Shown here: piece by piece, positions 1-52,630 of the stretch
How positions within the stretch are numbered: the stretch's first letter is position 1
Layout: the number at the start of each line of letters is the position of its first letter
Origin: Lachnospiraceae bacterium
GTDB lineage: Bacteria > Bacillota > Clostridia > Lachnospirales > Lachnospiraceae
Reading direction: 5' to 3'
Assembly (NCBI GenBank): GCA_022799355.1
Contig: JAAWOG010000019.1
Location: forward strand, 1 to 52,630
DNA: 52,630 nt
Made by a program: the position numbers and the translations under genes
The notes under the pieces: generated by a model
The model's input: the letters and a program-made list of their open reading frames with translations, nothing else
The model's database searches: none
Told to the model about the DNA's origin: nothing

Positions 1-198
1 GCTCAGAGCTACGGCATACATACCGTCCATATAATCCCCTGCCATTTTTTCCAACTCATTGATATTTTCTCCAACCGTGCTCATCCAGTTTGTTTCGAAG
101 GCTTTTGCCATATATTCCATTTCCTCCCCATGCATCGTAGGGGAAGAAAGCCATATCCTTTTATCAAATGGTCTTAACTCTTCACTGCTTTTAAACAA
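1..198 (-). CDS. DegT/DnrJ/EryC1-family sugar aminotransferase, N-terminal part (runs off the window)
   Basis: The first 66 codons of a leftward gene, open to the window edge. The start is a TTG at 198-196, preceded on the minus strand by GGAAGG at 215-210. The peptide reads FDKRIWLSSPTMHGEE, then AFETNWMSTVGENINELE and ending YAVALS. This is the characteristic opening of PLP-dependent sugar aminotransferases of the DegT/PglE type, in which the cofactor and substrate loops follow. Such enzymes transaminate UDP-4-keto-6-deoxy sugars. The divergent dehydratase gene at 1216-3093 would supply that kind of substrate, so the two may act in one pathway (bacillosamine- or legionaminate-type sugars). 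That link is inference. The gene sits just behind an intrinsic terminator and a LoaP-type antiterminator gene. It probably opens a glycan operon continuing outside the window. The catalytic lysine lies beyond the edge, so activity cannot be judged. Confidence 0.8.
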   Translation of the reverse strand, partial: MFKSSEELRPFDKRIWLSSPTMHGEEMEYMAKAFETNWMSTVGENINELEKMAGDYMDGMYAVALS

Positions 199-216
199 TT
201 TTTTATCTTTCCTTCC

Positions 217-241
217 AAAAAAACAAGCGCCTATCGGCGCT
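217..241 (-). terminator. Intrinsic terminator between loaP and the aminotransferase gene
   Basis: Read on the minus strand, AGCGCC (241-236), loop GATA and GGCGCT (231-226) form a 6-bp GC-rich stem, followed by TG and seven T residues (223-217). It lies 18 bases after the loaP stop codon. Its T-tract directly abuts the GGAAGG ribosome binding site of the next gene. Unless read through, it would stop transcription before the aminotransferase gene. That is the arrangement expected for a target of processive antitermination by the adjacent NusG paralog (inference). Confidence 0.75.
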
Positions 242-259
242 CCAAAAATAGTTACCACT

Positions 260-790
260 CTATTTCTTTCGTATCATCTCAATCCCCAAGTGGAGAATCG
301 TCTTTCTTCCCAAGAATTCTACTTCAACCTCTGCCTTTCGTTTATGCAGATTGATTCTCTTTATCATACCATCCATATCCTTAAGCGGCCCGGAAAGGAT
401 TTTCACCTCCTCATTCTCTTTCACTTCTATCCGTGAAAGGGGCACATCTCCGCTCATCTTTCCAGCACGATCTGCCGATACGATTTTCTCAAGCCACATC
501 GTCTCCTGATCAGTAAGCGCCGCAATAAATTCTTTCTCCCACCCAAGAAGCTTCGTCATCACAGGAATACGCTTTAAATCCAGATACAACTCCTCCACAT
601 TTTCGCTGCTTATAAACACATATCCGGGCAACAACTTTTCATGCCTGTCCCGCCATTCCCCGTGAAATTTCTTTCTCACATGCCGCATCGGATGAAAACA
701 GGAAGTATATAATTCTTTCGACACTCTTTCCATAATATACTTTTCTGTCTCTGTTTCCTTCCCTGGCGTCACCTGTATCACATAATACAC
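260..790 (-). CDS. loaP: LoaP-type NusG paralog, transcription antiterminator
   Basis: A 176-residue protein with the NusG layout. The N-terminal NGN domain opens MYYVIQVTPGKETETEKY, with later strands LLPGYVFISSENVEELY and IPVMTKLLGWE. The C-terminal KOW domain starts near residue 122 with VKENEEVKILSGPLKDMDG. The sequence differs from housekeeping NusG (usually WYVLQ with RAMVEEE-like segments) and fits the LoaP subgroup known from Firmicutes. LoaP binds elongating RNA polymerase together with a leader-RNA hairpin and lets it pass intrinsic terminators in long polysaccharide or antibiotic operons. The start ATG at 790 has GGAG about seven bases upstream. A terminator and the first gene of a probable glycan operon follow immediately, so this protein likely controls the operon to the left, and perhaps the long operon at 3165-25179. 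UpxY/TaA-like NusG paralogs are the alternative reading, but LoaP is the form usual in Clostridia. Confidence 0.85.
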   Translation of the reverse strand: MYYVIQVTPGKETETEKYIMERVSKELYTSCFHPMRHVRKKFHGEWRDRHEKLLPGYVFISSENVEELYLDLKRIPVMTKLLGWEKEFIAALTDQETMWLEKIVSADRAGKMSGDVPLSRIEVKENEEVKILSGPLKDMDGMIKRINLHKRKAEVEVEFLGRKTILHLGIEMIRKK

Positions 791-1018
791 TCCATTCCCC
801 TCCGCATTATGGTAAATTCCATAAAACCTGCAGGCATAAAACTGTTTTCAGGGTAAGCTTCGCCATTTATGCACAGAAAATTCTTCTTTACATAACTGAA
901 AATGATACATACTTCTTGCTTCCGGTAAGCATTTTTCTGCATCCGAATATGTGATATCCCCAAAAGTTCAAGTGCCCACGCTTCAAGAACTCTCAAAATG
1001 ATATTTTGTATCAAAGTG

Positions 1019-1047
1019 ATTTTAACACTCCAAAGATAAAAAAGCAA
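1019..1047 (-). promoter_or_regulatory. Probable sigma-A promoter for loaP
   Basis: On the minus strand, TTGCTT (1047-1042) and TAAAAT (1024-1019) are separated by 17 bases. An extended -10 TG stands one base before the TAAAAT. The -35 match is weak but the spacing and the -10 are good. No experimental support is available. Confidence 0.5.
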
Positions 1048-1129
1048 CCGCTAATTTATTTTCAAAAGCCTATCGCATACTATTCTTCCCACTTCTAACA
1101 ACATTTAACAATATATGCATATCTTCTCA

Positions 1130-1158
1130 TTGTAATTTTTACTGTTTTGATGTAGAAT
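1130..1158 (+). promoter_or_regulatory. Probable sigma-A promoter for the dehydratase gene
   Basis: TTGTAA (1130-1135) and TAGAAT (1153-1158) are separated by exactly 17 bases, about 50 bases ahead of the GTG start at 1216, in an AT-rich stretch. Confidence 0.6.
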
Positions 1159-1215
1159 ATGAAAGATATTGTGTATCCCAATATAAACTAAATAAATTTT
1201 AATAGAGGCGTAGCT

Positions 1216-3093
1216 GTGAAAACAAAATTTAATTTATGGAATATTCCCATCAGCCGAATTATCATTCTGCTAATATTAGATCTGATTTCCGTGGTACTTG
1301 CATCCTATGGTGCCTTATATTGGCGATTTGAGTTCAGCTTTGAGGGCCAGTTCCTTGAATATGCGGAATTTGCAACTGTCCTTCTTCCCTTCGATCTAGT
1401 AATTACGGTTGTTATATTTTGGGCATTAAAACTCTACAAAAGTGTATGGCGCTATGCCAGTACTAACGAACTGATCAATATTTCCGTTGCATGTATCATT
1501 TGTTTCTTTGTTCAAATTATCCTGGTTGCCTTTCTTCCTATCAGGATGCCTAGAAGTTACTACCCGATGTATGCATTTCTATTGATGATCATGGTTTGTG
1601 GTACCCGGTTCAGCTACAGGATCATTCGTATGTTTAACAATAAAAGGCTCTCTATTTCGAACGATCCCGAAAAGAAAAATACAATGGTGATTGGCGCTGG
1701 TGCTGCCGGAAATGCCATTATAAAAGAGATTGAATCCAGTACTTATATTAATATGAGAGTAATGTGCGTCATAGATGATGATCCCGGATGCCATAAGAAA
1801 CTGCTTCGCGGCATTCCCATTGTCGGCGATCGGACATGCATTCAGGATGCGGCGGAAGCTTATCACATAGAAGAAATCATTATCGCTATCCCCTCCGCTT
1901 CCAGGCTCAAAGTCAGAGAAATCTTGGAAATCTGCAAAGAGACCGGATGTAAAATGCAGCTTGTTCCTGGTATGTATCAGCTTATAAACGGCGATGTCAA
2001 CGTTTCTTCCCTGCGCCAGGTGCAAATCGAAGACCTGCTCGGCAGGGATCCTATTGAAGTGAATGTAGATGAAATCATCGGTTATGTAAAAAATAAAGTT
2101 GTGATGGTTACCGGTGGAGGCGGTTCCATTGGCAGCGAACTTTGCCGCCAGGTCGCCGGACATGGTCCAAAACAACTTATCATTGTAGATATCTATGAAA
2201 ATAATGCCTATGATATCCAACAGGAGCTTAAGGGAAAACATCCTGACCTGAATCTGACAGTACTGATTGCTTCCGTGAGAAATACCGCACGTATGAATAC
2301 AATTTTTCAGACGTATCATCCTGATATTATTTATCATGCAGCCGCCCACAAGCATGTTCCGCTGATGGAAGACAGCCCTATTGAAGCTATTAAAAATAAT
2401 GTATTTGGTACTTTGAAAACCGCAACAGCCGCCGGAGAAAACGGTGCAAAGAAATTTGTTCTTATCTCTACTGATAAAGCGGTAAATCCGACCAATATTA
2501 TGGGGGCATCCAAACGAATTTGCGAAATGATTATACAGCAGCTAAACCAGAAATATTCCACTGAATTTGTGGCTGTCAGATTCGGCAATGTGCTGGGAAG
2601 TAATGGCAGTGTTATCCCTTTATTCAAAAAGCAGATTGAACAGGGCGGACCTGTCACAGTAACCCATAAGGATATAATCCGTTATTTTATGACTATACCG
2701 GAAGCTGTTTCTTTAGTATTGCAGGCTGGTGCTTATGCCAAAGGCGGAGAAATCTTTATCCTGGATATGGGAGAACCGGTACGAATATATGATTTAGCTG
2801 AAAATCTTATTAAACTCTCCGGATATATTCCAGGAGAGGACATTGAAATCAAAATTACCGGTCTGCGTCCTGGTGAAAAATTATATGAAGAATTATTGAT
2901 GAGTGAAGAAGGTATGAAAGATACTGCCAATCATCTAATCCATATAGGCAAACCCATTGAAGTAGATGAAAATGAATTCAAAGAAGGGCTTGACGCACTT
3001 GCAGGTGTTGTCGCAGACGAAGGGAAAAAGCCTGAAGATGTGCGTGCAGTCGTAAAAAGAATGGTTCCTACTTATGTATATCAAAAGACCTGA
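1216..3093 (+). CDS. Membrane-bound UDP-sugar 4,6-dehydratase/epimerase, PglF/CapD/FlaA1 family
   Basis: A 625-residue enzyme of the long CapD/PglF type. Four hydrophobic segments lie at about residues 14-34, 53-72, 86-108 and 115-130. An N-terminal Rossmann region with GAGAAGNA at 160-167 follows. The catalytic SDR domain has the NAD-binding motif TGGGGSIGSE at 299-308 and the active-site stretch STDKAVNPTNIMGASK at 418-433, where the Thr-Asp-Lys, Met and Lys typical of inverting/retaining 4,6-dehydratases are present. Known relatives convert UDP-GlcNAc to UDP-4-keto-6-deoxy-hexosamine at the inner membrane face. The start is a GTG with AGAGGCG about six bases upstream. It is transcribed alone to the right, from its own promoter and into its own terminator. 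It lies divergent from loaP and a DegT-type aminotransferase gene, so its product may feed 4-amino-sugar synthesis there. The exact substrate cannot be told from sequence. Confidence 0.9.
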   Translation: MKTKFNLWNIPISRIIILLILDLISVVLASYGALYWRFEFSFEGQFLEYAEFATVLLPFDLVITVVIFWALKLYKSVWRYASTNELINISVACIICFFVQIILVAFLPIRMPRSYYPMYAFLLMIMVCGTRFSYRIIRMFNNKRLSISNDPEKKNTMVIGAGAAGNAIIKEIESSTYINMRVMCVIDDDPGCHKKLLRGIPIVGDRTCIQDAAEAYHIEEIIIAIPSASRLKVREILEICKETGCKMQLVPGMYQLINGDVNVSSLRQVQIEDLLGRDPIEVNVDEIIGYVKNKVVMVTGGGGSIGSELCRQVAGHGPKQLIIVDIYENNAYDIQQELKGKHPDLNLTVLIASVRNTARMNTIFQTYHPDIIYHAAAHKHVPLMEDSPIEAIKNNVFGTLKTATAAGENGAKKFVLISTDKAVNPTNIMGASKRICEMIIQQLNQKYSTEFVAVRFGNVLGSNGSVIPLFKKQIEQGGPVTVTHKDIIRYFMTIPEAVSLVLQAGAYAKGGEIFILDMGEPVRIYDLAENLIKLSGYIPGEDIEIKITGLRPGEKLYEELLMSEEGMKDTANHLIHIGKPIEVDENEFKEGLDALAGVVADEGKKPEDVRAVVKRMVPTYVYQKT

Positions 3094-3096
3094 TGC

Positions 3097-3127
3097 AAAG
3101 ACCAAGGGAGAATCTCCCTGGTCTTTA
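3097..3127. terminator. Hairpin between converging genes, probable terminator
   Basis: AAAGACC and AGGGAG on the left pair with CTCCCT and GGTCTTT on the right, giving a 13-bp stem with one bulged A and a three-base loop. It begins four bases after the stop codon of the dehydratase gene and lies 38 bases from the end of the converging gene at 3165. The T-rich tail is modest (CTTTACTTAATT). It may serve both directions. Confidence 0.7.
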
Positions 3128-3164
3128 CTTAATTATACATATCGGCGCAAGTGATCGCATATAC

Positions 3165-4751
3165 TCAAAATTTCTCTTCTCTTTCTTCTTCAATCTTCTC
3201 TAAAAATTTTGGTGTAAAAAATACTAACAATAATATCATCTGTCCCGGATACCAGACTGATTCTGCAAGTCCGTATCCCCCCCAGAAAACTATATACAAA
3301 ATACAAATAAGCGCATCTCCTCGCCCCTCCAGTATTTTTTTTATACTTATAAGCATCAGCATCACCATAACGATCACAAACAGAACCGCTGATGGAATTC
3401 CATAATAGTACCAAAATTGAACAAAGGTATTTTGAGTATGCCAGACGTAATGTCCCTCAAGTTCCGGAATATTATGCCCCTCCGCTGCATAATGCCCTTT
3501 TAAATTTCCATTCCTTAAATAATATTTCCAAAACTCAAGCCGAATGGAAACTGATCTGTCTACTGTCCTAACTCTTTCTCCTGTCTCAGAAGCTGTTGTC
3601 GGCGCTGCCGCCTGCACAGTAATTAATCCTGCCTGCTCTTCGCCAAAAACCATTTTGAAAATTGGTTTGATCCTTCCCATTAAACCGTCTGAAAAAGTTT
3701 CCCAGGAAACATATTTTTCCGAATCCCACGGATCAAAAGAGTGTACTCTATATATATTATATTCCCAATCATACCACACGGGGTGATGAAATATGGGGGG
3801 CAAATAGCGTGCTGCACCAAATGTAATAGGTATACTAATACCAGCCACCACAATATACATACATAATTTTTTCAAAAATTGCCCGGACTTATATTTTAAA
3901 CTGTGAAAATCTGCAAATATTACATAGAAAAATCCTGTTATAAACATCGACATCCATGCCGTTCTGCATCCTGTCATAAAACTAAATGCGGACATTATCC
4001 CCGCAAATATAAAACATAAAATCTCTTTCCACTTCTTCTCTTTCATTTTACGAATATTGTACAATCTTATCAAAAAAGCTATCCACACTATACCGTAAAA
4101 CAAAGCATTCATATTGCAATTACTATATATCCCCTTATAACGTACCTCATCATATGGCCGAAAGACAAACGCCGCTCCCTGTAGCAAAAAAAACGCTGTA
4201 ATAATACCATCCAGCATCCCCTCTTTCAGCATATCCATATCTTTCTTGCTGTATTTCGTGTGGTAAAACAACCCAAATATTACCAGGTACCACCCAGGCC
4301 ATATATCTTCATTTACCGAAAACAGCATCCAAAGCAGCATTGCTGCTGCAACCATTTCTAACTTACAAAAATTAAGCTTTTTAATTTTATAAACAGCCAC
4401 ATCCAGAAATATCTTTATCACAAATATTCCCAGGAGCCAGATATTCAAAATTGCCGTCAGAAGTTGATCACGAAAGATTACCGCTTGATTAAGATTCCAC
4501 CAGTAATAAGCAGTCAGTAGTGCACCGATGGCAACTATCGAATATAAGATATAGACAGGCTTCAAAAATTCCTTTGGTGAATATGCACTAAATAATATAG
4601 CCGCCATCACCACCCCTGTCATATTAATTGTCCATGCCCAAATAGCTCCCGCCTGCGATCCTCTCGTCCAGTCAATAATAAACAGCAAGGTAAAACACAG
4701 CATGTATAAGAATCTTTTACTAACAACATATTCCTTAATCGATTTCACCAT
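3165..4751 (-). CDS. O-antigen ligase/polymerase-like polytopic membrane protein
   Basis: About 528 residues with ten or more hydrophobic segments, spread from residue ~12 to the C-terminus. A large extracytoplasmic loop (about residues 315-440) precedes the last membrane spans. The segment FMTGCRTAWMSMFITGF (about residue 260) resembles the Arg-bearing motif of the Wzy_C/O-antigen ligase superfamily (RfaL, Wzy and teichuronic-acid polymerases). Members join or polymerise lipid-linked glycans on the outer membrane face. The start chosen is the ATG at 4751 because GGAGAG stands five bases upstream. A GTG eight codons earlier (4775) is possible. It is the last gene of the long leftward operon. 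A run of seven G residues (minus strand, 3283-3277) lies near the 3' end, in frame. An EpsG protein in the same operon is a second polymerase candidate, so this one may be the ligase that attaches the chain to the wall (inference). Confidence 0.7.
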   Translation of the reverse strand: MVKSIKEYVVSKRFLYMLCFTLLFIIDWTRGSQAGAIWAWTINMTGVVMAAILFSAYSPKEFLKPVYILYSIVAIGALLTAYYWWNLNQAVIFRDQLLTAILNIWLLGIFVIKIFLDVAVYKIKKLNFCKLEMVAAAMLLWMLFSVNEDIWPGWYLVIFGLFYHTKYSKKDMDMLKEGMLDGIITAFFLLQGAAFVFRPYDEVRYKGIYSNCNMNALFYGIVWIAFLIRLYNIRKMKEKKWKEILCFIFAGIMSAFSFMTGCRTAWMSMFITGFFYVIFADFHSLKYKSGQFLKKLCMYIVVAGISIPITFGAARYLPPIFHHPVWYDWEYNIYRVHSFDPWDSEKYVSWETFSDGLMGRIKPIFKMVFGEEQAGLITVQAAAPTTASETGERVRTVDRSVSIRLEFWKYYLRNGNLKGHYAAEGHNIPELEGHYVWHTQNTFVQFWYYYGIPSAVLFVIVMVMLMLISIKKILEGRGDALICILYIVFWGGYGLAESVWYPGQMILLLVFFTPKFLEKIEEEREEKF

Positions 4752-4780
4752 AAATTCTCTCCATGTCAGATTCACGGTCT

Positions 4781-6796
4781 CTAATTGCGTGATACAAGCT
4801 CATACACCCAAACCCCGTAATAACTCTCCTCCGTCTCAAACACCCCAAACAACTCCATCCCCAGCCTCTCCACATTCTCCTTCTCTATCTCCGCCGCTGA
4901 AAACAGGTATCTGCATCCCATTTCCTTCATCTTTACCGTATTTAACACCAGTTTACTATACTGAAAATCCGCATCCTTTGCCAGATAATAATAATTTTGA
5001 CTCTCCTCCGTAAACAGGTAACATCTGCTTCCCCAGTCATCAAAATACCCTTTCATAGCAGGGCATTTTTCCAGTTCCTCCTCTATGATCTCACGAAATT
5101 CATGCTTATATTCCAGACTATAATTATTAGAATAGCCGTCAATACAATAAAATCCTGCCTCCAGAGCCACCGCCGGACACATACCAAGGCTTGCAACCCG
5201 ATATTCCTCCTGCCTTAATCCCGTCTTCTCAAAAACAGACTCTTCTATTCCCTGCATCAGATCTTCCGCAAAATAGTCAGCCCAGCTCATCAGCCCCACA
5301 TTACGATTATTTTTATACTGGCTTTTATTCAGAATCCAGATACTGTTCTGCCTGATATTCCATGCCGTAGGTATCAGCATGATAAGAATAAGTACACCGG
5401 CAAAAATATCCCCCGATATTCCTGGTACCCCATTCCATTTATTCCATCTCTCAGGTATCTCCCGTCGGGAAGCAGACTTTTCTGTCCTTTCCTCCCTTTT
5501 CCTTATGCGGAGAAAATCATGATCCCGCCAGATCAGCCCTGCAGCAAGTCCCGCCGCCACATACCATGTTGTTGGAAATATCCAGTATACCCGCTGCGGT
5601 GCAAAGTAATGAAAAAAGCCATGAACGCTGTTCCTGAAATCCACCACGATCTGCGACTGACAAAAACCATAAAATAACGCAGCCAATATATTAATCAGCA
5701 GGATCAGCACCAGCCACACATACATACTGCGGCACTGCGGCACCTTCTCACTATCTTCTCTGCCTATATCGAATCTGTCTTTTTCCGCAGTCTGATATCT
5801 CCACGTCCTCCACCGAAAAGCATAAAAAACCACAACCACCAGAATCGGTAAAATAAGTTTCTGATGAAAACTAAACGCATGCTGCGCACTGTTCAGAAAA
5901 ACATCCTTCACACAGCCCCAAAAATCACTGTTCCCGGTAATCACCATCTCTTCCCGATGGCTCACATAACCCCCGCTCCCCATAAGGAGTTCTGAAAACA
6001 GCGAAAAATTCACTACCATATAAACAAGTAGAAGTTCCAGACTTCCCAAAAGAAATACTTTGTTTCTTGTTCTAATCTCCTGCTTTTTCGGCATCCATTG
6101 TGACGCAGCCGCATATCTCATTTCTGCCGGATTTCGCCCCGATATCATCTGCCCGCCATGCTCCGGCAAATATCTGTCCTTCCGAAACCACCGCACCAGA
6201 ATCAATACATCCGCCAGGGCAACACCCCCAAGCGCCACATACCCAAGCAGCACCAGATTGGCTCCCAGCCCAAAATACAAAATAAGCAGTCCGTCTATTA
6301 TAACATGTTTTTGTCTATATAAACAGAGAAAAGCATAAAATATTAACGGTCCCCCTACGATCGACAGCCCGTAAACCGGCTGATACGGCAAAAACATAAA
6401 CATCCCGCCGCACAAAAACCCTATTACGCCGTTTCCTGTGAGCTCTTTCACACACAGATACATTCCTATATAAGCTGTTGCCGCAACAATAACATATTGT
6501 ATCATAAAAGCCTGAAACACCGGAAACAATCTATAAAGCGGTATAAAAATACATGCCGACACACTCATACCGCCCTTCGGCACGCCTCCCAGCATCTCAG
6601 GATAGCTCTTTACCCCCGAAAAAAGATACTTCCCATTCAACACATAAGTAAACAACGTCTCATCCAACTGATCATTGATCTCAATGACACAATCCTTTCC
6701 CAACAGAAAAAAGTAGGAAAAGAAAACAACCAGAAGCGGCAGCACCATCCAAAGCAGATTATTCAGTTTCGGAACTATCTTTTGTCTGAACATCAT
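4781..6796 (-). CDS. Large polytopic membrane protein, DUF6044/YkoS-like
   Basis: 671 residues. An N-terminal membrane span (VLPLLVVFFSYFFLLG) is followed by a first outer loop with EINDQLDE, then about ten further spans. The C-terminal soluble domain of about 150 residues contains FYCIDGYSNNYSLEYKH and, later, YFDDWGSRCYLF. That C-terminal pattern is what I remember of the DUF6044 family (Bacillus YkoS and relatives). The Asp/Glu pair in the first outer loop also fits GT-C glycosyltransferases, which use polyprenyl-phosphate sugars outside the membrane. The ATG at 6796 has AAGGAG six bases upstream and overlaps the stop of the preceding GT2 gene, so translation is probably coupled. No substrate can be named. 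The family assignment is from memory of the motif and not from a search. Confidence 0.6.
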   Translation of the reverse strand: MMFRQKIVPKLNNLLWMVLPLLVVFFSYFFLLGKDCVIEINDQLDETLFTYVLNGKYLFSGVKSYPEMLGGVPKGGMSVSACIFIPLYRLFPVFQAFMIQYVIVAATAYIGMYLCVKELTGNGVIGFLCGGMFMFLPYQPVYGLSIVGGPLIFYAFLCLYRQKHVIIDGLLILYFGLGANLVLLGYVALGGVALADVLILVRWFRKDRYLPEHGGQMISGRNPAEMRYAAASQWMPKKQEIRTRNKVFLLGSLELLLVYMVVNFSLFSELLMGSGGYVSHREEMVITGNSDFWGCVKDVFLNSAQHAFSFHQKLILPILVVVVFYAFRWRTWRYQTAEKDRFDIGREDSEKVPQCRSMYVWLVLILLINILAALFYGFCQSQIVVDFRNSVHGFFHYFAPQRVYWIFPTTWYVAAGLAAGLIWRDHDFLRIRKREERTEKSASRREIPERWNKWNGVPGISGDIFAGVLILIMLIPTAWNIRQNSIWILNKSQYKNNRNVGLMSWADYFAEDLMQGIEESVFEKTGLRQEEYRVASLGMCPAVALEAGFYCIDGYSNNYSLEYKHEFREIIEEELEKCPAMKGYFDDWGSRCYLFTEESQNYYYLAKDADFQYSKLVLNTVKMKEMGCRYLFSAAEIEKENVERLGMELFGVFETEESYYGVWVYELVSRN

Positions 6797-7788
6797 CCTG
6801 CACTCCTTAAGGCCCGATGAACCTTCCGTATCAGCACCGGCATTACGGAAAATAATAACAAGTACGCTTTCTGTTTCCCCGTCAGCTCCTGATTTCTCAA
6901 AATCTCCCCTCTGTTTTCCCTCAGATGCCGGACAATTCCCTGATACTGCCCATTTCTTCCATTCATATCCCGAATCGGAATATGCAGCATATAGTCCAGC
7001 CTCTGGTACAGCCCGAACCGCAGCGCCGTTTTCTCCAACTCCGGATAATGCTTTCTCACAAGATCCGTCACCATATCCGCATTTTCCACATTATCCCCAT
7101 ATACACGGGAGAATTTCAACACCGAACCGGTCCTGGTATTACTGCCGCTCTTATAAAATACATTATATACCCTCTCAGGAATACTGACGATCCCTTTTAT
7201 TTCCGGCAGCATCTTCACCAGTACATGAAAATCCTCATTCAGCTTTCCTTCCGGAAATCCCTGTTTTTCAAAAAGTGACGCTTCTGTCAGTTTGGTGCAG
7301 AACGAACAGTCCCCCTTATGCAGCAAAAGTTCCCGCATAAAATTTTCTCCCTCATACACCACCCGCTTATCAGGCGGAACACAGATATCCTGCAAATGGT
7401 TCCCCTGCTCGTCAATCTCCCGGCGTCCGCCCTGGGCAATGGGCATCTCTGTTTCCTGCATCGCCCGATAAAGCCTCTCATACATAAAAGGCTCGATAAA
7501 ATCATCACTGTCCACAAATCCGAGATACTTCCCCTTCGCCTCCGAAATCCCCAGATTCCGCGCCGAAGAGGAACCGCCGTTTGGTTTATGAAATACACGA
7601 ATCCGGCTATCTTTCTTCCGAAGCTCATCCACCAGTTTTTCCGTCCCGTCTGTGGAACCATCATCTACCAGCAATATTTCCAGTCTCTCCCAGGTCTGCG
7701 CCAAAACGGAATCCACACAGCGCTCCAGATATTCTTTTATATTATAAACAGGAATTATAACACTGATCAGCTCCTGCTCTCTCTCCAT
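6793..7788 (-). CDS. Family 2 glycosyltransferase
   Basis: 331 residues with a GT-A fold. The opening is LISVIIPVYNIKEYLERCVDS, the nucleotide-binding stretch LLVDDGSTDGT lies near residue 40, and GSSSARNLGI and the metal-binding FVDSDDFIEP lie near residues 70-100. It matches the common capsular/EPS GT2 type (EpsH/CpsJ-like), which adds one sugar from an NDP-donor to the lipid-linked repeat unit in the cytosol. No membrane span is evident. The ATG at 7788 has GGAG about eight bases upstream. Its stop overlaps the next start by four bases (ATGA), in keeping with one operon. The donor and acceptor cannot be deduced. Confidence 0.9.
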   Translation of the reverse strand: MEREQELISVIIPVYNIKEYLERCVDSVLAQTWERLEILLVDDGSTDGTEKLVDELRKKDSRIRVFHKPNGGSSSARNLGISEAKGKYLGFVDSDDFIEPFMYERLYRAMQETEMPIAQGGRREIDEQGNHLQDICVPPDKRVVYEGENFMRELLLHKGDCSFCTKLTEASLFEKQGFPEGKLNEDFHVLVKMLPEIKGIVSIPERVYNVFYKSGSNTRTGSVLKFSRVYGDNVENADMVTDLVRKHYPELEKTALRFGLYQRLDYMLHIPIRDMNGRNGQYQGIVRHLRENRGEILRNQELTGKQKAYLLLFSVMPVLIRKVHRALRSAG

Positions 7789-7806
7789 AGGCTTCTCTCC
7801 GCTCTT

Positions 7807-9129
7807 TCATATTTCGCCGCATGATATCTTTCCGGACCTATTCATCAAACGCTCAAACATCTTACCGGGTGATATCACCTCCGCTATTGATAAAGGTCCC
7901 TCCGCATAAGCCAGTTCTTCTACATACTGCAAAGTTCCTATCCTCTTTTGCCTCGAGTTTCTATCTCCTGTTCCCGCCGGCTCCACCTCTTCTTCTGTCC
8001 CGTCTCTGCCGCAGGCTCCATGAGCGCTCTCACTCTCTGTCAATCTCCCCGCCAGTTCCACCAGCCTGTCAGCCGCCTTCTCCGCATTCCACTCCCGCGC
8101 TATCGTCTCGCAGGCAGCTTCACCCAGCTTTCTCCTTCTTCCTGCATCCTTCAGCAGCAGTTCCGCCTTCTCTTCCATATCCCTCAAATTCCCGCTTTCA
8201 AAGACAATCCCATTCTCCCCATGCTTCAGCAAAAACGGCACTGCCCCGATCGCATGGCTTGCGAGCACCGCACAGCCGCTGTTCATCGCCTCATTCAGCA
8301 CGGCGCCCCAGCCTTCTTTATAATCACTGGTAAACAGATAAACCTCCGTCTTCTCCATCATCTCCCGCACCTTCTCAGGTGGCAGATAACCACAGAGAGT
8401 CACCACTTCTTCCAGTCCCTTTTCCGTTATCATCTGCCGGATCTCCTCATCCATCTCCCCTCCACCAACCATGGAAAGATGAAACGCATACCCCTTTTCC
8501 TTTAAATATTCCGCCAGCAGAACAGGCAGTTCCGGGTGTTTCCAGTCAATAAACCTTCCTGCCCACATCAGGCTCACAGTCCCTTCCTTATGTTTATCCA
8601 AAAGCTCTGCCTTTTTCTGCCCATCCCAATATTTTGTTGCCGGAAAATACCCCCATTTCAGCATTTTCCGCGGATATGCCCGTACCAGATGAAAATCCGA
8701 AGCCACATACCCTCCGGAACACAACAAATAAACCGGCGCCTTCCGGTAACGGGTATGATCCTCATATTTCTTTTTAAGCCCTCTCGGTGAAATCGCCTTC
8801 CACTGCCCGGACTTGTAAATACGCTCACTGTAACGCAGAACCAGTTTCCCCGCCGCCAGCCTTGGCTGTATATAACTCTCCTCATCCGTACCGCCAAACA
8901 CCACCACATCGCTTTCCATGATCAGCCTCCTGCACTCCTTCGGCTCTTCATAAAACAGCTTCAGATAGGAGAGCTCTCTGCTCTCATCCCGCCAACCCAT
9001 CCGAATCCTCTCCTCCTCCACCGGCTCCGTCTGGATAAACGTATAGCCCTTCCCCAAAAGCCGGTAAAGTTCATTGGACACCGGAATCTGATGATGATTG
9101 ATATAATTAGAAACAAATGTCAGTATCAT
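7807..9129 (-). CDS. Family 4 glycosyltransferase with C-terminal extension
   Basis: 440 residues with a GT-B fold. The C-terminal nucleotide-sugar domain includes SLMWAGRFIDWKHPELP (about residue 190), GYLPPEKVREMMEKTEVYLF (about 245) and the EX7E signature EGWGAVLNE. These features identify retaining GT4 enzymes that build glycans on the cytosolic face. After about residue 355 comes a polar tail of roughly 80 residues, rich in Glu, Gly and Arg and ending in a conserved-looking RLMNRSGKISCGEI, which is not part of the standard fold. The N-terminus is unusual in opening with FVSNYINHHQIPVSNELYR rather than a plain KIL motif, a form I associate with glycan clusters of Lachnospiraceae. Its ATG overlaps the stop of the upstream gene by four bases. 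Confidence 0.85.
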   Translation of the reverse strand: MILTFVSNYINHHQIPVSNELYRLLGKGYTFIQTEPVEEERIRMGWRDESRELSYLKLFYEEPKECRRLIMESDVVVFGGTDEESYIQPRLAAGKLVLRYSERIYKSGQWKAISPRGLKKKYEDHTRYRKAPVYLLCSGGYVASDFHLVRAYPRKMLKWGYFPATKYWDGQKKAELLDKHKEGTVSLMWAGRFIDWKHPELPVLLAEYLKEKGYAFHLSMVGGGEMDEEIRQMITEKGLEEVVTLCGYLPPEKVREMMEKTEVYLFTSDYKEGWGAVLNEAMNSGCAVLASHAIGAVPFLLKHGENGIVFESGNLRDMEEKAELLLKDAGRRRKLGEAACETIAREWNAEKAADRLVELAGRLTESESAHGACGRDGTEEEVEPAGTGDRNSRQKRIGTLQYVEELAYAEGPLSIAEVISPGKMFERLMNRSGKISCGEI

Positions 9130-10880
9130 ATCTTTTTATAATCCGTTTCTTTCCACTGAGTTTCATGGGTGCAGTACCAGATATAATCGCTCTCTTCCCC
9201 CTGTAGTTTAATAGAAGACGTAAGCCAGCTAAACTCCGCAAATGTGATAAAAAGGACCACAGCCGCAAGCGCAAGCCCCAGGCGGAAGCTTGTACTTCTC
9301 AAAAGCTGCCCTGCAATTCCCCTTAATCCCTGTTCTCTATCAAGCCGCAAATTTCCAATCTTTTCCGTTGCCAGAAGATATCCCTGCACGGCATAAGGCA
9401 TCAGCAGCACATAATAAGGCACCGCATACTGTCCCATCGCCTCCCACACAACGTGGAAAAAGAACCCGCCCAGGAAAGTGATCATAAGTGCCGCATCCGC
9501 AAGTTTCTGTCTTTTCCTGTTTAATATCACGTGAAGGACCATACCGAAGAGCGTCATACTGTGCATCAGATCCAGTATCACACGCAAAACAGCATTCTTG
9601 ACACCCCCATCATACAGCAAATCTTTCATCCAGTAATTCAGTCCGCCCGTCGTATTGCACTTTGTCACTTCGGTAAAGCACTGAAACGCCGGATTGTTCC
9701 ACATGGACGCCAGTTTTCTTGAAAAGAACCTCAGACAGTATTCCGGCTGATCGGCAAACAACTCTAACGTCTCTTTCAGATTCTGCCAGGAAGCCGCCTT
9801 CATCGCCTCCACATCATGATCAAACTCCACCGGTATAATCTCCGTATAACTATTATACCACCCGGGCGCAATACTGCTCTCCTGCAGTCCCATTGCCACC
9901 CAGGCGATCGTGGGCGTTCCTCCGTCCACCGGTTCCCCGGTAATTCGATGCATGATACCCGAAATAACTGTCAGTTCAAAGCACAATAACATAAGAGATA
10001 CCGCCGCTCCCGCAAAAGGAAGCCATTTTTTCCTTCGCAGTCCATCCATAAAAAACAGGATCATCAGTGCGATCAGGAAAATCTGATAATTGCTTTTCCA
10101 TGCTACCCCAAAAATAATGCATAACAGGCTTCCTGCCATATATTGCCATTTATCCGTATCCTCATACCTTTTCTCAAACAGCAGAGCCACCGCGGAAAAG
10201 CAAAGCCCCGGCAAAGTTCCGTATACAAAGGTCACATAAAACCACATCGGGATAAATCCAAGCAGCCCCAGATAGGTAAACCGCTCCGCCATTTTGCCGA
10301 AATACAGACCTGCCATTTTAGAAATGGCAAGCAGCGCAATATACCAGAATATGATATTGATATACTGCATGGCGATATAAGCTTTTTCCTCCCCGAACAG
10401 CCACAAAAACGGACATTCCATCAGCACCATCCCGTTGATATAAGGATAGGCGTGAAAATAACGATAAGGCTGCCACTCACTGTAATCCCCCCGCAAAAGC
10501 TGAGCCGCCCCGGCATATACCCTCTGCTGATCATACACGGAAGGCAGTTGTGTAAAATATACGATAGCAATCAGTACCGCAAACCATACCGCCGTACAGG
10601 CAGTTAACAGAATCCTCATACCTCTTTCCGTAAGTCTGACTTTTTTCCGCACAAATGTCAGAAGAAGCAAAAAACAGATGAGTCCCGCCGAGATCACAAG
10701 CGCATAGTCCTTCAGATAAAATGTGTGTTCATCCGTATACACCATAACACAGGTACTCACAAGGCTGGTCAGAAACATATAGAGCACCAGTATGGCAAAC
10801 AGTATATAAACAATATTTTTACTCACCCTCAAAAACAAATTATTTTCCCGCAAATCCCTATCATCCTTTTGTATAATCAA
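9126..10880 (-). CDS. GT-C-like polytopic membrane glycosyltransferase (paralog A1)
   Basis: 584 residues with about twelve membrane spans and a short C-terminal outer tail ending in SDYIWYCTHETQWKETDY. The first outer loop carries MVYTDEHTFYLKD. An acidic pair in that place is the usual catalytic site of GT-C enzymes (GT39/ArnT-like), which take sugars from polyprenyl phosphate. It is clearly a duplicate of the next gene upstream: both share YTDEHTF, MAPGWYS/IAPGWYN in the mid-protein loop, CLRFFSRKLASMW, and the end motif. The longest frame begins at a TTG (10880). Alignment with the paralog and an AAAGGA at about ten bases suggest the TTG at 10853 as the true start. It overlaps the end of the upstream paralog, so translation is probably coupled. 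The sugar is unknown. Confidence 0.7.
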   Translation of the reverse strand: MIIQKDDRDLRENNLFLRVSKNIVYILFAILVLYMFLTSLVSTCVMVYTDEHTFYLKDYALVISAGLICFLLLLTFVRKKVRLTERGMRILLTACTAVWFAVLIAIVYFTQLPSVYDQQRVYAGAAQLLRGDYSEWQPYRYFHAYPYINGMVLMECPFLWLFGEEKAYIAMQYINIIFWYIALLAISKMAGLYFGKMAERFTYLGLLGFIPMWFYVTFVYGTLPGLCFSAVALLFEKRYEDTDKWQYMAGSLLCIIFGVAWKSNYQIFLIALMILFFMDGLRRKKWLPFAGAAVSLMLLCFELTVISGIMHRITGEPVDGGTPTIAWVAMGLQESSIAPGWYNSYTEIIPVEFDHDVEAMKAASWQNLKETLELFADQPEYCLRFFSRKLASMWNNPAFQCFTEVTKCNTTGGLNYWMKDLLYDGGVKNAVLRVILDLMHSMTLFGMVLHVILNRKRQKLADAALMITFLGGFFFHVVWEAMGQYAVPYYVLLMPYAVQGYLLATEKIGNLRLDREQGLRGIAGQLLRSTSFRLGLALAAVVLFITFAEFSWLTSSIKLQGEESDYIWYCTHETQWKETDYKKI

Positions 10881-12636
10881 TATATGATCCGTCCCGATCT
10901 CTGTTGTTCTGACAAAACCAGATATACTCCGTAGTATCCGTTCCTATTTTAAAGGCAGATCCCGTAACCTTTTCCGGAAGTACCATGATAAGTGCAGCCA
11001 GCACAAAAACTGCCAGCAGCAGCATGATACTCTTATCTTTATATAAAACCGCTATCCTCTCTTTTTTACCGCTCTGCTTTCTGTTTTTCCATTCCTCTTT
11101 TATGTTATCAAAGCAATTCAGCGCAATCCTAAATCCCTCTATCCCATAGGGGATCAGCAGCAGATAATAAGGCAATATATATTGGCTTTTTCCTTCCCAG
11201 AAAAGGTAAAAAAGAAAACCGCCCAAAAAACAAATAATCAGACCTGCCTTTTTCAGATCCTTCTTTTTCCTGTCAAATATCAAAAGAAGCAGAACACCGA
11301 AATATAAAACGCTTTGCAGTACATCTAACCCCAAAAACAATACCGTATTTAGCGGCATGCCATCACACAGAATATTCTCAAATATCCCCTCCATAAAAGA
11401 GCGGGACTGCGCCTTGGTGATCAATGTTGTGCATTCCAAAAAAGGAGCACTCCACATGGATGTAATCTTTCTGGAAAAAAAGCGCAAAGCATATTCCGGC
11501 TCACCCCCAAATACTGCCAGTGTATTTTTAAGATCTGCTGCCGCGACCGCCGCCATCGCGGACGCATCGCCCACATGCTTCGAGTAAATCCCCTCCGCAT
11601 AACCGCTGTACCATCCGGGCGCCATCACACTCTCCGTCAGCCCGTCTACAATACTGCCGATAAACAGAATGCCGCTTCCGGTATCCTCCCCCGTCAAAGT
11701 ACTTATAAATGCCAGAGCCCCCTGTGTTCCGGCAAAATACAGCATCAATATCAACAGTATCCCCACCAGCGGCTTCGCCTGTCTTTCCCGGATCGCATGT
11801 ACCACCAGCATGATAACGACCGCAATGACAAAGATAATATAATTACTCTTCCACATGACCGCCAGCAACAATAAAACCCCTGTTTCCAGCAGATACTTCA
11901 GCTTACCGGTCTCCTCATATTTCTTTTCCTGCAGTACGCCCCAGAACGAACAGCATATCCCCGGGATTGTTCCGTAAATATATGTCACATACCCCCACGC
12001 CGGAAAAAAAGCCAGCAATGCCAGATAAGCCCATAACGCTGTTTTCCTTCCGAAATATTTCTCTGTCAGCGCAGAAAGCGCCAGAATCCCTGCATACCAG
12101 CACACCAGATTAAACAATTTTACAGCCGTCAGCGCAGATTCACCAAACAGGAAATGAAATACCGAGAAAAACATTACCATTGTATTCTGATAAGGATACA
12201 TATGCATATAACTTCCCGGCTTCCAATAGGTATAGTCTCCCTCCAGCAATTCCTTTGCTCTGACAAATACGCTCTCCTGATCCCCCATTGGTATTGCAGG
12301 AGCTTTCAATACCCACCAGAGCATCACCAGAAACCACACTACTGTAATACAAGCCAAAATCCTTTTACACTTTTTTCCCTTTTCGGCAGTATCCTTGTGA
12401 TCACTCTTCCTCTTATCCGCATATCCTTTCAGCAGATAAAGTACGAAAAGCAGAAAAATCAATCCCGGTGCCAAAAGCATGGGAAAATCTTTTATAAAAA
12501 AAGTATGTTCATCAGTATATGCCACGGCACAGGATGTAAACAGGCTTATCAAAAACAGATACAGCACAATTACGGTAAACATGCCATAGACAATACTACG
12601 GCTGCATCTTAAAAAAAGTTCTCCGGCTTTTTCCAT
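10861..12636 (-). CDS. GT-C-like polytopic membrane glycosyltransferase (paralog A2)
   Basis: About 591 residues from the preferred ATG at 12636, which has GGGGAG five bases upstream. An in-frame start at 12708 would run through a strongly folded element and is unlikely. The protein has about twelve membrane spans, the acidic first-loop motif VAYTDEHTFFIKDF, a loop with SVMAPGWYSGYAEG, then YALRFFSRKITSMW, and a C-terminal TTEYIWFCQNN. It is the partner of the downstream gene at 9126-10880 and is similar over its whole length. Such proteins resemble GT39/PMT-type enzymes that use polyprenyl-phosphate sugars at the outer membrane face. Two adjacent copies may modify two positions of one polymer (inference). 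It is preceded by an unusual structured leader at 12637-12763. Confidence 0.7.
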   Translation of the reverse strand: MEKAGELFLRCSRSIVYGMFTVIVLYLFLISLFTSCAVAYTDEHTFFIKDFPMLLAPGLIFLLFVLYLLKGYADKRKSDHKDTAEKGKKCKRILACITVVWFLVMLWWVLKAPAIPMGDQESVFVRAKELLEGDYTYWKPGSYMHMYPYQNTMVMFFSVFHFLFGESALTAVKLFNLVCWYAGILALSALTEKYFGRKTALWAYLALLAFFPAWGYVTYIYGTIPGICCSFWGVLQEKKYEETGKLKYLLETGVLLLLAVMWKSNYIIFVIAVVIMLVVHAIRERQAKPLVGILLILMLYFAGTQGALAFISTLTGEDTGSGILFIGSIVDGLTESVMAPGWYSGYAEGIYSKHVGDASAMAAVAAADLKNTLAVFGGEPEYALRFFSRKITSMWSAPFLECTTLITKAQSRSFMEGIFENILCDGMPLNTVLFLGLDVLQSVLYFGVLLLLIFDRKKKDLKKAGLIICFLGGFLFYLFWEGKSQYILPYYLLLIPYGIEGFRIALNCFDNIKEEWKNRKQSGKKERIAVLYKDKSIMLLLAVFVLAALIMVLPEKVTGSAFKIGTDTTEYIWFCQNNRDRDGSYIDYTKG

Positions 12637-12763
12637 GTTACTCCCCATTTCGGAGCGTTTACGCGACGGGGCGATTGCCACCCGGGCTGGTTTGTGGCGC
12701 TCCGGCACAAACCAGCCGTGTGATAAAATCAGCTATCCGGCTGATTTACACACTAATGTTATC
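12637..12763 (-). promoter_or_regulatory. Strongly folded intercistronic RNA element with possible pseudoknot at the ribosome binding site
   Basis: Most genes in this operon overlap or nearly touch, but here 127 bases intervene. On the minus strand a first hairpin has arms AAATCAGC and GCTGATTT (12747-12740 and 12733-12726) extended by CACAC/GTGTG outside. A second hairpin is a perfect 12-bp stem (12717-12706 with 12696-12685, arms GGCTGGTTTGTG and CACAAACCAGCC) closing a nine-base loop. Seven loop bases (12704-12698, CGGAGCG) are exactly complementary to CGCTCCG at 12657-12651, five bases before the GGGGAG ribosome binding site. The loop could therefore pair next to the initiation site of the following gene. 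There is no T-tract typical of a terminator. Function is unknown; translational control, an RNA-stability element or a small inserted repeat are possible. Confidence 0.55.
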
Positions 12764-14074
12764 TTAACTACTCATTATTTCCGTATAAATCTCCACCAGT
12801 CTCTCATAATTTGTCTGTGCATCATGAGTTCTCCTGGCATGAGCTCTTGCCGCTTCCCTGTAAGCCCTCACCTGTGCGCCTCCCGCAAACATCCGGTTCA
12901 CCGCTCCCGCCAGCCTCTTCACGTTCCCCGCCGGATAGAGCAGCCCATCCACACTATCTGTAAAAATATCTGCAACTCCCCCGACATCCGCACATACCAC
13001 AGGTAAGCCGAGCAGCATCGCCTCCCCCACGGAATTTGGAGAGTTCTCAATAGAAGAGGGACATACAAACACATGGCTGTCTAAATACTGCCGCTTCATC
13101 TGTTCCGCATTCAGCCGCCCCAGAAAATGCACTTTCTGAAGCGTGCCCGTTTCTTTCATCAACTGTAAAATATACCTTCCATATGATTCCAGCTTCAGTT
13201 TCCCCTTCAGCCCCTTTATCCCTTTTTCTGCCGCAGATTTAATAATACTGTTCCCTGCCACATAAATTTCCGCCTCAGGATACTCCTTTAAAATATCCGG
13301 CATAGCCCGCAGCATATAGTGCAGCCCTTTGATCGGATAATCCCCCTGACTCAGAAAAACAGAATATTTCTTACAGCCCTCATCCTGCCAACAGCCCTCA
13401 TAAAAATTAGAGCGCAGCGTCTCGTTCATAAAATGGTATTCCGCATCCGAATTCCACGCTTTGGTATACTTTCTATCCCATCCCGTCCGGCCTGTAATAT
13501 GTCCGGCCCCCTGGACCGCCTCCACCTCATAGAGTCCCCGCTGCACGTATTTCTCATACTGCCTGCGCAGGTCATCCTGCTTTACCCGGTCGCGGAAAGT
13601 GATACGCCGCCAGACGTCATCCGGCAGATCTGCGCGGAAATGCCTTGCATAAATACTGCAAAGCCCCTGAATTCCGATCAATGTTCTTTTTTTATTACCA
13701 AATGCCTTTACTGCTGCCAGCGTATGAGAATATTCCGTCCCAAAACAATGTATCAGATCCGGGGAAAACTTTCGCATAATTGCTTCCAGGCGCTTTTCCG
13801 TTCTCTTATCATATACCTCCGCCCTGCGAACGTCCTCATAAAACCCGAAGGCATATATCTTCGCATCTATGTCCGGTACCTGCAGAATCTGCTCAAATTC
13901 CGCCAGGTCTTCCGATACCGGAAAACACACCCCCAACTCAATTCCATTTTCCTTTTGATGCTGCAAGATCGTATTGCTCAGCCCGGTGAGCCAGCCCTCT
14001 TTATTGCTCGCCTCCAGCTTAAGATGTTCAGCCACTACCGGCAGCATAATATTACAAATCCATAATACGCGCAT
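12764..14074 (-). CDS. Family 4 glycosyltransferase
   Basis: 436 residues with a GT-B fold. It opens MRVLWICNIMLPVVAEHL. The central part has DLIHCFGTEYSHTLAAVKAF. The C-terminal domain has VHFLGRLNAEQMKRQYLDSHVF-type residues and the EX7E signature ENSPNSVGE followed by AMLLGLPVVCADVGG. These identify a retaining GT4 enzyme acting on a lipid-linked intermediate in the cytosol. It is in the leftward operon, 26 bases after the upstream GT2 gene, with GAGGG just before its ATG. The conserved interior (GIQGLCSIYARHFRADLP and the aromatic DDVWRRITF stretch) recurs in EPS clusters of anaerobic Firmicutes, as I recall. The sugar is not deducible. Confidence 0.85.
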   Translation of the reverse strand: MRVLWICNIMLPVVAEHLKLEASNKEGWLTGLSNTILQHQKENGIELGVCFPVSEDLAEFEQILQVPDIDAKIYAFGFYEDVRRAEVYDKRTEKRLEAIMRKFSPDLIHCFGTEYSHTLAAVKAFGNKKRTLIGIQGLCSIYARHFRADLPDDVWRRITFRDRVKQDDLRRQYEKYVQRGLYEVEAVQGAGHITGRTGWDRKYTKAWNSDAEYHFMNETLRSNFYEGCWQDEGCKKYSVFLSQGDYPIKGLHYMLRAMPDILKEYPEAEIYVAGNSIIKSAAEKGIKGLKGKLKLESYGRYILQLMKETGTLQKVHFLGRLNAEQMKRQYLDSHVFVCPSSIENSPNSVGEAMLLGLPVVCADVGGVADIFTDSVDGLLYPAGNVKRLAGAVNRMFAGGAQVRAYREAARAHARRTHDAQTNYERLVEIYTEIMSS

Positions 14075-14100
14075 AATCCCTCTTACTTTGAAAGTATCAT

Positions 14101-14991
14101 TTATTGCCTGTAAATCAAATCTTTCACTCTATGATACATCCCCGAAAACCTGCTGCTCTCCGCAATCCACCTCCGAAGCGGCGCAAGCGTCAGCAGCATG
14201 ATACCCTTATATCTCCAAATCTCACCGCACTTCATATATCTTCTGAGCACAAGTTCATGCTCTGCTTTATCTGTCTCCTGATTTTCCCTACTCTCAGAAA
14301 TACCGCCGCCCTCATAATCCGCTACCACAAAATCCATATATTGGAATTTTGCATTCCCCTGGTAAAAACACCAGAGGAAATGATCGTAATCCGCCCGAAT
14401 CTTCAAATTGATATCATATTTTTTATCCTGAAACAGTCTTCTGTCATAAAAGCAGGACTGATGGCACGGAATATTGCGAAAACAGGTAAACCCGGTAATC
14501 TCCGGCTCGGAGTGCACCATAGCGCCCGTCCGCATACAGTAAGTATTACCGTAATATATGACAGGTACATCTCCTGCACAATATCCCTTATCGTTTTCCT
14601 CTTCTGTCTGCTTCGCTGCCTTTGTGACCTTTGTGCTTTCCACCTTTATCTTTCGGTTTGTCTCCTCTGCAACGGCAGTAAGTACCCCCCGGTCATGAAA
14701 GCGATCCCCGCAGTTCAGAAATAAAATATATTCCCCCCGGCAAACCTCCAGCGCCTGGTTCATACCATCATAGACATTCTGATCTTCTTTTAAAATCAGT
14801 TTTAATCTCTGTTCCTCAATCGCCCGCTTTACCGCCTCTTCCCGCTTCAGATTCTCTATCGATCCATCCTTAGAACCGCCATCCTTCACTATAATCTCAA
14901 ACCCCTGAAAATCCTGCTCCAATATACTGTTTATCGTAAAAATGAGCTTTTCTCCAGGATTAAAGCTTGTTGTTATGATGGAAAATTTCAT
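14101..14991 (-). CDS. Family 2 glycosyltransferase (WcaE-like)
   Basis: 296 residues with a GT-A fold. The N-terminus MKFSIITTSFNPGEKLIFTI and the block IIVKDGGSKDGSIENL are typical of the GT2 subgroup that includes colanic-acid WcaE and related fucosyl/glucosyltransferases. The metal-binding region reads GEYILFLNCGDRFHD rather than the usual DxD, and this NCGD/NSGD form is normal for that subgroup. C-terminal aromatic and basic residues (RADYDHFLWCFYQGN) belong to the acceptor side. The gene starts inside the stop of the upstream frameshifted gene (ATGA overlap), which shows it belongs to the same transcript. Enzyme class is secure; the donor sugar is not. Confidence 0.85.
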   Translation of the reverse strand: MKFSIITTSFNPGEKLIFTINSILEQDFQGFEIIVKDGGSKDGSIENLKREEAVKRAIEEQRLKLILKEDQNVYDGMNQALEVCRGEYILFLNCGDRFHDRGVLTAVAEETNRKIKVESTKVTKAAKQTEEENDKGYCAGDVPVIYYGNTYCMRTGAMVHSEPEITGFTCFRNIPCHQSCFYDRRLFQDKKYDINLKIRADYDHFLWCFYQGNAKFQYMDFVVADYEGGGISESRENQETDKAEHELVLRRYMKCGEIWRYKGIMLLTLAPLRRWIAESSRFSGMYHRVKDLIYRQ

Positions 14992-16751
14992 AAAACCTGC
15001 TTTCCCTTTCTAAATCTATGCACAATACTATCAATACTTATGTCTTTCATTATCATATATAAAATTATCAATATTGACAATATACTAACCAGCTCCATTA
15101 TTCTCCAAAGCTTCCTTTCACTTACCTTCAATACTATTGTCCCTTGATATCCTGATGGAATAACGACTCTCACACGTTCATTTGCCCCATAAGTCAAAGG
15201 CAACAGTTTTTTTGTTTCCAAATCTACTGCTTTATAACAAGGATAATAAAATAATGGTACATCGACATATCCATCTCCTGCTTCCCTGTTTTCACAATCC
15301 ATTACAATATTTGTGTATTTTTTCGCATAATCTGTCACCAAAACCTTATCCGATGATATCAGCAACTCATGTCCCACATCATTTTGATCTGCATTCAACG
15401 GTAGCCATTTATCCATATCCATAATATATTCTATAGCAGAATACTCATAATTCTTTACATATGCAAACTCCCCCGTTAACAATTTCCAATAGGACATCAG
15501 CGTTCCTAATGCCATCAATGCAACAATACTGCCTGCTATTGCAGGTACTGCCCATTTCATCTTCCTCCTATCTTCTTCCACAGAATTCTTTTTCCACATC
15601 GTACACACACTGACTATTGCAGTCGTTGAAAGAAGGGAGGCAATTACCATAAAGCGGAAAGGAAATTCAAATATATTTATTATTCTGTTTATCAGTTTAT
15701 GAATGCTTCCCAGTCTGCTATATGGTATAAAATTCATAGTCAGAAAAAGCGCCAGCAATGCAAAAAAAGCAGAAGTACGAAACAGAATCTGCAGCTTTTT
15801 ATTTTTGCTGTTTTTAAACGTCCTATTTTTACTGCTGATGAAAAATATTATTGCCAAAAGAAGTCCCAAAAGAAGTGGGAAACCCATCACAAAATAACCT
15901 TCATTACTGCCATTAAAATATAATTTAAAAATCTCCTGAAAAGGTATTCCTTTTTCTTCAAACTTCCAATTTGTTTCATAGTCATGAATTTTATATCCGT
16001 TCGAAAGATACATTTGCAAAAAAGGTATGATAAACCACAAGTTCCACAATAATGTTACTACTCCTGTTTTGCAGAAATTTATCAATACTCTCCTCTTTAA
16101 TACCCACTTTATTTTTATAATACTAAATAAGAGAAAGAAAAATGCTATCATCACACATACCAATATATGTGACTGAATACATCCTGTAAGACCTATTGCC
16201 ATATAAAGCCATCCGTTTTTTTCTTCTATCTGATAAATTCCAAGCAAAACAAGCGGCAGAAAAGTAAGTGCTGTATATTCTCCTACCGCACACCTGACAT
16301 AAATATCTATAAGCCGATACAAACTTAAGGAATAAAGAAATGCACCCATCAACGCAATTTTATCATTCCTTGATATTTTCAAAAAACTTTTATAAGCAAT
16401 CCATGCTGTAAGAAAATTTATAAAAACAATATAACATTTATAAGCAGTTTGAATAGAATACCCTAACAATGTAATAGCCGCCGGAACATAAAGCATTAAA
16501 TCACTATAAAACATTGGCGCTCCATCTCCAAATTCATTCCACCAGTTTGGCATGATCCTTACAGGAAACTGCCCTGATAAAAGTCCTTCTGCGACTCCTT
16601 CCATACAATATAAATGATATTTATAATCATGACCATGTATATTAAAATCATTTATAAGTGGAATACTACCAAGCAGCACAATACATGCAATACCCCCCCC
16701 TGACCAACCGGCGGCGTTTGATTTCTGCTTTCGAGAAATTCCCCATTTCAT
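14988..16751 (-). CDS. PTPS_related-type membrane protein, 3' part of a gene split by a frameshift
   Basis: A 587-codon frame with about ten membrane spans and a C-terminal outer domain. The motif FPVRIMPNWWNEFGDG follows the first loop, with NIHGHDYKYHLY before it. This resembles the membrane family once named 6-pyruvoyl-tetrahydropterin synthase-related (PF10131), which I regard as GT-C-like surface-glycan enzymes. Its true N-terminus is encoded in the overlapping frame at 16666-17301. Removing one G from the run of eight at 16693-16700 joins the two into a 770-residue protein that aligns throughout with the 759-residue neighbour at 17325-19604. The first ~20 codons of this frame (MKWGISRKQKSNAAGW) have no counterpart in the paralog and are probably not natural protein. 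Whether the short product is made and works is unknown. Confidence 0.75.
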   Translation of the reverse strand: MKWGISRKQKSNAAGWSGGGIACIVLLGSIPLINDFNIHGHDYKYHLYCMEGVAEGLLSGQFPVRIMPNWWNEFGDGAPMFYSDLMLYVPAAITLLGYSIQTAYKCYIVFINFLTAWIAYKSFLKISRNDKIALMGAFLYSLSLYRLIDIYVRCAVGEYTALTFLPLVLLGIYQIEEKNGWLYMAIGLTGCIQSHILVCVMIAFFFLLFSIIKIKWVLKRRVLINFCKTGVVTLLWNLWFIIPFLQMYLSNGYKIHDYETNWKFEEKGIPFQEIFKLYFNGSNEGYFVMGFPLLLGLLLAIIFFISSKNRTFKNSKNKKLQILFRTSAFFALLALFLTMNFIPYSRLGSIHKLINRIINIFEFPFRFMVIASLLSTTAIVSVCTMWKKNSVEEDRRKMKWAVPAIAGSIVALMALGTLMSYWKLLTGEFAYVKNYEYSAIEYIMDMDKWLPLNADQNDVGHELLISSDKVLVTDYAKKYTNIVMDCENREAGDGYVDVPLFYYPCYKAVDLETKKLLPLTYGANERVRVVIPSGYQGTIVLKVSERKLWRIMELVSILSILIILYMIMKDISIDSIVHRFRKGKQVL

Positions 16752-17301
16752 AAAGTTCTACATTAATTAATAACAAACATACTATTAACAATATCGCCGG
16801 TGTATAGTTAGGTATCTGATACAATGAAATTTCTTTAATATTCAGATAACCTCCTCCGCAAAAGTGTACCGCAATTCTTAAATCACTATTCTTTTTCAGC
16901 CATGCATGCACTTCCCGACTATTATGGTATGACTTCAGCGAAACAGCCCTCTCCTCATTACCGATATCCTCATTCAGTACATTCCCTTCCTGCAGCGCCT
17001 GCACAATAAATCCATTATCATCATACCCCGTCTCATATTCTATCCTGACTTTATACCATCCTTTTTTTATTTCCCCTGTTGTAGTATCTAAAACATATCC
17101 ATAGTTACCATCATTTTCATCAATATGAAAGTATCCCGCTTCCGAGATGTCTCCGCCTAAAAGATTCCCTTCGTCAAAATATATTTTATACTCATCCCCT
17201 GAAACACACTTTATCATAATAATACTTAACACACATACAGCTATCTGTAAAATTATACACTTCTTAAAACTGCTTTTATATAAGTCAACAATTTTTATCA
17301 T
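16666..17301 (-). CDS. N-terminal part of the frameshifted PTPS_related-type membrane protein
   Basis: A 211-codon frame starting at an ATG (17301) with GGGG eight bases upstream. It encodes a membrane span (residues ~15-33), then an extracytoplasmic beta-rich domain with GWYKVRIEYETGYDDNGF and AVHFCGGGYLNIKEISLY. A second span at ~167-186 follows. The intact paralog at 17325-19604 has the same order, with EKGWYKVHVEYETGYDDNGF and SFHFCGGGYLNIRGIEL. After LVRGG the frame goes off at the eight-G run and ends with YCMYCAAW and a stop, 86 bases into the overlapping frame. As written, the gene yields a membrane-anchored domain without the catalytic-looking region. It may be a phase-off state, a decayed gene or a sequencing error; sequence alone cannot decide. 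Confidence 0.75.
   Translation of the reverse strand: MIKIVDLYKSSFKKCIILQIAVCVLSIIMIKCVSGDEYKIYFDEGNLLGGDISEAGYFHIDENDGNYGYVLDTTTGEIKKGWYKVRIEYETGYDDNGFIVQALQEGNVLNEDIGNEERAVSLKSYHNSREVHAWLKKNSDLRIAVHFCGGGYLNIKEISLYQIPNYTPAILLIVCLLLINVELYEMGNFSKAEIKRRRLVRGGYCMYCAAW
16693..16700 (-). repeat. Poly-G8 tract at a frameshift, candidate phase-variation switch
   Basis: Eight consecutive G residues on the coding (minus) strand. With eight, the upstream frame terminates early. With seven, AGG GGG GGT ATT continues straight into the downstream frame. Homopolymeric G tracts of this length are a known slip-strand switch in surface-glycan genes. Confidence 0.7.
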
Positions 17302-17324
17302 ATGCTATTCCCCACTTCTAATTT

Positions 17325-19604
17325 CTAATTCGGAAATCTCCCCGTCCTCTTTTTTTGAATCCAAATACCGGTGAATGCCAGTATTGATATTATACTAAGT
17401 AAATCCGCCGCCTTCCAGAGTTTCCTTTCATTCACTTCCAGTTTTATTGTCCCCTGATAGCCTGGCGGCAGTATAATCCGAATCTTCGCATTTTCACCAT
17501 AAGTTAATGCAAGCTTCTCATTTGTATCCATATCCTTTGCCTTGTAACATGGATAATAAAACAATGGCACATCTACATATCCTTCCTGCTCACTCCTATT
17601 AATACAGCTTGCTTTAATAGTTGTATATTTTTTTTCATAGTTTTCAATCTCCACTTCATCACCGGATGTAACCAACTGGTGCCTTTCATAAAGTATCTCT
17701 GCAGACGATGGGAGATATTCTATAACTCCCATATACTCAGGAAGCGCATAATACTCACATACTTCTGCCATTTGAGGCGATTCTACCAGTAATCTCTGAT
17801 AATAAAAACCCGTTTCCAACAGACATATTCCTCCCAGAATTCCTGCCACTAATATACAAACTTTTCTATTTCCCAATTCCTTACAAGCAATAAGCCCAAA
17901 AACAATGGCCATTGCCGAAAAAATTGCCGCCATCTCAAAAAATCTGAACGGAAATTGCAGACTCTGAATCAATGTTTTTAAAATCTTTCCTTTTTCACAT
18001 AAATAATCATAAGGAAAATATTTTGTAGTCAAAAATAAAGCTATAAGTGATAATCCTCCAAAAAATCCTGCACTTATATTTGCTCGTTTTCCTTCCTCCG
18101 AATTCTTTCCTTTATTCATAATCAATGATATAAATACAAACACTAATCCACATACGGATGTAAGCCCCACAAATATTCCCAACCACTCAACATTTGTTTC
18201 CCCATTCAGACTTGCAATCACAGTGCCAATCCAATCTCCAAATCCCAGGCCATTTTCCTGAATATTTCCCTGGAATGCAGCAAGTTCTTTTAATTTATAA
18301 TCTCCCGGATACAAATTTAAAAAAGGTACAAGAAACCAAAGATTCCAAAGAAGAATAACAGTTCCCGCTTTACATAAATTCAAAAATACCGTTTTCTGGC
18401 AAATTGTTCTTATATTCAATATAAGTATCAGTATAATAAATATCCCTGCCATCTCGCAAGTCATAAGATGCGACTGGATGCATCCTGTCAAACCCGCCGC
18501 CAGATATATCCATCCCCTTTTTTCTTTTATACAATAGAGTCCGGAAAATACGAGTGGCAAAAACGCCATCGCCGTATATACTCCTACACCGTTATTATAA
18601 TAAATACTCATCAATCGAAATAGATTTAATGTATAAAATCCTGCTCCCAACAAAGCGATTCTCTCGTCTCTTCCTATCTTGACAAATCCTTTATAGGCAA
18701 ACCAGGCCGTAAGTAAATTTATAAATGCAATATAACATTTAAATACCGTCTGAAGCTTATAATCCATGAGCAGCAATATTGCCGGAAGGTATAACAAAGT
18801 ATCCCCATAGAACATTGATTGCCCATAACCGTACTCATTCCACCACTGAGGCATGATCCTGACCGGAAACTGCCCTGCACATAATCCCTCTGCTATTCCT
18901 TCTATTCGGAACAAATGAGATACCTGATCATTTCCCATAAGTATATACCCATTCATCAAGGGAACACTTGCTATTAAAGTAATAAAAAGTATACTTACTC
19001 TGATAAAATATCTTCTTTTTCTTTCTGCTAAATCTATATGCACCGCTTCCCATGCCAACAAATTCGCAATAATACATAAGAAAGCCACCAAAAACAACGG
19101 CGTATAATTTGCAACTCTCTCCAGTTCTATACCCCTGATATTTAGATAACCCCCACCACAAAAATGGAAACTGATTCTCAGTCCGGTTTTCTCTTTTGCC
19201 CAAACATGAACACTTTTTTCACTGTGCTGAGACTTCAGAATAATTGTCTCAAGCTCTTCTCCCAAATCCTTATTAATAGCACTTGGATTACCATTCAGGG
19301 GCTTTATTAAAAAACCATTATCATCATACCCTGTCTCATATTCCACATGGACTTTGTACCACCCCTTTTCAATCTCCTCCGTATCGACATCCAGATACAA
19401 ACCATATGCCCCATCTGTTTCATCTATATAAATACTCCCATCCCCCTGCACATATCCTCCTTGCAAATTCGCTTTTGATAGATCAATTTGCCTCACTCCT
19501 TTTTGAGAAAAATATATCCCCAAAAATATTCCAAAACATATCACTATCTGTGCAATAAGTATAATCCGTCTATATTTCCATGTCACATTTGCAATTTTTT
19601 CCAC
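17325..19604 (-). CDS. PTPS_related-type polytopic membrane protein, intact paralog
   Basis: About 759 residues from a GTG at 19604, preceded by GGGAG about ten bases upstream. The longest frame starts at a TTG (19643), but alignment with the neighbour supports the GTG. Order: membrane span, an outer beta-rich domain containing GWYKVHVEYETGYDDNGF and FHFCGGGYLNIRG, a second span, then about ten spans with LCAGQFPVRIMPQWWNEYG, and a C-terminal outer domain with DVPLFYYPCYKA and ILPPGYQGTIKLEVNERKLW. The family looks GT-C-like. Conserved acidic and aromatic residues in outer loops suggest transfer or transport of lipid-linked sugars, but no reaction is proven. It is the upstream member of a tandem pair whose second member carries the poly-G frameshift. 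Codons are noticeably more AT-rich than in the genes at 5-13 kb, suggesting a separate origin. Confidence 0.75.
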   Translation of the reverse strand: MEKIANVTWKYRRIILIAQIVICFGIFLGIYFSQKGVRQIDLSKANLQGGYVQGDGSIYIDETDGAYGLYLDVDTEEIEKGWYKVHVEYETGYDDNGFLIKPLNGNPSAINKDLGEELETIILKSQHSEKSVHVWAKEKTGLRISFHFCGGGYLNIRGIELERVANYTPLFLVAFLCIIANLLAWEAVHIDLAERKRRYFIRVSILFITLIASVPLMNGYILMGNDQVSHLFRIEGIAEGLCAGQFPVRIMPQWWNEYGYGQSMFYGDTLLYLPAILLLMDYKLQTVFKCYIAFINLLTAWFAYKGFVKIGRDERIALLGAGFYTLNLFRLMSIYYNNGVGVYTAMAFLPLVFSGLYCIKEKRGWIYLAAGLTGCIQSHLMTCEMAGIFIILILILNIRTICQKTVFLNLCKAGTVILLWNLWFLVPFLNLYPGDYKLKELAAFQGNIQENGLGFGDWIGTVIASLNGETNVEWLGIFVGLTSVCGLVFVFISLIMNKGKNSEEGKRANISAGFFGGLSLIALFLTTKYFPYDYLCEKGKILKTLIQSLQFPFRFFEMAAIFSAMAIVFGLIACKELGNRKVCILVAGILGGICLLETGFYYQRLLVESPQMAEVCEYYALPEYMGVIEYLPSSAEILYERHQLVTSGDEVEIENYEKKYTTIKASCINRSEQEGYVDVPLFYYPCYKAKDMDTNEKLALTYGENAKIRIILPPGYQGTIKLEVNERKLWKAADLLSIISILAFTGIWIQKKRTGRFPN

Positions 19605-19627
19605 CTTGACTATCTCCCGTTTATTCT

Positions 19628-20797
19628 TTATTGAAAAATCCAATTCCTATACGGCAATAACCTCACATCCGTACTGTAAGCACTCCTCAAAAACAGCCCG
19701 AAATACGCCAGATACGCCGCCGCAACCAGCACCGTCCACAAAACTCTCTGCCTTTTTTCCGGAATCTTCACAATAATCCCCGGTATCAGAAAAATATTCG
19801 TTATATTCAGATAATACCCGATCCGCGATATCTCCGGAATAAACGATGCAAACACATAGAGCACCAGCGCACCCAGATTGCAGTAAAAACAAAACCTGTT
19901 CTTCTTATCATCTTTAACCGCTGCTTTATAGTAAAGCAACGACAGTACAAGTACCGCTGCACACTTAGCGATATTGGTCAGGGAAGTCTCCCCCGTATCA
20001 AACATGGAGCCTTCATAAAAAGGATAAAAGAAAAAAATGATCCTTCTGTAAAAGTCCTGAAACAGCAGCAGGCTTACACATCCGGCGGCAAGAAACAGCA
20101 TATGCCGCCTCTTCCAGTTCCTGGACGCAAGAAAGTAAAACGGTATCACCACCAGCACCGACTTATGAAACGCTGCCGCCAGCAGCACCCATAAAACAAA
20201 TTTACCCCATTCATTCCGCAATACATATTTTATACTGTACAACGCAATTGCCAGCACCAGATAATAACGCACGGAATTCAGGCTGGAAAAATAATACCCG
20301 CCTGTCATCAGCAGGAACACCGTAAAACAGAACTGCTCACTGATATCCGCCATTCCCCTCACGAAAAACAACACCGTAAAAAATGAAAAGAACGCAAAAA
20401 TGGGCAGATATTGATCATGATTCAGCACGGACTGCAAAAAACGCACAATCCAAACAAAGCCGAACTCAAAAGCTACATGCCGATCCTGCTCGATCAGCAG
20501 AAAATCACTGCGGTACACCCAGTAATCATTTCCTACCGCGATCCTGCAGGCAGATACTGCAAACAGTAATAAAAATACGGCGGCAATCAATATCCTGTTC
20601 AGCATCTCCTGGCGAATCACGCCGCACGCACGATCTTTCCTCTCCCCGTCCCTGAAACAACCTGCACTGCCTTCTATTCCCCCACACCTGATATCACATG
20701 ACATCCGCTCAGACCGTACTGCCGGCAAATTCACAAACCATCCCAGCGCCACCACCAGCACCGTCAGTATGACATAAACAAAAATGCTGTAATCCAT
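19628..20797 (-). CDS. EpsG-family polysaccharide polymerase-like membrane protein
   Basis: 389 residues with about eleven membrane spans. The first loop after the second span reads IAVGNDYWVYRSDFLLIE, then FEFGFVWIVRFLQS. The central block is NSVRYYLVLAIALYSIKYVL with LLAAAFHKSVLVVIPFYFLA. This arrangement, with a conserved RxxLA helix and the HKS motif, is the signature of EpsG/Wzy-like polymerases. Such proteins join lipid-linked repeat units outside the membrane. It lies in the glycan operon between a GT2 gene and the large membrane paralogs, with short gaps on both sides. The residues between spans two and three (about 30-60) contain a basic/Cys-rich stretch not typical of the family, RSERMSCDIRCGGIEGSAG, probably a cytosolic loop. 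Repeat-unit specificity is unknown. Confidence 0.85.
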   Translation of the reverse strand: MDYSIFVYVILTVLVVALGWFVNLPAVRSERMSCDIRCGGIEGSAGCFRDGERKDRACGVIRQEMLNRILIAAVFLLLFAVSACRIAVGNDYWVYRSDFLLIEQDRHVAFEFGFVWIVRFLQSVLNHDQYLPIFAFFSFFTVLFFVRGMADISEQFCFTVFLLMTGGYYFSSLNSVRYYLVLAIALYSIKYVLRNEWGKFVLWVLLAAAFHKSVLVVIPFYFLASRNWKRRHMLFLAAGCVSLLLFQDFYRRIIFFFYPFYEGSMFDTGETSLTNIAKCAAVLVLSLLYYKAAVKDDKKNRFCFYCNLGALVLYVFASFIPEISRIGYYLNITNIFLIPGIIVKIPEKRQRVLWTVLVAAAYLAYFGLFLRSAYSTDVRLLPYRNWIFQ

Positions 20798-20815
20798 TCT
20801 ATTTCCCCATAGCCA

Positions 20816-21598
20816 TTATTTCCCTTTGCTTTTTATCCCTTCTCTCATCACATGGTATGCTTCCCTCACCGAAAGCTTCCTGCACATTTTCTCCCTGTGC
20901 GCCAAAAGAAACCTGAGTGCCAAAAGACTCGCCAAACGTCCATACAAAAAATGGTAGAGCACCCCTCTGTCATAAAAAAACTTTTCGTGATAACCGGAAA
21001 ACCATGTAGAATCCCCTTCTCTCTCCCTGCCGATCGTCACAGGGGAGGTATATACCCGATACCCCTTATCCAGAAACTGTTTTAAAAACAGACTGTCCTC
21101 CCCGGCACTGTACTTTGCGCCGCCTCCGAACAGCAGAGAAAACGTTACCCCCGATTCCAGCAGCTTCTCTCTTTTCACCGCGAAACTGACAGCCCCATAA
21201 CGCCCGCAGTTATACCATCTCACCCTTTTTTTCTCCGTATTATGGTAAGTCCTTCTCTCCTCCCCGACCTCTATATTAAAAACGATCATATCCGCCGAAG
21301 GACATGCCTCAAAAGCCTGCAGGATCATCTGCTCATATCCCGGCTTATAGACGATATCCTGATCCGAAAAAAGGCAGATATCCCCATCTGCCCGCATCAG
21401 AGCCGTATTGCGCGAAAGCCCCACACCGCGTTCCGCCATATGAAAAACCTGAATATTCCTGTTTTGAAAGCAGAAGGTCTCCGCACCATAACGATCACAC
21501 TGATTCACAATGACCGCATCCGATTCTATATGCATCTCCTCCGCCAGCCTGCGGGGTTCCTTATCCACCACCGAAGCCAGCACCTGCACTGTCCCCAT
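20816..21598 (-). CDS. Family 2 glycosyltransferase
   Basis: 260 residues. It begins MGTVQVLASVVDKEPRRLAEEM, then VIVNQCDRYG and MAERGVGLSRNTALMRADG, with the metal-site stretch ICLFSDQDIVY near residue 95. The order is that of GT2 enzymes, in the variant where the aspartates sit in a SDQD motif. Capsular clusters commonly annotate these as glycosyltransferases of the rhamnosyltransferase-like type. C-terminal residues SAGEDSLFLKQFLDKGYRVY carry the conserved acceptor-side ED. The start ATG has AAGGAG upstream. It is followed 18 bases later by epsG in the same transcript. The donor sugar cannot be inferred. An rmlD gene elsewhere in the window makes dTDP-rhamnose a possible donor in the cell. 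Confidence 0.85.
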   Translation of the reverse strand: MGTVQVLASVVDKEPRRLAEEMHIESDAVIVNQCDRYGAETFCFQNRNIQVFHMAERGVGLSRNTALMRADGDICLFSDQDIVYKPGYEQMILQAFEACPSADMIVFNIEVGEERRTYHNTEKKRVRWYNCGRYGAVSFAVKREKLLESGVTFSLLFGGGAKYSAGEDSLFLKQFLDKGYRVYTSPVTIGREREGDSTWFSGYHEKFFYDRGVLYHFLYGRLASLLALRFLLAHREKMCRKLSVREAYHVMREGIKSKGK

Positions 21599-21633
21599 TT
21601 TTTCTCCTTACAATATCTCTTCTCAGCTTCTCA

Positions 21634-22746
21634 TCACGCCTGACTGATATCCTTATCCCTGCCTGTTTCTTTCCTTAACCGCCTCCGGGTATACAATACA
21701 TGCTCCGGCAGCTCATAAGCGCTTATCAGCCTCTCATCCGCCTCCCACAATAACCCGGCAGTCACTTCCGCGTCAAATTTTCTGCAAATATCCAGCGCCT
21801 TCTCTACCCGTTTCCCATTGTGTGCTCCCGCTTTTATAACCAGCATGACCTTCACACTCTGCTTATCTCCGATCCCCTCAGACGCATTCCTGTCCAGTTC
21901 CTCCAATAGCTCACTTTCACCAAAAGCCCCCGCAGCCTCAATTCCCTTTTCCCTCAGCACCGCTTCCACCTGCCTGGGATCTGTTTTCTTATCAATGATA
22001 AAAAGTACCGGTTTTTCTTCAAAATATCTTTTCACCAGAATATTCATTTCAGGGGAACGAATCGTCCCCAGCATCGGAACACCATAGCGCCGCTCAAAAG
22101 TCGCCGGAATATAAATTCCCTCATCCAGCACAAAATATATCAGCAGATAAAGCACCGTCACAAAAACAAATAACACCGCCCCTAGCATACATGCACGAAA
22201 CGTGCGCACATCCGCCGCCACAAGAGACGCCTCCTTCGGCTCCTGCAAAATACGCACACCGGCAATTTCCTTCTGTTCCTCCCCAAACGCCTCCATCGCA
22301 AGAACCAGAGCCTTCTCAATCTTCATGGTCAGTTCCGGCTCATTCGTTGTCACCGTAGTCGTCACGATCCTTGTATCGGAAAGCATCGTGGCATAAAGGT
22401 ATTCCCGGAGCTGCGGTTTTGTTATACCCGCACTCTCCCCTGCCTCTGCCATATGTTCCAGTATCTTATCCGTAAATACATCGTCCGTAATCAACTGCGT
22501 CCAGGTCGTCTGGTTAAAATACGTATACTCCTCTCCGTTTGCCTGCACCGCATAGTCAATATAAAAATCCGTTACCGCCTCATACTCTTTTGCCGGCCCG
22601 AAAGTCACCTTCGTCAAAAAATACGGTCCGCCCACACAAAGTGCCCCCAGAAAAGCCGTCAGTAATATCAGCGGGCTCTTTTGCAGAAACCGCAGTACAA
22701 GCAGCCTGATATCCAAAGGTTCCTTTCCATACTTACACTCCCACAT
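21634..22746 (-). CDS. Wzz/YveK-like chain-length or polymerisation regulator
   Basis: About 370 residues. Two membrane spans, near residues 25-45 (SPLILLTAFLGALCVGGPYF) and 185-210 (CMLGAVLFVFVTVLYLLIYF), bracket an outer domain of about 140 residues. This is the layout of Wzz/CapA-type polysaccharide co-polymerases. The C-terminal ~160 residues are cytosolic, with IIDKKTDPRQVEAVLREKG. They lack the Walker motifs of a BY-kinase, so if this is a tyrosine-kinase-type partner it is degenerate. The start ATG at 22746 has GAGGG five bases upstream; an ATG four codons earlier (22758) is also possible. The gene overlaps the 3' end of the priming transferase gene and is co-transcribed with it, as in many capsule clusters. 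It likely modulates chain length with EpsG (inference). Confidence 0.7.
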   Translation of the reverse strand: MWECKYGKEPLDIRLLVLRFLQKSPLILLTAFLGALCVGGPYFLTKVTFGPAKEYEAVTDFYIDYAVQANGEEYTYFNQTTWTQLITDDVFTDKILEHMAEAGESAGITKPQLREYLYATMLSDTRIVTTTVTTNEPELTMKIEKALVLAMEAFGEEQKEIAGVRILQEPKEASLVAADVRTFRACMLGAVLFVFVTVLYLLIYFVLDEGIYIPATFERRYGVPMLGTIRSPEMNILVKRYFEEKPVLFIIDKKTDPRQVEAVLREKGIEAAGAFGESELLEELDRNASEGIGDKQSVKVMLVIKAGAHNGKRVEKALDICRKFDAEVTAGLLWEADERLISAYELPEHVLYTRRRLRKETGRDKDISQA

Positions 22747-24301
22747 GCTGTCCCTCATTTTCTTCCGGCGCTTCTTTTCGTTCCTCTTCCACTATCTCCT
22801 TCTTTTTCTGTGCCGCCTTCTGCCGCTCCAGAATCTCCGCCTCCCGGGCCGCTCTCTCCTGATGCGCCCGCTCGATGCGCTCCCGGGCCTCCTTATCCAG
22901 TCTTGCCCGCTTTTCAAGCAGTTCCGCATTGGACTGCCGCATTGCCGTGATCTGAGTGGACTCTATCCCTTCCGTGCTGTCGGGCATCAGCAGTATCTTC
23001 AACGTCAAAAACATCAGCTTAATATCCATCCAAACAGAATAATTCTCAATATAATACAAATCCAGCTTCAGCTTATCATAGGGTGTGGTATTATATTTCC
23101 CGTACACCTGTGCATAACCTGCAAGACCTGCCTTCACCCGCATTCTGAACTTAAATTCCGGCATAATCTCCATGTACTGCGCAATGATTTCCGGCCTCTC
23201 CGGCCTCGGCCCGATAAAGGACATATCCCCTGCCAGAATATTAAAAAGCTGCGGCAGCTCGTCCAGCCTGCACACCCTGATAAACTTTCCTATCGGAGTG
23301 ATCCTTGCATCGTTCTTCGACGCCAGCCTCGCCTTCCCATCTTTCTCCGCATCCACGCTCATACTGCGGAATTTCATGATCTTAAACTCTTTTCCGCCAA
23401 TTGTACAGCGCACCTGCTTATATAAAACCGGTCCGCCGTCATAAACCTTTACCGCCATCGCCGTCAAAATCATCAGCGGCAAAGTTACCACGATCAAAAT
23501 CAGAGAACACAGGATATCGATCAGACGCTTGATAAAGCGCTGGTCAATCGTCATCTTATATTCCCTTGTAAACAAAATCGGTGTGTCAAACAGGCTGAGC
23601 TGCTCGGCCCCCTTTAAGATAACATCCGTTATCTTCGGCATGATATACACGCGGATAGAATGCCCGTAGCAGAATTTCAAAATCTTGTTCCGCACATCCA
23701 CCGGAATATCCCAGATGACAATTGCATCATAAGGCTCTAAAATCTCCATAAAAATATCATCGTAGCCCACCCGATAACTGATACATTTGCTGATATCATA
23801 CTTGTCCTTCCTGGTACCGAATTTTGCCACAATATCGTCATAAGGCCTGTCCCCATGAATCAGAAGCATCTGTCTCGGTGAAAAAATATGCTGATAGATA
23901 AAATTCGCTATATTGATCCACCCGACAATCCAGGCGATCTGCAGTATTATCATATATAAATAAATATCCGCAGAGTAGAGTTCCGTGATCATGATGGAAA
24001 TCTGTCCATAGGTCACCACATTCGCAAGCATTGTCGCAAACACCTGCGAAAAGATCACTTCCCCGTTTTTCAGATACCCGATCCGCATCCCCCCGTACAT
24101 ACTGGAAAAAAAGAAGATAAGGACCAGATAAATTGCAATGAAAAGCGCCTCTCCCTTCTCAAAAAAGCGAAGGTTTTGCTTGATCGGCTCAAAATAAAAC
24201 TCATATAAAAAATGAATATAAATCGCCACCTGCCCCAACAGACATACCCCTGAAAGAGAAAGCCGCACAATTCTCTTAAATGACTCTTTTTCCTGCATCA
24301 C
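22733..24301 (-). CDS. Polyprenyl-phosphate sugar-1-phosphate transferase (priming glycosyltransferase)
   Basis: 522 residues. Membrane spans in the first ~135 residues and a nucleotide-binding-like region (140-245) precede the bacterial sugar transferase domain at ~256-445. That domain has a re-entrant helix, DGGPVLYKQVR, KFRSM at 310-314, the catalytic Asp-Glu of LDELPQL (347-348), GPRPERP at 364-370 and AGYAQVYGKYN. This is the WbaP/CpsE type, which moves a hexose- or HexNAc-1-phosphate from UDP-sugar to undecaprenyl phosphate and so begins the repeat unit. Unusually, about 65 extra residues follow the domain: a highly charged, probably coiled-coil tail (RLDKEARERIERAHQERAA and so on, ending GQHVGV). 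The start GTG/ATG has AAAGGA about seven bases upstream. Its 3' end overlaps the wzz-like gene, making it the first committed step encoded in the operon. Confidence 0.95.
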   Translation of the reverse strand: MMQEKESFKRIVRLSLSGVCLLGQVAIYIHFLYEFYFEPIKQNLRFFEKGEALFIAIYLVLIFFFSSMYGGMRIGYLKNGEVIFSQVFATMLANVVTYGQISIMITELYSADIYLYMIILQIAWIVGWINIANFIYQHIFSPRQMLLIHGDRPYDDIVAKFGTRKDKYDISKCISYRVGYDDIFMEILEPYDAIVIWDIPVDVRNKILKFCYGHSIRVYIMPKITDVILKGAEQLSLFDTPILFTREYKMTIDQRFIKRLIDILCSLILIVVTLPLMILTAMAVKVYDGGPVLYKQVRCTIGGKEFKIMKFRSMSVDAEKDGKARLASKNDARITPIGKFIRVCRLDELPQLFNILAGDMSFIGPRPERPEIIAQYMEIMPEFKFRMRVKAGLAGYAQVYGKYNTTPYDKLKLDLYYIENYSVWMDIKLMFLTLKILLMPDSTEGIESTQITAMRQSNAELLEKRARLDKEARERIERAHQERAAREAEILERQKAAQKKKEIVEEERKEAPEENEGQHVGV

Positions 24302-24393
24302 ATGTTCCTTTGCTTATTTCATACTCTTACTTCGTAGGCAGTTAAACTCACTCTTTTGATACCAATAAGATGATTATTCCGGTAAAAAAGTTT

Positions 24394-25179
24394 TTAAACC
24401 CTTCTCCTCACCGCCCGGAATGCCCAAAACACAAAACACCTGACACTCTCAGGTACCGAAAGCCCCTCCGCCTGTCTGTATAAATTCCAGATGCGTCTGA
24501 TCGCTTCCAGCTTATTTGAGGACAACGTCTTCCCTGCCCTTCTGTAAATAACCAGATTCTCATCCAGCCCATAAGCTGTCACACCGCTTCTCAATATCTT
24601 CCACCAGCACGCGGTATCCTCACTCTTGATATAAGGCATCTCCATCAGAGACTTCCCTATCTTTTCCGTATCCATCATAACCGTGGAGGAAAAAATAGTG
24701 GTATTCGCCAGAGCCTGCCCGTAGCTCAGTTCCCCCGGCACATGGACCACCTTCCCGGTCCCCCTTGCCTCTTCATCTCCGAACTCATATCCGGAAAACA
24801 CAAAACCTGCCTGCTTATCCTTTAAAAAAGCCAGCTCTAGCTCCAGCTTGTCCTCCCTCCAACGGTCATCCGCATCCAGATAGGCAATATATCTGCCCCG
24901 CGCCAACGAAATCCCCAGATTCCGCGCCTTTGCCGCCCCAAACCGTTTATCCTCCAACGATTTGATCTCCCGCTTTACCAGACGTATCCGATTATCCCGT
25001 ATTTCCTCCAGATAAGCCGTCATTACCTCCATAGTAAGATCCGTAGAACTGTCCTCAATCAGCAAAAGCTCCCAATCCTGATACGACTGCCTCCTGACAC
25101 AGTCGATCGTCTCCGTGATAAAATTTTCCGCATTATAAACCGGTATAATAACACTTACCATTTCATTTTTATGATCCAT
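24394..25179 (-). CDS. Family 2 glycosyltransferase
   Basis: 261 residues with a GT-A fold. The start is MVSVIIPVYNAENFITETI, followed by the diagnostic LLIEDSSTDLTMEVM near residue 40, AAKARNLGISLARG, and the metal-binding YLDADDRWRED near residue 100. The C-terminal ED motif SEDTACWWKILRSG follows. It matches the EpsE/TeiB-like GT2 enzymes often found in EPS operons, including forms that add GlcNAc, galactose or glucose. It is the first gene of the long leftward operon, 92 bases upstream of the priming transferase gene, and lies divergent from the Spo0A-like gene. Its promoter must lie within 25180-25429. The reaction type is secure; the sugar is unknown. Confidence 0.85.
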   Translation of the reverse strand: MDHKNEMVSVIIPVYNAENFITETIDCVRRQSYQDWELLLIEDSSTDLTMEVMTAYLEEIRDNRIRLVKREIKSLEDKRFGAAKARNLGISLARGRYIAYLDADDRWREDKLELELAFLKDKQAGFVFSGYEFGDEEARGTGKVVHVPGELSYGQALANTTIFSSTVMMDTEKIGKSLMEMPYIKSEDTACWWKILRSGVTAYGLDENLVIYRRAGKTLSSNKLEAIRRIWNLYRQAEGLSVPESVRCFVFWAFRAVRRRV

Positions 25180-25429
25180 AACTGCCCCTAAAAACTCTTT
25201 TCTGATTTTTCCCAGAAAAAACCATTATTATCTTACCACAGAACTTCCTTCCCGTCACCTCCTATTCAAAATTATTCCCATCTTTTCGTTTTTCTTTCTC
25301 CTTAAAAATGCGATAACTAACACTTTTCAAATCGCGACAAATATTATAATATATTGATAACAGAAAACATTTTCTTACAGAAAATGCGTAACTTATTAAC
25401 CATAGCCATAATTTGAAAGGGGAATTTGA
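25180..25429. promoter_or_regulatory. Divergent regulatory region between the 22-kb glycan operon and the Spo0A-like gene
   Basis: 250 bases without a plausible gene, AT-rich in its right half. A plus-strand TATAAT lies at 25345-25350. On the minus strand a GTGACG/TAAGAT pair with 17-base spacing sits about 40 bases upstream of the GT2 start. A small hairpin (arms TTTTCTG/CAGAAAA, near 25200-25223) lies in the leader of the leftward operon. At 25335-25341 the plus strand reads CGACAAA inside TCGCGACAAAT, close to but not equal to the reverse 0A-box TTCGACA. An autoregulatory or cross-regulatory site for the neighbouring Spo0A-like protein is therefore possible but weakly supported. Confidence 0.4.
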
Positions 25430-25810
25430 ATGATGGATATCGCAAACATGAACGAGGTTGACCTCGAACGCTATGTTACCAGGATTATGCTGGACATGGG
25501 TATTCCGGCACACCTGAAAGGGTATCATTACCTGAGGGAGGCGATTATTCTCTCGGGAAAAGATATGGAAGCTGTCAGCAGTGTCACAAAGCTTTTGTAT
25601 CCTACCGTCGCAAAAAGATTTAAGACCACCGATCAGAAAGTGGAACGTGCTATCCGCAACGCCATCGAAGTATCCTGGACAAGAGGAAATATCGATACCT
25701 TCGAGGAACTGTTCGGCTATTCCGTAGGGACCGGCAAGGGACGTCCCACCAACAGCGAATATATTGCAAGGATTGCTGACAAAATAAGACTTGACTTAAG
25801 AGATTTATAA
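25430..25810 (+). CDS. Stand-alone Spo0A C-terminal DNA-binding domain protein
   Basis: 126 residues that match the effector domain of Spo0A along their whole length: MGIPAHLKGYHYLREAI, VTKLLYPTVAKRFKTT, the recognition helix region VERAIRNAIEVSWTRGNID, and the ending RPTNSEYIARIADKIR. The N-terminal phosphoacceptor receiver domain present in Spo0A is absent. The gene begins at an ATG with AAAGGGG about seven bases upstream, so it is not a truncated fragment of a longer frame. Spo0A binds 0A boxes as a dimer once phosphorylated. A receiver-less form would bind without phosphorelay control, or antagonise Spo0A (inference). It is followed 51 bases later by a CotH-like gene in the same direction and stands back-to-back with the 22-kb glycan operon. 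It may regulate either, or itself. Similar orphan domains are seen in Lachnospiraceae. Confidence 0.9.
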   Translation: MMDIANMNEVDLERYVTRIMLDMGIPAHLKGYHYLREAIILSGKDMEAVSSVTKLLYPTVAKRFKTTDQKVERAIRNAIEVSWTRGNIDTFEELFGYSVGTGKGRPTNSEYIARIADKIRLDLRDL

Positions 25811-25861
25811 TTTAAAAAACTTCCGGGCGCCGCTTCCAAAGGGCGTCCGCACGGGTGATAT

Positions 25862-27508
25862 ATGTCCGACTATGCCAAATTATTGTCCAAATATCTTTTT
25901 CTTCCTATGACGGTCATTTTTCTGATCGTCCTGTTTTATTACCATCATACGGAATCCGGCCAGATTTTATCTACCGATATCCTCTCTTCCGAGAAAGCGG
26001 AAGAACTTCTTATTACCGCTCCCCCCGAACTTGGTTTACTGGCAGGACAGGGGATTACCTTATTGTTTAACGGCTATCCGCTTCCCTATGATTCGGAAAG
26101 CGGTGCTTACTTCCTGTCCCAGAATATGAATACTGATGAATGGCAGGGCGCCCTCTCTTTAAGTGCTCCCGAAGGAGAACTTTATTTTCTGGAGGATGCT
26201 TTTCTTTACGATAAATCCGCCGCGATCAGCAGCGGACACATATTTTCTTTATATGCACAGGTTGGAGGCTCCTCCCAGCTTCTCTCCCTTGTTATCACAG
26301 GACTTCCTCTGGTCAGTCTGACTTCCGCCTATTCCGAACAGCCCGTTTACGATCCTGACCTGCAGCCCGACGAATACTATTACGATTCCCACACCATATA
26401 TTATGGGGCGGTTGTTATTTTTAATGCCAATCCGGAAAGCGGAAAATGCCAGACGGTTTTCAGCCCGGTCACGTTCCATGAACGCGGCGCAAGCTCCACC
26501 AAATATGGGAGGAAGAAAAACTATTCCATTAAGCTTCTGGAGGCGGACGGCACTAAAAACGAACAGTATCTTTTTGACCTCGGCACGCAGGCAAAATGGA
26601 AACTGATCACAATGTTTAATGACAGCAGTAAAATCCGGGATATGACATCCCTCACACTCTGGAGCGAAATCTCTTCTCAGGAAACAAATTTCATGGAGCA
26701 CAGTGCCGAAATGGCATATTGCGAAGTCATTTTAGACGGAAGATACAACGGTTTATGCGGTGTACTCACCCCGGTGGATGAAGATACGCTGCAATTAAAA
26801 GACGGTGATTCCCTTTATAAGCTGGTGGAGTTTGGCATGCCCTCCCCCGACAGCTTTCAGTATTCCGTTCAAAATAATTTTACCATAGCGTACCCTGTAA
26901 GGCTTCGTTATCCTAAAGAACCGGAAAAAATACTTCCCGGCTGGATTCCCATGCAGGAATACCTGACCTATGCCTACTGGACGCCAAACGCCTACGCTTA
27001 TGCCAGCCTTCTGGATCTGCGCAACATTGCCGATTTCTATATCTTCACCCAGGCAACCGCAGCCGCAGACAACAAATCCAAAAATACCTATATGGTATCC
27101 CGCCGTCAGCCGGACGGCAGGTATATTACCTATATCCTTCCCTGGGATCTGAACTATACCTTCGGCGAAGTCTGGGCACAGGAACCGGAGAAACTTTATG
27201 TTGCATTTAACGCGGATCCTACGATCATTTATGCGGAGCCCTGCATAGAACAGCTTTTTAACGAAAACATAAATGGCGCCCGGGACATTTTAAGAGCGCG
27301 CTATCTTACATACCGCGAAAATATATTATCCGAAGAACATATCATTTCCGTTATGGAGGAGAATATGAATCTTCTAGTACAAAGCGGTGCCCTTGCCAGA
27401 GATACCGCCATCTGCCCGGACAGCGGAAATACTACCGATCTCACCGCAACAAAACAGTTTGTTGTGGAACGGATGGCTTTTCTTGACAGCTATATTCTTG
27501 GACAATAA
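25862..27508 (+). CDS. CotH-family protein kinase, membrane-anchored
   Basis: 548 residues. An N-terminal membrane anchor (residues ~9-28, LFLPMTVIFLIVLFYYH) leads to an extracytoplasmic part. The kinase-like core starts near residue 200 with VTFHERGASSTKYGRKKNYSIKL, then KLITMFNDSSKIRDMTS and CEVILDGRYNGLCGV. These correspond to the CotH landmarks RG-x-S-x-KK, N-D and the G-x-Y-x-G-L block. A second cluster is DNKSKNTYMV followed by LPWDLNYTFG (427-436). Bacillus CotH phosphorylates serines of spore-coat proteins. In CotH proteins the last cluster usually reads W-D-x-D, whereas here the second Asp is Asn (N431), which could weaken metal binding. The gene follows the Spo0A-like gene and probably shares its promoter. 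Its location among glycan genes suggests a cell-envelope or spore-surface target, but none can be named. Confidence 0.85.
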   Translation: MSDYAKLLSKYLFLPMTVIFLIVLFYYHHTESGQILSTDILSSEKAEELLITAPPELGLLAGQGITLLFNGYPLPYDSESGAYFLSQNMNTDEWQGALSLSAPEGELYFLEDAFLYDKSAAISSGHIFSLYAQVGGSSQLLSLVITGLPLVSLTSAYSEQPVYDPDLQPDEYYYDSHTIYYGAVVIFNANPESGKCQTVFSPVTFHERGASSTKYGRKKNYSIKLLEADGTKNEQYLFDLGTQAKWKLITMFNDSSKIRDMTSLTLWSEISSQETNFMEHSAEMAYCEVILDGRYNGLCGVLTPVDEDTLQLKDGDSLYKLVEFGMPSPDSFQYSVQNNFTIAYPVRLRYPKEPEKILPGWIPMQEYLTYAYWTPNAYAYASLLDLRNIADFYIFTQATAAADNKSKNTYMVSRRQPDGRYITYILPWDLNYTFGEVWAQEPEKLYVAFNADPTIIYAEPCIEQLFNENINGARDILRARYLTYRENILSEEHIISVMEENMNLLVQSGALARDTAICPDSGNTTDLTATKQFVVERMAFLDSYILGQ

Positions 27509-27542
27509 GCAGCACCGACACGGCAAAACATTTCTTATTGTC
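27501..27542. terminator. Possible hairpin between converging genes
   Basis: GACAATAAG (27501-27509) and CTTATTGTC (27534-27542) form a perfect 9-bp inverted repeat around a 24-base loop, overlapping the stop codons of both converging genes. No T-tract follows, so its role as a terminator is uncertain. Confidence 0.35.
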
Positions 27543-29170
27543 TAAGATATTCGCTTTCTGTATACAATATACTCCCCATCCATATACTGAATAAAATAAT
27601 CTCTCTCCAGAATTTCTCCATACTTGCCGTAAATCTCACGATGGGACTGTTCCAGCCAGTCCGGGCGCAGATTCTCCTTCTCCTCCAGAGAAAATACAAG
27701 GTACCCTGCCTCCCTCACTATCTCATCGGAATACATCGCAAAATTGACGCCCAGGCCTGCCGGCATGGCACATATCAGCTTCGGTTCCATACTGTATAAG
27801 ACAGCGGTGTTCGCCCAACGGACAGCTTCCGTTTTTTCTTCCTCCTTATACAACGGCATCGCCTCATCCAGCTCCCCCGCCAGTTTATCCCATTCGGCTC
27901 TTACCTCTGCATCAACATACCTCTCTGCATTGAAATCCTTCTGATTTTTCGGCACAAAGAACATCCCCGCCGCATAAAGTCCGAGAAACAGATACGCCCA
28001 TTTTCTCTTCTCCATACCCAAAAGCATCACCAGAGAAAACAACAGTACAATCCCCACTCCTCTGTAAAATGTGAAGGCTTCCAGAGAGTAAACCGTAATA
28101 TACATCACTACAAACAGCGAAATACTGTAACTCACAATTAAAAAAACCTGCCTGTCCCGGTTCCGGAACACCTCCTGCCCATCCTTCCTGTTTTTCAGAT
28201 ATACGACGCCGCTTCCGCACAACATAAGCAACGGCAGACATACAAACGCCCCAAGCAGCGGTACGAACCACCTGAACATCCCATATCCCGTATAGGACAA
28301 AAAGCAATTCCAAAGATCCACAAGTCCAACCTTAAACATCCACAGAAATGTCCTGACCGCTCCGAAAAAGTCCCTGTTTTTCAAAGTTTCCAACAAGATC
28401 TCCGTTTTATAGATATTATAATTGCTTGAAATCAGATGCAGCAGATAATAACTGCCGCCAGCCTCTATTCCCATCGCCGCAAATGAAACAACTGTTTTAA
28501 AATACCATTTTTTCTTTCTGAAAACGGCAAATATATAAACCGGCACCGCAAAGGCAAAGAAAATATAGACCTGTGTAATGGCAATGATATAAACCGGCAC
28601 CACTGCATACCGAAAAATCCTCTCCCCTTCAGCTTCATCCATAAACAATAACCTGTAAAGCATTGCCGCAAGCACCATCGCAAGCGCATACCGCAGCACT
28701 TCCGACATGATCGTATTCAGATACAGCAAGATGTGTCCCGACAAAACCTCCAGCAGAATAAGATATACAATTCCTTTCCTGTCAGGTTTGCATAAAAGTA
28801 AAACCACCGCATTTGCAACACACAGAAAGACAACATTTGCAACCGCCACGGAATCATAACCCCAGCCGAACATCTCCCCCCATACTGCATACGGAAGTAA
28901 AATAGCCGGACTCCAGGCGCCGCCTGTTCCTAAAATGGCATGTCCTCCCTCAAATCCCCAGTAGCCTTCCGGCATCCCGCCCGCAAGCCAGGTTTTGATC
29001 AGTTCATAATATGCCGCCTCGTCATTCCACTGGGGCATGGGTAAACATAAGCCGCCTCCTCTTTCTCCGCATTGTATCAATGTTATCAGCCCAAATAACA
29101 ATGCAGGAAGCAAGATAAAGGCGACCGGAAAAACAAGCGATATCCTTTTTCTCATATTGTACTTATCCAT
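27542..29170 (-). CDS. GT-C-like polytopic membrane glycosyltransferase (paralog B1)
   Basis: 542 residues with about ten to twelve membrane spans and a C-terminal outer domain of about 120 residues. The first outer loop contains CLPMPQWNDEAAYYELIKTW, with an Asn-Asp-Glu triad as in GT-C enzymes, then PEGYWGFEGGHAILGTGGAWSP. The same features recur in 30317-31936 (ASPWNDELFYYKL, PQGYFGFNESHGMYLSFAAWSP), so the two genes are duplicates placed on either side of a GtrB-like gene. Such proteins probably receive a sugar from polyprenyl phosphate made by the GtrB-like enzyme and transfer it to a surface polymer. This is inferred from context. The C-terminal domain has FAMYSDEIVREAGYLVF, matching FGINLCDGGYMDVNLEE in the paralog only loosely. 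It ends the leftward fucose-type module. The start is the first of two close ATGs. Confidence 0.7.
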   Translation of the reverse strand: MDKYNMRKRISLVFPVAFILLPALLFGLITLIQCGERGGGLCLPMPQWNDEAAYYELIKTWLAGGMPEGYWGFEGGHAILGTGGAWSPAILLPYAVWGEMFGWGYDSVAVANVVFLCVANAVVLLLCKPDRKGIVYLILLEVLSGHILLYLNTIMSEVLRYALAMVLAAMLYRLLFMDEAEGERIFRYAVVPVYIIAITQVYIFFAFAVPVYIFAVFRKKKWYFKTVVSFAAMGIEAGGSYYLLHLISSNYNIYKTEILLETLKNRDFFGAVRTFLWMFKVGLVDLWNCFLSYTGYGMFRWFVPLLGAFVCLPLLMLCGSGVVYLKNRKDGQEVFRNRDRQVFLIVSYSISLFVVMYITVYSLEAFTFYRGVGIVLLFSLVMLLGMEKRKWAYLFLGLYAAGMFFVPKNQKDFNAERYVDAEVRAEWDKLAGELDEAMPLYKEEEKTEAVRWANTAVLYSMEPKLICAMPAGLGVNFAMYSDEIVREAGYLVFSLEEKENLRPDWLEQSHREIYGKYGEILERDYFIQYMDGEYIVYRKRIS

Positions 29171-29196
29171 ACACTAATATACTGATTCAACCAGCC

Positions 29197-30126
29197 TCAG
29201 ATTTCCTCCTTGCAGATATAGATCGGCCTCTCTTTCACTTCCATATAAGCTTTGGAAAGATACTGTCCGATAATCCCCATACAAAAAAGCTGCACGCCGC
29301 TGATCAGACATAAAATGCAGATCATGGACGGCCAGCCGGAGGTCGGATCTCCGAAAACAAGCGTTTTCACAATAATAACCAGGATCATTAAAAACGCCAG
29401 CACACAGAATAAAATGCCCAGCACCGAAGCAAAAGCGAGAGGTGCCGTAGAAAATGCCATAATCCCTTCTAAAGAATAAGCAAACAGTTTCCAGAAAGAC
29501 CACTTTGTCTCCCCTTTTTTACGCTCCACATTCTCAAACTCGATCCATTTTGTGGTAAAACCAACCCATCCATAAATCCCTTTTGTAAAACGGTTGTATT
29601 CCTTCACGGATAAGATCGCATCCACCATCTGCCGCGTCATCAGACGATAATCTCTTGCCCCATCCACGATTTCCGTCCTGGAAATCTTTTTCATCAACCG
29701 ATAAAACATCCTCGCAAAAAAAGAACGGATCGGCGGCTCTCCCTTTCTGCTCACCCTCCTGGTCGCCACGGAGTCATAGCCCTCCTCTATATAAGAAAAC
29801 ATCTCCGGGAGCAGAGACGGCGGATCCTGCAGATCCACATCCATGGTCACCACGTAATCTCCCTTCGCGTGTTCAAAACCCGCATACATAGCCGCCTCCT
29901 TCCCGAAATTCCGGGAAAAGGAAACCATATGCACCCGCTCATCGGCATCATGAAGTTTCCTGATCTCCCCCACGGTCCCATCCTTTGAGCCGTCATCCAC
30001 ATAGATGATCTCATACTCCAGATCCTTTTTCTCAAAGAAACTCCTGTTCTTCACAAACTCCGCATAAAAATCTGCGACTGTCTCTTCCTCATTATAGCAG
30101 GGTACTATCACACTCAGTAACTTCAT
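29197..30126 (-). CDS. GtrB/DPM-like polyprenyl-phosphate glycosyltransferase
   Basis: 309 residues. A GT2 catalytic domain (LLSVIVPCYNEEETVADFY, IIYVDDGSKDGT, SRNFGKEAAMYAGFEHAKG, and the metal site MDVDLQDPPSLLPEM near residue 95) is followed by two membrane spans near residues 235-265 and 270-295. This is the bactoprenol glucosyltransferase/dolichol-phosphate mannose synthase-like plan. Relatives move hexose from an NDP-sugar to polyprenyl phosphate, which then feeds GT-C enzymes outside. It lies between two paralogous GT-C-like genes and 2 kb downstream of an fkp gene that makes GDP-fucose, so a fucosyl donor is an attractive but unproved idea. A promoter with an 11-bp inverted repeat lies just upstream. 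GGAGTTGAG precedes the ATG. No gtrA gene accompanies this one. Confidence 0.9.
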   Translation of the reverse strand: MKLLSVIVPCYNEEETVADFYAEFVKNRSFFEKKDLEYEIIYVDDGSKDGTVGEIRKLHDADERVHMVSFSRNFGKEAAMYAGFEHAKGDYVVTMDVDLQDPPSLLPEMFSYIEEGYDSVATRRVSRKGEPPIRSFFARMFYRLMKKISRTEIVDGARDYRLMTRQMVDAILSVKEYNRFTKGIYGWVGFTTKWIEFENVERKKGETKWSFWKLFAYSLEGIMAFSTAPLAFASVLGILFCVLAFLMILVIIVKTLVFGDPTSGWPSMICILCLISGVQLFCMGIIGQYLSKAYMEVKERPIYICKEEI

Positions 30127-30247
30127 CTCAACTCCTGTTTCACCGGATATATCCCGGTCTATATTCTCAATGCCCTGATCTGCTCCGTTTCACTTTTATG
30201 AATAACCGGCATAAAAAATTTCAATTACACCCTTACATCATATCAAT

Positions 30248-30298
30248 ATTATAACAGGTTTTCAATTTTTGTGAACAATTACCGTCCAAAACCTGTTA
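30248..30298 (-). promoter_or_regulatory. Promoter for the GtrB-like gene with an overlapping 11-bp inverted repeat
   Basis: On the minus strand TTCACA (30275-30270) and TATAAT (30253-30248) are 16 bases apart, a good sigma-A promoter about 125 bases before the GtrB-like gene. TAACAGGTTTT (30252-30262) and AAAACCTGTTA (30288-30298) form a perfect inverted repeat spaced by 25 bases, which brackets the -35 and overlaps the -10. This is a candidate operator for a dimeric regulator. Alternatively it could form an RNA hairpin after the upstream gene. Confidence 0.5.
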
Positions 30299-30316
30299 CA
30301 GTTCAGCCTTTTATCA

Positions 30317-31936
30317 TCACCCTTTATTTGCATCAGGACGCATATCATAGACGACAAGCCTCTCACAAATACCAACCGCTCTGCCCCCTGCCGCTCTGCA
30401 CCGCTTTTCAAATTCCCCTCCCGGAATCACTCCAATATAGCGGCTCTGCAGTTCCTCCAGGTTAACATCCATATACCCCCCGTCACAAAGATTGATTCCG
30501 AATCCCTTTGGCATAGCATAATACGCCCCGAAATCAACCATCTTCGTCTCCCCGCCGATACTGTCCCAGGCCGTCCATATGACAGTATTGTCATAATTAG
30601 GGGCATCCTTAGAAAGCTCCATATTCTCCGAAAGCTGTTTTGCCATATCTTCCAGATCCGCTCTGTGTTCTCCGCTTCCAAAAGGCAGCGAAAATTCATA
30701 GGGAATATTGCCTCTCCCCAAAAACAAAACCAGAAAAACCATAGCCATCCCCGCTGGGACAAGCAATTTACTTCTCCGGTACACTCCCTCTGTCAAAGGC
30801 AGTAAAAACAAACACCCTACAATGTAAACCAGCGTATGCCGCCCGCCCTCCTGCAGCCGATACATCAAAAGATCCGCCGCAAAAAATCCCGCCATGCAGA
30901 GCAGCATCTGTCCCTCCGGCAAAAAGTTCTCCCATCTTTTGTATCGGATTCTGACAATCATCTTTATCATCAGATACAAAAACAGCAGCAGAAAAATAAA
31001 ATAATACAGTCCCGCCGCGGAAATCAGCCCGCTTTTGACCGTCAGATTTTCCCATATCATATCAGCCACCGAAATCAGTGAAGTATACAGCTTCCAGACC
31101 GTATAGCGCACACCCGCCAAAATTCCCTGCTCAAAATAGACAGTGATCCATTCCGTATAAAAAAGGTCCGTCAGATACGGCGCACTGAAAAAATGATTGA
31201 TCATTCCATAGACAATAACCGTAACAGCCGCTATCCCGCCCGCAGAAAAAAAAGCCTTTTTTCCTTTCCGGTAAAACAGCAGCGCTCCCGGCGTCAATAT
31301 CAGCAATATCAGATAAGGACGCATCCATGTCATCAGCATAACAAGCCCAAACATACTGCTGATCTTCCAGCCTCCGTATCCCTTTCTGCAGCTCATCGCA
31401 AGCCCCAGAAATACGATAAACAGCGCAAACAATTCCGCCTCCGGTATACAGGAAAGCGCAAACCGCGTCACCGGTACAAAAGCCCCATATGAAACACCGA
31501 TCAGCAGGCTCTGCCTCCGGTCGGGCTTTGCAAGCACGCCGAAAAGCAGCATCGCACAGGAGAGCAGCGCAAGATTACAGAGCATCGGAGATAACAGGTT
31601 CCACCCAAAGAAAACTCCCCAGATAACCCAAAACAGCAAAAGCACCGGGCTCCACGCCGCAAAGGAAAGGTACATCCCATGGCTTTCATTAAACCCGAAA
31701 TACCCCTGAGGATAACCGTATGCGAGCACATTCTCAGTCAGTTTATAATAAAATAATTCATCATTCCAGGGGGACGCAGGCAGATACAATTCAGAAAATC
31801 CCTGTCCCTGCATCAGGCAGTACAGCCAGGCGGAAATCCAGGGTACCAGCGCAAGAAAGAGCGCAGCAGCAGCCACGCTCTTTTTTTCCTTATTTAAATA
31901 AGAGAATTTCCTGATCTTTTCCAATCCCTGCCTCAC
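30317..31936 (-). CDS. GT-C-like polytopic membrane glycosyltransferase (paralog B2)
   Basis: 539 residues with about ten to twelve membrane spans. The first outer loop reads YLPASPWNDELFYYKLTENV, then GYPQGYFGFNESHGMYLSFAAWSP. The Asn-Asp-Glu triad and the following aromatic Gly-rich stretch match paralog B1 at 27542-29170. The C-terminal ~130 residues are soluble, ending with ERLVVYDMRP, and correspond to VYRK/YIV in B1. It begins inside the stop of the fkp gene (ATGA overlap at 31933-31936), so fkp and this gene are translationally coupled. That coupling is the best evidence that the sugar it handles derives from Fkp, although the substrate has not been shown. The family resembles the surface-glycan GT-C proteins of Firmicutes, which lack experimental assignment. 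Confidence 0.7.
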   Translation of the reverse strand: MRQGLEKIRKFSYLNKEKKSVAAAALFLALVPWISAWLYCLMQGQGFSELYLPASPWNDELFYYKLTENVLAYGYPQGYFGFNESHGMYLSFAAWSPVLLLFWVIWGVFFGWNLLSPMLCNLALLSCAMLLFGVLAKPDRRQSLLIGVSYGAFVPVTRFALSCIPEAELFALFIVFLGLAMSCRKGYGGWKISSMFGLVMLMTWMRPYLILLILTPGALLFYRKGKKAFFSAGGIAAVTVIVYGMINHFFSAPYLTDLFYTEWITVYFEQGILAGVRYTVWKLYTSLISVADMIWENLTVKSGLISAAGLYYFIFLLLFLYLMIKMIVRIRYKRWENFLPEGQMLLCMAGFFAADLLMYRLQEGGRHTLVYIVGCLFLLPLTEGVYRRSKLLVPAGMAMVFLVLFLGRGNIPYEFSLPFGSGEHRADLEDMAKQLSENMELSKDAPNYDNTVIWTAWDSIGGETKMVDFGAYYAMPKGFGINLCDGGYMDVNLEELQSRYIGVIPGGEFEKRCRAAGGRAVGICERLVVYDMRPDANKG

Positions 31937-34900
31937 ACAAACTCACTCTCCCAGACATCCACTCCGTTATCCTGAAACACCTCGTGAAGTCTCTCCGAAA
32001 GCTGCCTTTTTGTCACACCCTTCTTCAGGATAGCCTGCAGAAAACCACCGCCGCCTGCACCCGCAATAAATCTCCCGTCGATCAGATCCTCACAGGATAA
32101 GAATATCTGATCGATACAGGTGTTTGTCGCACCCATATCCAACTGCTTTGACAGTTCCCAATGCTCATTGAACAGCTCTGCCAGTTCATCGATATCGCCC
32201 TCTTCCAGCGCCCAGCGCATCCTGACAGCCGTTACTTTCATGGCGGCTAACGCCTCCACCGACTCTTTCCGTCCGCCGATATAATTTCCCACAACTTCTC
32301 TAAGCAGATTTCTTGCCAGTCTCCTCTGTCCGGTATAGATCAGCGCAAACCGCTCCTGCAGTTCCTTTTTCGCATCCTCCGGCACGGCGATCTGCTCCAC
32401 CTGAATCCTCTGATCAATTCCGGATTTTGTCGTAATATATTTTATACCGTTCGTCAGACCGCCCACCTGATCCTGCCAGCCTCCACCGGTACTCATCATC
32501 TGTTCCATACAGAGTACAATATCATAGAGAGCGCCTTCACTGCAGGAAAGCCCCAGAAACTCATGGAGCGCTTTCACGCAGGCACCTGACAGAATACTGC
32601 TGGTTCCCAGCCCTGAGCCCTTCGGCACCCCCACTACCTTTGTGGAAAGATAAATACCGCCGCCCAGTCTTTTCAAAATCTCCTCCAGCGTTTCCGTCCC
32701 TGCCAGGGGCACGATCCCGCAGGAGATCAGCGCCGCCTTATGCAAAGCAAAGAAGTCAAAAGGATTATGACAATCCCGGATCTCCTCTGCTGTCCTGCAA
32801 ATACCCTCAGCACCGATGTCCTCACTGGCAAACTCCACATGCAGCGCATCCAGCCGCCGCACTTCCACCTGAATCGGCAAAATACCGTTCAGCTTCAGCG
32901 CCGCATTCAGCACCACGCCGCCGTTCTCATTGCAGTAGGGCGGCGTATCCGTCCAGCCGCCGCCCCAGTTTACCCGCACCGGAAGCCCTACTTTCACATT
33001 TTTATTCACGATATGAAAATTTTTATTGTCCTGAATATATTTTCTGCTGTTATCATAAACAGCCTTTCCGAGACTGTCAAAACAAAGCCTCTCCAGCACA
33101 TCATACCCCACATCCCCGGCAAAAACAATATTTCTCTCCCGCATATACCTGGAAAGGGCATAATAGATCCGCATCTTCAGCAAAAGTCCGCTCCCTTTCG
33201 CCTTTTCCATCAACAGATCAAACTTCTTCTGATCGATTCCCACCTGCCCGAACACCTGCAATGCCCTGTCGTAAGAGCCTCCCTGTTCCAATATCTCCAT
33301 AAACCGCGCCGCCAGCACCAGATCCTCCAACCTGGTCTTCCAGGGCAGCACCGCCTTTACATCCGCCTTCGCAAAAGACTCATAGAGGCTGCAGCGCTCC
33401 ATGGAAAGCCATCCTCCCACTGCCGGAGAAGGCTCCTTATTTTCCGATATCTTCACAAGCTGCAGGGAAGCCCTGAGAGCCTCTTCCATACTCTCACAGA
33501 CAGGATAAAGCTTCGCAAACCAGAGATAATGCTCCTGATCCCCCCAGATCTGTTCCGGTTTGATCCCATAATAAGAAACCATATCTCCAAGCCTTCCATA
33601 GATATACGCCGCATTTTCCTCCAGCGTCCCTTTCGGATTATCCTCCACGCCATAAATCCTGACAGTATACCTGCCATCCTGCAACCGAAGCCCATGGAGC
33701 ACTACCCCGGGCGGAATCCGTCCCTTCTTAAGGCAAAGCCCCGACAGGATACTTCCCTCCCCGGTACTTACCCCTTCTCCGATATCACAATCTTCCAGAT
33801 AACAGCCCTCTCCGATATCAGCGCCTTTCGCTATCAGGCTGTTATGTGCCGCATAGCGCCTCTCATCCGGCCTGTTCGTACACACCTGCCTTTTCCAGTG
33901 CAGATATTTGTAATCCTCCACGCTCTCCGTCACCAGTTCGAGCAACTCTCTCGTAGTACCAAAATGAATAAATTCCGCGGGAGAGAGGCAGATCACCTTC
34001 ATCCGAAACTTATGGAGCACTTCCCATATTTTTGTTCTGCACGTTTTCAGTTCTTCACAAAAGCTTCCCTCCGGCGCCTGCAGGTAATATTCCTCCAATG
34101 TGGCGTCTTTTGCCAGCGGATAAAGAAAATCTCCGTAAAAACTGATCCTTGCCCTGTCGTTGACAAACATGTCAAATTTTTCAGGATCTGTTTTAATGCC
34201 ATCTCCGATCAGAGAAAACAGTGCCCGCAGCAGCTCCGTATCCAGCATCACCGCACCGGTATCAAGATCCACCATCCCCTGTTCATTTACAGCCCCCAAA
34301 GCCCTCAGCTGCTCTTCCGACTGCTTATGCAGAAACCGTTTCACCATTCCCTGTCCGTCATTCAAAAATACGCCGTGTTCTTTTCCGGTCGATATGGGTT
34401 CCTTGATCGAGATCGCCGCAGCCCCCCGATACTGCAGATCAATCTGCAGTACATTAAACAAAAGCAATACGTCACCGCTCATCACCAGCATACCGCTCTG
34501 CATCCTCGCAGGAATTCCCGCCGTCGCTATCATAAACTCATCAAACAACGTCGAGGCGCGCCCGTTCGGCAGCTCCCTCGGCACAGGCGAAAACAGCTTT
34601 CCGCAGACACTGTACTGGGGAACCCTCTTGGAATCCCCACCGGAATGAATTACCAGAACCTTTTTCCCGAAGGCTTCCCTGCCGCCTTCTTTCTCCTCCA
34701 GATATTTCAGGACATTCAGCGTAGCACCGCCGGAACCTACACGCTTACCCTCCGGATCAGAGAGCACCACATATCTTGTCTTCGCCGGCAGGAGCGCGTT
34801 CAGCAGTCGGTATTCGATCTCTTTTCTATAGGCGGAAGCCTGGTCTTCATTGGACGCCGTCAGAACAACCACATCCCAGCATGGAAAGGACCGCTTTCTG

Positions 34901-34983
34901 AGCGCCCTCCTGTAATCCTCCCAGGCGTCAAGGTAGCTTTGTTGTAAAAACAGGGGTTTAATTTTGTTGTAGCTTATGTTCAT
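31933..34983 (-). CDS. fkp: Bifunctional L-fucokinase / GDP-L-fucose pyrophosphorylase (Fkp-like)
   Basis: 1016 residues, near the ~950 of Bacteroides Fkp. The N-terminal half carries the fucose-1-phosphate guanylyltransferase landmarks GSGGATLNVLKYL (83-95) and HSGGDSKRVPQYSVCGK (113-129). A left-handed beta-helix-like middle part follows (SLIAKGADIGEGCYLED). The C-terminal GHMP kinase has PVRVNWGGGWTDTPPYC (about 668) and the ATP loop VPKGSGLGTSSILSGAC (about 787). The two activities convert free L-fucose plus ATP and GTP to GDP-L-fucose. This salvage route is classically described from Bacteroides and plants, so finding it in a Gram-positive-type locus points to use of host-derived fucose on a surface polymer. 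The ATG has GGAGA about six bases upstream. Its own extended -10 promoter may lie near 35030. It is coupled to a GT-C-like gene. The related heptose kinases lack the N-terminal domain. Confidence 0.9.
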   Translation of the reverse strand: MNISYNKIKPLFLQQSYLDAWEDYRRALRKRSFPCWDVVVLTASNEDQASAYRKEIEYRLLNALLPAKTRYVVLSDPEGKRVGSGGATLNVLKYLEEKEGGREAFGKKVLVIHSGGDSKRVPQYSVCGKLFSPVPRELPNGRASTLFDEFMIATAGIPARMQSGMLVMSGDVLLLFNVLQIDLQYRGAAAISIKEPISTGKEHGVFLNDGQGMVKRFLHKQSEEQLRALGAVNEQGMVDLDTGAVMLDTELLRALFSLIGDGIKTDPEKFDMFVNDRARISFYGDFLYPLAKDATLEEYYLQAPEGSFCEELKTCRTKIWEVLHKFRMKVICLSPAEFIHFGTTRELLELVTESVEDYKYLHWKRQVCTNRPDERRYAAHNSLIAKGADIGEGCYLEDCDIGEGVSTGEGSILSGLCLKKGRIPPGVVLHGLRLQDGRYTVRIYGVEDNPKGTLEENAAYIYGRLGDMVSYYGIKPEQIWGDQEHYLWFAKLYPVCESMEEALRASLQLVKISENKEPSPAVGGWLSMERCSLYESFAKADVKAVLPWKTRLEDLVLAARFMEILEQGGSYDRALQVFGQVGIDQKKFDLLMEKAKGSGLLLKMRIYYALSRYMRERNIVFAGDVGYDVLERLCFDSLGKAVYDNSRKYIQDNKNFHIVNKNVKVGLPVRVNWGGGWTDTPPYCNENGGVVLNAALKLNGILPIQVEVRRLDALHVEFASEDIGAEGICRTAEEIRDCHNPFDFFALHKAALISCGIVPLAGTETLEEILKRLGGGIYLSTKVVGVPKGSGLGTSSILSGACVKALHEFLGLSCSEGALYDIVLCMEQMMSTGGGWQDQVGGLTNGIKYITTKSGIDQRIQVEQIAVPEDAKKELQERFALIYTGQRRLARNLLREVVGNYIGGRKESVEALAAMKVTAVRMRWALEEGDIDELAELFNEHWELSKQLDMGATNTCIDQIFLSCEDLIDGRFIAGAGGGGFLQAILKKGVTKRQLSERLHEVFQDNGVDVWESEFV

Positions 34984-35094
34984 GGTATTCTCCGATTCTG
35001 TGCTCTTAATCTGCCGTACAGATCTGTAAATTCTAACATATTTGCAATGTATTGTTTTTATAAATCATATTGTTAAATATATAATCACCCTGCC

Positions 35095-35961
35095 TCAGCC
35101 TTTATACTGTAACATATACTCCGCAATCGCATCCTGCCAGGGCGCAAAACGAAAGTCCGTAGTCAGTCTCAGCATATAATTATCCAGAATAGAATACGCC
35201 GGGCGCTTTGTCGGCGATCCAAACTCTTCGGTCGTAATATAATTAACCTTTGTATCCTTCCCAGCCAGCCGAAAAATCTCCGCCGCAAAATCCGCCCAGC
35301 TGCAGCTCCCCTCGCAGGTGCCATGGAACAGCCCGTAATTTTCCGTCGGCAGAAGATATTTTACAGCCTTTGCCAATTCCATTGCACTGGTAGGCGTTCC
35401 ATATTGATCTTTTACAACTCCTACTTCTTTATGACTCTCAGCCAGCCTCAACATCGTCTTCACAAAATTTTTGCCATCCCCGTACAGCCATGCCGTTCTG
35501 ACAATAAAGTACTTATCACCGAAATCCCTGACAAAATTTTCCCCCGCCAGTTTTGTCTTTCCGTACATACTCGTAGCCCCTACGGCGTCAAACTCTGTCA
35601 ACGCCCTGTTTTCCGTCCCGGGAAATACATAGTCCGTGGAGACATGCATCAGCTTTGCACCGATTTCTGTTGCCGCGATACTCAGATTTCGAGGGCCGAT
35701 GGCATTGATCTTATAGGCATTATCGATATCCGTCTCGCATTTATCCACATTGGTATGCGCTGCGCAATTGATAATGGCATCCGGTTTTGTCTCTCTTACA
35801 AAAGAAAGTACCATATCCACATCCGTGATGTCCAGAGAGGTTATATTCTCTCCCTGAAAGACGTCCGTATTTATAACAGTAACGCCCTGTTCCTTTTCGT
35901 ATAACCGGTTTAACGCTCTGCCGAGCTGCCCGTTGCAGCCGGTGATCATGATTTTCTTCAT
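35095..35961 (-). CDS. rmlD: dTDP-4-dehydrorhamnose reductase
   Basis: 288 residues, the usual RmlD length. The Rossmann start is IMITGCNGQLGRAL (residues 4-17). The conserved block INCAAHTNVDKCE is followed by the catalytic HVSTDYVFPGTE and YGKTKLAGENFV, with Tyr and Lys of the SDR active site. TAWLYGDGKNFVKTML and VVKDQYGTPTSA complete the match. It performs the last step of dTDP-L-rhamnose synthesis, reducing dTDP-4-keto-L-rhamnose with NAD(P)H. rmlA, rmlB and rmlC are not in the window, so the rest of the pathway must lie elsewhere. GGAGAAG precedes the ATG. The gene stands alone between fkp and the YidC-sulfatase fusion, with 105-130 bp on either side. Confidence 0.95.
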   Translation of the reverse strand: MKKIMITGCNGQLGRALNRLYEKEQGVTVINTDVFQGENITSLDITDVDMVLSFVRETKPDAIINCAAHTNVDKCETDIDNAYKINAIGPRNLSIAATEIGAKLMHVSTDYVFPGTENRALTEFDAVGATSMYGKTKLAGENFVRDFGDKYFIVRTAWLYGDGKNFVKTMLRLAESHKEVGVVKDQYGTPTSAMELAKAVKYLLPTENYGLFHGTCEGSCSWADFAAEIFRLAGKDTKVNYITTEEFGSPTKRPAYSILDNYMLRLTTDFRFAPWQDAIAEYMLQYKG

Positions 35962-36066
35962 TCTTTTCTTCTCCTGTTTTGATTATTGAAATACTATCCG
36001 CATATTTTACAACTTCTTCTTTTTATCTTACCCTATTTCTATATTTCCGGAAACAAAAATATCAAA

Positions 36067-38826
36067 TTACTCTTCCATAATCGGAAAAATCACCTCATCT
36101 TCTGATACCAGTTTCCAATTATCCACATCCCGCATATCATCATGTACCGAGTACCACTTAGCGGGAAGATATACCGTTCCATTATTTTTTTCCACATCCA
36201 ACTCCTTTGAGAAGATAACATACTGATCATGTGCCGTTTTTTCCGAATTATCTATCGCTTTCCCCGTAAAGGGATTCACCGGATTTTTTATGATATCTTT
36301 CATTGCAAGTGTCGGAACATCCCCATTTGTCATAAACTCTTCTGATGTTTCAAATGTTTTGTCATTAAAATCTTTTACCATCAGCAACGGATAATAAGAC
36401 AGGATATCGCTTTCCCCCAACCGATGCTCATCTTCTTCAAATAGCGTACCCCTGCCATGATCCGCAACAATAATAATCCTTGTATTATCATAGACAGCAT
36501 TCTCCCGCATATAATCAAACCATTTCCCCAATTGCAAAAGCGCCGCCATATTTGCCTGATAAGTTGTCAATTGTATATCCATTTCCATTCTCAATGTACG
36601 TCCGTTAACTGTATATCTTTCCTGATGGCTACTTTCATATTCCGTATTATCCACCTCCATAGCCGGTACATACTCAGGTTCCTGAAGCAGCATGGGATCA
36701 TGGGTTGTACCATTAGCCATCATCAAAAAAGTGTTGATATTCTCATCAACAGCATCTGTAATAGTCGGAAGTGCCGCCAAGACATTGTAATTATTCATAA
36801 AAGTTGCTTCCAGCCCAATCGATCGAAACATGCCCTGGCCTATTTGTTTTGTGTCAAGTGATATCCCGCTTTCCGCCTGATTATACTTGCCATAGTCATA
36901 TACTGTTTTCTGAATACAAAGCGGTACTGTTTTTAAAATACTATAGCAAAAAAAATTTCTATGATTATTCTCTATTGTCTGCCCGTTACCATAATCCTCC
37001 GAAAATTTTCCATCAAGTACATAACTTTGAATATCGGGATACTCATCATAAATTGATAAGTCCGGTATCACCTTATAACCCGCATAAGGTGGATCACAAA
37101 CTGTCACCCGGTAATCATTTTGGGCAAACAATACCGGCATTACCTTTAACGCTTCGTTATGTTTGGTAACCAGCAGTTCCTCATCCCTTTTGTTCATCTC
37201 TACTGGAGTATATTCATACCCACCAAAAAGAGCCGGCGCACCAAAATTCGTATATCCCCCGAATGAAATTGTATTTGCATAGTAAGTAAAACCTGTAAAC
37301 TGTTTCTCCAATTCAGGTTTTTCCTGGAAAAAGTATGGTATATATTCCCCCAACGCCCGGTCAAGCATAATAACAATTACATTTCTACCCGTCCTGCTCA
37401 TTGTAAATCTGGGTGTCGTAATATAAGCTTCCAGATTCCGTTCTTTCACGCTGTTTATAGCCCTATTAATCGTCACAACATTGACTGTACTCATACAGAG
37501 AAGCGCCAGGATACCAACTATCAGTACATCCTTTATATGTTTACGCCAATATCTATATACTACATAACCCCCCCATACCAAAACTGCTACTATTACTGCA
37601 TTCCCAGCCTGCTCCTTCCATGTAAATCCAAATTCTTTCTCGTATTCCAACTGAGAACTGATCAATCCCATATCCCTTCCAAAGAACATATAATCCACTA
37701 CAAAAATTCCGGAAAGGTACCATATTCCCCTGTCAAAGTATATTCTTAATTCAGGCTTTGCCAAAAAGTAAAATACGCCTGTCCAAATCACAAAAATCCC
37801 CAGTGCCAGGCAAAATGAACTCACAACAAACCACAGCGGATTATAAAATTCAGTTATTACAATAAAATCCAATGGTGCCGCCTTAATCACTGACGAGGGA
37901 ATTAAAACGCCTGTCAATAAAGACAAAAACAGCCCTCCTGCCAAAAACAGCTTCCTCTCTCCTCTCTCGCATTTTTCTATCTTCTTTATTCTTTCTTTTA
38001 CATTAATGCTGATCAGAGGAATCTGCATCAGCACTGACATAATCATAAAAAATATTTTTTTCCTCAATGTAGGTGATGGGTATAAGAAAAAACCATAAAA
38101 TATCAGCAAAATACCAATAATTGAAAAGGAGATACTGACAACTCTGCCCGGATTCTTCAGCTTATAAAAAATTGTCTTTGCCAATGAAAATACATTATTC
38201 AATGTCCAATAAAAAACCAACCCGGCAGGAGATGAATATAAAAATACCAGAAAAAAGAGCGCCATCACATACAGCTGAACCTTCGCTTTCAATGGACTCC
38301 CTTTCGTAAAAATTACACAAGATATCAAATTTACAACCGTCATAATAACCGGTAGCACATTAACAGAGATTCCGGCCACCTGTAATATTCCATCCGGCAT
38401 ACCCAAATCCGGTATTGGTCCAAACGAAACTCCGCTTAAAAGTTGTAACCCGGAAAGAAATCGATAAGCAGCAATAAAAAACGGAATCTGTAAAAGCAGC
38501 GAAACCGCACTGCGCAGTACATAAACAGGCTTATAGTTGTTTTGCCTGTAATAAGTCTGCAACATCATCATCCGCTCATCACCGCTGAATGTCTTTTTAA
38601 TATGCTCCGCACCTTTTTGGAGCTTTCTTTCTAATGCATGCTCTTCTTCCTGTATTTTATCAGCACGCATATATAATGGCAGCACCAGAAAATTCATAAA
38701 CAGGCTCAGTACAATAATCGATACTCCCGGATTCCCGATCACTTTATCCGCCATTACATAGATAACTTCAAACAACAAATACAATGGCTTTAAAAATAAC
38801 GTATCCAAAATTTCCCAAAAAGACAT
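36067..38826 (-). CDS. YidC/Oxa1-like domain fused to an alkaline-phosphatase/sulfatase-superfamily (LTA-synthase-like) domain
   Basis: 919 residues with an uncommon two-part build. Residues ~1-225 match the YidC/Oxa1 core: NPGVSIIVLSLFMNFLVLPL, the coiled hairpin ADKIQEEEHALERKLQKGAE, SAVSLLLQIPFFIAAYRFLS and SSPAGLVFYWTLNNVFS. The conserved groove arginine (R366 of E. coli YidC, five residues before the Pro) is Asn45 here. About eight further spans lie between residues 230 and 450. Residues ~481-850 form an outer sulfatase-superfamily domain: NVIVIMLDRALGEY with metal Asp489, candidate nucleophile Thr526 in GGYTNFGAPALFGG, ANGTTHDP and VADHGRG with Asp789 and His790. The latter class transfers glycerol phosphate or phosphoethanolamine or cleaves sulfate/phosphate esters. 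The gene follows a CDP-glycerol glycerophosphotransferase-like gene by one base, which suggests a teichoic-acid-like polymer. Whether the YidC part inserts proteins or only scaffolds is open. Confidence 0.85.
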   Translation of the reverse strand: MSFWEILDTLFLKPLYLLFEVIYVMADKVIGNPGVSIIVLSLFMNFLVLPLYMRADKIQEEEHALERKLQKGAEHIKKTFSGDERMMMLQTYYRQNNYKPVYVLRSAVSLLLQIPFFIAAYRFLSGLQLLSGVSFGPIPDLGMPDGILQVAGISVNVLPVIMTVVNLISCVIFTKGSPLKAKVQLYVMALFFLVFLYSSPAGLVFYWTLNNVFSLAKTIFYKLKNPGRVVSISFSIIGILLIFYGFFLYPSPTLRKKIFFMIMSVLMQIPLISINVKERIKKIEKCERGERKLFLAGGLFLSLLTGVLIPSSVIKAAPLDFIVITEFYNPLWFVVSSFCLALGIFVIWTGVFYFLAKPELRIYFDRGIWYLSGIFVVDYMFFGRDMGLISSQLEYEKEFGFTWKEQAGNAVIVAVLVWGGYVVYRYWRKHIKDVLIVGILALLCMSTVNVVTINRAINSVKERNLEAYITTPRFTMSRTGRNVIVIMLDRALGEYIPYFFQEKPELEKQFTGFTYYANTISFGGYTNFGAPALFGGYEYTPVEMNKRDEELLVTKHNEALKVMPVLFAQNDYRVTVCDPPYAGYKVIPDLSIYDEYPDIQSYVLDGKFSEDYGNGQTIENNHRNFFCYSILKTVPLCIQKTVYDYGKYNQAESGISLDTKQIGQGMFRSIGLEATFMNNYNVLAALPTITDAVDENINTFLMMANGTTHDPMLLQEPEYVPAMEVDNTEYESSHQERYTVNGRTLRMEMDIQLTTYQANMAALLQLGKWFDYMRENAVYDNTRIIIVADHGRGTLFEEDEHRLGESDILSYYPLLMVKDFNDKTFETSEEFMTNGDVPTLAMKDIIKNPVNPFTGKAIDNSEKTAHDQYVIFSKELDVEKNNGTVYLPAKWYSVHDDMRDVDNWKLVSEDEVIFPIMEE

Positions 38827-38827
38827 C

Positions 38828-40075
38828 CTATTTTCCCCCCGCTGCCCGTTTTAAACCTTCATATTTATTCAATAGATAATCCACTGCCCGTTGCGTACCT
38901 TCACCCATATATTCCCAGGTTTCCTCTCGGGCTTCCTGCCGTCCCTTTGCATACTTCGGATCCTGAATACACTCATCTATTATTTGTTTTAAATCGCCAA
39001 AATTATCCAACGTCAGTTTCTGCCCGATACGAGGGAGCGCCGTAAAAGTCCAATACGGCGTGTCCAGCCACCATGCATCATAAGGACTATTATCAAACTC
39101 CGTATCCGCATAGATAACAGGTTTGTCATATACTAGTGAAAAGTCAAAAATTATGCCGGAAAAATCGGAAATTAGAATATCTGCACGTCTCAGTACTTCA
39201 AAATTGTCATTTTCCCTATTCCATTCAAGTTGATCGGATGCCGGATATTCCTTCATAATTTTTTCTATTGTTTCCTTTTCAGAAGTAAAAGACTGCGGAT
39301 GCGGACGTACAATGACATGATATCCGGTCTTTAAGAGAACCTCAATAATTTTTCCGCCGTACCTCTGAAATATAGAGCTTTTTCCCCATGACGGAGCGAG
39401 CAAAACATTATACCCTTCCGCCCCCTTTATCCCTTCAGCCTCCTGAAGCCTCTTTGCCATCTCATCCATATAAGGAATACCTATTTTAACCAGATCCTTG
39501 GCCGGAAGCCCTCTTAATTTCTCAAGATCCCTGACTTCCTGTACCTGATATTCCCCCGAGAGCAGTACCGCATCAAAATAATCCACCCCAAACATTCGAT
39601 AACCTGAAATATCATTCGCCGCATGCTGCATATGCACATAATATTGTACATCCTTGGACCGCTTCCACTGATACACGTCAAGCCCGGGAGTCGTGGAAAG
39701 CACTATCCCCGCATTCAAAAAATTCATCTTCGCAAAAGCCTTATTGTTCTTTCCGATAAACTCTCCCTTAATGTGTTTGTAGGGATTCTGAATCGCAGGA
39801 TCATCCGGGGACGCTGTCATATAGACCATATCTACCCCCCGTCTGTCAAATTCCCGGCAGATCGGTTCAAATACATTCCAGTATCTTTTATCATCCGAAA
39901 AAATCACAAATGGCAGTTTATCCGCATTCGTCTCTACCTTTTTTCCGCTGCTCATCACAAATCTCAGTTTTACAATCCAGTTCTTCAGCAGATAATTCAA
40001 TGTCCCGATAATTCCGATAAGTATTGCAAAAAGCATACTTCCTGTTCCCGGATCGATATATAATAATATATTCAT
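38828..40075 (-). CDS. CDP-glycerol glycerophosphotransferase-like protein (TagB/TagF family)
   Basis: 415 residues. A single N-terminal membrane segment (DPGTGSMLFAILIGIIGTLN) is followed by a GT-B-like domain: FVIFSDDKRYWNVFEPICREF, STTPGLDVYQWKRSK, MQHAANDISGYRMFGVDYFD, LLAPSWGKSSIF, VIVRPHPQSF, and DILISDFSGIIFDFSLV with KPVIYAD. The PHP and SDxSxxxxDF blocks are the hallmark of the Glyphos_transf family (PF04464), which adds glycerol phosphate (or ribitol phosphate) from CDP-activated donors to wall-polymer intermediates. Length and the membrane anchor place it nearer TagB-like than the longer TagF-like polymerases. It heads a two-gene unit with the YidC-sulfatase fusion and has a promoter at 40132-40160. 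A GGGGGAAAG ribosome site precedes the ATG. Which polyol it uses is not known. Confidence 0.9.
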   Translation of the reverse strand: MNILLYIDPGTGSMLFAILIGIIGTLNYLLKNWIVKLRFVMSSGKKVETNADKLPFVIFSDDKRYWNVFEPICREFDRRGVDMVYMTASPDDPAIQNPYKHIKGEFIGKNNKAFAKMNFLNAGIVLSTTPGLDVYQWKRSKDVQYYVHMQHAANDISGYRMFGVDYFDAVLLSGEYQVQEVRDLEKLRGLPAKDLVKIGIPYMDEMAKRLQEAEGIKGAEGYNVLLAPSWGKSSIFQRYGGKIIEVLLKTGYHVIVRPHPQSFTSEKETIEKIMKEYPASDQLEWNRENDNFEVLRRADILISDFSGIIFDFSLVYDKPVIYADTEFDNSPYDAWWLDTPYWTFTALPRIGQKLTLDNFGDLKQIIDECIQDPKYAKGRQEAREETWEYMGEGTQRAVDYLLNKYEGLKRAAGGK

Positions 40076-40131
40076 TTAAGTCTTTCCCCCTGTTTAAACA
40101 TTCATGCTCATTATCACTACAAACACGATAT

Positions 40132-40160
40132 ATTCTACTTCGTTCAGATAAAAATCGCAA
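40132..40160 (-). promoter_or_regulatory. Probable sigma-A promoter for the glycerophosphotransferase/YidC-sulfatase unit
   Basis: On the minus strand TTGCGA (40160-40155) and TAGAAT (40137-40132) lie exactly 17 bases apart, about 57 bases before the ATG at 40075, in a 108-base gap after the BCCT transporter gene. Confidence 0.55.
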
Positions 40161-40183
40161 CTACTTTAAACAAAATATTCCTC

Positions 40184-41782
40184 TTAAATGTCCAAATTCA
40201 GGTACATCTTTACATCTTTCATAAAGCTTACAACAATTAGTACAATCACAATCCCTATCGGGAAAGCCGCAATAATACTGACTGACTGCAGATTATTCAT
40301 GGAGCTTTCCGAAAAAACAAGCGCAACCGGTAACAAGATCAGCAAAATGCACCACATAAACTCCACAAGCTTATGAGGATTCTCATTCTCTCCCAGCTTA
40401 TGATAGCTGTAACAAGAGCCAATCAGCGCAATAGAATCGAAAGAAGTTGCATAAAAAGCTATCATTGTAAAAAGTAGAAGCACCAACACAAAAGAAGCAC
40501 AGGGCAATGTACGTATAATCGCAATAATCGTATCATACAGGTCTCCGTCCCTCTCATATATGGCAAGAAAATCCGCTGCTCCTGTTATCTGTTTTCCCAG
40601 AGAATAATTACCCAATATAATAAAGCTGATGACCGTGGAGCCAGTCCCAAACAGATAACCACCGAAAATGACCTGCCGTATAGTACGCCCCCTGGAAATG
40701 CTGCCGATAAAAAACGGAGCGGCAACACACCAAACCATCCAGTACGCCCAGTAAAAGATCGTCCAATTTTGAGGAAAAGATGTTGTTCTCTCCGGATCTG
40801 TAAATGTTGCCAGTTCAAAAAAATTCTGCATCATTCTTCCCAACGCTGCATACCCGGTTTCTAAAATATACTTTGTCTCCCCTCCAAACAATAATACAAA
40901 AATAAGTAATCCGAAAAACAAGTAAATGCAAGACTTTGCCAGAAAGCTAATCCCACCAAAACCATGCAGCAACGCATATGTATAAATAATGCAGGTTAAA
41001 AGCAGAATAACGATTGTCACAACGGTACGGTTCAGTTCCACATGACAAATTTCATTTATAATTTCAGCCATGAGCGGCGTTGCCAGAGAAAAAGTTGTTG
41101 CAGTACCCGCCAGTAATGCAAATACCGCCAGAAGATCTATAATACGCCCGGGTATGCCATCGGTATATTTTCCAAGGATAGGACGACAGGCCTCCGAATA
41201 CTTTTGTCTCTCACGCCTTCTTACATGAAGCATAAAGCCGAACGCCACAGCCAGTACCAGATAAAATCCCCATGGGATCAGACTCCAATGAAAAATCGGA
41301 AATACACTCGCCCAATCCTGAATACTGCCCAATTCCGTTATGTGCGGATCAGACGCATATAATATCCATTCCGAAAAAGAATAAAACAAAATGTCCGCCG
41401 CCAGACCTGCCGTAAACATCATAGAACCCCAGACAAAAAATGTATATTTTGGTTTTTCTCTCTTCCCCCCAAGCACAACATTTCCATACCGTGAAGCCGC
41501 AATAAAAATAGAAAACAAAAATATTCCCAATCCTATTAACAGATAGTATGCACCAAAAACATCCCCGAGCACATAACGAATCTGCTCAAGTACCTTATTA
41601 GACTGCTCCGGTATATAAAAAAACATAATACATAATATGACAATAATAATAAACGGCACCAGAGTAATCATCCAGTCAACCTTTTTATTTCCATCAGTTC
41701 CTACAGGCCTTTTCATCTTTACATCTATTCCTTTCACTTTACTCATGTACAAAACGTTATAGACATGTTTTCCCAGACTCAT
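40184..41782 (-). CDS. BCCT-family transporter, probably choline uptake
   Basis: 532 residues with twelve predicted spans. The BCCT signature lies near residue 350: WTIFYWAYWMVWCVAAPFF followed by GSISRGRTIRQV, with the Trp-rich substrate box. The segment ASRYGNVVLGGKREKPKY near residue 100 is also typical. Such carriers bring in choline, betaine or carnitine with Na+ or H+. Located beside LicC- and LicA-like genes, choline is the likely cargo, replacing the LicB-type permease of the classical lic1 locus. The longest frame starts at 41782. Weak ribosome sites leave starts at 41746 or 41716 (MKRPVGTDGNKK) possible, the latter with AAAGGAA about 12 bases upstream. It is 41 bases downstream of licC on the same strand. 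Confidence 0.85.
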   Translation of the reverse strand: MSLGKHVYNVLYMSKVKGIDVKMKRPVGTDGNKKVDWMITLVPFIIIVILCIMFFYIPEQSNKVLEQIRYVLGDVFGAYYLLIGLGIFLFSIFIAASRYGNVVLGGKREKPKYTFFVWGSMMFTAGLAADILFYSFSEWILYASDPHITELGSIQDWASVFPIFHWSLIPWGFYLVLAVAFGFMLHVRRRERQKYSEACRPILGKYTDGIPGRIIDLLAVFALLAGTATTFSLATPLMAEIINEICHVELNRTVVTIVILLLTCIIYTYALLHGFGGISFLAKSCIYLFFGLLIFVLLFGGETKYILETGYAALGRMMQNFFELATFTDPERTTSFPQNWTIFYWAYWMVWCVAAPFFIGSISRGRTIRQVIFGGYLFGTGSTVISFIILGNYSLGKQITGAADFLAIYERDGDLYDTIIAIIRTLPCASFVLVLLLFTMIAFYATSFDSIALIGSCYSYHKLGENENPHKLVEFMWCILLILLPVALVFSESSMNNLQSVSIIAAFPIGIVIVLIVVSFMKDVKMYLNLDI

Positions 41783-41823
41783 TTTGCTTTATAAATCTTT
41801 TTATAACGGTACTCAACCGTTTC

Positions 41824-42534
41824 TCATAAAAAACGCTCATAATATTTGTCTATTACAGCAAGTTCCTTTATATCATCTATTTCTACGACATCTCCTGTCT
41901 TCATTTCACAGATCCCAAGCCGATACGCTTCGGGATAACAAAATAACGCAATATCATCCCAATATATCTGCGTATTCTTCCTTTCCTCAAATTCTGTTTC
42001 TATATGCTCTTTCAGCCTCTCTCCATCTTCAACTGTCCATCTTGAAATGCTGTAAAGCTGCCAGCCTCCTTTTCCACCTTCTTTATTGCAATGAGTGACC
42101 ATCCCATTTTTCTCGGTAAGCATCCACTCCTTTGTCTCGCGCTCCATCCATACACAATTATAACCGGAAAGTTTAAATGTCTTTTTCAATACATTTTCAT
42201 TATAAATCATCTGATCCGCATCCAGAATGATCGCTCCTCCAATAAAATCCCTCGCCATATATAATGATGAAATATTATTGCATTTGTCATAAAAAGGATT
42301 TTCAATCAATACAACGCCAGGATATTCCCTTTTAAGGTCAAAAAACTTCTCTTTCATATACCCAACCACAACATATATTTTATATATTCCATTAGCATGT
42401 AATCCCCTGATTACGGTATCGATCATTCTGACTCCATTTACCTTAATCAACGGTTTTGGTGTCTCCAATGAAAGCGGCCGCATTCGCTTTCCCTGACCTG
42501 CCGCCACAATAATGGCATGCGTTACCTCATGCAT
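41824..42534 (-). CDS. licC: Choline-phosphate cytidylyltransferase (LicC-like)
   Basis: About 236 residues with a nucleotidyltransferase fold. The N-terminal signature is AIIVAAGQGKRMRPLSLETP with KPLIKVNG following. IYVVVGYMKEKFFDL and NPFYDKCNNISSLYMARDFI come next, and the metal-binding AIILDADQMI. The NNISSLY stretch and the closing IDDIKELAVIDKYY are typical of LicC from pneumococcus and its relatives, which make CDP-choline from phosphocholine and CTP. The ATG at 42534 is chosen because GGAGG lies about eight bases upstream. The longest frame would begin 13 codons earlier inside the upstream gene. The start overlaps the stop of the LicA-type gene by eight bases, so translation is coupled. 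A second LicC-like domain sits in that upstream protein, so this one may act on a different alcohol phosphate. Confidence 0.85.
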   Translation of the reverse strand: MHEVTHAIIVAAGQGKRMRPLSLETPKPLIKVNGVRMIDTVIRGLHANGIYKIYVVVGYMKEKFFDLKREYPGVVLIENPFYDKCNNISSLYMARDFIGGAIILDADQMIYNENVLKKTFKLSGYNCVWMERETKEWMLTEKNGMVTHCNKEGGKGGWQLYSISRWTVEDGERLKEHIETEFEERKNTQIYWDDIALFCYPEAYRLGICEMKTGDVVEIDDIKELAVIDKYYERFL

Positions 42535-44305
42535 GTTTTTTATCCTCCATTCTTTCCAATTCCTTTCGGACAATACGATAATACTCTTTTGCGTAGCGAT
42601 ACTGTCTCAATGAATATTCACCGAACTCCACACCAAGCTCTCTTTTGTATTCACACCAGTTACTCCAAAGCAGACCGCAAGCTGCAATATAACAATAAAT
42701 CTTAATCCGAATCATCCTCTCACATCCTTCTTTAAAATACAAATTTATCAAATGATCCACCTGCTCCTTATCATAAAAAGAATAAATGCAGAACATGGCT
42801 ATGTCTATATGTGGATCTTGCATTCCCGCATATTCCCAGTCTATCATTCTGATATCTTCTTCTCCCCTCTCATCTGTCATGAACAAAAAATTATCAGGAA
42901 CCGCATCTATATGAGCCAATGTCTTTCTATCAATGTGTTGTTCCGTAAACGCTTTCAAAGAAAAAATATTTTCTCTTGTCTGTATATAATCTTTATAAAA
43001 AGAAGCTTCCTTTCTCCAAAGGCTCTCATAAAATTCTATTTGCCTCCAAATATCAAATTCATGTGCGACATAAAAATTACACTCATGAAATTCCCGCAGT
43101 TTTTTCATACATTTTCTAATATCACTTTCCAAAAAAGGATCACATACCCTTGCCCCCTCTATATATTCGGTAATCTTATATCCGTTATCTGCATTAATAT
43201 AAATAATATTATCGCAAATACCCTGTTTACTTATTTTTCCATATATCTCAACCTCCTCCTGCCGATTGATCAGGTTTTCCGTCCCTTCGCCGGGAATACG
43301 CATTATATATTTTTTCTCATGGCACACAAAAGAAAAAGAACGATTTGTCATTCCCTTTTTTAAAACGTTAATATTTATTATTTCATTCTCCTTTACTCTA
43401 AGAACTTTTGCAGCAATTGAAACGGCATCTGATTTCAACTGGCCGGAAGAACTATCCAGTTCCCGAAGCTGTTCATAAGTATTAATTTCTATAACTTCCG
43501 AATCCCTGACCATTTTAGGATACAGAATCATACAATAATTTTTATATAAAGCTTCTTCCCAATAAATACCATAATATTTTCTCTCTTTACTCAATTCAAT
43601 GATACGCTTTTTTATATCCGCCGCATCCTTCTCAAAAATATAGCTTATACCTATCATCTTGTTCCCAGCCACATCCTCCCGGGTTCTTACCAGTTCCATT
43701 TTCCGGTTAATCCTCACGTCACTCTCTTCCGTCAATACCTCACTGACCATATACCAGGAATAAAGTTCCCGCTCTCTGAACGGATTTTCCGCACACCACA
43801 GATCACATGGCAAAATATACGTATTAGAAATATACTCTGATGCAAGATATAAAGAATACAGATTATTTTTAGCAGTATATTCCGGATTTACAAGTAGTTT
43901 CACCCCAAACTCATCGATCAGATACTCAAAACTTTCCTTCATAAACCCTACAACAACATAAATCTCTTCAATCCCCACCTCATTGAGCTGCTTTATCAGC
44001 CTCTCAATCAGCCTCTCCCCTTTCACCTCCAGCAAAGCCTTCGGTGTTTCCATATTGATTGGCACCATTCTCATTCCAAAGCCTGCCGCAAGTATGATTG
44101 CATTTTGTGGACGGCTTTTTGCAAACAGTTTTTCTGCCTTGTCAGTTAAACGCACTTCCCCGTCAAGATAACCTGATTCAGACAGCTTTTTTATGCAGCG
44201 ATTGACAAGCCCCAATGAATACCCCGTCTTATTTGATAAACAGCGTTGGTTACTGTAATTTTCAAACGACAATGTAAGCAGAATATCGAGTTCTTGTTTG
44301 TTCAT
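42527..44305 (-). CDS. Winged-helix / nucleotidyltransferase / LicA-type choline kinase fusion
   Basis: About 592 residues in three parts. Residues ~1-60 are a winged-helix-like domain (ELDILLTLSFENYSNQR, then LVNRCIKKLSESGYLDG). Residues ~65-290 are a LicC-type nucleotidyltransferase (AIILAAGFGMRMVPINMETP, then NNLYSLYLASEYI). Residues ~300-590 are a choline/ethanolamine kinase of the LicA/APH type: catalytic loop LAHIDAVPDNFLF and metal site MIDWEYAGMQDPHIDIAMF. Choline kinase makes phosphocholine, which LicC-type enzymes activate to CDP-choline for transfer to wall polymers by LicD. The ATG at 44305 has AAAGGAG about eight bases upstream; a start at 44329 is less supported. It leads the operon with licC and the BCCT gene. 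No licD lies in this window. Whether the N-terminal helix-turn-helix binds DNA or is structural is not known. Confidence 0.85.
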   Translation of the reverse strand: MNKQELDILLTLSFENYSNQRCLSNKTGYSLGLVNRCIKKLSESGYLDGEVRLTDKAEKLFAKSRPQNAIILAAGFGMRMVPINMETPKALLEVKGERLIERLIKQLNEVGIEEIYVVVGFMKESFEYLIDEFGVKLLVNPEYTAKNNLYSLYLASEYISNTYILPCDLWCAENPFRERELYSWYMVSEVLTEESDVRINRKMELVRTREDVAGNKMIGISYIFEKDAADIKKRIIELSKERKYYGIYWEEALYKNYCMILYPKMVRDSEVIEINTYEQLRELDSSSGQLKSDAVSIAAKVLRVKENEIININVLKKGMTNRSFSFVCHEKKYIMRIPGEGTENLINRQEEVEIYGKISKQGICDNIIYINADNGYKITEYIEGARVCDPFLESDIRKCMKKLREFHECNFYVAHEFDIWRQIEFYESLWRKEASFYKDYIQTRENIFSLKAFTEQHIDRKTLAHIDAVPDNFLFMTDERGEEDIRMIDWEYAGMQDPHIDIAMFCIYSFYDKEQVDHLINLYFKEGCERMIRIKIYCYIAACGLLWSNWCEYKRELGVEFGEYSLRQYRYAKEYYRIVRKELERMEDKKHA

Positions 44306-44343
44306 ATAATTCTCCTTTTCCATTTTCATGAACGTTATATATC

Positions 44344-44372
44344 AAATTACAGCAAAAAACATACTTTGTCAA
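44344..44372 (-). promoter_or_regulatory. Promoter for the phosphocholine operon
   Basis: On the minus strand a perfect -35 TTGACA (44372-44367) and TAATTT (44349-44344) are 17 bases apart, about 40 bases before the preferred ATG at 44305. The remaining gap to 44598 (about 225 bases) shows no further gene; it holds the start region of the divergent membrane-protein gene. Confidence 0.6.
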
Positions 44373-44598
44373 GCTTCTCCCTTCCCTTAAAATAGTTCTG
44401 ATAACAGCAGTTCCCAAAGCCAGAACCCGTACTGTTTCCATACAATCATTCTTCCTATACAGCCCGAGCGCTTTATGCTATCATATTAAATGGAACATAA
44501 AAGAACCAAATATTTTCACCATAATACCGGATTTTAAATATCATGGTCCGGAGATCATAACTATTTGTATGCAATATTAATACAACAAGGAGTTTCCC

Positions 44599-46347
44599 AT
44601 GAACAAAAAGTACCGTATACCCGCCGCCCTCTGCCTAGCTGCCCTCTGGATCTTTCTAATATACCATTTCACCGGCATCTTCTTCGAGACCAATGATGAC
44701 CGTATCATCACCGAAATCCTCTCCGGTTCCATGACCGGTTCTCCCGAGGCGCATACCTACTATGTGGATTATATACTTGGCTTCCTTCTCTCCTCTCTCT
44801 ATAACATGACCACCGCCATTCCCTGGTACGGCGGCATGCTCGTACTGTTTCAGTTTTTATGCTGCTTTTTTATCGCTGATGCTTTCCTCTCCCGCTGCCA
44901 TCATAAAAGAGACTGTTTTTTTGCCCTGCTGTTCATTGCGCTTATATTCGCTTCCGAATTGTATATTATTGCAAGCATCCAATACACCTCCACAGCCGCA
45001 ATGCTTGCCATTACCGGCTATTTGTGTTTTCTGCTCTATCCCGAAGGAAAATCCCGCTGCGCCCTTTTTTTCCTGCTGGAACTTCTCTCTTTTCTTCTGC
45101 GCAGCAACGCCATGCTCATGATTCAGCCCATGGGCTTTATAGTCCTTTTGGGATTTTATTTTTCCGAAAACAGGCTTTATCTGCTTCCCTTTTCTTTTAA
45201 AAAGGATTATCTTGCAAAATACCGACCGCTGTTTCATGCCTCTGCCATCTTACTCACCATCCTGATCATCGGAAAGAGCAGTTATCTGACCTTTCACAGC
45301 TCACCCGGCTGGAAAGAATACGAAAAAGTCAATGACGGTGTCACGGAGATCACAGATTACGCTGCCATTCCCGACTATACGGAAGTACGTAATATCCTGA
45401 AAAAATATAATGTCACCCAAAGACAGTACCAGGCATTCCTTCAATATGCCATGATCGAAGAAAACCTTTCCGGAGACTGCCTTCTGGAAATTGCGGAAGT
45501 TGCCCATGCCCAGAACATGCGCCCTGCTTTTTCCCAGGTGTTCAGACAATTTCTGAACAGTTATGTCTCCCCGGAATACTGGAACTTAAACCTTTTGCTT
45601 CTGTCAGCCTGGGCAGCACTCATCCTTCTTCTGATTTTTGAAAAAAAACCATCCCTCCTGTTTCCACTCACAGGGCTGTTCCTTGGCAGAAGCGTCCTCT
45701 GGCTTTTTTTGCTCTATGAAGGCAGGATTCCACCCAGAGTTATGGTCCCTTTGTTTTTAGGTGAAATTACCTTTCTGCTCTGCCTTTTCTTCCTCACTGT
45801 TTCAAAGGATGACAAGCATTGCACCTCAGAGACTTTCAAAAAACCGTCAAGGGCTCATTTTGACAACCATGTCATCAAAAAGTATTTACCATTTATTCTT
45901 GTAATACTAATGCTGCCGTTTGGCGCCAAAACATTGAAAAACCAATATTTATTTTTAAAAGAAAAAAATACCAACGAAGCAATCTACTTTAAAGGCATGC
46001 AGGAAATGATTACCTACTGCAACAATCATCCTGAAAAAAGCTACTTTATTGATGCCAGCACTTTGATTTATTATCGCGGCAGCGCTTTTGAAACAAAAAT
46101 TTACGGTCCGCGAAACGGTGTGATTACCGGATGCTGGTATTCCGGTGCGCCTGTACTTTATGAATATCAAAAAAAATATTTTGACGGCTGTGATTCCATA
46201 TACCTTCTCACTTCTTCCGATATGGAAATGCAGTCTGCCATGGTTATCGACTATCTGGAAGAGCGCCTTGAAACAACCGCACATGCTGAAGATACTTTTA
46301 CGGTATCAAACGGCGGGAAATATCTGGTCTATGTATTTCCGCTTTAA
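44599..46347 (+). CDS. Polytopic membrane protein of unknown function, GT-C-like
   Basis: 582 residues with about eleven to twelve hydrophobic segments and a C-terminal outer domain of about 140 residues (ending SNGGKYLVYVFPL). The first outer loop has FFETNDDRIITEILSGSMTG, an acidic Asn-Asp-Asp in the position used by GT-C glycosyltransferases, then SPEAHTYYVDYILG. I do not recognise a named family. It resembles in plan the other large membrane proteins of this window but shows no clear sequence kinship. The start ATG has AAGGAG eight bases upstream. It runs rightward between the phosphocholine operon and the YerB-like lipoprotein gene. Envelope-glycan involvement is inferred from context only. 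Confidence 0.6.
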   Translation: MNKKYRIPAALCLAALWIFLIYHFTGIFFETNDDRIITEILSGSMTGSPEAHTYYVDYILGFLLSSLYNMTTAIPWYGGMLVLFQFLCCFFIADAFLSRCHHKRDCFFALLFIALIFASELYIIASIQYTSTAAMLAITGYLCFLLYPEGKSRCALFFLLELLSFLLRSNAMLMIQPMGFIVLLGFYFSENRLYLLPFSFKKDYLAKYRPLFHASAILLTILIIGKSSYLTFHSSPGWKEYEKVNDGVTEITDYAAIPDYTEVRNILKKYNVTQRQYQAFLQYAMIEENLSGDCLLEIAEVAHAQNMRPAFSQVFRQFLNSYVSPEYWNLNLLLLSAWAALILLLIFEKKPSLLFPLTGLFLGRSVLWLFLLYEGRIPPRVMVPLFLGEITFLLCLFFLTVSKDDKHCTSETFKKPSRAHFDNHVIKKYLPFILVILMLPFGAKTLKNQYLFLKEKNTNEAIYFKGMQEMITYCNNHPEKSYFIDASTLIYYRGSAFETKIYGPRNGVITGCWYSGAPVLYEYQKKYFDGCDSIYLLTSSDMEMQSAMVIDYLEERLETTAHAEDTFTVSNGGKYLVYVFPL

Positions 46348-46453
46348 ACTTTTTTATTTCCTGCGCATCTGATAGATAGATGCATAAATTGTCTTACAGC
46401 CATTTAAAAGATATTATATGGCAATAAAAATACAGAAATTGTAATACTTTCTA

Positions 46454-46482
46454 ATGACTGAAAAGATGACTTATGATATAAT
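46454..46482 (+). promoter_or_regulatory. Promoter for the YerB-like lipoprotein gene
   Basis: ATGACT (46454-46459) and a perfect TATAAT (46477-46482) are 17 bases apart, 106 bases upstream of the ATG at 46588. Confidence 0.6.
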
Positions 46483-46587
46483 GAGCGTTAGCGAGAGGAA
46501 TAAGTTTACTTATTCGGCGAGCGGCGAATTAAAATGTTCACAGTTTCAACAACTCAATCATTAAACAGGAAGAGAGGTACTATAGTA
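46483..46587 (+). promoter_or_regulatory. Leader with a small hairpin upstream of the YerB-like gene
   Basis: This 105-base 5' leader contains GAATAAG-TTTA-CTTATTC (46498-46515), a perfect 7-bp hairpin with a four-base loop, flanked by GC-rich repeats GCGAGAG and GGCGAGCGGCG. The arrangement recalls short recurrent leader motifs of Lachnospiraceae, but I cannot name it. An in-frame ATG at 46534 would extend the protein by 18 residues without a ribosome binding site, so it is not the preferred start. Confidence 0.35.
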
Positions 46588-47748
46588 ATGAAGAAACATC
46601 ATATTCTTCTGATCGCAGCACTTACTGCCACACTTTGCATATCAGGCTGCGGAAAAGAAGATGAACCTGCATCGACGGAAATTCAGGATATAACTGTCGA
46701 AGCAGAAGATCTTCCGGGCACTTCCGAAGAGGAAGAACCCGTTGAGCCCGAAGAGGAAGTTATCACCGATGATGAAGAAGCACCCGGCGAGGGCTATGTG
46801 AGAAGTTCCCTGACAAACTTGTGGGTAAAAGAGGAAGTTGCCAATTCCAGGCCGATTTCCGTCATGATGCCTACCGATACGGCAGCTCAGCCTCAGTATG
46901 GTATAGGAAGTGCCGGCGTTTTATATGAAATCATGGAAGAAGGCAGTATTTCCCGTCAGATGGCGATTATCGAGGGATGGCAGGATATGGAAAAGATCGG
47001 AAATATCCGCAGCGTCCGTCATTATTACGTTCCGGTGGGCCTTGAATGGGATTCCATTATCGTACATTTTGGCGGTCCCTTCTATGCAGATAACTGGGTA
47101 ACACGCCCCGATGTTAATAACATTACCGGCACACATACCGGTAACACCAACGTGGCACCCGGCTCCGAGGCGTTTTTCCGTTCCAATGATAAGAAGGCAC
47201 CTCACAATGCTTATACTTCCGGTGAAAAATTAACCAGCGCCATTGAGAAGCAGAAATACGAAAAAGACCACAGAGATCAGTACTGGACTGCAGATCACTT
47301 TAAGTTTACAAATGCTTCCAATCCCAATACACTGGAAGATTACAGCGACGCAAAGAGAGCTGTCAATATTGATCTGAGCGGCGTATTCCCCGTAACACTG
47401 ACATCGCTGGAATACAATGAAGAAGAGGGCGTCTATTATAAGACACTTCATAAAAACAAACAGATTGATCAGCTCACTGGTGAACAGCTTACTTTTGATA
47501 ACGTTATCGTACAGATGACAGACTGCAAGAAACTTGATGACAAGGATTATCAGGATTTCACAATGATTGACAGCGGAAAACCCGGCTACTACTGCACAAA
47601 GGGTAAGATGATCCCGATTACCTGGACAAAGACTTCCGATTACGCGCCGACCAAGTATTATGATATGAACGGTGATGAGATCGTACTTAACACAGGAAAA
47701 ACTTACATCGCTGTCGCACAGGCCGGCACAAAGCCGATATTTGAATAA
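46588..47748 (+). CDS. YerB-like lipoprotein, DUF3048
   Basis: About 386 residues. A lipoprotein signal (MKKHHILLIAALTATLCISG) ends at Cys21 in an LCISGC lipobox. An acidic linker (about residues 25-70, many Glu and Asp) follows, then the DUF3048 domains with RPISVMMPTDTAAQPQYGIG, ADVLYE-like GSAGVLYEIMEEG and IGNIRSVRHYYVPVG. The C-terminal lobe includes FDNVIVQMTDC and KGKMIPITWTKTSD. YerB-type proteins are common outer-surface lipoproteins of Firmicutes with unknown biochemical role; a link to envelope or peptidoglycan metabolism is presumed. The ATG at 46588 is preceded by GAGAGG about ten bases upstream. It has its own promoter and a strong terminator, so it is probably monocistronic and may be a flanking chromosomal gene. 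Confidence 0.9.
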   Translation: MKKHHILLIAALTATLCISGCGKEDEPASTEIQDITVEAEDLPGTSEEEEPVEPEEEVITDDEEAPGEGYVRSSLTNLWVKEEVANSRPISVMMPTDTAAQPQYGIGSAGVLYEIMEEGSISRQMAIIEGWQDMEKIGNIRSVRHYYVPVGLEWDSIIVHFGGPFYADNWVTRPDVNNITGTHTGNTNVAPGSEAFFRSNDKKAPHNAYTSGEKLTSAIEKQKYEKDHRDQYWTADHFKFTNASNPNTLEDYSDAKRAVNIDLSGVFPVTLTSLEYNEEEGVYYKTLHKNKQIDQLTGEQLTFDNVIVQMTDCKKLDDKDYQDFTMIDSGKPGYYCTKGKMIPITWTKTSDYAPTKYYDMNGDEIVLNTGKTYIAVAQAGTKPIFE

Positions 47749-47769
47749 TTTGTTGATATAGTTTATATG

Positions 47770-47809
47770 AAAAGAACCACTTCTATTCCAAATAAGAAGT
47801 GGTTCTTTT
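47770..47809. terminator. Strong bidirectional intrinsic terminator
   Basis: Arms AAAAGAACCACTTCT (47770-47784) and AGAAGTGGTTCTTTT (47795-47809) pair perfectly over 15 bp around a ten-base loop. T-rich DNA follows on both strands. It separates the rightward lipoprotein gene from the converging Gtr-like operon and probably ends both transcripts. Confidence 0.9.
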
Positions 47810-47812
47810 ATA

Positions 47813-49420
47813 TTATTGATTTATTTTCTGATACACAGCCCCGATCTTATACCCATCCACCCAGACAGCGTATACTTCCTCATACCCTTCATGAACCGCC
47901 TCATTTCCTATCACATTCAGAAAAATATCAATATGGTAATCCCCTGCCTCATAATCTTTTACAATCCGGAGCTTTTCCTCTTCCGACAATAGCAGGGTAC
48001 TAAGCGTATAACCGCTTACCTTTACTTCCCCTTCCGTATGATCCAGTATCCATCTCATCAGTTCACTACTGTCCGCATATTGTGAATCTCTCTCAAACAG
48101 ATGTGCATACTGCCTTCCAATCATGTTGAAATACACCTGCTGGTAAGGGTGATTACGAATATTCCACCCCGCAATCAATACTATACAAATGCCAAATACT
48201 ATTCCAACAATCTTTTTATTGATAATTTCAGCACAAAATTTGAATCCATATACCGCCACAACCGTAAATGGCACAAATGCAAAAAATACATGATACCAAC
48301 TCTCGTATATTTTACAATGAAGCATAATGATCGCACATATGATTCCCCAGAACATTCCTATACAGCAAGCAAACCATTTTCCCTTTCCCAATACGCCATT
48401 TTCCCACCATCCTTTTCCCTCCTTTTTCAAAGAAAATATCAGTCCAACATGTCCCATGAAAAACAAGAACATATACAAAACAGGAATTGTTATTCCCATC
48501 CACACAAACAAATAATACCAGGGAAGCTCTGTTGATGTAATCAACTTTCCCATAAATGCCATATAGCCATTCCATCCCTGAAAGTGAGAAAAAGCTTTAA
48601 AAGTCTTTTTAAAGGAAATAACCGGATGTATCCAGGCAAACGGCGAAATTATAACCCAAAACAAAAAATAAGAAATAATTACCAAAGGATATTTAATAAA
48701 AAATAAAGCTTTATTTTCAGCTATTTTTCTATCTTTTATCAATATTGTTAAATCCCTGAGCAGCCAATACCCCAATAAAAAAACCGGATAAATAATTGCC
48801 ATTACTCTTTGATTTGTTGCCAGCGCCGCTGTAATTCCAAATAGAACTATTGTCAGCCAGTTTTCCTTTTCCACAACATAGACAAGTGTAAGCAGGACTA
48901 CCATATTAAGCGCCGCGAAAATAAGATTTTTTATATCAGTAAATTGATATCCAAAAAAGCGTGGATAAAGCGAAACGATCAGTGTTCCTGCAAAAGCGTA
49001 AAATCGGTCTTCAGGAAATATTTTTCGCAGTGCAAAATAAAAACAGACATAACCCACAAAGCAGACAATAAAATTATACAAATGCCGCATCAAATATATT
49101 TCTCTTGTGGTCATTGTAAATCCATGAATATCTTCCATAAAAGCCATAGGCATCTGCATTGCAGTTCCATAATAGCCATGATTTTTTTCATCCATCTCAG
49201 GAATATCTTCCAACCCTGGCATATCCCTGCCCAGTAATACCTCATTCATATATTTATAAGATACCAGGCTTCTCTCACGCTGTTTTTCTTCATCTACAGT
49301 AAAGCCATAGTCCTTGTAAACACATAGTCCTGCTATAAAATAAATTATGAAATACAAAAGAGTACAGTATCTCCATATCCGCTCCCAATCGTACTTTCTG
49401 TTGCGACCTTGCCCTGTCAT
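47813..49420 (-). CDS. GT-C-like polytopic membrane glycosyltransferase (paralog C1)
   Basis: 535 residues with about twelve spans. The first outer loop reads KDYGFTVDEEKQRERSLVSY, with the acidic pair typical of GT-C enzymes such as GT39/ArnT. LYPRFFGYQFTDIKNLIF follows, and the outer C-terminal domain contains SEEEKLRIVKDYEAG, then NVIGNEAVHEGYEEVYAVW and GYKIGAVYQK. Nearly the same motifs are in paralog C2 (49441-51036), so the pair arose by tandem duplication. It is the last gene of a Gtr-like operon with GtrB-like and GtrA genes, where the GT-C partner transfers a polyprenyl-linked hexose to a wall polymer. The ATG lies 20 bases after the C2 stop. The acceptor is unknown. Confidence 0.8.
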   Translation of the reverse strand: MTGQGRNRKYDWERIWRYCTLLYFIIYFIAGLCVYKDYGFTVDEEKQRERSLVSYKYMNEVLLGRDMPGLEDIPEMDEKNHGYYGTAMQMPMAFMEDIHGFTMTTREIYLMRHLYNFIVCFVGYVCFYFALRKIFPEDRFYAFAGTLIVSLYPRFFGYQFTDIKNLIFAALNMVVLLTLVYVVEKENWLTIVLFGITAALATNQRVMAIIYPVFLLGYWLLRDLTILIKDRKIAENKALFFIKYPLVIISYFLFWVIISPFAWIHPVISFKKTFKAFSHFQGWNGYMAFMGKLITSTELPWYYLFVWMGITIPVLYMFLFFMGHVGLIFSLKKEGKGWWENGVLGKGKWFACCIGMFWGIICAIIMLHCKIYESWYHVFFAFVPFTVVAVYGFKFCAEIINKKIVGIVFGICIVLIAGWNIRNHPYQQVYFNMIGRQYAHLFERDSQYADSSELMRWILDHTEGEVKVSGYTLSTLLLSEEEKLRIVKDYEAGDYHIDIFLNVIGNEAVHEGYEEVYAVWVDGYKIGAVYQKINQ

Positions 49421-49440
49421 TTATCCCATGTCCCTTCATT

Positions 49441-51036
49441 TTAATCTATTCTTTGATACACTGCCCCAATTTTATATCCATTTACCCACGATGCATATAC
49501 TTCTTCATATCCTTCATGTGGGGCTTCATTTCCTATTACATTTCTGAAAATATCGATCAAATATTCTCCCTCTTCCATCCCTCTCACATCAATCCTCTGT
49601 TTTTCTTCCTCTGATAACAGTAAATAACTGTCTGTCTCTCCACATATCGAAACAGTGCCCTCCGTATGATCCAATATCCAGTCCAATAATACACTACTGG
49701 TAGCCCGCTGTTCATCCCTGTCAAACAGCGTTGCAAAATGTCTTCCGACAGGATTAAAATATACCACCTGAAAGGGATGATTCAAAATCATCCATCCACT
49801 CAAGCATATCAAATAAAAAGCAAGCACTCCTCCCACTATTTTTGCACTGATTTTTTCCGACATAAAACGCACACCATAAACCACGACAACCGTAAACGGC
49901 ATAAAAACAAAATACAAATGATGCCATCCCACATAAATCCTGCTGTCCAATATAATAACTGCCAAGACAATTCCCCAAAACAATAAAATATTGCAGGCTA
50001 ACCACTTGTATTTTCCTATAAGGGCATCCCAGCCATTTTGCTCTCTTTTCAGATAACTGCCCAAAGCAATATGTCCAACAAAAAACAGCATCAGATAAAT
50101 GATTGGTATTGTTAATGCAAACCAGACCGGCAAATAATACCATGGGCGTTCCTCACATGTAATCAGCTTACCCATGAAAACCATCGTTCCATTCCAATCA
50201 TATTGCGAAAAGCTATGAAAGGTATTTAAAAATGTCCGAATCGGTTTCCCTTCTACCCACACAAATGGAGAAATCAAGATCCAGCCAACAAAATAAACTA
50301 TTATCACAAAAGGATACTTCCCAAATAAAATAATTTTATCTTTTTTATTCCTTCCTTTTATTTTATCTGTAATATCCCTGACAAACCAATATCCCAAGAG
50401 AACCACAGGAAACACTACACCCATTACCCTCTGATTTGTAGCCAATGCCCCTACAAATCCAAATAAAAATAGCGTAAGAATGCTCTCGTTCTCAACAGCA
50501 TAAACCAGCGCCAACAGTAACATCATATTAAGAGATAGAAAAATAAGATTTTTTAGATCCGTAAACTGATATCCAAATATGCGAGGATAAAGAGAGATGA
50601 TTAATGTGCCGGTTAATGCCAAAAGACGATTTCCAAAAATCTTTTTTAGTGCTATAAAAAAACAAATATTCCCTGCATAACAAACCAAGAAAGTTATCAA
50701 ATGCCTCATATAGAAAATCTGTTGTGTTGTAAGAGAAAAATTAAATAAATCCTCAATAAACACCATAGGCATCTGAATCGCAGTTCCGTAATATCTGTGG
50801 TCAAAATCTTCCAAGCTTGTTATATTGACAAGCTCCGGCACTTCCCGGTGGAATATTTCATGATTAATATATTTATAAGTGACAATACTTCTTTCCCATT
50901 GTATGGGTTCATCTGTAGAAAAGCCATAATCCTTATAAACATATATTCCCACCATAAAATAGATCACAAAATATAAAAATACTGACAGGCGTAAAATACC
51001 TTCTCTTCCTTTACTCAATATATTAAGCTTTTTCAT
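49441..51036 (-). CDS. GT-C-like polytopic membrane glycosyltransferase (paralog C2)
   Basis: 531 residues with about twelve spans. The first outer loop motif is KDYGFSTDEPIQWERSIVTY, with the Asp-Glu pair retained. Then come YYGTAIQMPMVFIEDLF, LYPRIFGYQFTDLKNLIF and the C-terminal DIFRNVIGNEAPHEGYEEVY. The acidic and outer-domain residues are conserved with C1, so both copies look potentially active. The ATG overlaps the gtrA stop by four bases (ATGA). Two acceptor-specific enzymes behind one GtrA/GtrB pair suggest two alternative or sequential modifications of a surface polymer (inference). Coding DNA is AT-rich like the rest of this operon. Confidence 0.8.
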   Translation of the reverse strand: MKKLNILSKGREGILRLSVFLYFVIYFMVGIYVYKDYGFSTDEPIQWERSIVTYKYINHEIFHREVPELVNITSLEDFDHRYYGTAIQMPMVFIEDLFNFSLTTQQIFYMRHLITFLVCYAGNICFFIALKKIFGNRLLALTGTLIISLYPRIFGYQFTDLKNLIFLSLNMMLLLALVYAVENESILTLFLFGFVGALATNQRVMGVVFPVVLLGYWFVRDITDKIKGRNKKDKIILFGKYPFVIIVYFVGWILISPFVWVEGKPIRTFLNTFHSFSQYDWNGTMVFMGKLITCEERPWYYLPVWFALTIPIIYLMLFFVGHIALGSYLKREQNGWDALIGKYKWLACNILLFWGIVLAVIILDSRIYVGWHHLYFVFMPFTVVVVYGVRFMSEKISAKIVGGVLAFYLICLSGWMILNHPFQVVYFNPVGRHFATLFDRDEQRATSSVLLDWILDHTEGTVSICGETDSYLLLSEEEKQRIDVRGMEEGEYLIDIFRNVIGNEAPHEGYEEVYASWVNGYKIGAVYQRID

Positions 51037-51458
51037 GACTCTCTACCCTTTTTCACAAAAACAGCTTTTTTACCTAATACGTAGTTTAAAATAATAACCA
51101 AAGCCATCAATATAATCTTGGATGCCCTCTCATCCCAGCAAAAAACCTCAACCAACAGAATAACCCCAAAAAAGTCTACCAGTCCAGTAAAGCCTCTGGC
51201 CCCTATAAAGCGAAGTAATTCAAAAACATTCTCTTTCACAGATGTGCATTTTGATCTGTATACCCAAAACTTATTCATAAGATAGCCAACTGTCTTAGAT
51301 AAAACTAAGCTAATAATATTTGCCACGGTATAAACTATACCCATATGCAAAAAAAGGAAATAAAGCAATGCATTACTGAGCGTAACACATCCGCCTGCAA
51401 CTCCATAACGTAATATTTCCAGGGAAAATATCTTTTTTATCCATTCTTTTATCTTCAT
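51033..51458 (-). CDS. gtrA: GtrA-family polyprenyl-linked sugar flippase-like protein
   Basis: 141 residues with four spans: LRYGVAGGCVTLSNALLYFL, GIVYTVANIISLVLSKTVGY, then FTGLVDFFGVILLVEVF and KIILMALVIILNYVLGKKAVF. Between the second and third lies NKFWVYRSKC. The FxxVG/YGVAGG opening and N-x-FWVF/Y-x-S are the GtrA signature (PF04138). Members are thought to move polyprenyl-phosphate-linked sugars across the membrane for Gtr/GtcA-type polymer decoration. It is co-transcribed between a GtrB-like gene and two GT-C genes, the standard three-component arrangement. Confidence 0.9.
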   Translation of the reverse strand: MKIKEWIKKIFSLEILRYGVAGGCVTLSNALLYFLFLHMGIVYTVANIISLVLSKTVGYLMNKFWVYRSKCTSVKENVFELLRFIGARGFTGLVDFFGVILLVEVFCWDERASKIILMALVIILNYVLGKKAVFVKKGRES

Positions 51459-51460
51459 TC

Positions 51461-52417
51461 TTACTTTTTCTCTTTCACATGCGCTTCCGAATAGTTATTT
51501 TTAAATGTCACATCCAAAAGCATATTTCCGATAAAACCGACAGAAAACAATTGTATCCCCAAAATGATCAGTAATATACCCAATTGTAGCAATGGCCTTG
51601 TCCCAATAGAATTACCCATACACCATATTACTGTCAAAAAAAGACAGATTGACCCCCCAACAAACAGAGATAAAAGTCCAGCCTTTCCAAAAAAATACAT
51701 TGGTCTGTCATGATATTTTGTCAAAAAGGAAACTGTAAAAAAATCCAACAATCCCTGCATATACCGCTCCATGCCATATTTAGATTTCCCATGTTTTCGT
51801 TTATTATGATGCACCGGAATCTCAGCAATCCGAAACCCTTTCCGAAAAGCCAGGACCGGAATATAACGATGAAGCTGTCCATAAACATCTACGGAATCTG
51901 TAACCTCCCGCTGATATGCTTTATATCCACAATCAAAATCATGCAGGTTAATACCCGACATTTTAGCAGTAACCTGGTTGAACAGCTTAGAGGGCAGCCT
52001 CTTCTCTGCCGAATCAAGTCTGTTAACCTTCCATCCTGACACAAGATCATAGCCTTCATCAATTTTCTTCAAAAAATTTATTAGTTCACATGGATCATCC
52101 TGCAGGTCCGCATCCATTGTAATAACTATATCACCGGTCACATTTTTAAATGCCGTCTGTAACGCAATAGATTTCCCAAAATTTTTCCGAAAAAAAATAT
52201 ACCTGACATGTCCATCTTTATCAGACATTTTCCGAATCACATTTTGTGTATGATCAGTTGAACCATCATCAACAAATATCACTTCATAGTCTGACAGAAG
52301 ATTCTCTTTCCGACATAATTCTACATTACTTTTAATCAATGAATAAAGCTCCTCTAAGGACTCTTCTTCATTATAAGCAGGTATTACAAAAGATACTTTT
52401 CTCTTTTTTTCTGACAT
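51461..52417 (-). CDS. GtrB/DPM-like polyprenyl-phosphate glycosyltransferase
   Basis: About 318 residues from MSEKKRKVSFVIPAYNEEE, with a possible start eight codons earlier (52441). The GT2 domain has EVIFVDDGSTDHTQN, FFRKNFGKSIALQTAFKN and the metal site TMDADLQDDPCELI near residue 95. DFDCGYKAYQREV and HHNKRKHGKSKYG follow, then two membrane spans near residues 230-255 and 265-290. This is the polyprenyl-phosphate hexosyltransferase plan (GtrB, ArnC, DPM1). It opens the leftward operon gtrB-gtrA-C2-C1 and is preceded by a near-consensus promoter. It presumably makes the lipid-phosphate sugar used by the two GT-C enzymes. The sugar is unknown; glucose or a GlcNAc-type sugar is common for relatives. 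Confidence 0.9.
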   Translation of the reverse strand: MSEKKRKVSFVIPAYNEEESLEELYSLIKSNVELCRKENLLSDYEVIFVDDGSTDHTQNVIRKMSDKDGHVRYIFFRKNFGKSIALQTAFKNVTGDIVITMDADLQDDPCELINFLKKIDEGYDLVSGWKVNRLDSAEKRLPSKLFNQVTAKMSGINLHDFDCGYKAYQREVTDSVDVYGQLHRYIPVLAFRKGFRIAEIPVHHNKRKHGKSKYGMERYMQGLLDFFTVSFLTKYHDRPMYFFGKAGLLSLFVGGSICLFLTVIWCMGNSIGTRPLLQLGILLIILGIQLFSVGFIGNMLLDVTFKNNYSEAHVKEKK

Positions 52418-52485
52418 TTTATATATATATACCCCTTTCATTATTTCTTTAATTTTGTCTCATATGTAAAAGAAAATTATTAATA

Positions 52486-52514
52486 ATCATACTATACGCA
52501 CTATCCTTTGTCAA
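52486..52514 (-). promoter_or_regulatory. Near-consensus sigma-A promoter for the Gtr-like operon
   Basis: On the minus strand TTGACA (52514-52509) and TATGAT (52491-52486) are separated by exactly 17 bases, about 70 bases ahead of the chosen start. It is the strongest promoter match in the window. The remaining sequence up to 52630 shows no further gene. Confidence 0.75.
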
Positions 52515-52630
52515 TTTACACCATCATGTATTCAGGACATACGCATGAATGTTTTCATTGCCCCAATTTCTATTTTCGTTGTTTTTAAAGTTTTATTATC
52601 TGCTCTAAGTATTTTTCTGCTTTCATACTG

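Follow-up and report, generated by a model that had tools for sequence, protein, structure and literature searches.

Gene organization of the locus

The window (the whole stretch of DNA analysed, 52,630 nucleotides) contains, at positions 36067 to 38826 on the minus strand, a single uninterrupted reading frame of 919 amino acids, here called FUS; the original prediction had this frame but gave no strand, and the plus strand of the same interval has many stops. The FUS protein consists, in order, of a YidC core (residues 1–225; 38152..38826), an extra two-transmembrane (TM) hairpin (residues 226–290; 37957..38151), a predicted five-TM region resembling that of LtaS-like transferases (residues 291–470; 37417..37956) and a predicted outer, LtaS-like phosphotransferase domain of the alkaline phosphatase superfamily (residues 471–919; 36070..37416). 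The hairpin, recognised by alignment and hydropathy, is absent or mostly so in three relatives (L021, L025 and L028).

The FUS ATG lies one base past the TAG of gene P2 (38828..40075, minus strand), which encodes a putative PF04464-family CDP-alcohol phosphotransferase (43.7 bits, cut-off 22.1), confirming the reported junction with a CDP-glycerol transferase-like gene. Upstream of P2 on the same strand are genes for a BCCT-family choline/betaine transporter (40184..41782; PF02028, 407.7 bits), a LicC/PntC-like nucleotidyltransferase that is a candidate phosphocholine cytidylyltransferase (41824..42573; PF12804/PF00483), and a LicC-LicA-like fusion of HTH, nucleotidyltransferase and choline kinase domains (42527..44329; PF01633 at 65 bits, PF12804 and PF13412). 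By family these genes would form a CDP-choline pathway (choline kinase, nucleotidyltransferase and BCCT transporter), and therefore the headgroup here is probably phosphocholine and not glycerol phosphate; CDP-glycerol is not favoured as the donor. Of the original interpretation, the YidC–LtaS-like fusion beside a PF04464 gene is supported, and the probable headgroup is revised. Downstream of FUS, also on the minus strand, a surface-glycan cluster that is a possible source of the acceptor begins with the dTDP-rhamnose synthesis gene rmlD (35095..35961; over the TIGR01214 cut-off) and includes a gene for a fucokinase/fucose-1-P guanylyltransferase-like protein (31933..34983; PF07959, 333 bits).

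The window resembles the lic1 locus (LicA-LicB-LicC-LicD) in its choline kinase, choline-type transporter and nucleotidyltransferase, all by family match, but no LicD match was found in it, and P2 and FUS occupy the place of LicD. A LicD gene is present elsewhere in the same genome, as it is in 10 of the 14 fusion genomes; LicD as the missing transferase was rejected because none was found in the window and four of the 14 have none at all. LicD matches lie near the fusion at three of 93 loci (L052, L090 and L114), and given these and the LicD genes elsewhere in fusion genomes, CMP-headgroups may have other users.

The YidC domain

Residues 34–221 of FUS match PF02096 at 84.1 bits (cut-off 35; E 1.4e-23), and the protein barely passes the TIGR03592 cut-off (84.5 against 84.3 bits). 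When residues 1–225 of 14 sequences were made into a profile, it matched only solved YidC chains at E 0.01 (best E 2.5e-13), and judged from sequence this part aligns along solved YidC, which would fit the five-TM core with a cytoplasmic C1 region of that family. In the profile alignment Asn45 (38692–38694) falls at Arg366 of E. coli YidC. The YidC part shows the highest conservation in the protein among 92 full-length fusion sequences, and position 45 is Asn in 90 of these and Ser in two, so that none has a positive groove residue. All 14 fusion genomes have a separate housekeeping YidC, from which the FUS domain is distinct.

The predicted outer transferase domain

Analysed as a single sequence, FUS scores below the PF00884 threshold (15.4 bits, cut-off 25), and both stand-alone relatives tested pass it. 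Profile-profile comparison (hhalign) of FUS with stand-alone LtaS-like proteins gives a match of 99.7 % (E 1e-25) that spans both the TM region and the outer domain, and hydropathy over the 92 sequences agrees with a five-TM region preceding a predicted outer domain. The catalytic-domain positions are D489 (37360–37362), T526 (37249–37251), H709 (36700–36702), D789-H790 (36457–36462) and K818 (36373–36375), all on the minus strand; D489, T526, H709, D789 and H790 are identical in 92/92 full-length sequences and align with residues invariant among 13 stand-alone relatives, in accord with the earlier description of the metal residues as intact-looking. FUS is like the LtaS/EptA/PptA-type transferases in its predicted five-TM region, Thr nucleophile, metal ligands and predicted outer domain, and unlike them in its N-terminal YidC domain, dedicated PF04464 partner and frequent linkage to CMP-headgroup genes.

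The PF04464 partner and linkage to headgroup genes

The N-terminal membrane motif YIDPGTG is present in 32/32 P2 sequences, and the nearest solved relatives of P2, TagF-like Cps3D and TarL, are of the polymer-making TagF/TarL type. P2 is over the PF04464 cut-off and its sequence DILISDFSG aligns with DLLITDYSS of Cps3D, but it differs from TagB/TagF/TarL and Cps3D in being a single short enzyme, in its YIDPGTG motif and in its occurrence in choline and phosphonate operons. P2 lies within 400 bp at 72 of 93 fusion loci (a count that leaves out duplicates L018, L030, L031, L057 and L116 and non-fusion loci L117–L119). In 64 same-strand adjacent pairs the median distance from the P2 end to the fusion is 1 nt, with 57 within −30 to 60; one locus (L067) has seven fusions and one P2. 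Among 250 family genomes FUS and stand-alone P2 occur together in 13, FUS alone in one (G235 has no P2), P2 alone in none and neither in 236, a co-occurrence that in part reflects the P2 profile used: it was made from P2s next to fusions, with a cut-off of E 1e-60 chosen to select that subfamily. The P2-like match in G302 (E 4e-62) is a YidC-PF04464 fusion of the type described below and is excluded from this count.

A CMP-headgroup gene lies within 8 kb at 40 of the 93 fusion loci (23 choline, 7 phosphonate, 10 other) and at 26 of the 47 whose flanks both reach 5 kb; at the other 53 and 21, respectively, none was found by matches at E 1e-4 to queries taken from these loci, a search that would miss other kinds of headgroup gene. 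Such genes stand beside the fusion in 10/14 fusion genomes versus 0/14 windows around their housekeeping YidC, and G273 has two FUS-P2 pairs, of which one adjoins a phosphonate operon and the other choline genes. Choline kinase as a genome-wide marker was discarded, its association being weak (11/26 vs 55/224, p 0.048). These neighbourhoods suggest that the P2 donor is CDP-choline or CMP-phosphonates. Several FUS-P2 pairs resemble the Pnt phosphonate pathway with PntC (CMP-AEP; PMC6697681) in their adjacent PEP mutase, decarboxylase, transaminase and nucleotidyltransferase genes, but the Pnt neighbourhoods presented in that paper have LicD-like phosphotransferases; the words "sulfatase", "insertase" and "YidC" are absent from its main text.

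Distribution of the fusion

Scanning with just the C-terminal half of the protein found at least 569 relatives; loci L029–L105 are the best 80 of these matches, and closest relatives are over-represented as a result. Both parts are carried by 115 of the 120 related ORFs examined (duplicates L030, L031, L057 and L116 left out), and 106 complete two-part ORFs, including the window's own, are known. Three of the remaining five are cut by contig ends, one (L067) comes from a split gene with a YidC ORF immediately before it, and one is an N-truncated copy (L023, 597 aa). FUS is therefore neither an isolated chimera, the finding that was to have counted against the original prediction, nor an assembly error. 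Apparent in-frame TAG stops in G012:C1, G233:C26 and G291:C32 are the terminal stops of those genes. In a phylum sample of 299 genomes the fusion is present in two, the window's own and one other of the same family.

A swapped architecture

In 13 of the 250 family genomes (16 loci) it is the PF04464 enzyme that carries the fused YidC domain, and the outer transferase has a gene of its own. A separate LtaS-like gene is present at 11/16 of these swapped-type loci and headgroup genes at 12/16; at the other five the outer transferase was not found in the stretch taken. In G291 there are four copies of YidC-PF04464, each next to a different headgroup module, and G171 and G214 each combine a single YidC-PF04464 protein with five and seven outer-family transferases, respectively. 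The outer-transferase family occurs in 11/13 swapped-type genomes vs 0/12 others, a count that is partly circular in that the family profile was built from transferases beside swapped genes; among the four genomes outside profile building (G171, G220, G059 and G302) two have the family, against 0/12 controls. No swapped type was found in the 299-genome phylum sample at E 1e-40, a weak zero, since the query has no known match among those genomes. Neither fusion is named in a title or abstract opening among the literature matches listed.

Because the swapped type exists, often within headgroup operons, the three modules (YidC, PF04464 and outer transferase) appear to belong to one common pathway. 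The swapped fusion also suggests that YidC acts between the cytoplasmic and the outer enzyme, moving a lipid-linked donor, and does not just thin the membrane; the original proposal of membrane thinning or polymer presentation is refined accordingly.

The YidC groups were compared using 12 of the 14 housekeeping YidCs (L122 and L131 left out), 15 fusions and 16 swapped proteins. The groove residue is Asn in 15/15 fusion-type and Lys in 16/16 swapped-type YidC domains, so the two types may not work identically. At the site of E. coli R366 the 12 housekeeping YidCs have Tyr (5), Lys (4) or Asn (3) and never Arg, eight of them having no positive residue. The alignment of Asn45 with the groove arginine therefore stands, but its loss as a sign of repurposing is rejected, these housekeeping proteins being without Arg too. 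The fusion-type YidC forms its own group apart from housekeeping YidC in a tree that is unrooted, has three groups and no outgroup, shows only that each group is one side of a branch, and carries a program warning of meeting long branches; a sister relation of the fusion and swapped types is unsupported by such a tree. The FUS domain is like the YidC/Oxa1 family in its profile matches and alignment, but unlike it in being fused to a phosphotransferase (or, in the swapped type, a PF04464 enzyme), in being extra to the housekeeping YidC and in its separate tree group.

Proposed function and alternatives

We favour, at somewhat better than even confidence, a reading in which three modules together put small phospho- or phosphono-headgroups on surface glycans by P2 loading, YidC scrambling and outer transfer, FUS being the outer half of this system. 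P2, at the cytoplasmic face, would use the CMP-activated headgroup (here CDP-choline, supplied by the products of the adjacent genes) to load the headgroup phosph(on)ate onto a membrane lipid. The YidC-family domain would have given up protein insertion and act as a scramblase taking the headgroup lipid to the outer leaflet, where the LtaS-like domain would take the headgroup phosph(on)ate onto Thr526, release the lipid and pass the headgroup to a surface glycan. Observed are the modules, the two ways in which they are fused, the conserved catalytic residues, the co-occurrence and the association with CMP-headgroup genes; the lipid acceptor of P2, the scrambling, the direction of transfer and the glycan acceptor are inferred. 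Weighing against this reading are the fusion loci with no headgroup gene found nearby, the weak genome-wide association with choline kinase, LicD as a possible other user of CMP-headgroups, the fusion genome without P2, the kinship of P2 with TagF/TarL-type enzymes, the swapped-type loci at which no outer transferase was found and the different groove residues of the two types. Three-component glycosylation systems of the GtrAB/CsbB type have a cytoplasmic donor-lipid synthase, a flippase and an outer transferase, and one donor can serve several outer transferases; the likeness is one of analogous logic only, since the parts here are PF04464, PF02096 and alkaline phosphatase superfamily proteins (against GtrB synthase, GtrA flippase and GT-C) and the group moved would be a headgroup phosph(on)ate and not a sugar. 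Lipid scrambling in vitro is described for E. coli YidC and other Oxa1-family proteins (PMC10491306), and MprF is presented as a known synthase-plus-scramblase fusion (PMC8131360, PMC11980842). MprF resembles the swapped type in joining a flippase/scramblase domain to a lipid headgroup enzyme, but its families and chemistry are different and it has no outer transferase; neither FUS nor P2 matches an aminoacyl transferase or MprF flippase domain in Pfam or NCBIfam.

TagF/TarL-type enzymes have lipid-linked glycans as acceptors, and the kinship of P2 with them means that its acceptor could be a glycan. P2 might then put the headgroup straight on a cytoplasmic lipid-linked glycan or glycolipid, as do LicD and TagF/TarL, with YidC helping to flip or present it and the outer domain attaching or extending it. 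We think this unlikely, though likelier than the other alternatives: several outer transferases can accompany one P2 (seven to one at L067) or one YidC-PF04464 protein, which fits a shared small donor better, and the Thr-type transferases of the alkaline phosphatase superfamily, such as LtaS and EptA, take phospholipid donors. In its favour, in vitro transfer of phosphocholine to a glycolipid, with CDP-choline as donor, is reported for a LicD-type enzyme (PMC11982090). It seems improbable that the YidC domain stays outside the chemistry and serves as an attached insertase or chaperone for folding the multi-TM transferase, even though it is still over the YidC family cut-offs, in view of the housekeeping YidC in every fusion genome and of the swapped type, in which the domain sits on the PF04464 enzyme and the multi-TM transferase has its own gene; to our knowledge, ordinary LtaS-like enzymes manage without a YidC-type domain.

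The original reading, which limits the YidC part to membrane thinning or to presenting the outer domain with a lipid-linked polymer, now looks very improbable: it leaves unexplained the same kind of domain on the cytoplasmic enzyme of the swapped type. Membrane thinning by an insertase of the YidC/Oxa1 superfamily has been described (PMC10646013), and because thinning is linked to scrambling, the two readings may differ only in degree. Least probable of all is that the outer domain is a hydrolase removing headgroups or trimming a polymer; its top profile matches among solved structures are indeed a phosphonate monoester hydrolase and sulfatases, but Thr holds the nucleophile position in every full-length sequence and the TM region plus domain match LtaS-like proteins.

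Implications

Returning to the three-module reading, we put at even chances a broader proposal that a YidC/Oxa1-superfamily domain was recruited in at least two fusion arrangements from protein insertion to dedicated scrambling, giving a modular, headgroup-independent export of CMP-activated choline, aminoethylphosphonate, hydroxyethylphosphonate and others as lipid-linked donors for outer transferases. The authors of the insertase scrambling work state that they were unable to demonstrate physiological relevance in cells, given the likely redundancy of scrambling and the other critical functions of these proteins (PMC10491306). YidC domains that occur in addition to a housekeeping YidC, on likely lipid-headgroup enzymes, are a natural place for testing scrambling with protein insertion untouched. 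A 26-species survey reports "no evidence" of the CDP-choline (Lic-1) pathway coexisting with PptA-like alkaline phosphatase superfamily transferases, and describes the PptA donor as unidentified (PMC10434233); the fusion system may join these two routes, kept apart in that survey. It is also a candidate non-LicD user of CMP-activated phosphonates in gut bacteria. In many gut bacteria a membrane protein whose usual task is to insert other proteins is joined to an enzyme that probably adds small charged groups, choline among them, to the cell surface, and it may act there as a lipid flipper; the broader proposal, if true, would amount to a new class of surface-decoration pathway and give lipid scrambling by the YidC fold a role in physiology.

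Domain structure of the fusion protein

The minus-strand gene at 36067–38826 is an uninterrupted frame of 919 residues, and the YidC core assigned to it in the original prediction holds up: residues 34–221 match the YidC family above its curated cut-offs, and a profile of residues 1–225 (14 sequences) finds YidC chains alone among solved structures at E 0.01. The YidC part is followed by a two-transmembrane (2-TM) hairpin, missing in some relatives, then by a 5-TM region and finally by a C-terminal domain, whose predicted outside location is consistent with hydropathy (92 sequences) and Lys/Arg distribution. The sulfatase model matches the single fusion sequence only weakly, and among solved structures the fusion's C-terminal profile scores best with a phosphonate monoester hydrolase and sulfatases and reaches LtaS at E 0.006; in a comparison with stand-alone LtaS-like proteins the fusion profile aligns across TM region and domain alike (hhalign 99.7 %, E 1e-25), and LtaS itself (E 4.2e-8) heads the solved matches of this stand-alone family. 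The metal residues D489, D789 and H790, earlier described as looking intact, and the candidate nucleophile T526 are invariant, with H709 and K818, in 92/92 fusion sequences, and all six align with residues invariant in the stand-alone family. Mean majority-residue frequency is 0.72 in the YidC part, 0.60 in the transferase domain and 0.48 in the 5-TM region; the better conservation of the YidC part than of the transferase domain is unlike the expectation for a passive anchor.

Distribution and the P2 partner

Searching 84,980 species genomes with only the C-terminal half of the fusion yielded at least 569 relatives; the best 80 matches (77 loci) were analysed. Once relatives found by whole-genome searching were added, 115 of the 120 related ORFs carried a YidC domain in the same frame, which argues against an isolated chimera; of the other five, three are cut at contig ends, one is a split gene and one is N-truncated. 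Among the best 80 of the at least 569 matches most are from gut and rumen Lachnospiraceae, Oscillospiraceae, Ruminococcaceae and unassigned Clostridia, and Schwartzia and Solobacterium are also present. The fusion occurs in 2/299 genomes of an even phylum sample (the window's own and one of the same family) and in 14/250 family genomes (completeness ≥90 %), all 14 of which have a separate housekeeping YidC.

The adjoining CDP-glycerol transferase-like (PF04464) gene, P2 (38828–40075, minus strand), ends one base ahead of the fusion start, as originally noted, and this synteny is kept: P2 lies ≤400 bp from the fusion in 72/93 loci, with a median gap of 1 nt in 64 same-strand adjacent pairs (57 within -30 to 60). 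Its YIDPGTG membrane motif is invariant (32/32). At E 1e-60 a P2 profile, which was built from P2s adjoining fusions and so defines the very subfamily counted, matches 14/250 family genomes, 13 of them fusion genomes; the remaining one, G302, is matched through a YidC-PF04464 fusion and not a stand-alone P2. Thus 13 genomes have both fusion and stand-alone P2, one the fusion only, none P2 only and 236 neither (Fisher p 8e-21). The fusion of G012 does not adjoin P2, which is found elsewhere, one copy within a phosphonate operon (L117). We note that locus L067 (1–20823) has seven fusion genes around one P2, one cut at the contig end and one divided between separate YidC and transferase ORFs.

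Headgroup genes beside the fusion

The three genes upstream of P2 in the window encode a BCCT transporter, a nucleotidyltransferase and a nucleotidyltransferase-choline kinase fusion, by family a putative CDP-choline pathway. Other fusion loci carry LicC-LicA-LicB-like genes, a set for aminoethylphosphonate (PEP mutase-cytidylyltransferase, decarboxylase and transaminase) or for hydroxyethylphosphonate (PEP mutase, decarboxylase and alcohol dehydrogenase), a nucleotidyltransferase together with an ABC importer, or other cytidylyltransferases. Within 8 kb, 23 of the 93 fusion loci have choline genes, seven phosphonate and ten other headgroup genes, with none found at 53; where both flanks reach ≥5 kb the count is 26/47. 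G273 has two fusion-P2 pairs, one adjoining a phosphonate operon and the other choline genes. Headgroup genes accompany the fusion in 10/14 genomes (counted by hand, with G301 entered via duplicate locus L056) versus 0/14 housekeeping-YidC surroundings (windows of 11–18 kb) in the fusion genomes (p 8e-5).

LicD is encoded elsewhere in 10/14 fusion genomes and near the fusion in L052, L090 and L114. On contig C48 of the window's genome (G000), LicD (8038–8697) and PEP mutase (14715–15560) lie within about 7 kb, a proximity that may reflect a second, LicD-type phosphonate system parallel to the fusion. Directly upstream of P2 in L035 (3877–7542) lies a subtilase plus GH25 protein whose choline-binding repeats would suit a choline-decorated wall. 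Instead of headgroup genes, the fusions of L062 (neighbours assigned by Pfam) and of L076, L084 and L105 (by gene clusters) have FtsX, a PcsB-like peptidase and a CtpB-like protease next to them. In L024, L045, L090, L181, L182 and L186, across both architectures, a recurrent neighbour is a nucleotidyltransferase fused to a class I/II aminotransferase-like domain.

A swapped architecture

In a second type YidC is fused to the PF04464 enzyme and the outer transferase is encoded separately, as in G030, where the gene for an LtaS-like protein of 551 aa precedes that for a YidC-PF04464 protein of 634 aa; P2 residues 55–407 are related to the PF04464 part (E 4.5e-44). This type is present in 13/250 family genomes at 16 loci, 11 of which have an outer transferase (10 by phmmer, one by Pfam) and 12 headgroup genes (a 143-aa fragment in L148 was left out). 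G291 has four copies whose headgroup modules all differ (one for choline, one for hydroxyethylphosphonate, one with a cytidylyltransferase-oxidoreductase set and one with a nucleotidyltransferase set), and single copies accompany five outer transferases in G171 and seven in G214. The outer-transferase family is found in 11/13 swapped-type genomes versus 0/12 family genomes having neither type, a partly circular comparison since the profile was built from transferases adjoining swapped genes. PEP mutase is linked to genomes with either type (11/26 versus 14/224, p 3e-6), and choline kinase weakly so (11/26 versus 55/224, p 0.048). L149 (6421–13313, G030:C45) has a stand-alone LtaS-like transferase opposite a LicC-LicA-like fusion, and close by a YidC-PF04464-like gene survives as a broken remnant of 41 residues.

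When 43 YidC domains are placed in an unrooted tree, fusion-type, swapped-type and housekeeping proteins each make up one side of a branch. At the groove position fusion-type domains have Asn (15/15) and swapped-type domains Lys (16/16), so the two domains may differ in detail. Loss of the groove Arg, offered originally as an argument for repurposing, does not discriminate, because the 12 housekeeping YidCs tested have Tyr, Lys or Asn there. One housekeeping match (G148:C21:43792-44625) was reported with one in-frame TAG, and the ORF there is only 323 aa.

A proposed role for the YidC domain

Since YidC is fused to either the cytoplasmic CMP-headgroup enzyme or the outer transferase, and the third part is usually near, the YidC domain is most simply placed between the two. 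LtaS/EptA-like transferases of this superfamily draw their headgroups from lipids on the outer side; CMP-headgroups are made inside, so a loaded lipid must be carried across. Lipid scrambling has been shown for purified E. coli YidC and further Oxa1-family proteins, with simulations tracing it along the groove used for insertion (PMC10491306), and MprF is a known synthase-scramblase fusion (PMC8131360, PMC11980842). Because of this activity, this precedent and the inside-outside gap, we propose that P2 would load the headgroup onto a lipid, the YidC domain would scramble the loaded lipid across the membrane, and the outer domain would transfer the headgroup to a surface glycan. Counting against this, P2's closest relatives of solved structure make polymers, so its acceptor could be a glycan, and over half of the fusion loci have no headgroup gene found nearby. 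The LicD genes elsewhere in 10/14 fusion genomes and near three fusions also weigh against the proposal, as does the differing groove residue of the two types.

A surface polysaccharide is a likely candidate acceptor, judging by the dTDP-rhamnose genes, fucose genes and glycosyltransferases downstream in the window. Within this glycan cluster a CotH-kinase-family protein is encoded on the opposite strand (25862–27508, plus), and a 735-aa open frame (32740–34947, plus) antisense to a fucokinase-like gene is probably a codon-usage by-product.

Neither fusion was found in the literature searched (by titles and abstract openings), and there the assembly of these families, with YidC between a CMP-headgroup enzyme and an outer phosphotransferase, appears undescribed. 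The component families are already known and the fusion system would follow the known logic of lipid-donor surface modification; there is a real chance that it represents a new class.
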